43,248 nucleotides of DNA from Burkholderiales bacterium (GTDB taxonomy: Bacteria > Pseudomonadota > Gammaproteobacteria > Burkholderiales > SG8-39). Location: positions 1-43,248 of the forward strand of contig JACZJV010000045.1 in the NCBI GenBank assembly GCA_014860355.1. The letters are read 5' to 3'. The notes beneath the pieces are model-generated. The model made no database searches and was not told where the DNA came from. It saw only the letters and a list, made by a program, of their open reading frames with translations. Positions 1 to 43,248 of the stretch are shown here, in pieces (within the stretch, counting starts at the first letter, position 1; each line of letters opens with the position of its first letter). Position numbers and translations under genes: made by a program.

Positions 1-188
1 TCGGGGAGGTGGGCCTGGCGGGGGAAATACGTCCGGCGCCGCGCGGACAGGAACGGCTGCGCGAGGCCGCCAAGCTGGGCTTCAACCAGGCATTCATCCC
101 CAAGGCCAATATGCCGAGGCAGTCGATAAGCGGTCTTGAAATCATCGCTTGCGACAGAGTCGAGGACGCCGTCGCGCGCTTGCGCTAG
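1..188 (+). CDS. radA: RadA DNA repair protein, C-terminal end (5' cut by window edge)
   Basis: Only the last 61 codons are present, read from base 3 to the TAG at 186-188. They contain GEIRPAPRGQERLREAAKLG and a FIPKAN stretch, which are characteristic of the Lon-like C-terminal domain of RadA/Sms, the RecA-like ATPase that helps process recombination intermediates and branch migration. The Walker motifs and zinc finger lie upstream of the window. The stop is only two bases from the stop of the convergent hpnE, so the two genes meet tail to tail without a visible terminator. The family call rests on the short conserved tail and is fairly secure. Confidence 0.85.
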   Translation, partial: GEVGLAGEIRPAPRGQERLREAAKLGFNQAFIPKANMPRQSISGLEIIACDRVEDAVARLR

Positions 189-190
189 CG

Positions 191-1465
191 CTACTGCAGC
201 ACCAGGTTCGCAGCGAGCACGCCGCTGCGCACGGCCGACTCCAGCGTGGCCGGATAGTCGCTGGCCGTGTAGTCGCCCGCCAGGTAAAGCCGATCGACTG
301 CGGTCCGGTTCTCGGGTCGCACGAGGTCGGGACGGCAGGAGAAGGTGGCGCGCTTTTCCGCGATCACGCGCGACCATACTGGTGCGGGCAGGCCTGGCAG
401 AAAATCAGCCAGTTCGCGGTGGATGGCGCTTGCCAGTGCGTCCCGGGAGGAATTCTGGTGCGCGCCGCGCGCGCTGATCACCGCGGCCAGCAGTCCCGCC
501 GCGCCATCTAGACGGCCGCGGTCGAATATCCATTGAATACAGCCACCGTCAAAGCCCGTCATCGGCTGCGGCATCGAGACCTGTGGCGGATACTGCAGAT
601 AGCAGGTGTAAATCGGCTGGTACTCCAGGGCGGCCACGCTGCGGCGCGTCGAAGCAAGCTGCTCGAAACGCTCGAGCAGGGTATCCAGCTGGTGCGGCCC
701 TACGGCGAGGATGACATGGCTGTAGCGCTCAGGACCCGCATTGACGGCAAAGCCCTCCGCTCCCTTTTCCAGGGTTCGCACCGGCGTTCCAGGATGCAGC
801 AAGCCGCCGTTCGCGCCTACGTAGGCCGCCGCCGGCTGGGGAAAGAGTTTGCCCAGATCTGCGCGCGGAATCAGCAAATCGCTCGCACCGCGCGCGCCGT
901 CCAGGCCGTCGCGCAATACGTTGAGAAAGATCCGCGCCGAGGCGCAGGCGGCCGGCGTATTGAGGGCGGAGACGCACAAGGGCTCCCACAAATAGCGCGC
1001 CAGTGCTCCGCTCTGGCGGTGTTGTGCGAGCAGTTCGGCCACCGGCAGGTCGGCGGCGATTCTGTAGCCCTTGTTGCGCATCGTCGTCATGAAGCGCGCG
1101 GCAGCCATGCGTTCGCCCCAGCTCAGCCCGCTGGCCGTTAGCAGTGCTGCGCCCAGATTCAGCCGTGCAGGAAGGCGCGGCGCGCGCAGGCTGAATTTCC
1201 CCGGGTATTCGATGGCGAGCGGCTGGCGCAGCAGCAACTTGTCCGGGTCGACCCCGACTGCGCGCATCAGGCGCAAGGTTTCGCGGTAGGCGCCGATCAG
1301 GATGTGCTGGCCGTTGTCCAGTTCGATGCCTTCAATTTCGACCGCGCGCGCGCGGCCGCCCAGATGCCGCGCCGCTTCAAATACGGTGACGCGGACATTG
1401 GATTGCGCCAGCGTGACCGCCGCTGCCATGCCGGCCCAGCCGGCGCCGATGACGGCGACGTTCAC
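191..1465 (-). CDS. hpnE: Hydroxysqualene dehydroxylase HpnE (FAD-dependent)
   Basis: A 424-residue amine-oxidase-like flavoprotein that, with HpnC and HpnD, converts farnesyl diphosphate to squalene; HpnE reduces hydroxysqualene to squalene, feeding hopanoid synthesis. The N-terminus has the dinucleotide-binding signature VAVIGAGWAG followed by GGRAR and an LDNGQH motif typical of this family; the C-terminus has the FAD-contacting YLAGDYTASDYPATLESAV-type segment. The frame stays open far upstream inside hpnD, but homology begins at the GTG at 1465, which overlaps the hpnD stop as GTGA. This indicates translational coupling. It is the last gene of the hpnC-hpnD-hpnE operon. Confidence 0.93.
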   Translation of the reverse strand: MNVAVIGAGWAGMAAAVTLAQSNVRVTVFEAARHLGGRARAVEIEGIELDNGQHILIGAYRETLRLMRAVGVDPDKLLLRQPLAIEYPGKFSLRAPRLPARLNLGAALLTASGLSWGERMAAARFMTTMRNKGYRIAADLPVAELLAQHRQSGALARYLWEPLCVSALNTPAACASARIFLNVLRDGLDGARGASDLLIPRADLGKLFPQPAAAYVGANGGLLHPGTPVRTLEKGAEGFAVNAGPERYSHVILAVGPHQLDTLLERFEQLASTRRSVAALEYQPIYTCYLQYPPQVSMPQPMTGFDGGCIQWIFDRGRLDGAAGLLAAVISARGAHQNSSRDALASAIHRELADFLPGLPAPVWSRVIAEKRATFSCRPDLVRPENRTAVDRLYLAGDYTASDYPATLESAVRSGVLAANLVLQ

Positions 1466-2301
1466 GCGGTGATCCAGGTCTTCCACGCAATCCAGAGTTT
1501 GCGCACGGGTGTCAAGGCCGTGCGCTGGCTGAGCACCTTGCCGCCCTCGTCCACAATTTCCCGAAGCAGGGCGCGATAGATCGCCGCCATGATCAGGCCG
1601 GGCCGCTGCGCTTTGCGGTCGCACTGCGGCAGTTGCTCGAAGGCCGCGCGGTAATGGCGTTCGGCGCGTTCGATCTGAAACTTCATCAGCTGGGCGAAAT
1701 TCTCGGTCTGGCGCCCGTGCAGGATGTCGGCCGCGCTTACCTTGAATTGCTGCAATTCGCTCAAAGGCAGGTAAATGCGGCCCTTGCGGCTGTCCTCGCC
1801 GACGTCGCGGATGATGTTGGTCAACTGAAAGGCAAGGCCGAGAGTGTGCGCGTAGACCAGCGTGCGCTCGTCGCGGTAACCGAAGATGGATGCCGCAAGC
1901 AGGCCCACCACACCGGCGACGCGGTGGCAGTACAGCTCCAAAGCGGCGAAATCGGGATAGCGGCTCTGGCCCAGGTCCATTTCCATGCCGTCGATGATCT
2001 CGGCCAGATACTCGTGCTTGATGCCGAAGGGCTGGATCGCCGGTTGCAGCGCCTGCGTCACCGGATGCTGCGGTACGCCTGCATAAAGCTGCGCGAGTTC
2101 CTGCCGCCACCAGGCAAGTTTGGTGCGCGCCACGCCGGTGTCGGTGCATTCATCCACGATGTCGTCAACCTCGCGGCAGAATGCATACAGCGCGGTGATG
2201 GCGCGGCGGCGCTCGGGCGGAAGAAACAGAAAGGAATAATAGAAGCTCGATCCGCTCTGCGCCGCCGTCTGTTGACAGTATTCGTCGGGATTCACTGACA
2301 T
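1462..2301 (-). CDS. hpnD: Presqualene diphosphate synthase HpnD
   Basis: A 279-residue squalene/phytoene synthase family enzyme that condenses two farnesyl diphosphates to presqualene diphosphate. Both aspartate-rich Mg-diphosphate motifs are intact: FCREVDDIVDE (about residues 41-51) and NIIRDVGED (about 162-170), the latter followed by KGRIYLP. The YCHRVAGVVG segment near residue 124 is also typical. The start ATG gives a normal family length. It lies 51 bases downstream of hpnC and overlaps hpnE by four bases, so the three act as one operon for squalene supply. Confidence 0.94.
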   Translation of the reverse strand: MSVNPDEYCQQTAAQSGSSFYYSFLFLPPERRRAITALYAFCREVDDIVDECTDTGVARTKLAWWRQELAQLYAGVPQHPVTQALQPAIQPFGIKHEYLAEIIDGMEMDLGQSRYPDFAALELYCHRVAGVVGLLAASIFGYRDERTLVYAHTLGLAFQLTNIIRDVGEDSRKGRIYLPLSELQQFKVSAADILHGRQTENFAQLMKFQIERAERHYRAAFEQLPQCDRKAQRPGLIMAAIYRALLREIVDEGGKVLSQRTALTPVRKLWIAWKTWITA

Positions 2302-2352
2302 GGGGAATTCTGCAGTCTCGATTCGGCGCGATAGGGACCCGGCTGCGTGCCG

Positions 2353-3162
2353 CTAGTTTGTCAATGCCCGCAACAACAGCAAGGGCCAATCGTAAGTTCG
2401 CAACACTAGCCGGTGATGGTAGACGTCGCCTTCGGCCTTGTCTATTTTTTCGAGTATGCGCAGACCGCCCTGAACGATGGTGCGGATCTCCAGTCCGATG
2501 CGCCCGGGCAGCGCGCGCCCCAGCGGTGCGCCCGAATTGATCAGTTCGCGCGCGCGTTCGACCTGAAAGCGCATCAGGGCTTGCCACTGGGCGGAAACGT
2601 CGCGATTTGCGATCTGGCGCTCGGTCACGCAAAAGCGCCGCAACTCGTCTTGCGGCAGGTAGACGCGGTCTTTGCGCCAGTCTGTTTCCACGTCCTGCCA
2701 GAAGTTGATCAACTGAAGACTGCTGCAGATCGCATCCGAATGTTTCAGGTTTACATCGCTTACGGCGTCGAACAAGTGCAGCAACAGGCGGCCTACGGGA
2801 TTGGCCGATCGCCGGCAATAATCGATGAGTTCGGGAAAGTCGGCGTACCTGCTCTTGACCACATCCTGCGCAAATGCGTCTAGCAGGTCGTGAAACAACT
2901 GCAGTGGCAGCCGGTACCGATGCGCGATTTGTCCGAGTTCGACGAAAAGCGGCTGCTGCGCCGCGGCGCCCGCCTCCAGGCGCCCGAGTTCTTGCCGATA
3001 ATCATCCAGCAGTGCCAGGCGCTCTGTTGCAGGAAGATCGCCCTCGTCGGCAAAATCGTCCGCAGTTCTGGCAAAACGGTAGATCACCGACACCGGGTAG
3101 CGCAGTCGGGCCGGCAGGAGTAGCGAGGCGACCGGGAAATTCTCGTAGTGCCCTACCGACAT
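2353..3162 (-). CDS. hpnC: Hydroxysqualene synthase HpnC
   Basis: A squalene/phytoene synthase family protein that turns presqualene diphosphate into hydroxysqualene. The first motif TADDFADE (residues 33-40) and the second, WQDVETDWRKDR, carry the metal-binding acids. I start it at the ATG at 3162 (269 aa, MSVGHYENFP, the usual start of the family). A GTG at 3231 would add 23 residues, but that extension covers a good -10 hexamer (3204-3209) and is therefore probably untranslated. First gene of the hpnC-D-E operon. Confidence 0.92.
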   Translation of the reverse strand: MSVGHYENFPVASLLLPARLRYPVSVIYRFARTADDFADEGDLPATERLALLDDYRQELGRLEAGAAAQQPLFVELGQIAHRYRLPLQLFHDLLDAFAQDVVKSRYADFPELIDYCRRSANPVGRLLLHLFDAVSDVNLKHSDAICSSLQLINFWQDVETDWRKDRVYLPQDELRRFCVTERQIANRDVSAQWQALMRFQVERARELINSGAPLGRALPGRIGLEIRTIVQGGLRILEKIDKAEGDVYHHRLVLRTYDWPLLLLRALTN

Positions 3163-3203
3163 TGGCTTGAAATTCTTGAGGAAATGGTAGAACTTGGGCT
3201 GAC

Positions 3204-3209
3204 AGTATA
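3204..3209 (-). promoter_or_regulatory. Probable -10 element for hpnCDE
   Basis: On the minus strand the hexamer TATACT lies 41 bases before the hpnC ATG. The corresponding -35 is weak (TGTGAT at 17-base spacing). It supports starting hpnC at 3162 rather than 3231, because the longer reading frame would run across the promoter. Confidence 0.45.
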
Positions 3210-3234
3210 GGGTGAAATCGCGTAAAATCACATG

Positions 3235-3266
3235 CGCGCGAACGCGGCGGAATTGGTGGACGCAAT
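3235..3266 (+). pseudogene. tRNA-Leu 5'-half remnant
   Basis: The stretch GCGGCGGAATTGGTGGACGC closely copies the D-arm of the intact tRNA-Leu 80 bases downstream (GTGGCGGAATTGGTAGACGC). No matching anticodon arm, T arm or CCA end follows, so it cannot fold as a tRNA. It is probably a relic of a tandem tRNA-Leu duplication or an old integration event. Confidence 0.5.
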
Positions 3267-3318
3267 GGATTGAGTGCTGGATGCGTTTATTTATTCGGTA
3301 TTATCCCGCCAGTAATGC

Positions 3319-3403
3319 GCCCAGGTGGCGGAATTGGTAGACGCAGCAGGTTTAGGTCCTGCCGCCGCAAGGTGTGGGGGTTCGAGTCCCTTCCTGGGCA
3401 CCA
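3319..3403 (+). tRNA. tRNA-Leu (anticodon TAG)
   Basis: An 85-base class II tRNA. Acceptor strand GCCCAGG pairs with CCTGGGC, followed by ACCA. The D arm GGCGGAATTGGTAGACGC, anticodon loop with TAG, a short variable arm and the T loop GTTCGAGTC are all recognisable. The 3' CCA is encoded. Confidence 0.95.
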
Positions 3404-3489
3404 TGCCATGCTGTTTCGAGAGTGGGTAGCGAAAAGAGCGGTGGTTCCTTTCGATTCCAGGGTTCAGTAGCAGACTTTGAGGGAATTTG

Positions 3490-4797
3490 ATGCAAACAAG
3501 TTTGGAGAACTTAGGCTCGCTTGAGCGCCGTCTCAGCATGGCCATCCCGGTTGCGGAGATTGAGAAGCAGGTCGACGAGCGGCTGAAGAAACTCTCCCGC
3601 ACCCTGCGTATTCCGGGTTTTCGCCCGGGCAAGGTGCCGCTGAAACTGGTGGCCCAGCAGCACGGACCGCAGGTGCGCTCAGAGGTTATCGGAGATGCCG
3701 TGCAGAAGGCGTTCAGCGACGCCGTGCGCGAGCAGAACCTCAAAGTGGCCGGGTATCCGCGCATCGAGCCGAAATCGGGTGACACCGACGCCGGGAACTT
3801 CGAATTCACCGCCACTTTCGAAGTGTATCCGGAAGTGGTGCTGGGCGATCTGCACGAGAGCAAGATCGAACGACCTACGCTGACGGTAGGCGATGCGGAG
3901 GTCGACAAGACGCTGGAAATTCTGCGCAAACAGCGCCGGCACTTCCACAGCGTGGAGCGGCCGGCGGCCGCGGGCGACCGCGTAACCGCAGATTTCCTGG
4001 GCAAGATCGACGGCGTCGAGTTTGTCGGCGGCAAGGCCAGCGATTTTACCTTCGTGCTGGGTGATAAACAGATGCTGCCCGAATTCGAGGCCAACGCCAT
4101 TGGGCTGGCGGCGGGCGCGAGCAAGACGTTCGATATGAGGTTCCCTGACGATTATCACGGAAAAGAGGTGGCTGGAAAGACGGCGAGCTTCGATCTGACG
4201 GTGAAACTGGTCGAGGAGCCGCAGTTGCCCGAAATCGACGCTGAATTTGCGCGCTCGCTAGGCGTGGCCGATGGCGACCTCGTCAAGATGCGCGCCGAGG
4301 TCAGGGCGAATATCGCGCGCGAGGTGAAAAAACGCACCGCGGCCGACATCAAGAACAAGGCCATGCAGGCGCTGATCGATGCGACCAAGATCGATCTGCC
4401 CAAGGCGCTGGTCGAGATGGAAACCCAGCGTCTGGTGCAGGGCGCGCGCGCCGACCTGGAGGCGCGCGGCATGAAAATGGAGCAGTTGCCCATAGGTCCG
4501 GAGTTGTTCGAACAGCAGGCACAGCGGCGCGTGTCGCTGGGATTGATCATCACCGAATTAGAGAAGGCGCATGGACTTGCGGCCAAGCCGGAGCAGGTGC
4601 GCGCGCTGGTGCAGGAGCAGGCGGATACCTACGAGCAGCCGGATGAGGTGGTAAAATGGCTTTATTCGCAGCCGCAGCGACTCTCCGAGATGGAAAGCCT
4701 GGCGCTTGAGGACAACGTGGTCGCCTGGGTGCTCGCACAGGCCAAGGTCGAGGACAAGGTTGTGAATTTTGATGAATTCATGGGGAAATCGGCATGA
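3490..4797 (+). CDS. tig: Trigger factor, ribosome-associated chaperone and peptidyl-prolyl isomerase
   Basis: A 435-residue protein of normal length. It binds ribosomal protein L23 near the exit tunnel and shields nascent chains. The ribosome-binding signature GFRPGKVP is at residues 43-50. The middle FKBP-like isomerase domain (about 150-240) includes [10 protein letters not shown] and [13 protein letters not shown]; the C-terminal half is the helical substrate cradle. I use the ATG at 3490 with GAGGGA upstream rather than the adjacent TTG at 3487. The stop overlaps the clpP start, as in many betaproteobacteria where tig, clpP, clpX and lon form a proteostasis cluster. Confidence 0.96.
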
Positions 4798-5465
4798 TGC
4801 AGCCGGGCTGGAAGCCGCAAGCGGCGGGATGGACACAGCCTCAGGCTGATTTCGAGGGGCCGCAAAGCCTCGGGTTGATCCCCATGGTGATCGAGCAGAG
4901 TGGGCGGGGCGAGCGCGCCTACGACATCTACTCGCGCCTGCTCAAGGAACGGGTGGTATTCCTGGTTGGCGTGGTGAACGAGATGACCGCCAACCTCATC
5001 GTCGCCCAGATGCTGTTTCTTGAGTCCGAGAATCCGGACAAGGACATCTCCTTCTATATCAATTCACCGGGCGGTTCGGTTTCCGCCGGACTCGCCATAT
5101 ACGACACGATGCAGTTCATCAAGCCCGACGTCAGTACGCTGTGCGTGGGCCAGGCCGCCAGCATGGGGTCCTTCCTGCTCGCAGCCGGGGCCAAGGGAAA
5201 GCGGTTTTGCCTGCCGAATTCGCGCGTAATGATTCACCAGCCGATGGGCGGTTTCCAGGGCCAGGCCTCCGACATCGAAATTCACGCCAAGGAAATCCTG
5301 TATCTGCGCGCGCGGCTGAACGAGATGCTGGCTTTGCACACCGGCCAGAGCGTGGAAACCATAGCGAGCGATACCGACCGGGACAATTTCATGTCGGCGG
5401 ACGAAGCGGTGAAATACGGTTTGGTGGACAAGGTCTTGAGCAATCGCGCCGACGTTCAGAAATGA
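4794..5465 (+). CDS. clpP: ATP-dependent Clp protease proteolytic subunit
   Basis: A 223-residue serine protease that forms the double-heptameric chamber fed by ClpX or ClpA. The catalytic triad can be placed as Ser123 (in GQAASMGSF), His148 (in MIHQP) and Asp197 (in TDRDNF), with the same spacing as the E. coli enzyme. SPGGSVSAG forms the oxyanion-side strand. There are two consecutive ATG codons, at 4794 and 4797, and the first overlaps the tig stop. clpX follows seven bases after the stop, so the pair is co-transcribed. Confidence 0.97.
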
Positions 5466-5472
5466 GGTCGAA

Positions 5473-6741
5473 ATGACAGAAAAAAGCACCGGTGAAAAGC
5501 TCTTGTACTGTTCCTTCTGCGGCAAGAGCCAGCACGAGGTAAGGAAGCTTATCGCCGGACCCTCGGTGTTTATCTGCGACGAATGCATTGAACTTTGCAA
5601 TGACATCATTCGCGAAGAGACCAGTACGGACAAGTCGGGCAAAACTGCCAAGTCCGACCTGCCGACACCGAAGGAGATCTGTGAGATTCTCGACGAATAC
5701 GTCATCGGCCAGGGAATTGCGAAGCGCATCCTTTCAGTGGCCGTGTACAACCATTACAAGCGGCTCAAGCACCTGTCGAAAAACGACGAGATCGAGCTGG
5801 CGAAATCGAACATTCTGTTGATCGGGCCCACCGGTTCGGGCAAGACCCTGCTCGCGCAGACGCTGGCGCGGCTGCTGAACGTGCCGTTCGTGATCGCCGA
5901 CGCCACCACCCTCACCGAGGCGGGTTATGTAGGTGAAGACGTAGAGAACATCATCCAGAAGCTGCTGCAGAACTGCGACTACGACGTGGACAAGGCCAAG
6001 CGCGGCATCGTATACATCGACGAGATCGACAAAATATCGAGGAAGTCGGACAACCCGTCGATAACCCGCGACGTCTCCGGCGAGGGCGTGCAGCAGGCGC
6101 TGCTGAAACTGATAGAGGGCACCGTCGCCTCTGTGCCACCGCAAGGCGGACGCAAGCACCCCAACCAGGATTTTGTGCAGGTGGACACGACCAATATCCT
6201 GTTCGTCTGCGGGGGCGCTTTCGACGGCCTGGAAAAAATCATACGCAACCGCTCGGAGAAGAGCGGGATCGGCTTTGGCGCCGAGGTGCGCAGTCTAAAG
6301 GACAGCAAGGACATTACCGCGGTATTGCGTGCGGTGGAGCCGGAGGATCTGATCAAATTCGGCCTGATTCCGGAATTCGTCGGGCGCATGCCGGTGATTG
6401 CGACCCTGGAAGAACTGGACGAGGCGGCGTTGATTCAGATCCTCACCACGCCCAAGAACGCGCTGATCAAGCAATATCAGCGCCTGTTCGGCATGGAAGG
6501 TGCGGAGCTGGAAATACGCCTTCCGGCGCTGTCGGCCATTGCGCAGAAGGCCCTTGCACGCAAGACGGGCGCCCGCGGCCTGCGCTCGATTCTCGAGCAG
6601 GTGCTGCTCGACACGATGTACGAACTGCCGACCATGGAAAATGTCAGCAAGGTGGTCATCGATGAGCCGACCGTGCTCGGCGAGGGCAAGCCGCTGTTGA
6701 TCTATTCCGACCCGCCCAAGGTCGCAGGTTCTCTTTCCTGA
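5473..6741 (+). CDS. clpX: ATP-dependent Clp protease ATP-binding subunit ClpX
   Basis: A 422-residue AAA+ unfoldase that selects and threads substrates into ClpP. The N-terminal zinc-binding domain has Cys13, Cys16, Cys35 and Cys38. The Walker A GPTGSGKT is at 118-125, Walker B is VYIDEIDK, the pore-loop region is [10 protein letters not shown], and the sensor region includes [19 protein letters not shown] precedes the ATG at 5473 as a ribosome binding site. All elements are intact and the length is normal. Confidence 0.97.
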
Positions 6742-6753
6742 GAGCGCCGCGGG

Positions 6754-6781
6754 GTTGAACTAATGTCCCCCGTCCCCATCT
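6754..6781 (+). promoter_or_regulatory. Sigma-32 type heat-shock promoter for lon
   Basis: GTTGAAC at 6754-6760 and CCCCATCT at 6774-6781 are separated by 13 bases. The second element matches the sigma-32 -10 consensus CCCCATNT exactly, and the first is close to CTTGAA. It lies 32 bases before the lon ATG, fitting the usual heat-shock control of lon. Confidence 0.65.
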
Positions 6782-6813
6782 ATGTACAACAAATGTCCCG
6801 TTGAGGTACCGCC

Positions 6814-9225
6814 ATGTCCGCCACCGAATATTCTTCCGATCTGACCCAGTTTCCGCTGCTGCCCCTGCGTGACGTGGTGGTGTTCCCGCACATGGTCATT
6901 CCGCTGTTTGTCGGCCGCCCCAAATCCATCAAGGCGATGGAAATCGCCATGGAAGCGGGCAAGAGCATCATGCTGGCGGCGCAGAAATTCGCCGCGAAGG
7001 ACGAGCCCGCCGCCGACGATATGTACCAGATCGGCTGCATTGCCAACATCCTGCAAATGCTGAAACTGCCGGACGGCACGGTAAAAGTGCTGGTCGAAGG
7101 CAGCCAGCGCGCGGTGATCAAGGAAATCGAGGACCAGCGCAGCCATTACGTCGCCGTCGCGCGGCCGGTTCCCGCGGATGCGAGCGACAATAACGAGGTC
7201 GAGGCGATGCGCCGCGCGCTGGTAACCCAGTTCGACCAGTTCGTGAAGCTTAACAAGAAAATTCCGCCCGAGATTCTGACATCGCTCGGCGGTATCGAGG
7301 AAGCGGGACGCCTGGCCGACACCGTCGCCGCGCATCTGCCGCTGAAGCTCGAGCAGAAGCAGCAGGTCCTGGAGATGTTCGACGTAAAGGCGCGCCTGGA
7401 GCACCTGCTCGGTCAACTGGAGACCGAAATCGACATCCTGCAGGTGGAAAAGCGCATACGCGGCCGGGTCAAGCGCCAGATGGAAAAAAGCCAGCGCGAG
7501 TATTACCTGAACGAACAGGTCAAGGCCATCCAGAAGGAACTGGGCGAGGGCGAGGACGGCGCGGACCTCGATGAGATGGAAAAGAAGATCAAGGCTGCAC
7601 GCATGCCCAAGGATGCGCGTGTAAAGGCCGAGGCCGAGCTGAAGAAGCTGCGCCTGATGTCGCCCATGTCTGCCGAAGCCACCGTGGTGCGCAACTACAT
7701 CGATATTCTGGTGGGGCTGCCGTGGAAAAAGCGCAGCAAGATCTCCAAGGACATAGGCGCCGCGGAGAAGAGCCTGGACGCCGATCACTACGGGCTGGAA
7801 AAGGTCAAGGAGCGCATCGTCGAGTATCTCGCGGTACAAAGCCGCGTGGACAAGGTGAAAGCACCCATACTTTGCCTGGTCGGCGCGCCCGGCGTGGGCA
7901 AGACCTCCCTCGGGCAATCCATTGCGAAGGCGACCAACCGCAAATTTGTGCGCATGTCCCTGGGCGGCGTGCGTGACGAGGCGGAGATCCGCGGCCACCG
8001 CCGCACCTACATCGGCTCCATGCCGGGCAAGATCCTGCAAAACATGACCAAGGTCGGCGTGCGCAATCCGCTGTTCCTGCTGGACGAAGTGGACAAGCTG
8101 GGCATGGACTTCCGCGGCGATCCGGCCTCGGCCTTGCTCGAGGTGCTGGACCCGGAACAGAACCACACCTTCGTCGACCATTACGTCCAGGTCGAGTACG
8201 ACCTGTCGGAAGTGATGTTCGTCGCCACGGCGAATACGCTCAACATTCCGCCGGCACTGCTCGATCGCATGGAGGTCATCCGGCTGTCGGGGTACACCGA
8301 GGACGAGAAGATACATATCGCGACGCGCTACCTGCTGCCCAAGCAGCTCAAGAACAACGGGCTCAAGCTCGAGGAGGTTTCGATCGCCGAATCGGCGATA
8401 CGCGACGTGATTCGCTACTACAGCCGCGAGGCCGGCGTGCGCAGCCTGGAACGCGAGATTTCCAAGATCTGCCGCAAGGTAGTGAAAACCCTGGTAACGA
8501 AAAGCCGCGACAGCAAGATCGTCGTCACCGCGAAGAATCTGGACAAGTTCCTCGGTGTACGCAAGTACGCTTTTGGCATCGCCGAGAAGAAGAACCAGCT
8601 TGGACAGGTTACCGGCCTCGCCTGGACCGAGGTCGGCGGCGAGCTGCTGACCATTGAAGCCGTGGTTATGCCGGGCAAGGGCAAGAGCATCACCACCGGC
8701 AAGCTGGGCGAAGTGATGCAGGAGTCGATCCAGGCCGCGCTCACCGTGGTACGCAGCCGCTCGGCCAAGCTCGGCGTCGCCGAGGACTTCTACCAGAAGA
8801 TCGACTTGCACATACACCTGCCCGAGGGCGCGACGCCCAAAGACGGGCCCAGCGCCGGCATCGGCATCTGCACCGCGATGGTATCGATACTTACCGGTAT
8901 TCCGGTGCGCGCCGACGTTGCCATGACCGGTGAAATCACGCTGCGCGGGGAGGTGTTGCCCATCGGCGGCCTGAAGGAAAAGCTGCTCGCAGCACACCGC
9001 GGCGGCATCAAGGTGGTGTTGATTCCGGAGGAAAATGTAAAGGATCTCGCCGAGATTGCCGACAACGTCAAGAACCGCCTCGAGATCGTGCCGGTCAAGT
9101 GGATAGACCAGGTGCTCGAGTTGGCGCTGGAGCGCAAGCCCGAGCCATCGAGCAAGAAGGACGACGCTACCCCGATTACGCCCGCCTCCGAGGGCCAGCC
9201 GGTGAGCGGAGTTTTCACGCACTGA
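6814..9225 (+). CDS. lon: ATP-dependent serine protease Lon (La)
   Basis: An 803-residue LonA protease. It degrades misfolded and short-lived regulatory proteins. The N-terminal LON substrate-binding domain starts [13 protein letters not shown]; a coiled coil follows; the AAA+ module has Walker A GAPGVGKT (357-364) and LFLLDEVDK as Walker B; the protease domain has the Ser680 (KDGPSAG) and Lys723 (GGLKEK) dyad, one residue offset from E. coli Ser679/Lys722. A ribosome binding site TTGAGGTACC precedes the ATG. The 72-base gap after clpX holds its own heat-shock-type promoter. Confidence 0.97.
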
Positions 9226-9253
9226 ACATGCGTGTGTCCTCCCGGAATAGCAC

Positions 9254-9283
9254 TTGACACGCGTGATTGGCGCTTGCTATAAC
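9254..9283 (+). promoter_or_regulatory. Sigma-70 promoter for hupB
   Basis: A perfect -35 TTGACA (9254-9259) and a -10 TATAAC (9278-9283) are separated by 18 bases. They lie 124 bases before the hupB start, leaving a leader of about 115 bases. The strength fits an abundant nucleoid protein. Confidence 0.75.
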
Positions 9284-9407
9284 AATCGAGTAGCCACCGT
9301 CGGCGTCTGCAGGAATCGAGCCGCACTCTCACGCCGGCAGCGCGTTTTCTCCAATTAATGTTTTTTCCATATTCGAATTCAACTAACGCGTAAAGAGGGG
9401 ATTCAAC

Positions 9408-9680
9408 GTGAATAAATCCGAAATGATCGATCAAATCGCCAAGTCGGCCGATGTTTCCAAGGCGGCGGCCGGACGCGCACTGGACGCAACTGTAACGGCG
9501 ATCAAGACCGCGATGAAAAAGGGCGGCATGGTGACGCTGGTTGGGTTCGGCACTTTCTATGTAGGCAAGCGAGCGGCGCGTAGCGGACGCAATCCGCGCA
9601 CTGGCGCGAGCATCAAGATCAAGGCAGCGCGGGTTCCGAAATTCCGCGCTGGCAAAGCACTGAAAGATGCGTTAAACTAA
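9408..9680 (+). CDS. hupB: DNA-binding protein HU (beta-type)
   Basis: A 90-residue histone-like protein that bends and wraps DNA as a dimer. It shows the HU signature VGFGTF followed by the beta-arm with GRNPRTG, whose proline (Pro63) intercalates into DNA. The start is GTG with AGAGGGG upstream. It follows lon, as in many proteobacteria, where this copy is called hupB. Confidence 0.95.
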
Positions 9681-9724
9681 CGCGCTTTTTGGACCGAGCG
9701 CCCCGCGTTTCAATCAGTCCAAGA

Positions 9725-9800
9725 GGGTGCTTAGCTCAGTTGGTAGAGCGTCGCCTTTACACGGCGAATGTCGGGAGTTCGAGCCTCTCAGCACCCACCA
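9725..9800 (+). tRNA. tRNA-Val (anticodon TAC)
   Basis: A 76-base cloverleaf. Acceptor GGGTGCT pairs with AGCACCC, followed by encoded ACCA. The D arm TAGCTCAGTTGGTAGAGC, anticodon stem CGCCT/ACGGCG region with TAC in the loop, and T loop GTTCGAGCC are present. It lies 44 bases downstream of hupB. Confidence 0.95.
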
Positions 9801-9817
9801 GGGTGTCTTGTATTGCT

Positions 9818-9894
9818 GGAGTGGTAGTTCAGTTGGTTAGAATGCTGCCCTGTCACGGCAGAGGTCGCGGGTTCGAGTCCCGTCCACTCCGCCA
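9818..9894 (+). tRNA. tRNA-Asp (anticodon GTC)
   Basis: A 77-base cloverleaf: acceptor GGAGTGG/CCACTCC with GCCA end, D arm AGTTCAGTTGGTTAGAA, anticodon GTC in CCTGTCACGG, T loop GTTCGAGTC. An integrase gene begins 158 bases downstream, so the 3' end of this gene is the probable attachment site used by the island. Confidence 0.95.
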
Positions 9895-10051
9895 ACTACC
9901 CTTTCCGATGACATCCGGAGACGTCCAAAGTAGTTGGAAAAACCCTGTATATTCAATGCATACAGGCTAGTTTTGCTTCCGAAGCCGTGCGTTGACTTCC
10001 GCCAAAATCCGTATATCATTTGTGGGTGGATTTGAGGGTGGAAGGAACGCC

Positions 10052-11284
10052 ATGGCCCGCGAAATTCATCGTCTCACCGCGTTGGCAATATCAAAGAAAA
10101 AGCATCCAGGCGCGTATGCCGACGGCGGCGGCCTGTGGCTTCAGGTCACCGAGACCGGATCGAAGAGCTGGAGCTTTCGCTTCATGCTCGGCGGGCGCGC
10201 AAGGGAGATGGGCCTTGGACCCTTGCACACAGTCTCGCTTGCAGATGCGCGTGAGCAGGCGAGAGCGTGCCGCGCGCTGCACCGCGATGGTGTGGACCCG
10301 ATCGAGCATCGCAAGCTTGGAAGGGCCGAGGCCGCGCTCCAAATGCGCTGTGCGAAGACCTTCGATCAGTGTGCAGCCGGATACATCGAGGCGCAGCGCC
10401 CGGGGTGGAGCAATCCGAAACACGCGGATCAATGGACAAACACCCTGAAGACTTACGCCAGTCCCGTCTTCGGGCAGTTACCCGTCCAGGCTGTCGATAC
10501 GGAACTGATCGTCGAGGCGCTTAACAAGATATGGACCTCCAAGACCGAAACTGCCACGCGAGTGCGTCAGCGCATCGAGTCCGTGCTCGACTGGGCCACC
10601 GTGTCGGGCTTCAGAAAGGGCGACAACCCCGCGCGTTGGGCCGGCCATTTGGAACACAAACTCACCAACCCCGCGAAGCTGAAGAACGTCGAGAACCTGC
10701 CCGCGCTCCCGTTTGCCAAGATCGCGAGTTTCCTCGCCGATCTCAGGAAGGAGGAGGGCATAGCCGCCCGAGCGATGGAGTTCATGATCCTGACGGCCGC
10801 ACGTACCGGGGATGTGCGCGGCGCCCTGTGGAGCGAGATCGACTTCGAGGAGAAGGCTTGGACGATTCCCGCCGAGCGCATGAAGATGAAGCGCGAGCAT
10901 CGCGTCCCATTGTGTGACCGTGCCCTGGCAATCCTTGAAGATATGCAAAAGCTCAAAGCCGATGATCAACCGTATGTCTTCCCTGGCGGCAAGGTAGGCA
11001 AGGCAATGTCAGATGGCGCGCTGCTCGCCCTGCTGAAACGGATGAAGCGCACGGAAATCACACCACACGGTTTTCGCAGTACGTTCAGGGATTGGGGGTC
11101 GGAATGCACCGCCTATTCTCATGAGGTGCAGGAACTGGCGCTCGCGCACCTGATCAAGAACAAGGCCGAGGCGGCCTATCGCCGCGGTGATTTATTCGAT
11201 AAACGCCGGCAGTTGATGGATGAATGGCAGCGCTACTGCGAAACTACAGTGCCAGCCAGGGTGGTTTCTAACAAGAAAGAATAG
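10052..11284 (+). CDS. P4-type tyrosine recombinase / integrase
   Basis: A 410-residue site-specific recombinase of the phage P4 integrase type. The N-terminal DUF4102-like arm-binding domain has the hallmark YADGGGLWLQV. The catalytic domain shows Arg251 (TAARTGDVRG), His339 and Arg342 (HGFR), His366 (LAH) and the nucleophile Tyr376 (AAYRR), so the enzyme looks intact. An ATG at 9992 is possible, but the ATG at 10052 is preceded by GGAAGGAACGCC. Its position just after tRNA-Asp on the same strand is the classic arrangement for islands inserted at a tRNA 3' end. Confidence 0.93.
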   Translation: MAREIHRLTALAISKKKHPGAYADGGGLWLQVTETGSKSWSFRFMLGGRAREMGLGPLHTVSLADAREQARACRALHRDGVDPIEHRKLGRAEAALQMRCAKTFDQCAAGYIEAQRPGWSNPKHADQWTNTLKTYASPVFGQLPVQAVDTELIVEALNKIWTSKTETATRVRQRIESVLDWATVSGFRKGDNPARWAGHLEHKLTNPAKLKNVENLPALPFAKIASFLADLRKEEGIAARAMEFMILTAARTGDVRGALWSEIDFEEKAWTIPAERMKMKREHRVPLCDRALAILEDMQKLKADDQPYVFPGGKVGKAMSDGALLALLKRMKRTEITPHGFRSTFRDWGSECTAYSHEVQELALAHLIKNKAEAAYRRGDLFDKRRQLMDEWQRYCETTVPARVVSNKKE

Positions 11285-11298
11285 GTGGCATGCCCGGC

Positions 11299-11535
11299 TC
11301 ACTCGGCCTTGAAAAAAGCCTGAGCGAAAGACCGCCTCATCCCTGCGTCGGGCCTAGGCGGTCTCCCCAATTTTGCGTAGCGCGTCGCGCTCTGGCGGCG
11401 TTTGCGGTGATCTGCGCGGACGGGACGACATCCGCGCGCGGCGAGCGCCGCCAGAAACCAGTCAATGACCTCGGCGTTGGTACGCACTGTTGCCAGAGTC
11501 GATCGCCAAGCAGATGCAATTCTGTCGGCAGCCAT
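11299..11535 (-). CDS. Hypothetical protein, doubtful
   Basis: A possible 78-residue arginine- and alanine-rich protein, 16 bases downstream of the alpA-like gene on the same strand. I recognise no domain and see no clear ribosome binding site. The stretch also contains a perfect inverted repeat (11329-11337 and 11356-11364), which may be a terminator for the integrase. It could be a remnant rather than a real gene. Confidence 0.2.
   Translation of the reverse strand: MAADRIASAWRSTLATVRTNAEVIDWFLAALAARGCRPVRADHRKRRQSATRYAKLGRPPRPDAGMRRSFAQAFFKAE
11329..11364 (+). terminator. Inverted repeat downstream of the integrase
   Basis: AGACCGCCT and AGGCGGTCT form a perfect 9-bp stem around an 18-base loop, 45 bases after the integrase stop, followed by CCCCAATTTT. 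The loop is long and the T run short, so termination is plausible but not certain. Confidence 0.35.
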
Positions 11536-11551
11536 GCATGCGCTTGATCTA

Positions 11552-11776
11552 TTACGCCAGCTGCTGGCTGCCGTCCCGGGCGATCTTCACCCGCTCCCCG
11601 ATCCAATCGCTCACCTCCGACTCGAGCCACCCGACCGCGCGTGGACCGAGCGGCACCGGCTTCGGGAAAACGCCGTCTTTGATGTATTGGTAGATCGTGC
11701 TGCGCGAAAGCCCTGTGCGAGTTTCGACCTGCTTGCGCCGAAGAAATGCGGGCTCCCGCTGGATAGTTTGGACCAT
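11552..11776 (-). CDS. AlpA-family transcriptional regulator
   Basis: A 74-residue MerR-like helix-turn-helix protein of the P4 AlpA type, which regulates integrase or excision functions in prophages and islands. LRRKQVETRTGLSRSTIYQY forms the HTH, and GWLESEVSDWI is the usual C-terminal signature. The start at 11776 is chosen because GAGGTGACGGAC immediately precedes it; a start at 11812 would add 12 unconserved residues. It faces the integrase convergently. Confidence 0.8.
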   Translation of the reverse strand: MVQTIQREPAFLRRKQVETRTGLSRSTIYQYIKDGVFPKPVPLGPRAVGWLESEVSDWIGERVKIARDGSQQLA

Positions 11777-12015
11777 GTCCGTCACCTCGCTGCTGTTAAT
11801 GGAAGGTGGCAAGATCTTTCCATGCTGCGCGCTCGTTGTCTGCCCGAATCAGAGCCTCGATGAGGCCACAAAAGCGCTTGACGGCCGGAAAACCGGGGGA
11901 CGTTACCCAAGGACGGCCGTGACCGCTGACGCTGAGATTTTCGCGGTCATCCACGGTTCGATGCGTGCGGCCCCCTCTTACACGCGCAGATCGGGCGGTG
12001 GATAACTTGGACTGA

Positions 12016-12315
12016 ACTCAGCATCAATCTGGCGGCTGCGAAGCAGAAGCAGAGGTCGATTTCAAGTCGAATCGTGGCTTCCTCGAGGCCACGATTTCAC
12101 CGGACGGCATCGGTTTTCCGGGCATCAATGCGACCATAGTGCCGCATATGATGAGCACCTTGGACGCCGGACCGGATGATTCATGGCATTGGCGCGCGGT
12201 CCTTTCTTTGTTGTTCGGAATGGCCGGAACCTACTCCCGTCCTGTGGTCAGCTACGTCGTCATAAAGGTTCGCTACACGGCCCTATGCAAAGCTTTCCAT
12301 ATAGCAAGGATATGA
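12016..12315 (+). pseudogene. Possible gene fragment (open frame, no upstream start)
   Basis: About 99 codons stay open between TGA codons, with segments such as VDFKSNRGFLEATISPDGIGF that look protein-like. The first ATG is only at about 12147. No ribosome binding site or known family is visible. It may be the 3' remainder of a deleted gene. Confidence 0.25.
12070..12096. repeat. Perfect 9-bp inverted repeat
   Basis: AATCGTGGC (12070-12078) and GCCACGATT (12088-12096) flank a 9-base loop containing CTCGAG. No T run follows on either side, so it is not an obvious terminator; function unknown. Confidence 0.4.
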
Positions 12316-12334
12316 TCCGCGCCGCTTCAAAACC

Positions 12335-12407
<73 letters not shown>

Positions 12408-12417
12408 GTATCCATGC

Positions 12418-12445
12418 GGCTCTCCACTCGGAGGGCCGTTTCTTT
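12418..12445 (+). terminator. Terminator-like hairpin after the tRNA-Phe relic
   Basis: GGCTCTCC and GGAGGGCC form an 8-bp stem with one G-T pair and a 4-base loop (ACTC), followed by GTTTCTTT. It sits 11 bases after the relic CCA and was probably the terminator of the original tRNA-Phe gene. Confidence 0.55.
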
Positions 12446-12468
12446 GCCCCCCTTGGGGAAACGTAGTG

Positions 12469-12949
12469 TGATCACCAACTCGTGGTGATCAACTGCCGGA
12501 TTTCGGCCTACCAGCCTTAGGCCAACTATCAACCTTCACCGTATCCGGGCAGAGGATTGGCTTTGGTCATTCCCCCGTGGCAGGAAATCAACTGACTTTC
12601 CTCGGGCAGAGAATCAACCTAAATTCCCTGTAATACCCCGTAGTTATGCCCCTGTTGTCTTGTACCCCAAATTGCTGGAAAGTGGGGACGGTGAGACAGG
12701 TTCCGTGAATCGACTCCCCCCGGTTTGGATCAACGCCCGGTGACTGATCAACATAGTTATCCACGTCAACGGTTTGTTCAAAACGAATCGGGGTGCTAGG
12801 TCAACGATTCGGTGAAAACGAATTGGTGTTTGATCAAGACCAGATCAACCAGCCTGGAATCTTCCGATGACCTTACCTAATAACCGTACCAGCGCCGCAT
12901 GTTCAGTGGTAACTCGATGATTTCCCGAATCCGTTTAACCCCAATCAAC
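12469..12949. repeat. Cluster of ATCAAC / GTCAAC motifs
   Basis: Exact ATCAAC occurs on the plus strand at 12488, 12528, 12587, 12613, 12729, 12747, 12844 and 12944; GTCAAC occurs at 12765 and 12800. All have the same orientation. The block opens with the palindrome GATCACCA-ACTCG-TGGTGATC (12470-12490). Longer imperfect repeats are also present, such as CGGGCAGAG at about 12546 and 12604, and AAAACGAAT at about 12779 and 12815. It could be a multi-repeat transposon end (IS21-type ends carry several repeats), recombinase arm sites or a regulator-binding array. Confidence 0.55.
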
Positions 12950-12975
12950 GGCTTAGAGAGAATAGAGGGGGTTGA

Positions 12976-15216
12976 TTACTCATCTTTGAAAAAGAGTTCC
13001 TCCAGATTGTTGTCGAAGTTCTTCATGTTGATATGATAAATTTTCTGCTGGTCTGCTTTCAGTGTGTCGTTTAACTTATTAAGCTTTGCAGTCACACGCC
13101 CTGGTTCCATGCCTTTCCATTCCTTAACTTTTTCTAGGACCTTGTGGTACATGTCTTCTCGCATACGATGCCCCATCTGTAGGCCCAACGTGCTCGGAAA
13201 GATCTGCTTATATGAACGCACGACTTCTGCTTTGCTTGGCGCTAAGGTGAAATAGTTTAGTAGAAATTCAGGCCGCATGATGTACCGTGAACCACTCTTC
13301 ATTACTAGCTCAACGGTGTGCTTCTGAATTTTCGTTTCATGTGTCAGCCACCAGGTCAGTAACCCGAATTCTGTAACCTTGGTCGTTTCCCCCCGCGCTC
13401 TTCTCAGTCCATAGACGCCGTATACCATTAGCGCATCGTTGTACGCTAGCTGTTCGTTTTTCTTATCCATTGCATTGAGCATATTTTCACTCAAGGCTTT
13501 GACCTTGCTAACGTCAACTAGTGCTTCTAGATCAGCCTTGGAGTAAAACTCCAGGCTAAATTGACTAATAAGGTAAAGGCGCAAATCATCGCGCCCGGAA
13601 TCACTAGATACTTTGTCATAGTCTATGAATTGCCCCATGAACTCTCGCCACCCATGGACTTTTTTAGCCTCCTTGGCGTAGAAGTAGGTCCGAATTAGTA
13701 TTTTTGACGAGTGACGCGCCAGAGCACGGTCAACATACGGCTCAATCTCGGCAAAGTGATTGATGAATTCAAAGTTTGTTCCCCGAAGATGCGTATATAT
13801 CTCCTCCAGGATTGGCTCACTTAGAAGCAATTGAACGCCCGCATCTCTTGCAATCTTCAGCATATTTCTGGTGTGTTGATCTTCTGGTGCCAGGAAGCGC
13901 TCTGTCAGTGCACGAATTAGAACGTCACTTCCAACGTATAGTCGAAAATTCGACGTCATGGATTGGAAAAACTCAATGAGCCGTGGCTCGGCGCGAAGAA
14001 CAAATAAGAGGACGTAAGTGCGCGATAGTGAGTATAAGAAATAACGCTGCCGCTCGGATGCTTTGTAAAACATTTCAGTGAGCAGCTCCCGAAGTTCAAT
14101 ACGGAGCATTAGCAGCTTTTCGCCATATATTCCCTTCGCTTCGAGCACCTTCTCTATGTGATCCGTGACTGTTTGAAGTGCTTCGCCACCGGTATCCTTG
14201 TTCGTGATGAAGTAGGAGAGTTGCAAGCCCTCTGACTGAAAAAATAGCTCCAACGCATCAATTGTCATTTCTGCAATTGAATGCAATTCTGCGTCGTCTA
14301 GATCCTGCCGAGTTCTTGCAGATGTCATTAATTCCTGGACAACCGATTGACGCAGCGACTCGTCTTTCGTATTCTCGCTGGCTACAATTTGTCGGGTTTC
14401 ATAGACCAAACAGTACTTACCCTCTTTCTTATACGTTCGAATCTCTCGGCCATTTACGCCCCCCTTTGAGGATAATTCAGCAAGGCGTCTGTCAATTTCT
14501 GCATTAATGAATTGCTTGGCCCATGGAATAGTGTCTAATATCTTCTTCAATATCTCCTGTTGGGACATCAGCAATCCCTTGTCTGGATCTGTGTCATTTA
14601 AGGCCCAAAGGATGAGAGAGTCGGTGAGCGTTTTGATTAGGTCGTTATTGCCCAAGCGATTTTCGACTTCCTGCTGCAAGAACACGTAGACCGATGGGTC
14701 GGTGACATATTTGGACTTCTTAATTAGTCCTGCTGCACCGATGTTTTTCAAAAAATCGGTATAGTGCACTAAGTGATTGTGGAAGGATGCGGACGCCGCT
14801 GCGCTATCGTTGATGTGACCCACGATATATCGGGAATCTCGGATCCGAATTCTTACCCCCAATTCCGCTTCCAGATGTTCTTCTTCCAGATCAGATTGAG
14901 GAACGTTCCGAGAGGTTAGGAAGATGAGGGTTTTCGGTTCTCTCCCTACTTCGAGGAGGCGCACTACGGTTTGTCGAATCTTGGCCCGGTGGTCACGCTG
15001 TACAGTTATTTGATAGAAGATGTGGGGGCGTTCACACTCAAATAGTTCACCTCCATCTGTACCATCAGCACCACCGTCATTTATCCCACCTAAAGGGACG
15101 AAACTGGAACCCTCCAGCGCAGCCATTAGGTCTTGAGCGAAACGCTCGAAGTCAGTGCCCTGCGCGCGCTCAAGCGCTATTTGGACTAATTCCGGAGACG
15201 TTGTACTTTGCGCCAT
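12976..15216 (-). CDS. Mrr-like N-terminal domain fused to PIN-like nuclease domain
   Basis: A 746-residue protein of unknown function, probably defence-related. The first 150 residues resemble an Mrr/restriction-endonuclease fold: TDFERFAQDLM, GGADGTDGG (Asp51) and FYQITVQ, where the usual Q-x-K lysine is Thr71, so this site may be inactive. Around residues 425-640 there is a PIN-like pattern: YVGSDVLIRAL (Asp431), SEPILEEIYTHL (Glu471/Glu472), YNDALM (Asp594) and TEFGLLTWWL. The start ATG at 15216 has AGGGGG upstream; a TTG at 15243 is less likely. It is the last gene of a minus-strand run with two other nuclease-fold genes. Base composition is clearly richer in A+T than the core genes, suggesting transfer. 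Confidence 0.7.
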   Translation of the reverse strand: MAQSTTSPELVQIALERAQGTDFERFAQDLMAALEGSSFVPLGGINDGGADGTDGGELFECERPHIFYQITVQRDHRAKIRQTVVRLLEVGREPKTLIFLTSRNVPQSDLEEEHLEAELGVRIRIRDSRYIVGHINDSAAASASFHNHLVHYTDFLKNIGAAGLIKKSKYVTDPSVYVFLQQEVENRLGNNDLIKTLTDSLILWALNDTDPDKGLLMSQQEILKKILDTIPWAKQFINAEIDRRLAELSSKGGVNGREIRTYKKEGKYCLVYETRQIVASENTKDESLRQSVVQELMTSARTRQDLDDAELHSIAEMTIDALELFFQSEGLQLSYFITNKDTGGEALQTVTDHIEKVLEAKGIYGEKLLMLRIELRELLTEMFYKASERQRYFLYSLSRTYVLLFVLRAEPRLIEFFQSMTSNFRLYVGSDVLIRALTERFLAPEDQHTRNMLKIARDAGVQLLLSEPILEEIYTHLRGTNFEFINHFAEIEPYVDRALARHSSKILIRTYFYAKEAKKVHGWREFMGQFIDYDKVSSDSGRDDLRLYLISQFSLEFYSKADLEALVDVSKVKALSENMLNAMDKKNEQLAYNDALMVYGVYGLRRARGETTKVTEFGLLTWWLTHETKIQKHTVELVMKSGSRYIMRPEFLLNYFTLAPSKAEVVRSYKQIFPSTLGLQMGHRMREDMYHKVLEKVKEWKGMEPGRVTAKLNKLNDTLKADQQKIYHINMKNFDNNLEELFFKDE

Positions 15217-15257
15217 AGTTCCCCCTAAAGATTTCCCCACCAATTATCCATGACGCC

Positions 15258-15821
15258 TTACACGACCTTTCCGATTCCTTCATCAAGGTCAACGTCGCTA
15301 CGGAACACATGAACTGCTGTATCTCCGAAGGCGACCTTTTCTAGCTGGCGTGATGCTTGTACTTCTGCCTTGAGCAGTCGTGAGATGATTTCGTAAAGGC
15401 GATTCGCTTTGTATGAGGAACAAGCCACGCAGAAATCCAGGGCCTCGTTATGAGTGAAGAACTTGCCCGGGACCTTCGCCTCATTGCCGATAACCAACCC
15501 ATAACGAAGGTAAGGGTAAATCTGTTTGTGCTTACGTGCCTTGGCGCTGTATATGAGTACATCGTGAGTGCTCAGACCGGGTTTGAATTCAAGAACAACC
15601 CTTGGGATACTTGTCTCTGCGTCAAGCGTTTCGAAAACACACAGATCTGTCTGAAAAGCGGAATGGCCGCGCATCGGCTTCTTGGGGTTGACCTTAATCT
15701 GAAGATGATTATCGACAGTTACTTGGTACAAGAGTGATGCCCCGCGCCTAATTGATAATGGGGGAGCAAGAACCTCCTCGGCGGCGGCCATTGCTGTGGC
15801 AACAAACGGATCCTCATTCAA
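15258..15821 (-). CDS. PD-(D/E)xK-like nuclease-fold protein, unrecognised family
   Basis: A 187-residue protein. Residues 57-80 show the pattern TDLCVF (Asp59) then VVLEFK (Glu78-x-Lys80), the active-site layout of PD-(D/E)xK nucleases, followed by a helix with HKQIYPYLRYGLVIG as in many restriction-enzyme folds. The start is a TTG at 15821, supported by GGAGGA eight bases upstream. It lies 41 bases before the Mrr/PIN gene and 51 bases after the truncated gene, suggesting one operon. I cannot name a family; nuclease activity is inferred from the motif only. Confidence 0.6.
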   Translation of the reverse strand: MNEDPFVATAMAAAEEVLAPPLSIRRGASLLYQVTVDNHLQIKVNPKKPMRGHSAFQTDLCVFETLDAETSIPRVVLEFKPGLSTHDVLIYSAKARKHKQIYPYLRYGLVIGNEAKVPGKFFTHNEALDFCVACSSYKANRLYEIISRLLKAEVQASRQLEKVAFGDTAVHVFRSDVDLDEGIGKVV

Positions 15822-15872
15822 TTTGTCTTCCTCCGAACTGAGTTGTCTAACGGACGGACATTCAGAGTTACA

Positions 15873-16253
15873 TCAGCCGGCCAATTCGTTGAGTCGTTCT
15901 TTGGTGAACTTCCATGAATCTGGAATCTTGTCGATAGCGCCTGCCGCTTGAGCGCGGGAAGTCCAGGCATGATATTCGTAGAGAATTGTGTCACCGCGCC
16001 CCGCTGCTGCTGCCTTTAGCCACAAAGCAATCTCAACTGGAGTAGCAAGGTACATGCGTGGTAATTCGTCGATTTGAATATCCTTGAACTGAACAAGACA
16101 GAATATGGTCTTCTTCGAATGCTTCTTCAGCCAATCGTCTACAGCAAGGTGGTACTTGGAATTGGCAAGATAAGATTGTGTAAGACCCCATCCTCCATCT
16201 TGACTCCCCTTAACCGAGACCTTCAGTATGAGTTCACCATTAACAGCAACCAA
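15873..16253 (-). pseudogene. 5'-truncated nuclease-fold gene
   Basis: The open frame encodes about 126 residues beginning YDLVAVNGELILKVSVKGS, which looks like the core strand pair of a small PD-(D/E)xK-like family (Asp followed by VxVKxS), then helical sequence ending KERLNELAG. The N-terminal helix expected before this core is absent: an in-frame TAA lies 12 codons upstream of the TTG at 16253, and no ribosome binding site or ATG is available. I therefore read it as the 3' remainder of a gene, though a short expressed version cannot be excluded. Confidence 0.5.
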
Positions 16254-16563
16254 GTCATATTCAGGTTCCTTCGTTGATGATTTCGTTTAGGCGCATCCAG
16301 TATTTATGCTGTGCGACCGACTGCCCGCCTTCGGCTATGGGTTCTCATCAACGCATTTCCCGAACGTTGTCTTCACCCTAACTTTGGTTGATCGTTAAGC
16401 AACAACATCAACAAGCTAGTATCGACCGTAGAACAGTCTCAAGGCTGCTCTCTCTCTCGTTCCCAATCACGATTTGGAGCAGATGACAGTGGAGTCGGGA
16501 TGGCTTCCTCTTGCGCCGTTCCCCAATCATTAAAACCCTAATAGGCTATGGGTTGTAACATCA
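16254..16563. other. Intergenic region, nothing recognised
   Basis: A 310-base A+T-rich stretch between the truncated nuclease-fold gene and the Sel1 protein gene. A short minus-strand open frame (ending INEGT) adjoins the truncated gene but shows no start. No promoter or RNA gene stands out. Confidence 0.4.
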
Positions 16564-18339
16564 TCACATACAACTCAATCTCCCGGCTTGTTCAAAGTAT
16601 TGTGTTTGCATTCTGATTATGTCGTTGACAAGTGGTTGGCTGTTCGGAGCCCACGGATCCACCCCTTTTAGCACCTTTAACGAACTGTCACGCTGCACAA
16701 CTACTGCCCGCTGCAAATTCTTACATTGCCAACTTGTACTTTTCTGAAGTGTCTCTATGAGACCATCCCATCCTTTCATAACGGGAAGATCTAGCAGAGC
16801 AAGTGATTGAAGTCGTCTTTTGGCTGATTCTCGGCCTTGACTAGCAGCCTTCTCGTACCATTTTTTTGCTTCTTCATAATTCTTCTTAGTTCCTATTCCA
16901 TCTTCGTACATCGTGCCTACGTTCTCCTGGGCAATAGAGTATCCTTTGTTAGCAGCAACCAAAAAGTACTTCGCCGCCTTATTGACGTCCTTTTTCACCC
17001 CTTCCCCTTTGTAATACATAACCCCTAATGCGTTGTTTGCAAGTGCGTGTCCCTTTTCCGCCGGACTCTGATACCACTTGAACGCTTCCGATAAATCCGT
17101 CGGCAACGTGTTGCCGTAGTGAAGCCGGTTTGCAATTTGATACTGAGACTCAGCATCATCGAAATCCGCTCCAATCAGAGCCAATGCTATAACGGCCAAT
17201 TCCTTTGATAGGTCAGGGCTTTTTGGCTTGTTCCAGAAAACAGGTCCAGTACCAACATCGGCCACGCGTTGTCCATTAGGGGCTACCAATACCAATTTCG
17301 GAGGATCGCTCTCCCCTTCTGAATCTGTCTCAGAAAAAACCAAATAGTTGGCGTATTTGCCATTCAAGCCAACGGCTACAATCTTTCCCTGACCTACAAA
17401 GCGAACCTCACCAGTAGAAATCTTTAGCATTTGTATCGCAGGAGATTCGAACGACCAACCAGCAGTTTCAAAATATAGGGAATCTTCATCTCCGAAAAAT
17501 AAATTCCGCAATCCACGTAGATTATTCTTCGGATCTGGATCTTCCTTGGATGCGAAAAGTCTTCTTTCCTGCCCTCCATCAACGAGCACAATGTCTTCCA
17601 TTAAGATACCGTCCGCTTTGGATTGGTCACGAACAAATGCGACAGCGCCACTCTTCATTACAGTCGGATCTCTATCCCTTCCGGTTGACGTAATTTGTAT
17701 CAAATTCTGCTTGTCGCTTGAGTAAAAGATATTGCCATCTTTTTCTTCAGTTCTTCCAGGGCGCGCATTATTCGTAAAGGATGTCCGCAGCGCTTTGATA
17801 TCGTCCACTGTGAGTTGACTACTTCCGGTCGCCGGGCTGGGTGACGCCATCATCACGGCGGGATTATTGTTGATACGACTGCACTTAAGTCCCAACGGCA
17901 TTTGATCAGTGTCAAAGAGAACTTTTGTATTGACATTTGATAGCTGAACTCTGGGCCAATTGAAAGCTTTGTCGGACAGGCTATCCAATTGTCCTGTAAA
18001 GAATAGACTAATGTCGCTTTGTGGTGATCCCGGCAAGGCATCGCCAGTAAGAAGGCCTATCAACTCGACGCGCATATCCTTGCCAGTCACCTGCATCGCA
18101 CCAATAAGCTCCTTATTTGATAATTTCACACCATATTCCGGTGTCCATTTCACCTTGAGTCTTCGGTCAGCCGCAACGGCTAATGACAGTTTCCTTATTA
18201 GCTTGGCATTTGTAACGTCACAGGACCAAACACCAGCCAAATCGACATCGCTGTCAATCGGCGACCTTGTAACCCAAATTACCCCACTGGCAATAGCAAT
18301 CGCCGCAATCGCAACCGCTGTCCATTTGATCAGTTTCAT
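16564..18339 (-). CDS. Membrane-anchored Sel1-repeat protein
   Basis: A 591-residue protein. Residues 5-25 form a hydrophobic segment (WTAVAIAAIAIASGVIWV), a signal anchor placing the rest in the periplasm. The middle (about 170-370) has beta-propeller-like stretches such as DRDPTVMKSGAVAFVRD. Residues about 390-510 contain three Sel1-like repeats: AFKWYQSPAEKGHALANNAL, AAKYFLVAANKGYSIAQENV and AKKWYEKAASQGRESAKRRL. Such repeats mediate protein-protein contacts. The C-terminal 80 residues are unrecognised, with two cysteines (WQCKN and the terminal SCM). AAGGGG precedes the ATG. No link to the neighbouring nuclease genes is evident. Confidence 0.75.
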   Translation of the reverse strand: MKLIKWTAVAIAAIAIASGVIWVTRSPIDSDVDLAGVWSCDVTNAKLIRKLSLAVAADRRLKVKWTPEYGVKLSNKELIGAMQVTGKDMRVELIGLLTGDALPGSPQSDISLFFTGQLDSLSDKAFNWPRVQLSNVNTKVLFDTDQMPLGLKCSRINNNPAVMMASPSPATGSSQLTVDDIKALRTSFTNNARPGRTEEKDGNIFYSSDKQNLIQITSTGRDRDPTVMKSGAVAFVRDQSKADGILMEDIVLVDGGQERRLFASKEDPDPKNNLRGLRNLFFGDEDSLYFETAGWSFESPAIQMLKISTGEVRFVGQGKIVAVGLNGKYANYLVFSETDSEGESDPPKLVLVAPNGQRVADVGTGPVFWNKPKSPDLSKELAVIALALIGADFDDAESQYQIANRLHYGNTLPTDLSEAFKWYQSPAEKGHALANNALGVMYYKGEGVKKDVNKAAKYFLVAANKGYSIAQENVGTMYEDGIGTKKNYEEAKKWYEKAASQGRESAKRRLQSLALLDLPVMKGWDGLIETLQKSTSWQCKNLQRAVVVQRDSSLKVLKGVDPWAPNSQPLVNDIIRMQTQYFEQAGRLSCM

Positions 18340-18767
18340 GCTGAGCCCCTTGAAAACACCTGGATTGAATTTGCTGCGTTCACGCTGATGCCTTGAATAT
18401 TGGAGGGGATGTCGCCAAATCGTTAGTAGGCGTTACTAAGTACTAAATCAGTCTCTCTCCAAAGAAATGACAAAGCCTTGTTGTCGAAGGAAGTGTGTAC
18501 CCGTACTTGCAATAATTCATTGCCCCCAGTTTCTACTAACGTGGCATCAGTGGCTACAATCTAGCGTGAGCTAATCGGTTCTTGCATTGAGTCGCTTCGT
18601 CGTCTTCTTCGTTGTGTTAGCAAAGGCACAGGCGATATCAGCATATCACCTTGACCGTCGAACCGTAATCTACGGCGAATTGCGATTCAATCGCATCTAA
18701 GTAACTCTTACCTGTTGTCTTCTAGCACCACTTCGTTGACCGTGTGGCGTATGCAAGACGCCACTAT
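18340..18767. other. Intergenic region, nothing recognised
   Basis: A 428-base stretch between the Sel1 gene and the truncated helicase. On the minus strand it is where the missing C-terminal half of the helicase would be expected, but no helicase motifs are readable in any frame I checked. The deletion therefore appears complete. Confidence 0.4.
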
Positions 18768-19292
18768 TCATCTAAAGGACTCCCGTACCACGGAGGAGGC
18801 CACGTGTGCGTCGTCCAAAATGACGGCTGACACCTTTATGGGAGCGGTCGCAGGGCCACGAACACCAAATTTGCTTCGTCCGTTAAACAACGCCTTGTAG
18901 GTGGCGATCATAATCGCCTTCCCGTTCAAGAAAGCATCATCCAATGGCTTGCCAGTCTGATATGGGACTGCCGCGATCCCAAGTGCCTTGGCTTTTACCA
19001 GTGCTTGATTCACAAGCTGGCGCGTCGGCGCAAGGTAGAGGACCGGTTCATTGGTTTCGTAAACGGTGGACTGCGCCATAATTAGTCCGACAAGCGTCTT
19101 TCCGCCACCAGTGTGCAGCTTGAGCACGACGTCGCGCTCCTTGCGACGCTGGAACCACGATTCCAGTACCTCGGCCTGGCTCGTGTATAGATCGTTGATA
19201 CCGGGTGGTTTTGGCAGCCGACGGAAGATCTCCAACGGCTCGATTGGCGTCGTCTTCTTCTTTTGGGTCCTGAGTTTGGCAAAGTCAACCAC
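18768..19292 (-). pseudogene. DEAD/DEAH-box helicase, truncated after motif II
   Basis: The 174 codons encode the first RecA-like half of a superfamily 2 helicase: HTGGGKT (Walker A), YLAPTRQLVNQ (motif Ia) and ILDDAH (motif II). The frame stops 12 residues after motif II, so motifs III-VI and the second RecA-like domain are missing and the product cannot be an active helicase. The start is the GTG at 19292, preceded by AGGAGG. The gene points away from the MADS operon. An intact relative was probably part of a different defence locus that was cut off here. Confidence 0.75.
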
Positions 19293-19370
19293 CGCGCTCC
19301 CTCCTAGGTCTGTTCGTTCGCCTAACCGCCGGAGCAAGATCACGCAGCTCACCGTGATCGTCAGCTTCTA

Positions 19371-19589
19371 CTACGGCAGGATGTTACCGACAGTTATCGT
19401 GAAAACTCGCGGCTCGATCACTTCGAGCATCACACCGGTGATGCCGGAGGCGAAAGCACCTTCGTGGTTCTTCTTGGCAGCTTTCCGTCCGACGACGACT
19501 GAATTAAGTACCCGCCCACCGATTTCGACCTGTAGCTGGAAGGCGCCACCGAATCCTATACAACCCCGCTTAACCCCAATATACTCCAA
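19371..19589 (-). CDS. Hypothetical small protein, doubtful
   Basis: A 72-residue frame starting at a TTG with GGAG nine bases upstream. The sequence alternates hydrophobic and polar residues (FQLQVEIGGRVLN, VMLEVIEPRVFTITV), suggesting beta strands, and ends 78 bases before the helicase fragment on the same strand. No family is recognised. It overlaps the region expected to hold the mad operon promoter, so it could be spurious. Confidence 0.28.
   Translation of the reverse strand: MEYIGVKRGCIGFGGAFQLQVEIGGRVLNSVVVGRKAAKKNHEGAFASGITGVMLEVIEPRVFTITVGNILP
19580..19585 (+). promoter_or_regulatory. Candidate -10 element for the mad operon
   Basis: TATACT lies 39 bases before the mad1 ATG; the -35 at 17-base spacing (TATACA) is poor. 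Mad1 is an HTH protein and may act here, but I see no clear operator palindrome. Confidence 0.3.
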
Positions 19590-19623
19590 TCAAACCAACT
19601 CCACGCAGGAGCGCAGACCGCAA

Positions 19624-19839
19624 ATGAATGACCGTTGGATGTCGGTCGACGAGATTGCCGAATACCTGGGTGTCAGCAAGGACACCGTATATACCTGGGT
19701 GAGCTCTAAGGGCATGCCCGGCCACAAGGTGGGTCGGTTTTGGAAATTCAAAAAGGATGACGTGGATGCCTGGGTACGCGCAGGCGGAGCCGCGTCTGCG
19801 TCCGACGACCTCAATGAGATGGAACAAAGGCATGGTTAA
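19624..19839 (+). CDS. mad1: MADS MAD1: helix-turn-helix (excisionase-like) protein
   Basis: A 71-residue MerR/excisionase-type HTH protein. The core WMSVDEIAEYLGVSKDTVY is followed by the wing GHKVGRFWKF and KDDVDAWVR, the standard HTH_17 layout. In the MADS locus the first gene is a protein of this type; a role as autoregulator of the operon is the natural inference. The ATG at 19624 has AGGAG 12 bases upstream. Its end overlaps the start of the methyltransferase by eight bases, which supports coupled expression. Confidence 0.85.
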   Translation: MNDRWMSVDEIAEYLGVSKDTVYTWVSSKGMPGHKVGRFWKFKKDDVDAWVRAGGAASASDDLNEMEQRHG

Positions 19840-21880
19840 GAAGAAAACACAGTCCCGTGTGCCCAAGAAAGATGACGTGACCGAAACGGAAGGTAATGCG
19901 TCTACAGACAGCACGATCGCAATCGAGGACGGCAGCATCCTTGACTACATCACGGACCGCCCTGTTCCAGAAACAGACAAAGAGCGCGTCCGTCAACGTA
20001 TTGCTCGGGCGTTATTCCACGAATATGGCGTGTCCGTGGACGACATGTTGCCCGATTTCAAGCTGCGAATTGATGGCCGGTTGAAAAAGCTGGACCTCGT
20101 CATCTTTGAACCTGGTGCACCGAAAGATGCCGAGCATGTCCGGCGCGTCGTGGTCTGCGAGAAGGAACCGACTAACAGCCGAAAGAGTGCTTACAAAATG
20201 CGGTCACCGGAAGAGGCGGAGAAAGAATTCAGCCTCTTGAAAGCGGCGATGGTGGAAGCGCCGCACTGCAAATACGGGCTTTGGACCAATGGACTGGATT
20301 TTTTCTTCTTCGAAAAAGAGGTTACCCGGTTCGATGTGAAATTTAAGTCGCTTGGTGACTGGCCACAGGCAGACGAAACCATCGGTACGCGCGATGTTGG
20401 CTCACTGGCCAAGATGCGCAGGGCTGAACCGGAGATGCTTCGTACCGCGTTTCGTCGTTGTCACAATTTCATCCACGGCAATGAGGGAATGTCCAAGGAT
20501 GCAGCCTTCTGGCAGTTTCTATACCTCATCTTCTGCAAAATGTACGACGAGCGGCAATCCAGTGATCATCGCCGGTTTTGGGCGGGTCCAACAGAGCAAT
20601 TCGAAGAGGTTGGGCGAAGAGAGATCAAGAAGCGCATTACGGCCCTCTTCGAAGATGTGAAGAAGAAGTACAAAGCCATCTTTACAGGCAAAGAAGAGAT
20701 TAGCCTCTCCGATCGCGCACTCTCTTTCATGGTGTCCGAGCTTGCGAAGTACGACTTCGGTAGGTCAGACGTCGATGCCAAAGGGGCGGCATATCAGGAG
20801 ATCGTCGGTACTAACCTGCGTGGTGATCGCGGGCAGTACTTCACTCCCCGGGGCGCCATCAAATTGATGGTGAAGATGCTCGATCCGAAGCCGGACGAGC
20901 GGGTGCTCGACCCCGCCTGCGGAACCGGGGGTTTTCTGGTTGCAACGGTCGCTCATATACTCGCCAAGTACAAGGCGGACATGCCGTCCGAAGGCGAGGA
21001 GACTGCCGACAGTCTGGTGGCGGGCAACTATGTCCGAGAGTTCGTCGAGGCGAATCTTTTTAGCGCCGATTTCGACCCAGCTCTGGTTCGCGCCACGACC
21101 ATGAACCTGATGATGGCAGCCGGATCGAAGGGCAATGTTTTCCATATGGATTCACTCACGTTTCCGGCAGGGCATCTAGACGGACTGAAAGAGGCAACAG
21201 AGAAGATTCCGCTTGGTTCCATCGACGTGTTAATGACAAATCCGCCGTTTGGATCCGACATCCCGATCACCGACCCGGCGATTCTCGGAAAGTATGAAAT
21301 CGCCCGAAAACCCCAAAAGCATGAGGGTGGAATTCCTCCAGAGGGCTATCAGTCTGCCGTAGCACCGGAGGTCCTGTTCATCCAGCGCGGCATTGAATGG
21401 CTGCGTCCTGGGGGGCGTATGGGCATCGTCCTTCCGGATGGCATTCTTGGCAACCCGGGGGATGAGTACATTCGTCGATGGATCCTGCGAAATTGTTGGG
21501 TGTTGGCAAGCATCGACCTGCCTGTAGAAACATTCATAGTCGAAGCAAACGTCAACATTCTCACAAGTCTGCTTTTCCTCAAGAAGAAGACTCGCGAGGA
21601 AATTCAAGCCGGCGATCTCGGCAGAAAGGTCGACTACCCCGTCTTCATGGCTGTCGCAGAGAAGGTGGGTTTCGACCGGCGCGGTGTGCCGCTCTACGAA
21701 CGGACTCCAGATGGAGAGGAGATTCTGAAAGAGTACACAGACACTGAGCGTATCCGCATCGGCGGAAAGTTGGTCGTTCGCACGCTTCATCGGAAGAAGA
21801 AGATCCTTGATGATGATTTGCCCAAGATTGCGGAGGCATATCGCGAGTTTCGGCAAAAACATCCGGAGCCAGGAGCATGA
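19832..21880 (+). CDS. mad2: MADS MAD2: N6-adenine DNA methyltransferase (HsdM-like) with HSDR_N-like N-terminus
   Basis: A 682-residue protein. The methyltransferase half has the SAM-binding motif DPACGTGG (360-367) and the catalytic NPPF (470-473) of type I gamma-class adenine methylases; FTPRGAIKLMV precedes them as in HsdM. The first 190 residues resemble the N-terminal domain of type I restriction subunits: KLDLVIF (Asp88), then VVVCEKEP, where the expected catalytic Glu of E-x-K appears to be Cys109, then the pattern YGLWTNG. With Mad5 supplying specificity it would methylate host DNA and mark self. The start at 19832 overlaps mad1; the stop overlaps mad3 as ATGA. Confidence 0.9.
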   Translation: MVKKKTQSRVPKKDDVTETEGNASTDSTIAIEDGSILDYITDRPVPETDKERVRQRIARALFHEYGVSVDDMLPDFKLRIDGRLKKLDLVIFEPGAPKDAEHVRRVVVCEKEPTNSRKSAYKMRSPEEAEKEFSLLKAAMVEAPHCKYGLWTNGLDFFFFEKEVTRFDVKFKSLGDWPQADETIGTRDVGSLAKMRRAEPEMLRTAFRRCHNFIHGNEGMSKDAAFWQFLYLIFCKMYDERQSSDHRRFWAGPTEQFEEVGRREIKKRITALFEDVKKKYKAIFTGKEEISLSDRALSFMVSELAKYDFGRSDVDAKGAAYQEIVGTNLRGDRGQYFTPRGAIKLMVKMLDPKPDERVLDPACGTGGFLVATVAHILAKYKADMPSEGEETADSLVAGNYVREFVEANLFSADFDPALVRATTMNLMMAAGSKGNVFHMDSLTFPAGHLDGLKEATEKIPLGSIDVLMTNPPFGSDIPITDPAILGKYEIARKPQKHEGGIPPEGYQSAVAPEVLFIQRGIEWLRPGGRMGIVLPDGILGNPGDEYIRRWILRNCWVLASIDLPVETFIVEANVNILTSLLFLKKKTREEIQAGDLGRKVDYPVFMAVAEKVGFDRRGVPLYERTPDGEEILKEYTDTERIRIGGKLVVRTLHRKKKILDDDLPKIAEAYREFRQKHPEPGA

Positions 21881-23154
21881 TCACCCGAATCGAGGCGACC
21901 CGTTATCGCTGCTTGGAGCTTCTCCAGACTGACCTTCAGGCATATGGGGTGCTGGTTGGCGCGAATGGCTCTGGCAAGTCCACTTTCATGGACATTCCCG
22001 GTCTTCTAGGGGACTGCCTTCAGCAGCAGGAGGTTGGGCAGGCTTTCACGACAAGGCTGCACGGCCGTCCGCCTCGCAGTTCAACCTTGAATGAATTGGT
22101 GTTCTGCAACCGTGGAAACGATTTTGTCCTCGCGATCGAGGCAGAGCTTCCTGAAGCAATCGTCAGCTCCTTATTGCCCTCGCAGTCCGGTCCTATTCAG
22201 AACAATGAGAATCGGTGGTTGAGGTATGTCCGATACGAAGTCAGGTTCGAGATTTTCAATGACCGACAGTTGATAATCGGAAATGAATTTCTCTTCTTGT
22301 TCGCCAAAACCAGCCAACCGAAACGTGGCAACGCTCGGCTTTACGGTGAGATTAGCCCACATCGCGACTGGCGCTTCATCATCGAGCGCCAGCGCGAAGG
22401 CGATGTCTCGTTTCGTCCCGAGGCGCAGCGGGGCAAGAAGGCACGCCCCTCGCGCGTCGATGGAAAAATGCTCGCTTTGCCTAAGATGCAATTCGAATCA
22501 TCGACGGAGTACCCGGCTGCGCGATGGTTCTATGAGCTCTTGACCAAGCAATGCGTGTTCTACCGACCGAATATCGATCTTTTGCAATCCGCGAGTCCGC
22601 CTGGTCTCTCGACCGACCTAATGGTGAACGCCGCGAATCTTCCTTGGTTAGTACTGGACCTCCAAAGCGACAAGGAGAAGTTCACGGCATGGGTTGAACA
22701 TGTCAAGACGGCCCTTCCTCAAGTAAGCGGAATTCGAGCAACGGAACGCGAAGAAGATCACCACGCATATCTCGCAGTTGCCTACAACGGCGGTTACGAA
22801 GTCACCTCATCCGGATTATCCGAGGGAACGCTGCGAGTTCTGGCTCTGACGATTCTCCCGTATTTGAACCGATGTCCTACGGTGATCATGACCGAAGAGC
22901 CGGAGACCGGTATCCATCCAAAAGCCGTCGAGACTGTCTTGCAGTCTCTGTCGTCCATTTATGGCTCTCAGGTAATTATCAGCTCTCACTCACCGGTAGT
23001 GCTCGCGGCAACCAAGCTGGATCAGATTCTGTGCGCCAGAATGGAGCCGAATGGAGCAGCCAATATCATTCCTGGTAACGAACACCCGCGGCTACTCGAG
23101 TGGCAGGGGGGGATAGATTTGGGGTCTCTATTTGCTGCAGGCATCATGGGATGA
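21877..23154 (+). CDS. mad3: MADS MAD3: AAA family ATPase (OLD/ABC-like)
   Basis: A 425-residue ABC-class ATPase of the AAA_21 type. Walker A GANGSGKS is at residues 28-35, the signature-like SGLSEGTLRVLAL and the Walker B VIMTEEPETGIHP lie near the C-terminus, followed by the switch SSHSPVVL. There is no fused TOPRIM domain, but the next gene may supply one. Related ATPases act as DNA- or phage-sensing modules in OLD, Gabija and similar systems. It overlaps mad2 and mad4 by four bases each. Confidence 0.88.
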   Translation: MITRIEATRYRCLELLQTDLQAYGVLVGANGSGKSTFMDIPGLLGDCLQQQEVGQAFTTRLHGRPPRSSTLNELVFCNRGNDFVLAIEAELPEAIVSSLLPSQSGPIQNNENRWLRYVRYEVRFEIFNDRQLIIGNEFLFLFAKTSQPKRGNARLYGEISPHRDWRFIIERQREGDVSFRPEAQRGKKARPSRVDGKMLALPKMQFESSTEYPAARWFYELLTKQCVFYRPNIDLLQSASPPGLSTDLMVNAANLPWLVLDLQSDKEKFTAWVEHVKTALPQVSGIRATEREEDHHAYLAVAYNGGYEVTSSGLSEGTLRVLALTILPYLNRCPTVIMTEEPETGIHPKAVETVLQSLSSIYGSQVIISSHSPVVLAATKLDQILCARMEPNGAANIIPGNEHPRLLEWQGGIDLGSLFAAGIMG

Positions 23155-23798
23155 GGGATCTCGTTGTATTCGTCGCCGACTCGACGATGGAAATTGTGTT
23201 TAATAGTTTCCTCAGTCGTGCGGACTACCACGAGCATTACAATCTGAATATCCGCCCCATCGCATTTAAATCATCCGAGGACCTCATCAGAGTTCCGGGA
23301 AACGACCCAGGCGTATATGGAAAAGGGCACGAGTGGGTCCGTGAACGTCTGGGCAAGCATAGGCACGCGGTTGTCGTATTCGATCGGGAGTTCGGAACAA
23401 ACCTCGACGCCGATACTCTCCGCGATGATCTAACCAACCGCATTCTTCAAACCGGTTGGGAAGCAGAACGATTCCGGGTGATTGTGATCGACCCGGAACT
23501 CGAAGCCTGGATGTGGCAGCGCAATCAGAAAGTTGCCACGCCGTTGGGGTTCGCGAGCGTTGAAGAGATGGTCAATTCAGTAATTGGTGCTGGATTGCCA
23601 TGGCCGAATGGACATGCCAAGCCTGCCCGACCGAAAGAAGCCTTGGAAGCGATCGCACGCAAGCGGCGAATTGGCTGGTCGGCGGCCATTCACCGATCGA
23701 TAACCACAAACGTTTCGCTTGTCGGTTGTCAGGATCCGACTTTTCTAGAGTTGCGCCAGGCACTTCAGTTGTGGTTCCCGCGAGGGGCACCGCAATGA
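23151..23798 (+). CDS. mad4: MADS MAD4: small protein with TOPRIM-like acidic pattern
   Basis: A 215-residue protein that starts at the ATG at 23151 inside the mad3 stop. Acidic residues fall as in TOPRIM/RloB-like or DUF4276-like proteins: Glu14 (STMEIVF), Asp78-x-Glu80 (VVVFDREFG) and the helix start PELEAWMW (Glu116, Glu118). The pairing of an ABC-type ATPase with a small TOPRIM-like partner mirrors RloA/RloB. This is inference from motifs; the published family name gives no function. Confidence 0.8.
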   Translation: MRDLVVFVADSTMEIVFNSFLSRADYHEHYNLNIRPIAFKSSEDLIRVPGNDPGVYGKGHEWVRERLGKHRHAVVVFDREFGTNLDADTLRDDLTNRILQTGWEAERFRVIVIDPELEAWMWQRNQKVATPLGFASVEEMVNSVIGAGLPWPNGHAKPARPKEALEAIARKRRIGWSAAIHRSITTNVSLVGCQDPTFLELRQALQLWFPRGAPQ

Positions 23799-25192
23799 AG
23801 ATCAAAGAGGTGCCGTTTTCATGGATTGAGCGTTGGGGTCACCGTCTAGATGTGGAGCCATTTGTGGGCGGTGCAGTTGAAACGCGCGTTCGTTTGGAGA
23901 ACGCTTCGTATCCCAAGAATCCGCTTCACAAAGTTACTGCTGGGCACAATGGCGGGATATATAACGGGCCGATGTTCCGTCGCAATTATGTCGATTCGCC
24001 AGAACATGGAGTGCCATTCCTGACCAGTGCCTCGATGCTTCGAGCGGACCTATCCAACGTCGGATTGTTACTGCGGAAGGACGCGGAAACACCAAAGCTG
24101 CGTTTCCTTCGGCTAACGCGAGGAACGACTCTAATCTCTTGCTCTGGCACGATCGGACGCACTGTCTACACCCGTCCTGACATGGAAGGAATGTGGGCCT
24201 CCCAGGACATTATGAAAGTCGTACCCAATCCAAGCGTCATTCCCTCAGGGTTTCTCTTTGCGTTCCTTTCGTGCAAGTTTGGAGTCCCGATGGTGACTAG
24301 TGGGACTTACGGCGCGATCATTCAGCATATTGAACCTGAACACATAGCTGACTTACCGGTCCCCCGTCTTGGACACAAACGTGAGGCGAAAATACACGAT
24401 CTTGTCGAAAGGGCCGCCGACGCGAGAGCTCTTGCCACTGAATTGTTCAGGCGCGCGCAACAGCAACTTGCCTCGGCATTAGGACTCTCACATCGGGGAG
24501 ATTCAAAGACAAGAGTGTGGTCCGAGACTAAGGCCAGTTGTCTATTCGATCGTCTTGACGCTTATTACTACTCAGACAAGTGCCTTAGTGCAAGACGAGC
24601 ATTCGACGTGGCGTCCGGTTGCCAATCGAGAGAGCTTCAATCGGTTGCGGATGTCTTCATCCCAGGTATTTTCAAGCGACTTTACGCGGACGATCCTCAA
24701 TTTGGCTACCCGTACATTACAGGGGTTGACGTTTTTCAGATCGTCCCGACATCGTCTCAATATCTCCAAAAGAAAGTCGCTGAGGTATATAGCCTCGTGG
24801 TGTCAAAAGGGATGATCCTTATCCAGGAGGCGGGCCAACTTGGAGGCCTCATTGGTCGTAGCGTACCGGTGGGTCGTCACCTAGATGGATTTGCAGTATC
24901 AAATAACATGATAAGGATTACCGCTCACCACGCTGAGGACATTGGTTACCTATTTGCGTTATTGTCCAGCGACTCGGGAATCACTTTGATTTCACGCGAA
25001 TCGGCAGGGTCTAGCATTCCGCACATAGATGCTAACCGGGTACGGAGGATAAGAATCCCCTGGGCCGCGAAGCCACTCAGGTTGGACTTGAACGCTCTCG
25101 TAATGCAGGCGAGGGATTTGAGAGACGACGCGTGCGAATATGAGAACGAAGCACGCCAACTTGTCGAGCGATTCATCGCGGATGCATCTTAA
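23795..25192 (+). CDS. mad5: MADS MAD5: restriction endonuclease subunit S-like specificity protein
   Basis: A 465-residue HsdS-type protein with two target-recognition domains (about 1-190 and 240-420) separated by conserved helices: the central LPVPRLGHKREAKIHDLVE followed by a long helix, and the C-terminal counterpart IRIPWAAKPLRLDLNALV followed by another. Each recognition domain would read half of a bipartite DNA site and direct the methylase Mad2. No HsdR motor subunit is encoded, so this is not a normal type I restriction system. The start at 23795 overlaps the mad4 stop; the stop shares one base with the mad6 start. Confidence 0.87.
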   Translation: MKIKEVPFSWIERWGHRLDVEPFVGGAVETRVRLENASYPKNPLHKVTAGHNGGIYNGPMFRRNYVDSPEHGVPFLTSASMLRADLSNVGLLLRKDAETPKLRFLRLTRGTTLISCSGTIGRTVYTRPDMEGMWASQDIMKVVPNPSVIPSGFLFAFLSCKFGVPMVTSGTYGAIIQHIEPEHIADLPVPRLGHKREAKIHDLVERAADARALATELFRRAQQQLASALGLSHRGDSKTRVWSETKASCLFDRLDAYYYSDKCLSARRAFDVASGCQSRELQSVADVFIPGIFKRLYADDPQFGYPYITGVDVFQIVPTSSQYLQKKVAEVYSLVVSKGMILIQEAGQLGGLIGRSVPVGRHLDGFAVSNNMIRITAHHAEDIGYLFALLSSDSGITLISRESAGSSIPHIDANRVRRIRIPWAAKPLRLDLNALVMQARDLRDDACEYENEARQLVERFIADAS

Positions 25193-28100
25193 TGGCCAAA
25201 ATCATCGCGATCGGTCAGCCCGTAAATGACGCCGAGCGTCTGGCAATCGCACACCTGCGCGATCATCTGCCAGACAGCTTTATCGTCCTCCACAATTTGG
25301 AGATTACCCGCGACGGAGACAAGTGGGAAATCGACCTTGCGGTTCTAGCGCCGCACGCGGTCTACCTGGTAGATGTAAAGGGGACACGGGGGGTAATCGA
25401 CGTCTATGGCCCTAAATGGTATCCGGAAGGCCGGACCCCTTACGCTTCACCGCTCCCCAAGCTGCGCAGCCACGCTCGCGCGCTGAAAGGAATCATCACC
25501 AGCAGTCAGCCCACCCGGCAAGACTTGCAAGGAATTTATGTCGACGCGGCAGTTGTACTGACAGCCCAAGACGCCTACTTGAGTGACCGCGACGGTCGTG
25601 ACGAAGGGAACGTCACTACTCTTAAGCATTCGGCAGCATTCTTCCAGAACACCGCTCGCATTCCCGGAAAGTATTCGAAGTCGATCGCGGTGTTGCATGC
25701 GATGGTGATCAAAGCCATTCAAGGGGTAGCCAAGCCTCGTTCAGGTCCATTGAGATTTGGCAACTGGGAGGTCCAAGAGCGTCTGGGCGGAACTGACGAC
25801 TACACCGAGTATCGGGCGTACAACACATTTGTAGGCGCACGTGCGGGAACTGCGCTGCTGCGCGTCTATCAGGCTGATCCGTATGCGCCGGCAGAAGATC
25901 GCGAGGCGCAAAGAAATCGGATCGCTACTGCATACCGCGCCTTGAGTCGACTTCCGGGGCACCCCAATATTGCTGGTGCGCGCGACTTTTTTCAAACCGA
26001 AGAGGGTGATCGTTACGTCCTCGTTACTGAGGACGTTTCCGGGCAGGCACTGCGGGTGCACCTTGAGCGCCCTGCGCTTGCGCTCACATTCGATCAGAAA
26101 TACCGCATCGCGCGAGAACTGCTCGACGCGTTGTCGCACGCCCATAGCCATGACGTGGTGCATCGCAACCTGAGCCCCGGAAGTCTACTGGTCGGATTAG
26201 ACGGCCGATTGCGCCTAATTGGATTTGATTTCGCAAGAGTCGGGATCGAGCGAAGCCATACCATCGCGCATGACATCGTCGATGAAGTCGAGCCGGCGTA
26301 TTGTGCGCCGGAAGCCTACCGCGAGCCGGGCAAAGCGAGCGCTGCCTCTGACGTGTTCAGCGCCGGGCTGATCCTTTACGAGCTTTTCGCTGGAGACAAA
26401 CCGTTTAACGGCGACCCAACTGTAGTCTTCGACCAGAACGGCGTCTTCCCGGTGAAGCCGTCGACTGCTGTGGCCGAGGCGCCAGCGGGATTCGACGAAT
26501 GGCTTCAACGGCTTTGTACTTTCGATCCTGTGGCGCGACTTACAGCGGCAGACGCTGAACGTGCTCTCGCCGCACTATTGGCGCCTCGGCATGAGCCCCG
26601 GGCGGAGGAGCTACTTGTTGCCGAGCCGGTAGCAAGCACGCCGGCGCCGGAAATCGATTACACGAATCTGGCTGCTGGCTTCGAACTGACTCACAAGTTC
26701 GTGGTGCAGAAGCGGTTGGGGCGGCCTGGCTCCTTTGGCGTTGTCTACAAAGTGATCGATACGTTAGGCGATGTGACGCGTGCCATAAAGCTTATCCTGC
26801 ACGACCGCCATTCGACCATCGAGCGATTGAAACGGGAGTACCAGCAACTCGTACGCATCCCCGAGCATCCGCATGTGGTGCGCGTACTTGATGCCGATGT
26901 GATTCCGGGCAACGGACCGCCGTTCATTCTGTTCGAATATGTTGAGGGCAGTGACGTCGGCGAAATGATCGAGCAGCACCTGCTCGCACCGGAAGACACG
27001 CTTGAGCTTGCCAAGCAGGTGACGGCCGGGCTAACGCACCTGCATCACCACGGCGTTTTCCATTTCGACATCAAACCGCGCAACCTGCTGTGGACGGACG
27101 TCGGTGCAAGGATCATCGACTTCAACGTTTCGGTCAAGGCGGGGGATCGCGAAGCGCGCGGTGGTGGCTCCCGTCGCTACCTTCCACCGGATTTCGATCC
27201 GGAGGTGATCCCGCAGAATGGAGAGCGGGCGGACCGAGACCTATATGCACTTGGATTAACTATCTATGAGGCTCTGACCGGGCGTTACCCGTGGGACGCG
27301 ACAGTTCCGCCGGTCGGGACACCTGCGCCAGATCCTCGGGAGCTTTCCGGCTTTGCCGACCTGGCGCCTGAGTTTGTCGAGATAGTCCTCAAGGCAATTG
27401 CACCAAAACGAGCGCAGCGTTATCCATCAGCTCTCGTGTTACAGGAGGCGCTTGATCAAGTGCGGGCTGCGCGCCGCCTTCTCCCGTCTGCAGTGTCACA
27501 CCCGAGCATTGTCCTTGCCGGAGCGGCGCCGAACACGAACCCCTACGTATCTCACCTGATCACGCTTTACAGTCAAAGCGGGAGAAGCAATTGCGGAACT
27601 CGCGGGCTCGATGCCCTGGGTGAGCACTCCTATGTGGACACGGCATTGGACCGCGAATTGGTACCAGCGGTCCTCGAGGGAGAGTTCCGGCTTGTTCTAA
27701 TTTCAGGGAACGCCGGAGACGGCAAGACGGCGTTCTTGCAGAAGCTTGAGCATCAAGCACAAGCATCCGGAGCAACGTTCGATCGATCCCTTCCCAACGG
27801 CTGTCAATTCTCCCTCCATGGACGCAATTACCTGCTCAACTACGACGGGAGCCAGGACGAAGGGGCGAAGAGCAACGACGAGGTTCTGCGGCAGTTCTTC
27901 GACCCGTTCTCTGGCGCATCGGAAAGGGATTGGAGTGCGCCGGAGAGTCGCCTCATAGCGATCAATGAAGGCCGGCTGGTAGACTTCTTGGCGGCGAATG
28001 CCGAACAGTTTCCCGCGTTGCGTTCTCTTGTATTGCGTGGCTTGTCTAGTGGCGAACCGGCGCACGGTGTCGCAGTGGTCAATCTGAATCTGCGCAGCGT

Positions 28101-29298
28101 TGTGGCCGACGCAAAAGATGGCTCGATTCTGGAGCGGCAGTTGCTTCGCATGACGGAGCAGCGGTTCTGGGCGCCTTGCGAAAGTTGCGACCTTAAGGCG
28201 TCTTGCTACGCGCTTCACAATGCCCGGACCTTCCAGGACGAGACTGCGGGGCCGAAAGCAATCGAGCGGTTGAAGACGCTCTATACCATGACCCACCTGC
28301 GGGGGCGTCTGCACATCACCATGCGGGACCTGCGCTCGGCACTTTCGTTCACGTTGGTTGGCAATCGAGACTGCAACGAGATTCATGCGCTCTATGCCAG
28401 CGGCAAACGGGATGAAATTGCCAAGAGCTACTACTTCAATAGCTGGATGGGTGGCGGCGTGCCAACCTCGGATCGCTTGCTGACCCTATTGGCTGACGTC
28501 GATATTGGCCTGGCGGAAGACCCGCGCTTCGACCGCGGTCTCGATTTTCTGTCGCCTGATGACCGCGGTCTATTCCGCTTCGAACAGCGCTCTGACTTCG
28601 ATCGCGAAATCATGCAGACTTTGTTTGACTTACTTCCTCGCGACTACTCCGGCACTCCTAGCCCGCAGCGCAATGGTGCGCACCGCGGCTACATCGCAAT
28701 GGCCCGGCGCCGAAACTTCTTCGAGCGAAGGGACAGTGGTTGGAGCGGGATGCTGCCCTACCGGACCGCAGATCGGCTCGTGAATATCGTGCGCAGCCGC
28801 GAGACTCCGGACGAACTCCGCAAGTCCATCTTGCACGCCATCAATCGCGGAGAGGGATTGTTGCGCCCGAGGCGTTTGGCAGGGAGCCTCGCATTGCAGG
28901 TGCGCCATGTTGATGGCGGGACGGTGCGCAGCTATCGACTGTTCCCGCTCGAGCGCTTTGCCCTAAGAGTTAAGGACGACGCCGAGCGCGCACGCTTTGT
29001 TGAGCACCTGCCCACAGGACTCGTGTTGCGATTTGACCTTGGCACTGGAAACGCCGAACCGGCCGAGCTGTTTATAAACCTGGACATGTTTGAGATGCTC
29101 GCGCGCCTGAATGAGGGCTATCGCCCCAGCGTCGAGGAGATCCAGGGATATTACCTGAGCCTGGCGGTATTCAAGAATGCCCTCAACGCGGCCCCGTACC
29201 GGGAAATTATGTTGACGACCTCTGGTCACGATTTCTACAAGTTGGCGCGCATGGCGGACGGGAAGCTGGAGATGACGCGCTTGAAGGAGGAGGTCTGA
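25192..29298 (+). CDS. mad6: MADS MAD6: NERD - pseudokinase - protein kinase - P-loop ATPase
   Basis: A 1368-residue multidomain protein. Residues about 10-110 form a NERD nuclease-related domain (WEIDLAV with Asp48, then DVKG at 61-64). Residues about 185-460 are a kinase fold with HRN instead of HRD (324-326), an arginine where the beta-3 lysine is expected, and DFA at 346-348, so probably a pseudokinase. Residues about 495-765 are a second kinase with GRPGSFGVVYK, Lys533, HFDIKPRN (catalytic Asp626) and DFN (643-645), apparently active. The C-terminal part has a Walker A GNAGDGKT (839-846) and a Cys cluster (996, 999, 1005). It is the signalling core of MADS: phosphorylation of host or partner proteins is likely, but the targets cannot be seen here. 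Confidence 0.88.
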   Translation: MAKIIAIGQPVNDAERLAIAHLRDHLPDSFIVLHNLEITRDGDKWEIDLAVLAPHAVYLVDVKGTRGVIDVYGPKWYPEGRTPYASPLPKLRSHARALKGIITSSQPTRQDLQGIYVDAAVVLTAQDAYLSDRDGRDEGNVTTLKHSAAFFQNTARIPGKYSKSIAVLHAMVIKAIQGVAKPRSGPLRFGNWEVQERLGGTDDYTEYRAYNTFVGARAGTALLRVYQADPYAPAEDREAQRNRIATAYRALSRLPGHPNIAGARDFFQTEEGDRYVLVTEDVSGQALRVHLERPALALTFDQKYRIARELLDALSHAHSHDVVHRNLSPGSLLVGLDGRLRLIGFDFARVGIERSHTIAHDIVDEVEPAYCAPEAYREPGKASAASDVFSAGLILYELFAGDKPFNGDPTVVFDQNGVFPVKPSTAVAEAPAGFDEWLQRLCTFDPVARLTAADAERALAALLAPRHEPRAEELLVAEPVASTPAPEIDYTNLAAGFELTHKFVVQKRLGRPGSFGVVYKVIDTLGDVTRAIKLILHDRHSTIERLKREYQQLVRIPEHPHVVRVLDADVIPGNGPPFILFEYVEGSDVGEMIEQHLLAPEDTLELAKQVTAGLTHLHHHGVFHFDIKPRNLLWTDVGARIIDFNVSVKAGDREARGGGSRRYLPPDFDPEVIPQNGERADRDLYALGLTIYEALTGRYPWDATVPPVGTPAPDPRELSGFADLAPEFVEIVLKAIAPKRAQRYPSALVLQEALDQVRAARRLLPSAVSHPSIVLAGAAPNTNPYVSHLITLYSQSGRSNCGTRGLDALGEHSYVDTALDRELVPAVLEGEFRLVLISGNAGDGKTAFLQKLEHQAQASGATFDRSLPNGCQFSLHGRNYLLNYDGSQDEGAKSNDEVLRQFFDPFSGASERDWSAPESRLIAINEGRLVDFLAANAEQFPALRSLVLRGLSSGEPAHGVAVVNLNLRSVVADAKDGSILERQLLRMTEQRFWAPCESCDLKASCYALHNARTFQDETAGPKAIERLKTLYTMTHLRGRLHITMRDLRSALSFTLVGNRDCNEIHALYASGKRDEIAKSYYFNSWMGGGVPTSDRLLTLLADVDIGLAEDPRFDRGLDFLSPDDRGLFRFEQRSDFDREIMQTLFDLLPRDYSGTPSPQRNGAHRGYIAMARRRNFFERRDSGWSGMLPYRTADRLVNIVRSRETPDELRKSILHAINRGEGLLRPRRLAGSLALQVRHVDGGTVRSYRLFPLERFALRVKDDAERARFVEHLPTGLVLRFDLGTGNAEPAELFINLDMFEMLARLNEGYRPSVEEIQGYYLSLAVFKNALNAAPYREIMLTTSGHDFYKLARMADGKLEMTRLKEEV

Positions 29299-30968
29299 TG
29301 CCGTTGCTCAAGCGTGACCGCGAGTTCCGTCTGTCGAAGATCAGCTACATCGACTTCAAGCATATCGAGATGGACCGGGTGCTTCTCGGGCTTTTCGAGC
29401 GAATCGCGCACGACGGCTTTCCTAGCCGATTCCGCCAGAAGCGGGAACTGACCATCAAAGACTTTGTAGACGAGATCATGGAACACCCGGAGCAGTTCAA
29501 AGGTTTCGGCGCGCACCGGGAGATCATCGAGCGATGGGTCGAGACCCATTTGATGGACATTGTGAATCGGGGCAAGCGCAACGAGGCAGTCGCCGGCCCG
29601 AGGCCTTTGCACGGATTTACTTATCGGTTTCGCAATCCCAAGCACTCTCGCGACTACGGCGCCGCACAACAAATCTATGAGGTTTTAGTGCATGCTCGCC
29701 AATCTGCAGGGCTTCACGCGATCGAGCATCTCAAGTCGTTCTTCTTTGACGGTTACGACAAAGTAACGAACAAAGTCGACCCGAACGCCGTAGTCGATAT
29801 CGAGACGGCCACGCTTCTACATTTCCTGAGCCAGCGTAAGGACGAGGCGGACCCGGGGCAGGGTGGGGAACGATTCGCCCCACTATGCGTTGGGTCGGCC
29901 GATTTGTTGGCTGAAGACGTTCAGCGGCTACTCTTCTATCGCTCATTCATTCCGCGGTCGGTGATGGTGGATTATTTGAAGCTCCTGCTCTCGTTCCACC
30001 TTGCTCTATATCACCTGCGCCTCCTCAAGCTGCTCCCTGCACTGGTGCGTCGCGAAGGCGGTGACCCGATTTGTGCCAACGGCGCGTGCCCGGTCGATCC
30101 CCGCAGAGCCGCCAATCCACAGGGCGATTGTCCTTATCGCGTGGGAATGTTGGTCGATCTCTCAGGGAATCCAGACTCGCCAGTGGCACGGCTCGCGGAG
30201 CGGAGTGCCGACACGCATTACCGACGTATTCCGGCATTCGTTAGATCGTATTTTGTCACGAAGAAACTCGACGAGTTCGCGGAAGACCAGATCAGGAAAG
30301 GAAAGCTTACCCGTCCCGCGTCCGGTCATATTTCGGTCGGCGAGGTGCTTGGACTGCAGCGCGAGGCTCTCGCCGTAGAACGGGAAAAGTTTTTCGGAGC
30401 CCGGCTGTCTAGCGTCCTCGAGGACATGGCCGGGGAGGAGAACGGGTTGGATCCCGAACTCGCGTCGCTGGCTGAGATGAATTTGGCGGAGTTTGACAAA
30501 TACATCGAGCTGCTTGTCGCTCTTCGCGGCGCATTTCATCGGCAATACATTACGGAATGCCTGGACGCGCTCATGCAGAAGAATCGGCCGGGTGCCTTGC
30601 TCTCACAGGGTCGCACCCGCAGCGCACCGCGCCGGTTTATTCTTGACAGTCGTCTCCTCGAAGTGCTGCTGCAGATTGCGGTGCTGCAGCCCGCTGGACA
30701 AGGTTTCCGCACGGGAGAAATGCGAGTTGATGAACTCCTAACGTTTCTTCGGGAGCGTTACGGCTTGCACATCGACCAGTTGCCCGAGGCCGAGGGATTT
30801 GGTCCCGCAAGCATCGAGGATAGGCAGGCACTCCGAGCCAATGTACAGGCGTTTGTATCCCGGCTGCGCGAGATCGGGTTCTACCGAGATCTTTCTGACG
30901 CCTACGTGACGCAGACCGTAACTCCGCGCTATCGAGTCGGAGTAGACGGTCAGGAAATCGGCGCATGA
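29298..30968 (+). CDS. mad7: MADS MAD7: protein of unknown function with Cys cluster
   Basis: A 556-residue, largely helical protein without a recognisable catalytic domain. Cys259, Cys264 and Cys278 (CANGACP ... DCPY) may bind a metal. The last 100 residues (MRVDELLTFLRERYG, then FVSRLREIGFYRDL) resemble a winged-helix-like segment. Its position between the kinase and the HerA-like ATPase, with a one-base overlap upstream and four bases downstream, indicates a structural or adaptor role in the same complex. Identification rests on locus position more than on sequence motifs. Confidence 0.82.
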   Translation: MPLLKRDREFRLSKISYIDFKHIEMDRVLLGLFERIAHDGFPSRFRQKRELTIKDFVDEIMEHPEQFKGFGAHREIIERWVETHLMDIVNRGKRNEAVAGPRPLHGFTYRFRNPKHSRDYGAAQQIYEVLVHARQSAGLHAIEHLKSFFFDGYDKVTNKVDPNAVVDIETATLLHFLSQRKDEADPGQGGERFAPLCVGSADLLAEDVQRLLFYRSFIPRSVMVDYLKLLLSFHLALYHLRLLKLLPALVRREGGDPICANGACPVDPRRAANPQGDCPYRVGMLVDLSGNPDSPVARLAERSADTHYRRIPAFVRSYFVTKKLDEFAEDQIRKGKLTRPASGHISVGEVLGLQREALAVEREKFFGARLSSVLEDMAGEENGLDPELASLAEMNLAEFDKYIELLVALRGAFHRQYITECLDALMQKNRPGALLSQGRTRSAPRRFILDSRLLEVLLQIAVLQPAGQGFRTGEMRVDELLTFLRERYGLHIDQLPEAEGFGPASIEDRQALRANVQAFVSRLREIGFYRDLSDAYVTQTVTPRYRVGVDGQEIGA

Positions 30969-33900
30969 GCCAAGGTCTTCACGAACTGACACGGGCCGAT
31001 CTGCTGGACGCCTTGGAAAGCGTCCTGCTGCCTTGGCTGAAGGGCCGAGTGCAGGCTCGCGAGGCAGGCCATTGCATGCGGATTACCGACCTCGACCGGG
31101 ACCTGATGGTTCGGCTCTGTGGGCGGCTGCACGCGGAGAGTCCCGGGCTAACTACGGTTGTGCTGTCCGATGGCAGCAACCGGATCCCGGCGGACATCTC
31201 CGTGTCCAGCACCAAGCTCGTCGAACTGCGCAATCCGTTGCCCGATGGCAGTCAGCGCCCGCCGCTATTGGTGTTTGTGCCGAATGATCTTCGTGCCTCT
31301 GCGGAAGACTCCTTCGGCGTTGCCACCTTCGAGGAAATCCGCGTTGCAGGCATCTACGAAACCCTGCGGGGACAGCTCGTTGACCAATTGCCCATTGCAA
31401 TACGAGGACCGCTGGGCGAGGTATTGCGAGTGGTGGCTGAGGGGGAAAAGCCATGGCCATTCGCGGACGGGCTGGCGATCGTACGCTTCCTTTTGAGTGG
31501 GAAGGTCAACGGCAACGAGCCAGAAGCAATCGGGGCCTCACTTTATGAAATCGGACTGGTTCCCGATTTTGACCTGCTGCTTCAGCCAGAGCGTGCTCCA
31601 GCGCGCGCATTCCGGAACAGGCAATGCGTAGAGCGGATCACATGGTCCTCGCGTTCGGAACGTGGTCGCGCGCTTGATCTTGGTCTGGCCAAGCCCGAAT
31701 TCCGGGAGAAGCTGGGCGATTTTCTCGCCAGCTCTGGCGTGGAAGATCCGAGGCTGTGGACGCGCGCAATCGTTTTTGATCGATCCAATTGGGCGTTGGC
31801 GTTCAATAAATGGGAGTTTGAAGATGGCGGCGCAAGTCCTGATTCCGTCTTTATCGGTGACGTTACCCTCGATCTACCAGTCGTGGAGGATTCAGAGAAG
31901 GATCCGCGTCTTGCTGAGCTGATCGGACAGCGGGTTCTGCCCATAGGTAAAGGTGGACTGCGCAAGTTTAGCGTCAGTTTTCGCGTTGATCCGCATCCGT
32001 CGCGGGTCCAGGGGTTGCGTCGTTTTGTCGCCCAGGTCGTCTCTCGTGATAACGGTCCGATTGGTCTGGTGCGCCGCAAGGCAGCTTGGACCCGACCTAC
32101 GGATGCCGCAACGGTCACCTTCTCATCGATCGGCAAGATTGAATGGGAGGAAGGCTGGCATTTCGTTCGCCTGCTCGCTGAGACGGAAGACGGCGACCTC
32201 ATACCTCTCATTGACGAAGCCGGACAGCCGGTACCCTGGAATCCGGCACCGGAAGCTGGGGTTGTTCGACCCAACGAGAGCGACCTGTTCTATGTCCTTA
32301 CTGACGAGGATGTGGAGGTTGAACCGCGCCAAAGAGCCGTCCCGCGCGAATCGAGCCTGGCACACGCACGCCTGAGAGCGCAATTCATTGCCGTGTCACA
32401 GGAGCGGGATCCGGCGGGGGTGAGTGTGTCGAGCGTGGAGTGGCTCGATCATAAAGGGCGTGGACGCGGCTTGAGCGGCGCAACCCTGGAGGTCAAGCTG
32501 GGCCGGGAGGGCGCGGTTCACGTTCCGATGTCCCCCGTGCTGCTGGATCTGGAGCGGCACATGTTGGCGGCGCCGGATAACGCCATCAGTTGGCGCATGG
32601 CTGTAACACAAGGTTCCGCTCGACCGGCCGTGGTGGATTTAGCGGGATGGCCAGAAGGCGTCGAGTCCGAGCGCTTTGTAGAGGTGCGGAGGCGCTATTT
32701 CGAAGAAATACGAACGACACCAAAAGACCTGGTAACGCAGGGCGCCGATCCATTCGTACTGAAGCCGCTGGCTCTGGAATACGCGAGTGCCTACTTGGAC
32801 ATGGTACAGGCCGTGGTAACGAGGGCCGACACGGGCGACGGCCCTGAAACTCAACGAGCATTGGTGGATCTGCGGCGCGTCCTTTCCGTCGATACAATCC
32901 GTATTGCGATAACCGATTACCGCGACCAGTATCGCGAAGCTGCGCTCGTGTCGCCGCTCCATCCGTTGAGGGCAATATGGTTCGCCACGTGGGCTGAACT
33001 AGGCCGCAAGTGGCTTGAGGCGGCGAAGAACGGTCCTCGCGAATTCATCGGACCAACGCGTGACGCGCTGCTGAAGCAGCTCGCCCCAGCCGCCTTCCCG
33101 CCAGTATTGCCCACCGAGGCGGGACATGTGCTTACGGCCGTAGACAATCTCAACCCGTTCTGGTCCCTGTATGCGCCATCGCAGGAGACGGATCCCCGTG
33201 GACTGGTCGGAGAGGTCTGTGCGGCGCTTGGCATTTCGGAACCAGCGATCGGTGGCGCTTTGATCGATGGTGTTTACTTGGCATCGAGGGCGCAACGCTA
33301 TTTGGCCCAACACCCCTATGTACGGACCTTCGTGGTCAACGCGTTCAACGCAGGCCGAGCCACCGTCCTTGCTGACATGCTGCTCGAACTGCAGCGGCGA
33401 CCTGCCTTTGCCGACTTGCGATATGACATTAGGCTTTTTGTCCCGGATCCCGATATGCCGGGCGTCGGTGAAGCATTGGTTTCGTTGCTCTCGCCGGAAT
33501 CCGGAACAACCGGGAAAGAAGCGGACGCCTTTGTCACTCCAACGGAGAGCCATATTCGGCCAAAACTTCGTTTGGCAATCCGCGCGGCCTCTGAATTCCG
33601 GGATAACCCTGATCAACATGCAGCGCACATTTCGATGCTGTTCGACGTTTTTCCTGCGGAAGAGATACAGGTGATGCGAGCATCACCGCGAACTGAAACA
33701 TCGGCAGTGCACGGGTTGGTTCAGCGATTTGCGGTGGATTATGTTGAGGACGAGAACACCGTCGCGTGGCGTCGACACCCGCTTCACGGACCCGTGAGAC
33801 CACTTGAGGGCGAAGAGGAACTCACGGATCTACTGTCTGGACTGGCTCGGACGATCTCTACGGCAACGGCTGCGGTGGCTACCGGTCAAGTAGGCGTTAA

Positions 33901-36511
33901 TCTCCGCCCTGTTGTTACTCTGGTCTTGAACAGCGATGAGCGTGCCCTTCTTCATCAAGTGCACGAGGTGAGCGATTGGGTTGTCACCCTCGACCGAAAT
34001 ATGGGGATAGAGTTTTTTGATCATCGACATCACCCATCGCGGCCGGATTACCTTATTGATCATTCACCGGACATGGCCAACGCACTAGGCCATCGGTTGG
34101 TCATCACCTCACGCTCGGTCGCTGAATTGGAAGCGCTACTTAAGCCAGTCTTGGCTGATTACGGGATTCGGGTCGCAGGTGCGCATGCGCTTGTAATTCT
34201 GGAGCAACTTCGATCGCTGTCTGGACGACTCGCCCTTAAGCTTATTTCTGCACCGAATCAGCGCGCCGAGGCTCTTGGGCTGGCGCTATCGCGCCTCTAC
34301 TTGGAACACCAAGGCGTGTTCGAGAACCAGATTGTGGTGCCGCTCGATGCCCATATTGATCTCTATCGAGCGTTGAAACAGCAAGCCGACGAATTGGGCG
34401 ATGAAGTATCGTTCCGACGTACTGATCTCGCGTTGTTCGACCTGGATGCCACCCGACGACTGATCACCTGCCGTCTTGTAGAGGTCAAGTGCTACGCACA
34501 GGTAGGGGGGCTTGCGGGCTACAACCAGCTGAAACAGGCGGTGGCGGCACAAATCGCCCAAAGCGAACAGGTTATCGCGTGGCACTTCGATCCGAATCGC
34601 ACGCAGATAGACCGAGCGGACCGCGCCATGAAGGTACGAGACCTAGCGGCGCTCTTGGAGTTTTATCTTGATCGGTCGCGTCGCTACGGCGTTATCGCCT
34701 CCGACGCAGCGGACGAGGCCCGCTATCTGCTCAATACGCTCGAGGCTGGCTATCAACTCCGTTTCACAAAAAGCGCACTGATATTTGACTTTGAGAAATC
34801 GGGGACCGAGCCGGCCGAATGGGAATTTGGGATCGAGTTCCACCGAGTTGGCTCGGACCTGATCCAACAACTGATAGACGCAGCAGCACCGGACACCGAA
34901 AGCGTAAGTTCTGAGACGAGCGAAGGTGGAGAAGGCACCGCTGCTGCGCAAGCGACGGCAGAACTTCGTCGAAGAAGGGAACGAGCATTTTCGATTCCCA
35001 CACTAAAGACTGCGGAGTTTCTCGGGCCGCAACGGGAACGAACTGTTCCGTTGGAAGACGTGGACGCTAACGAGGTGACAGGTGGACAAACTGCACTGGA
35101 TTACGATCAATCGCGTGGAACTGCAGAATCAAAGGCAAAGGACAGCGCGCCGCCAGTAGCGCCACTTGTCGCCCCAATCGCTCCAATTGAGCCAACCTCG
35201 CCCGCCGAAGCGAACATAAGTCCAGAAGCCTCTTCAAAGACGGCAACTTCGGAAAGGCCAAGCCAAGTGGTGCCCCTCACTCCGCCGCAAGCGACCGCGT
35301 TGAGCGATGGCCCGCAATTCGACGTCATCCTCGGCGTAGGCGGAGAATCGCCGCAGTATGGGCTTCTGGGCGATGTCGCTGGTCGAAAGGTGGCATTGGA
35401 TCTCAACCAAACGCATACGATCAGCCTGTTCGGCGTTCAGGGTGGCGGCAAGAGCTACACGCTGGGAGCCATCGCGGAAATGGCTTCGCTAAGAATACCC
35501 GGGATCAATCTATTGCCGCGCCCTCTTGCCACCGTCATCTTTCATTACAGCCAGACAATGGACTATCGACCGGAGTTCACGTCGATGGTATCGCCCAACT
35601 CGATTGAGCAGCAAGTCCGGCAGTTGCGCGAAAGCTATGGGGCGGAACCGCACGGTTTGTCAGACGTGGTGCTTCTGGCCCCGGCGGACAAGGTGAACGC
35701 GCGGAAAGCTGAGTATCCGGACATCGAGGTGCTCCCTTTAAAATTCGCCGCGGCCGAACTTCAGTCTAGCCACTGGCGATTCCTCATGGGTGCCGTAGGC
35801 AATCAGGCTACATATATCCGTCAGCTAAATCGACTAATGAAGGCGCTGCGGAGCGAGATGACAATCGACGCTCTTCGCCAAGGTATCGATCATTCTTCCT
35901 TGCCCGATCATCTTAAAGACTTGGCACGCATGCGGCTGGATCTGGCTAGCGAATACATCGACGACACAGCGCAGCTCTCATCCGTAATTCGCCCAGGCCG
36001 ACTAATCATTGTCGATCTACGCGACGAATTCATCGAGAAAGATGAGGCTCTTGGTCTGTTTGTGGTGCTCTTGCAGCTTTTCGCCGATGCGAAATTTGAA
36101 GGCCAAAGCTTTAACAAACTGGTCGTGTTCGACGAGGCACATAAGTATATCGAGAGCCCGGACCTGGTCGCGGGTTTGGTGGAAGTAGTCCGCGAAATGC
36201 GACATAAAGGTACGAGCATATTAGTGGCGAGTCAGGATCCGCCGTCGGTTCCAGTCTCGCTGATTGAGCTGTCCACCCAGATCGTGCTCCATAAATTCAA
36301 TTCGCCTGCATGGCTCAAGCATCTCCAGAAGGCCAACGCCGCCCTGGCTTCACTGTCAGCGGAGCGAATGGCAAACCTTGGTCCGGGCGAGGCGTTCGTT
36401 TGGTCGAGCAAGGCATCGGATGAAGCGTTTGTCAAAGGTGGTATTAAGATTCGATGCCGTCCCCGGGTGACGCAGCATGGCGGGGGCACAAAGACTGCAG
36501 TAGATGACTGA
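30965..36511 (+). CDS. mad8: MADS MAD8: giant HerA/FtsK-like ATPase with internal PD-(D/E)xK motif
   Basis: A 1848-residue protein. The C-terminal 370 residues form a HerA/VirB4-like motor: Walker A GVQGGGKS (1490-1497) and Walker B VVFDEAH (Asp1723, Glu1724), followed by ASQDPPSVP. Around residues 1150-1190 there is a nuclease-like pattern: TDLALFD (Asp1154) then LVEVKCY (Glu1173-x-Lys1175) and a Gln-rich helix. Residues about 1290-1450 are a low-complexity, Pro/Ala/Glu-rich linker. The first 1100 residues are unrecognised. The layout resembles DptH of phosphorothioation-dependent restriction. It is the best candidate for the DNA-processing effector of MADS. Confidence 0.87.
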   Translation: MSQGLHELTRADLLDALESVLLPWLKGRVQAREAGHCMRITDLDRDLMVRLCGRLHAESPGLTTVVLSDGSNRIPADISVSSTKLVELRNPLPDGSQRPPLLVFVPNDLRASAEDSFGVATFEEIRVAGIYETLRGQLVDQLPIAIRGPLGEVLRVVAEGEKPWPFADGLAIVRFLLSGKVNGNEPEAIGASLYEIGLVPDFDLLLQPERAPARAFRNRQCVERITWSSRSERGRALDLGLAKPEFREKLGDFLASSGVEDPRLWTRAIVFDRSNWALAFNKWEFEDGGASPDSVFIGDVTLDLPVVEDSEKDPRLAELIGQRVLPIGKGGLRKFSVSFRVDPHPSRVQGLRRFVAQVVSRDNGPIGLVRRKAAWTRPTDAATVTFSSIGKIEWEEGWHFVRLLAETEDGDLIPLIDEAGQPVPWNPAPEAGVVRPNESDLFYVLTDEDVEVEPRQRAVPRESSLAHARLRAQFIAVSQERDPAGVSVSSVEWLDHKGRGRGLSGATLEVKLGREGAVHVPMSPVLLDLERHMLAAPDNAISWRMAVTQGSARPAVVDLAGWPEGVESERFVEVRRRYFEEIRTTPKDLVTQGADPFVLKPLALEYASAYLDMVQAVVTRADTGDGPETQRALVDLRRVLSVDTIRIAITDYRDQYREAALVSPLHPLRAIWFATWAELGRKWLEAAKNGPREFIGPTRDALLKQLAPAAFPPVLPTEAGHVLTAVDNLNPFWSLYAPSQETDPRGLVGEVCAALGISEPAIGGALIDGVYLASRAQRYLAQHPYVRTFVVNAFNAGRATVLADMLLELQRRPAFADLRYDIRLFVPDPDMPGVGEALVSLLSPESGTTGKEADAFVTPTESHIRPKLRLAIRAASEFRDNPDQHAAHISMLFDVFPAEEIQVMRASPRTETSAVHGLVQRFAVDYVEDENTVAWRRHPLHGPVRPLEGEEELTDLLSGLARTISTATAAVATGQVGVNLRPVVTLVLNSDERALLHQVHEVSDWVVTLDRNMGIEFFDHRHHPSRPDYLIDHSPDMANALGHRLVITSRSVAELEALLKPVLADYGIRVAGAHALVILEQLRSLSGRLALKLISAPNQRAEALGLALSRLYLEHQGVFENQIVVPLDAHIDLYRALKQQADELGDEVSFRRTDLALFDLDATRRLITCRLVEVKCYAQVGGLAGYNQLKQAVAAQIAQSEQVIAWHFDPNRTQIDRADRAMKVRDLAALLEFYLDRSRRYGVIASDAADEARYLLNTLEAGYQLRFTKSALIFDFEKSGTEPAEWEFGIEFHRVGSDLIQQLIDAAAPDTESVSSETSEGGEGTAAAQATAELRRRRERAFSIPTLKTAEFLGPQRERTVPLEDVDANEVTGGQTALDYDQSRGTAESKAKDSAPPVAPLVAPIAPIEPTSPAEANISPEASSKTATSERPSQVVPLTPPQATALSDGPQFDVILGVGGESPQYGLLGDVAGRKVALDLNQTHTISLFGVQGGGKSYTLGAIAEMASLRIPGINLLPRPLATVIFHYSQTMDYRPEFTSMVSPNSIEQQVRQLRESYGAEPHGLSDVVLLAPADKVNARKAEYPDIEVLPLKFAAAELQSSHWRFLMGAVGNQATYIRQLNRLMKALRSEMTIDALRQGIDHSSLPDHLKDLARMRLDLASEYIDDTAQLSSVIRPGRLIIVDLRDEFIEKDEALGLFVVLLQLFADAKFEGQSFNKLVVFDEAHKYIESPDLVAGLVEVVREMRHKGTSILVASQDPPSVPVSLIELSTQIVLHKFNSPAWLKHLQKANAALASLSAERMANLGPGEAFVWSSKASDEAFVKGGIKIRCRPRVTQHGGGTKTAVDD

Positions 36512-36616
36512 GGCGCAGGGACCACTACTCGTCGAACGATTTAGCTATCGGAGTTGCGCTCTCGACAAGTGGGTTAACGAGTGGCGCGCACTGACTAACT
36601 GCCACGAGGTGACAAA

Positions 36617-37678
36617 ATGGGCGAAGAAAAGAAAGTCTGGCTTGTACGCGCAGGGCGGCGCGGTGAAGATGAAGAGGCGGATCTAACTGAAGGCCGCGCG
36701 ATGATCGGCTTTCGCGATGCAAACAATCTTGCGTCTTACCCTGATGTAGCAGCGGTGGCCAGGGCGCTCTTGAAGGCGGACAAAGAGCCCAATGAGAACC
36801 GAGCGGCCAACCGAGCGCGACAGGCGTGGGCGTTCAGTCGTACAGCGCAGGTTGGGGACAGCGTGGTCCTGCCCCTGAAGACCCGACCAGGTCAGATCGC
36901 TCTAGGACGTATCGTCGGCCCTTACGAATACACGAAGATTGGCGGTGAAAAGCGGCATACGCTAAAGGTCAAGTGGCTCAAGCCGGATGTCCCGCGATCT
37001 GCGTTCAAGCAAGACTTGTTGTACTCGTTCGGAGCCTTCATGACTGTTTGTCGCATCCAACGCAACGACGCCGAACATCGTGTCGCCGAGGTGCTTGCGG
37101 GAAAGCCGGATCCAGGCTTTACGGACCAAGAGGACGCGGCCGGTGCGAAAGTGAAAGTGAAAATAGCCACCGACAAGGACGCCACAATTGACCTCGCGCA
37201 GGCCGCGCAGGACGAGCTCGTTGCGCATGTCCGAAAGCAGTTTCAAACGCACGATTTGGCGCGGCTCGTTGGCGCAGTGCTTGAGGCGGAGGGCTATGTA
37301 GCGCATGTTTCTCCGCCGGGACCGGATGGCGGAGCGGATATTCTTGCCGGTCGCGGGCCGCTAGGACTCGACTCGCCTACATTGTGTGTGCAAGTTAAAG
37401 CGACTGACGCGGCTGCAGACGTGAAAATATTTCGTGAACTCGTCGGAACCATGGATCACTTTAAAGCAGATCAAGGCCTGCTCGTATGCTGGGGTGGCTT
37501 CACGCAACCGCTGAAGAAAGAGGCGCAACAAAAAGCATTCAAAGTAAAGATGTGGGATCAGACCGATCTCGTAAACGCGGTGTATCGGGCCTACGACAAG
37601 CTGTCCCCGGAGATTCAAGCCGAACTGCCCCTCAAGCGAGTCTGGATGTTGGTTCGCGAAGACATCGAGGAAGGCTGA
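36617..37678 (+). CDS. Mrr-type restriction endonuclease
   Basis: A 353-residue protein, 105 bases after mad8 in the same direction. The C-terminal Mrr catalytic domain shows LVGAVLEAEGY, PDGGADI (Asp241) and CVQVK (Gln259-x-Lys261), a complete D-QxK site; WGGFTQ is also typical. The first 160 residues carry a PUA/EVE-like beta domain (VGDSVVLPLK, IALGRIVGPYEY) that could read modified bases. Such enzymes cut foreign methylated DNA. GAGGTG precedes the ATG. It probably belongs functionally with the preceding operon or the next gene, but it is not one of the eight MADS genes. Confidence 0.85.
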   Translation: MGEEKKVWLVRAGRRGEDEEADLTEGRAMIGFRDANNLASYPDVAAVARALLKADKEPNENRAANRARQAWAFSRTAQVGDSVVLPLKTRPGQIALGRIVGPYEYTKIGGEKRHTLKVKWLKPDVPRSAFKQDLLYSFGAFMTVCRIQRNDAEHRVAEVLAGKPDPGFTDQEDAAGAKVKVKIATDKDATIDLAQAAQDELVAHVRKQFQTHDLARLVGAVLEAEGYVAHVSPPGPDGGADILAGRGPLGLDSPTLCVQVKATDAAADVKIFRELVGTMDHFKADQGLLVCWGGFTQPLKKEAQQKAFKVKMWDQTDLVNAVYRAYDKLSPEIQAELPLKRVWMLVREDIEEG

Positions 37679-37697
37679 TTCGTGTAGCGAGGAAAGC

Positions 37698-38378
37698 ATG
37701 CGATTCTGGGTCGGCATTACCGACAGGGAATGGTTCGAACACCTGGGAGTGCGAGCGCCGGATGAGGTCAATTTTTGGCAACCTTCCTCGCGGCGCCTTG
37801 CCGCCTTCCTCGAACCGGGCGTACCGTTTCTCTTCAAGTTGCACGCCCCGGACAATTACATCGTGGGCGGCGGCTTCTTCGTCCGATTCAGCGCGCTTCC
37901 TGCGCGGCTGGCATGGGAAGCCTTCGGGGAGAAGAATGGCGTCAACAACTACCAATCGCTAAGGCAGCGGGTCGCGCAGTATCGCGGAGTGGTGCGAGGC
38001 GATCCAGAAATTGGCTGCAACATTATCGACAAGCCGTTCTTCTTTGACCGAAGTGACTGGATTCCCGTACCGGCAAGCTGGAAGCCAAACGTCCAGCGGG
38101 GGCTGACCTATAACACCGAAGAGAACGATGGCCTGACGCTTTGGAATTCCATAGCGGATCGTCTACGGGGACGTGCGGCGACCGAACTCGAATACAACGA
38201 CATCGTCGGCATGAACTTCCACGATAAGGTTTTGCAGCCCCAAAACAAAGATCAATCGCAAGCGCTTCGCGTGTGCCAATCAGCTAAACGCGTGCGTAAC
38301 GAGATCGCTCATCTAAGAATGCCCAATCCTAATGACATCAATAGCCTTGTGTCCGAAATGGACAGCCTGATGAACTAA
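37698..38378 (+). CDS. EVE-like domain fused to a HEPN-like RNase motif
   Basis: A 226-residue protein starting 19 bases after the Mrr gene with GAGGAAA as ribosome binding site. The first 130 residues match the N-terminal EVE-like module found in HNH (McrA-type) restriction enzymes: RFWVGITDREWFEHL, DEVNFWQPS, PFLFKLHAPDNYIVGGGFF and LAWEAFGEKNG. In those enzymes an HNH nuclease follows. Here the C-terminus is helical and contains RNEIAH (Arg200, His205), the R-x4-H signature of HEPN ribonucleases. A sensor of modified DNA coupled to RNA cleavage would be an abortive-infection type effector; this role is inference. Confidence 0.7.
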   Translation: MRFWVGITDREWFEHLGVRAPDEVNFWQPSSRRLAAFLEPGVPFLFKLHAPDNYIVGGGFFVRFSALPARLAWEAFGEKNGVNNYQSLRQRVAQYRGVVRGDPEIGCNIIDKPFFFDRSDWIPVPASWKPNVQRGLTYNTEENDGLTLWNSIADRLRGRAATELEYNDIVGMNFHDKVLQPQNKDQSQALRVCQSAKRVRNEIAHLRMPNPNDINSLVSEMDSLMN

Positions 38379-38695
38379 CCTGAGGACGCTTGCGTGCGAG
38401 AATGTTTGGCCGCACGATCATACCCACAAAGCATTTCGGTATGCGGTGTGCAGCACCCGTGTGTACTGCATCCCGCGGGCCATTGTATTCGAACGAGCAG
38501 GTGTTGGGGTTCGACTCGACCCTAATTATTGAAGTCTATGAGCGAAGTCTAGGAGCTCGAAAGACGCAACGCTATCGCACTTGTTGCTCTGCACCCGAAG
38601 TGATCCCCTAAATCAGTAGAAGAATGGATTAGAGTTCGTTCTTTCCCCGCGCGATCAGCTATAACCCTCATGCGCAACTTGCGCTGACCAGCCTT
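38379..38695. other. Intergenic region, nothing recognised
   Basis: A 317-base stretch between the EVE/HEPN gene and a convergent minus-strand gene. A 73-codon plus-strand frame (38390-38611) has no ribosome binding site or protein-like pattern and is left out. No terminator with a clear T run is visible. Confidence 0.35.
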
Positions 38696-39457
38696 TCACC
38701 AACCCAATTGCCTGTCTGGATGGGCGCTTGGAGAGTGTTCTCCCTGATTGCTCCGTAGCGTAACGCGCGGGCTGGGCAATTGGCTCCGCGCAGGAACATT
38801 CAGGATTTCACCCGTATCCCAAGGCAACCACCATGCATGGTAGTTGCCAACGCCACCCTCCAGCCGTTTGCTTATTGCCGCAAGAACTTGCGTTGCTTCA
38901 GATAACATCTCGGAAGAGAAAGCGACAGGATCATGTTGCTCGAAGTATGCGGTCACGACCTCGATATTCTTCCGAAAAATCGCTTGAAGCATCTCTTTGG
39001 CTAAGGGTGCTTCGAATGTTTCGGTCGGTGCGGAAGACGAAGATCCTTGCAGGCTTGCGAGAAGATTAGGAACCAGCGTAATGAAGTGGATTTCGTCCTG
39101 GACCACCGTGCGTGCATCTTCGAGAATATCCATCGGCCTTCGGTTCTCCGGAGTTTCAAGTGCCTTGCCTGTGCTCAGGAGTTCGAGCGCCCATGCAGGA
39201 CCAAGAACCAGCAGGTCATCCTTGCCTTGAAGTCCGACCAAGGACACCGGCAGACCGCTCACAGTCTTGAATTTTGTTCCAGCTACAAGTGTGATCATCC
39301 TCGCGCGTACAGCGATACTTCCTGTCGCGCCAACACCACGAAGAATTCGTTCAAAACGTCCAAGAACAGCTTTGTCTGGTGTCGGTTCGACGTGAATAGG
39401 CGCAACAAGGTAAAGACGAACAAGTTTGTCTGGGGAATTCATCATTGGTTTAGTCAC
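38696..39457 (-). CDS. Unrecognised protein
   Basis: About 253 residues; I do not recognise the family. The start is taken as the GTG at 39457, preceded by AGAGGA; ATGs at 39445 and 39442 are alternatives. The N-terminal third begins KLVRLYLVAPIHVEP, suggesting a beta-rich fold; the middle is helical (KEMLQAIFRKNIEVVTAYF), and the C-terminal tail is low in structure. No signal peptide or membrane segment is seen. It lies 134 bases downstream of another minus-strand gene, so the two may form a unit. Both are flanked by defence genes, hence a defence role is possible but unsupported by motifs. Confidence 0.55.
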   Translation of the reverse strand: MTKPMMNSPDKLVRLYLVAPIHVEPTPDKAVLGRFERILRGVGATGSIAVRARMITLVAGTKFKTVSGLPVSLVGLQGKDDLLVLGPAWALELLSTGKALETPENRRPMDILEDARTVVQDEIHFITLVPNLLASLQGSSSSAPTETFEAPLAKEMLQAIFRKNIEVVTAYFEQHDPVAFSSEMLSEATQVLAAISKRLEGGVGNYHAWWLPWDTGEILNVPARSQLPSPRVTLRSNQGEHSPSAHPDRQLGW

Positions 39458-39591
39458 TATTTTTCCTCTGGAAATACCGCAAGCGTTGATGCTCTGGCCT
39501 AATGTGTATCGGCTGCAATTCAAAGTCTATTGTCGCCGCGCAGGTAGCGCTTCTCTTTGCCATGATTGCGCCTAACTTGTGGACGGACACG

Positions 39592-40227
39592 TCATTGAGT
39601 CGGAGAAGGATCTGGACTTGAGTTTTCCTGATCGCTTGACAATTCACCAGTCGCATTTTCCATATCGCTTCTGACAAGGCGAATTTCATGGCGAATAATT
39701 TCGTCTGCTCGGAGTTGCTTATCGACCAAATCGCGCAGCGAACTGTAATCGGTACTGCCTTTGATCCCGGCGATCAACGCATCTATCAACCGATACTGCT
39801 CGTCAATCTTCTTCTCAATGGAGCGCTGGAATTCAAATAACATTTGAGGTAGCCCGGCGACGTTTGCAGACTCCCATTTTTGTCGCAACTGCTTTTCCTG
39901 TTCAATCTCGCCGGCTGCATACATGACGGAATATTTGTCGGCAAATTCATCGGCCTTCGTAAATGGATCGTCAGAATACGCTTCCAGCGAACTGTGTCTC
40001 GGACCCGGTTTCCAACAATCTGGATCAGAAATAGCACCAAGCAGAGCGTCGTAAGCCCAGTCAGGGCAGTTCCTGCTGCTCGGTCGGTCAGGGCGCAGAA
40101 GCCAAGCCTGGACTGTTCGACGCGATACGGACCTACCGGAGATTTTGTGAATTGCACTAGCAGCCCAATCGTTCTGTCCAGCGAAGTGCTCACGAATGAG
40201 TTTCTCCAGTTGTAAATGTCGGTCCAT
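39592..40227 (-). CDS. HTH-like protein with C-terminal helical region
   Basis: About 211 residues. The first 70 residues (LIREHFAGQNDWAASAIHKI, then SRRTVQAWLLRPDR) look like a helix-turn-helix: SVSRRTVQAWL fits a recognition helix. Residues about 95-190 are long helices with charged heptads (EIEQEKQLRQKWE, RSIEKKIDEQYRLIDALI), suggesting dimerisation through a coiled coil. The tail is Ser/Asp-rich. The ATG at 40227 is chosen over the one at 40245 because conserved-looking sequence begins there. It may regulate itself and the gene downstream. Confidence 0.5.
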   Translation of the reverse strand: MDRHLQLEKLIREHFAGQNDWAASAIHKISGRSVSRRTVQAWLLRPDRPSSRNCPDWAYDALLGAISDPDCWKPGPRHSSLEAYSDDPFTKADEFADKYSVMYAAGEIEQEKQLRQKWESANVAGLPQMLFEFQRSIEKKIDEQYRLIDALIAGIKGSTDYSSLRDLVDKQLRADEIIRHEIRLVRSDMENATGELSSDQENSSPDPSPTQ

Positions 40228-40836
40228 AAGCGTCCCTGTTTCCAAAATGTGCGAAAGAATGTCCGTGATTGAGATAATTGTGCGTCAGCGGCGCACAAAA
40301 GTCAAACAAAGACAGCAATTCGGATCTCAACGTGAGAGCGTCGCGGGATTGGCGCAGGACCGGCTCCAAGCAGGGTGCAAAGGCGCTACAAGATCAATAT
40401 CTAGATATTGCGTTTGCCTGACACCAGGGAACGATCCGCTGACGGACAAGCCACGGATCGATCATGTCTGCATCAGTCGTGGTGGCCTTGGCCCTTCATC
40501 TATGCCGCAGGTGGGTACGTGGGAGATCCCGTTCCTTGCGGGGAAGCCGATCACCGATCACTCTAGTGTTTGGGCCGACCTGGACGTGATCTGACGCAGC
40601 GAGGGGTTGTAGTGGCGCGTTGGTCTAAGCTAACAAGATCTGTTGTTCCACTTAGTTCCGTCGGATTGGAAACGCCAGCGGCGGCAATGCCGTGATGGCT
40701 GATTCGGCGAACATTTGTTCCGGATTATTGAATAGCGTAATATCGTTCCAAAAGTATCCGTAGGCTCCCGTGTTACTCCAACGGGGCCAAGACGCTAGTC
40801 CAAGCATTACACATCAGAGCGCACCAACACTACCTC
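40228..40836. other. 609-base region with one gene fragment
   Basis: Apart from an endonuclease/exonuclease/phosphatase fragment at about 40396-40594, this region shows no gene. It must hold the promoter of the minus-strand pair on its left and of the plus-strand two-gene cassette on its right; no clear -35/-10 pair was found. Confidence 0.4.
40396..40594 (+). pseudogene. Endonuclease/exonuclease/phosphatase family, C-terminal fragment
   Basis: The frame ends with RIDHVCIS, GTWEIPFLAGKPITDHSSVW and ADLDVI, the usual C-terminal pattern of the EEP superfamily (IDHV then SDH with the catalytic His). The remaining roughly 200 residues, including the metal-binding N-terminus, are absent and the sequence just upstream does not continue it. 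It is a relic of a deleted gene. Confidence 0.5.
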
Positions 40837-41382
40837 ATGCAACTCCGCGATCTCGACCAAGGCGCAATTCGTTCTGTACTAGATCGTCGAGTCGGGCGCA
40901 TCCAACTCGTCCCTCCTGGTATTCGTGCGCACTATCCGCCTCCGCTACGGAGCAAGGGCTTTCATCAGTACCAAGTTTCAGCGGAAAATTACTTTGCCGT
41001 CTATTTCTTGTCCGCGGGAGATCTCAGCAGGGCCAAGCGTCGATTGGCCCTATACAAGGACCCGTTTCCAGGACTTATAACGTACGACCGCAATACTGGA
41101 TCTGCCTTTCACTTTGAGCGCTCCCACTTCACCGTAATCAAGAATTGCCGCGTCAAGAACATGTATTCATTTTCGCTGGGACCTGACTCGTCATTAATTG
41201 TCAGCGACCACGTCTACTCGATTCACGTCCAGTCCGCGCCGCAACCTACAGAAGTTAAGATTCCTCTTGGCTACATCCTCTCCTACGGCGATGAAATAAC
41301 CCCTGCGACTCTCCCTAGGCACCTTGACGAGCTAATTGCTTACTCCTTCAAGTCTTGGAGAGAACGTAATGAGCGCGACTAG
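40837..41382 (+). CDS. Unrecognised protein, partner of a Shedu-like nuclease
   Basis: A 181-residue protein without a recognisable family. It is beta-rich in the middle (YQVSAENYFAVYFLSAGD, ITYDRNTGSAFHFERSHF) and has a helical, charged C-terminus (DELIAYSFKSWRERNERD). No signal peptide, membrane segment or metal motif is visible. There is no good ribosome binding site before the ATG at 40837, so the start is uncertain. Its last 14 bases overlap the next gene, which strongly suggests a functional pair in which this protein could be sensor, inhibitor or immunity factor. Confidence 0.55.
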   Translation: MQLRDLDQGAIRSVLDRRVGRIQLVPPGIRAHYPPPLRSKGFHQYQVSAENYFAVYFLSAGDLSRAKRRLALYKDPFPGLITYDRNTGSAFHFERSHFTVIKNCRVKNMYSFSLGPDSSLIVSDHVYSIHVQSAPQPTEVKIPLGYILSYGDEITPATLPRHLDELIAYSFKSWRERNERD

Positions 41383-42007
41383 AGCGCCGTCTCCTTACGA
41401 ACAACTTCATGCTCTTATGTCGGGAGAAGAGCGGCGTGAACTTGAATGCCGCGACCTCCTAAAGCACGCGGTAGATCTGTTAGTCCGCGAACCCTTTGGC
41501 GAGTTCTATCGGGACGAAACGGAAGTTCCTGGCAATGCCGGTCGAGTGGACTACTTTATCGCGTGTAAAGTTGGTGACGAAACCGTAGGTGGCGACGCTC
41601 GCGTAAAGGTCTGGCTTTGGGAAGTAAAAGCGCCTCAGTGCCCAGTATTCAAATACGAGGGCGGCAACCGACTTTGTCCGACGTCGGATTTGGTGGAGGC
41701 AGAAAATCAGTTGATTTACTACTACGAAGAGCGAAAACGCAACCCACATTTTCTAGAGCAGTTGGCGATCAGATATGACACAGACATTAAACTAGGCGGC
41801 GTAATTATTGGAAAACGTGAATCTGCCGTCCGAGTTGGCAATAGCGAAATAGACTCCAATCGTCTGAGCGAGTTGTACGCTCAAGCCGTGATTTTCCGTA
41901 GACGGTACTTTTATGCTCCACACGGGATGGAATTATTGACTTGGGACCAAGTGTTGCGCCATTTGAAACCGCGCGACGAACGCGCGGGGGAAACATTACC
42001 ATCCTAA
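41369..42007 (+). CDS. Shedu/DUF4263-like PD-(D/E)xK nuclease
   Basis: A 212-residue protein. Residues 58-120 show GRVDYFIA (Asp61), VWLWEVKAP (Glu85-x-Lys87) and a following helix AENQLIYYYEE (Gln114), the arrangement of the Shedu SduA (DUF4263) nuclease domain, in which ElKxP and A-xx-Q-L-xx-Y are typical. The start at 41369 lies inside the previous gene and has GAGAGAACG upstream. Shedu nucleases provide phage defence and often have variable N-terminal sensor domains; here the partner is a separate, overlapping gene. The nuclease call is by motif only. Confidence 0.6.
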   Translation: MSATRAPSPYEQLHALMSGEERRELECRDLLKHAVDLLVREPFGEFYRDETEVPGNAGRVDYFIACKVGDETVGGDARVKVWLWEVKAPQCPVFKYEGGNRLCPTSDLVEAENQLIYYYEERKRNPHFLEQLAIRYDTDIKLGGVIIGKRESAVRVGNSEIDSNRLSELYAQAVIFRRRYFYAPHGMELLTWDQVLRHLKPRDERAGETLPS

Positions 42008-42437
42008 GCGATCACAACGGCTTCTATACGCCAGTTAGTCGTTCAAAGAAATTACCACGTACCAGTGCCAGGTTCTGCTCGCTATGGAGAGCCGACCAAG
42101 GCCCGAACCTATCGCTGAATGGCCGTTTCCGCCGTAACGGGCATCCGAGTAGCAAGCCGTGGACGTCCGCACCGGGTCGGCTGCGGGAATTGACGCCGGC
42201 CTGTTGATTGCGCGATGCCAATTGACCAGACTGCGCGACTAGATTGACCATAGCGAAGCATCTTCAAATGTGTGACGAGGAAGGGAAAAGGACAAAAAAG
42301 CAGGTAGTCAGCCCAATTCGCGCAACCTGGTCAATTCTGCTCGCGCAGCAACAGGCATTGATAACCTCTTCCTGCCGAACACTCGGCATCATGCCTATCA
42401 ACGAAAGGCGCGGAGCATGCTGTGCGTTCGCCTCCGA
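42008..42437. other. Intergenic region near the right end, nothing recognised
   Basis: A 430-base region between the Shedu-like gene and the XRE regulator. I looked here for a copy of the tRNA-Asp 3' end marking the right island border and found none. No tRNA or clear repeat is present. Confidence 0.4.
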
Positions 42438-43190
42438 TCACTTTTCGGTGGAACGCCTGAGAGCCGCGAATCCTGGGAGTTCCCATTCCCGCAGCGCCAA
42501 CAGCAATGCTGTACCTCGCCGCTGATCCATCGGGGTAGCCAGATCTTCCTGGTGCAGCTCGGCGAACTTCTTGCGCAGCTTGCGCAACTCGGCTTGCACT
42601 TCGGCCACCGACGCGTCGGTGAGCATCCCATGGGCGAAGGCGAGGGCATCCTTAGGACCACCGAATCTGCTTGCCAGAAAATCCGCCTGCCCGTGCTTCA
42701 GAAAGAACTGCTGAATTGGCCCGCCGGGCAACCAGTCGAAATCGCGCGCGACCACGATGCGGATCCGGTTGTTTGGCAGCAGGTCGATCAGGCGCAGTCG
42801 ATCAAGGCGCACAATGCGGCTGATGCAATCGGCCTGGCTCAAGCGATAGGCCGACACCATGTCGGCAAGCGTCCAGTGGTTGAGCGCGCAGACCGCGACC
42901 AGCAATAGCTTGTTGTCGGAAACCAGTTCCTTCTCCTGGCGTTCCGTCAGCGTGCTCAGGCGTGGCGCTTCCGCCGACGCCTGCTGGGCCAGTTCAGCAA
43001 GCGAGAATCCGAGCAGATTTCCCACCTCTACCAGACGATCCAGCGTGAAGCGGCCGGAGGCGAAAGTCCGTTTGACGCTGGCTTCCGACAGCTTGAGGGC
43101 GGTGGCCACGTCACGGTAGGTCAATCCCTGTCGCTTGAGCTGCCGCTTCAGCGTGGTTATGAGCTGTTCGATCTCGGTCATGCGCGTCAT
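42438..43190 (-). CDS. XRE-family helix-turn-helix transcriptional regulator
   Basis: A 250-residue regulator. The first 65 residues form a Cro/CI-type HTH: LTYRDVATALKLSEASVKR is the helix-turn-helix, followed by FTLDRLVEVGNLLGFSLAEL. The remaining 180 residues (LLLVAVCALNHWTLADMVSA, RIRIVVARDFDWLPGGPI) form a conserved C-terminal domain seen in many proteobacterial regulators of this type; its ligand is unknown. Start alternatives are the ATGs at 43190 and 43181. Base composition returns to the high GC of the core genes, so this may be chromosomal rather than island DNA. Confidence 0.8.
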   Translation of the reverse strand: MTRMTEIEQLITTLKRQLKRQGLTYRDVATALKLSEASVKRTFASGRFTLDRLVEVGNLLGFSLAELAQQASAEAPRLSTLTERQEKELVSDNKLLLVAVCALNHWTLADMVSAYRLSQADCISRIVRLDRLRLIDLLPNNRIRIVVARDFDWLPGGPIQQFFLKHGQADFLASRFGGPKDALAFAHGMLTDASVAEVQAELRKLRKKFAELHQEDLATPMDQRRGTALLLALREWELPGFAALRRSTEK

Positions 43191-43248
43191 TGTATCGAAA
43201 AACGATACTCACCGTTCAATAATGCGAGACATTCTGCATGAATGTTTC

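Follow-up and report, generated by a model that had tools for sequence, protein, structure and literature searches.

The stretch of DNA analysed here (the window, 43,248 nucleotides of a Burkholderiales contig) carries eight genes on a single strand, in the order HTH protein, N6-adenine methylase, AAA ATPase, small protein, HsdS-type subunit, giant kinase protein, Mad7 and giant HerA-like ATPase (Table 1). The original prediction had equated this order gene for gene with the families MAD1 to MAD8, and both the order and the correspondence are borne out, as all eight proteins score above the equivalog cut-off of their own NCBIfam family (bits/cut-off: MAD1 97.1/80, MAD2 992.2/720, MAD3 521.5/420, MAD4 214.9/160, MAD5 494/400, MAD6 792.4/460, MAD7 677.4/410, MAD8 220.7/175). 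The family search that had been proposed as a check gave the same picture with PADLOC, where all eight models match (E values for mad1 to mad8: 4e-16, 2e-104, 3e-42, 1e-11, 4e-33, 3e-148, 1e-181, and 5e-44). A best match of the large proteins to Dnd/Dpt or BREX did not occur, their best PADLOC models being mad6, mad7, and mad8. For Mad2, the generic PADLOC model MTase_II outscores the mad2 model (846 vs 348 bits); its motifs DPACGTG and NPPF are intact.

Table 1. Features of the mad operon, in positions of the window
Feature	Position	Strand	Evidence
mad1, 71-aa excisionase-type HTH protein	19624..19839	+	NCBIfam MAD1; HTH_17 1e-18
mad2, N6-adenine methylase with HSDR_N-like N-terminus	19832..21880	+	MAD2; N6_Mtase, HSDR_N_2
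Proposed exchangeable slot between mad2 and mad5, occupied by mad3-mad4 in the window	21877..23798	+	Slot comparison
mad3, ABC-type ATPase (AAA_21/AAA_15)	21877..23154	+	MAD3; AAA_21 1e-22
mad4, 215 aa, possibly Toprim-like	23151..23798	+	NCBIfam MAD4
mad5, HsdS-type specificity subunit	23795..25192	+	MAD5; Methylase_S
mad6, NERD, pseudokinase, Ser/Thr kinase, SspF-like P-loop ATPase	25192..29298	+	MAD6; Pfam; motifs (44 rows); hhalign
Mad6 NERD nuclease-like domain, E..D..DxK intact	25225..25563	+	PF08378 1e-15
Mad6 kinase-like domain 1 (pseudokinase)	25894..26595	+	PADLOC kinase models, about aa 235-468
Mad6 kinase domain 2, catalytic residues intact	26701..27471	+	PF00069 1e-55
Mad6 C-terminal F part (SspF-like)	27559..29295	+	PADLOC SspF 7.6e-26, aa 835-1087; hhalign 98.7%
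mad7, G subunit (SspG/DndG-like)	29298..30968	+	NCBIfam MAD7
mad8, H subunit (SspH-like), putative nuclease and HerA/FtsK-type ATPase	30965..36511	+	MAD8; hhalign SspH 97.7%
Mad8 putative PD-(D/E)xK site RTDLALFDLD...LVEVKCY	34412..34543	+	Conserved residues
Mad8 HerA/FtsK-like ATPase region	35420..36364	+	Walker A and Walker B conserved

All eight frames are open, as had been stated, but the full model coverage expected of each protein cannot be read off for Mad6 and Mad8 because the models describe both giants only in part. In Mad6 (1368 residues) the NCBIfam model spans residues 1-622 (612 model positions) and the PADLOC model residues 141-798; in Mad8 (1848 residues) the respective spans are 35-241 (200 model positions) and 1471-1846. 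Comparison with homologous reading frames does show that both proteins are of normal size: measured from stop to stop, 42 of 43 loci have a best Mad6 frame of no less than 1372 aa (L074 has 645), and 40 of 42 have a best Mad8 frame of no less than 1805 aa. The two exceptions for Mad8 are L067, where the frame is split, and L074, where it is cut by the end of the fetched stretch. The starts of mad2 and mad5 are better placed downstream of the longest-frame starts, at 19832 and 23795, respectively. With these starts, all seven junctions from mad1 to mad8 overlap (ATGGTTAA, ATGA, ATGA, ATGA, TAATG, TGATG, and ATGA).

On these family matches the identification of the operon as a MADS anti-phage system is secure. 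MADS was reportedly described by Maestri et al. in 2024 in Cell Host Microbe as a system of eight genes, mad1 to mad8. With all eight genes, their order and the matches to the curated models, the locus is by all testable features a further member of this already described family; it differs in that its copy is divergent (603 bits to PADLOC mad7, vs 905 in another genome of the order) and has its own neighbours. Of the relatives retrieved, a Burkholderiales MAG (L006) is the nearest, with 86% identity in the Mad7 search; in a comparison of the single proteins, Mad1, Mad2, Mad6, Mad7, and Mad8 are 79-84% identical to those of L006 and Mad5 just 38%. Within the order, the PADLOC mad7 model matches in 5 of 300 genomes, of which four carry MADS (the window's own genome included) and one is false, since the model also matches DndG (the protein in question, in L070, scores 547 bits to DndG vs 241 to mad7 and is adjoined by DndF and DndH). 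In a search of the phylum, NCBIfam MAD7 gave 8 matches in 398, four of them above the cut-off. Mad7 had no match in the phage records searched, nor Mad3 and Mad4 in the viral contigs searched.

The operon looks like part of a tRNA-Asp-associated defence island. To its left, tig-clpP-clpX-lon-hup is followed by tRNA-Val, tRNA-Asp (9818-9894), and a tyrosine integrase (9992-11284). The predicted island is thus upheld at its left end, where the integrase adjoins the tRNA, but a right boundary was not found because the 31-base 3' end of tRNA-Asp occurs only once in the 202-contig genome, with up to three mismatches allowed. Positions 12001 to 18000, upstream of the operon, have a low GC content of about 0.46-0.50; also upstream lies a truncated DEAD-box helicase, which matches PDC-S28 (831 positions) over its first 171 positions only, and a Mrr-type nuclease (PDC-S02) lies downstream of mad8. 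In two of three Bacteroidota plasmid loci the gene directly behind mad8 encodes a PP2C phosphatase; a BLAST search with the Bacteroides PP2C against the ORFs of 57 loci returned only the protein itself and no copy in other loci.

Mad7, Mad8, and the C-terminal part of Mad6 together are, judged by profile comparison, an F-G-H module homologous to SspFGH. Homologues of F, G, and H are present in the order of the ssp genes, and the hhalign match is gene-specific and collinear. The similarity to SspG lies mainly in the C-terminal half of Mad7, and the C-terminal ATPase of Mad8 taken by itself reaches only 7.7% against SspH; in a profile search that region matches HerA-type chains (best E 6e-4). 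Sequence similarity to DndFGH is weak or absent, with hhalign values of 27% for F, 0.2% for G, 40.5% for H, and 4.4% for one cross pairing against a Dnd profile built from two loci only. A DndG-like fold is nevertheless predicted for Mad7, whose model resembles DndG with a second-look structural aligner only; Foldseek returned no match for it at E ≤0.001, and PDB sequence searches returned none for Mad7 or for the G protein of L071. SspFGH itself is described as having no sequence homology to DndFGH, and each ssp gene as being required (PMC8092258), whereas single deletions of dndF, dndG, or dndH are reported never to have abolished restriction, which was taken as a hint of independent action (PMC12707154).

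According to published accounts, SspFGH and DndFGH damage unmarked DNA and are toxic without the mark, the complex being a 2:2:1 translocating nickase (PMC8092258, PMC11662687, PMC10470545). In MADS the putative nuclease is Mad8, in which all 42 rows compared keep the D, D, E, and K residues of the PD-(D/E)xK site; its ExK aligns with that of SspH. It is doubtful that Mad8 is a translocase only and that the real nuclease is Mad4 or the Mad6 NERD domain, whose E..D..DxK residues are intact in the window: Mad4 is missing from 32 of 43 loci and NERD from L074, and the Mad8 site is kept throughout.

The N-terminal half of Mad6 has the NERD and kinase layout of the BREX protein PglW. Its residues 14-759 match PADLOC PglW (5e-62) and residues 15-700 match the NCBIfam PglW model (1e-57, 196 bits vs a cut-off of 990). 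In kinase 1 the catalytic HRD has become HRN in 40 of 44 rows and remains HRD in four, and kinase 2 keeps HxD[IV]KPxN in 44 of 44. It could be argued from this layout that MADS acts like BREX/Pgl, with the PglW-like kinase phosphorylating its partners and phage replication being blocked without DNA cleavage, the resemblance to FGH then reflecting shared module ancestry. We consider this unlikely, because the PglW match ends at the kinase and the remainder of Mad6 is SspF-like, no PglZ, BrxC, or other BREX gene is among the matches listed for the operon proteins, and F, G, and H each find their own counterpart in matching order. Furthermore, L074 has a stand-alone F gene with neither kinase nor NERD.

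The modification side is of another kind than in Ssp. Mad2 (methylase) and Mad5 (specificity subunit) are a predicted type-I-like modification pair; the operon thus shares the M and S components of type I restriction-modification systems, and no HsdR was found among the proteins scanned, an HSDR_N-like stretch being present inside Mad2 only. Compared with SspBCD-SspFGH, MADS has an m6A methylase pair in the place of SspBCD and kinases fused to F, and the similarity in G and H is distant. The matches obtained for the scanned proteins of the operon and its neighbourhood in the window include no SspBCD, and no Dnd modification genes are among the neighbours scanned; with these and the BREX markers absent among the matches, the operon is not Ssp, Dnd, or BREX.

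The genes between mad2 and mad5 were compared in 57 loci, of which 43 show mad2, mad5, and the interval between them. Eight with Mad7 relatives were left out because their slot is obscured by contig ends, decay, or divergence (L011, L016, L017, L025, L035, L039, L045, and L075), and six are Ssp/Dnd-type references (L066, L070, L071, L076, L077, and L078; in L066, L071, L077, and L078, F, G, and H were scanned partly against PADLOC and assigned for the remainder by position). The interval contains mad3-mad4 in 11 loci, a second methylase in 21, and nothing in eight, besides single cases of a Schlafen gene (L041), a Fic gene (L046), and a rearrangement (L074); as most of the loci compared (42) were retrieved by searching with Mad7 peptides from the window itself, these proportions are not population frequencies. 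Some slots hold more than one guest. L013 has an additional HsdS-like gene beside mad3-mad4, and L015, counted in the mad3-mad4 group, carries an intact Schlafen gene stacked before that pair. In tblastn the Schlafen protein of L041 matches L015 with 83% identity over 665 residues in one frame, within a 748-codon open frame of L015; the two loci have sister cores, and mad3-mad4 is present in L015 only. In L019 and L044, M78-like genes (60% identical to each other, matching Pfam M78 below its cut-off only) lie on opposite sides of the slot methylase. In L037 the second methylase is in broken frames. When the slot gaps were re-scanned with a wider ORF filter, no state beyond that of L015 was altered.

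These comparisons suggest that mad3-mad4 sit in an exchangeable slot. On a Mad7+Mad8 tree (a quick search that gave long-branch warnings), the slot states need 10 changes, whereas shuffled states need 19.5 on average; inheritance therefore accounts for part of the pattern, but changes are frequent. A single clade was rejected for the mad3-mad4, second-methylase, and empty states (AU p 2e-6, 1e-61, and 5e-10) in a test that used 38 of the 43 rows and was devised after tree inspection. In the window, mad3-mad4 cluster (100/99 support) with their counterparts from L033 and L038, two loci whose cores lie in another clade; the AU test of this conflict gave a p of 0.025 only. The most direct case is a Piscinibacter plasmid (L049) and L067, which share 96.6-97.8% identity in Mad2, Mad6, Mad7, and the larger Mad8 piece but 56% in Mad3, 37% in Mad4, and 51% in Mad5. 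Their DNA is about 93% identical through 161 bases of mad3 and again from the start of mad6, and 68-73% identical or unalignable across the block between, which is most simply read as replacement of mad3-4-5 as a unit.

The operon of the window can thus be called complete by the eight-gene definition, as predicted, but mad3 and mad4 are no constant part of MADS. The least likely alternative is that restriction always requires Mad3-Mad4 and that loci lacking the pair have decayed or are separate "MADS-like" systems. It could draw on the eight genes the named system is said to have, the NCBIfam names MAD3 and MAD4, the joint retention of both genes in 11 of 43 loci, and, in the window, their translational overlap with both mad2 and mad5, but slot-empty L010 and L043 (the latter a complete Sorangium chromosome) keep MAD2, MAD5, and MAD7 above the cut-offs, empty slots also occur on the plasmid records L079 and L080, and none of the three main slot states forms one clade in the post-hoc AU test on 38 rows. 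Another empty locus, L084, has mad2 in two frames and lies outside the tree.

As to the slot occupants, the layout of Mad3-Mad4 resembles PARIS and other ABC ATPase-Toprim systems, among which MADS has already been placed according to PMC12409363. Mad3 matches the PADLOC models AriA (3.8e-23) and HEC-01A (4.8e-31). The pair differs from PARIS in that Mad4 matched no AriB model in PADLOC and is only possibly Toprim-like; a Toprim-like fold is suggested, with no significant Foldseek match and weak matches to Pfam DUF4276 (E 0.23) and, in a PDB profile search, to sphingosine kinases (E 0.17). An overlapping guest gene pair within a modification operon is also known from Campylobacter, where rloA-rloB lie inside a type I R-M island and are listed between hsdR and hsdS (PMC2928727); there the position is a different one, and the likeness is one of gene arrangement.

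Among 62 methylase ORFs of at least 400 aa, 41 have NPPF, 20 NPWF, and one, a fragment from L045, neither. All 20 NPWF proteins are located in the slot; their motif I reads DCSS, DCSC, or DCAS-GTG. In 20 of 21 rows, YPTP stands in place of YFTP. The slot methylases have a mean identity of 82% among themselves and 37% to Mad2. Changes this uniform point less to decay than to a partner protein that is conserved but non-catalytic or altered in function. Two slot methylases tested against NCBIfam MAD2 scored 816 and 813 bits (cut-off 720) and are therefore labelled MAD2.

How MADS restricts phage DNA is listed as unknown in a 2026 review (PMC12904381). We consider it probable that the system combines the modification pair, an SspFGH-like restriction module, kinase control, and the accessory Mad3-Mad4. 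Mad2-Mad5 would deposit N6-methyladenine on a bipartite motif and thereby mark self. Given the homology to SspFGH, the Mad6F-Mad7-Mad8 complex is expected to act alike, with m6A as the mark: it would load onto DNA, be translocated by the Mad8 motor, and damage unmarked DNA through the Mad8 PD-(D/E)xK site, perhaps also NERD. Methylation of the same motif is reported to have given DNA no protection from DndFGH (PMC10470545), so that an FGH complex that reads m6A would have gained a new ability. A phage kinase inactivates DndFGH according to the papers cited above (PMC8092258, PMC11662687, PMC10470545); by analogy, the Mad6 kinase may control how active the FGH module it belongs to is, most likely restraining it until infection, and the F-fused kinase may be an on-board version of the control that phage imposes on Dnd externally. 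Mad1 would tune transcription, and Mad3-Mad4 would be an exchangeable accessory effector outside the fixed restriction machine.

A wider reading, for and against which we are evenly divided, is that MADS is an m6A-reading member of an FGH superfamily with an F-fused kinase and that its slot is a guard-effector hotspot. The guards, interchangeable and sometimes stacked, would comprise ATPase-Mad4, Schlafen, Fic, M78-like proteins, and the conserved NPWF pseudo-methylase; they may watch Mad2-Mad5 and be triggered once the pair is blocked by an anti-restriction protein of a phage, and the slot may be exchanged jointly with the specificity gene.

The reading at the level of the family is more interesting than the single locus. 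Following the slot finding, the eight genes would represent one state of a modular operon, and 32 of the 43 resolved loci would escape a rule that requires both mad3 and mad4. Moreover, the placement of Mad6C-Mad7-Mad8 in the SspFGH family offers a testable mechanism for MADS, namely kinase-gated, translocation-coupled damage of unmarked DNA, from which it is predicted that loss of mad2 or mad5 would be toxic to the cell.

In L015, one of the comparison loci, mad2 (methylase) and mad5 (HsdS-type specificity) enclose a Schlafen gene and mad3-mad4, which are stacked (191-4361), and this arrangement is a single slot holding two guest cassettes. L013 carries an additional HsdS-like gene (2574-4088), flanked by mad4 on one side and mad5 on the other, that is perhaps a spare specificity gene. 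On a Geoalkalibacter plasmid, a Mad3-like ATPase is encoded outside MADS (L082:7001-8224) and is adjoined by other methylase genes.

Mad2/Mad5-like methylase-specificity pairs were also found on plasmids of Skermanella (L083:4767-8224) and Tessaracoccus (L085:8863-12290), neither with mad6-8 neighbours within the plasmid stretch shown. These pairs possibly provide self-marking against MADS-like systems. An ArdA antirestriction gene lies close to the Tessaracoccus pair.

Locus L074 (7901-19001) has the gene order F-G-M-S-H (Mad6 C-terminal part, Mad7, methylase, specificity, Mad8) without a kinase, its mad8 being incomplete where it runs past the end of the fetched stretch, and may represent an intermediate between Ssp-type and MADS-type systems. 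In two Bacteroidota plasmid loci, a PP2C phosphatase gene immediately follows mad8 (L080:21127-21792 and L084:21022-21690).

Features in the window itself
Feature	Position	Strand	Remark
DEAD-box helicase, truncated	18768-19352	-	first fifth of a PDC-S28 protein
Shedu SduA C-terminal domain, weak match	41336-42007	+	under Pfam cut-off

The DndG protein of a Dnd-type reference locus (L070:7529-15466) scored 241 bits with the PADLOC mad7 model versus 547 bits with the DndG model; such a mad7 match on a DndG is a pitfall for annotation.
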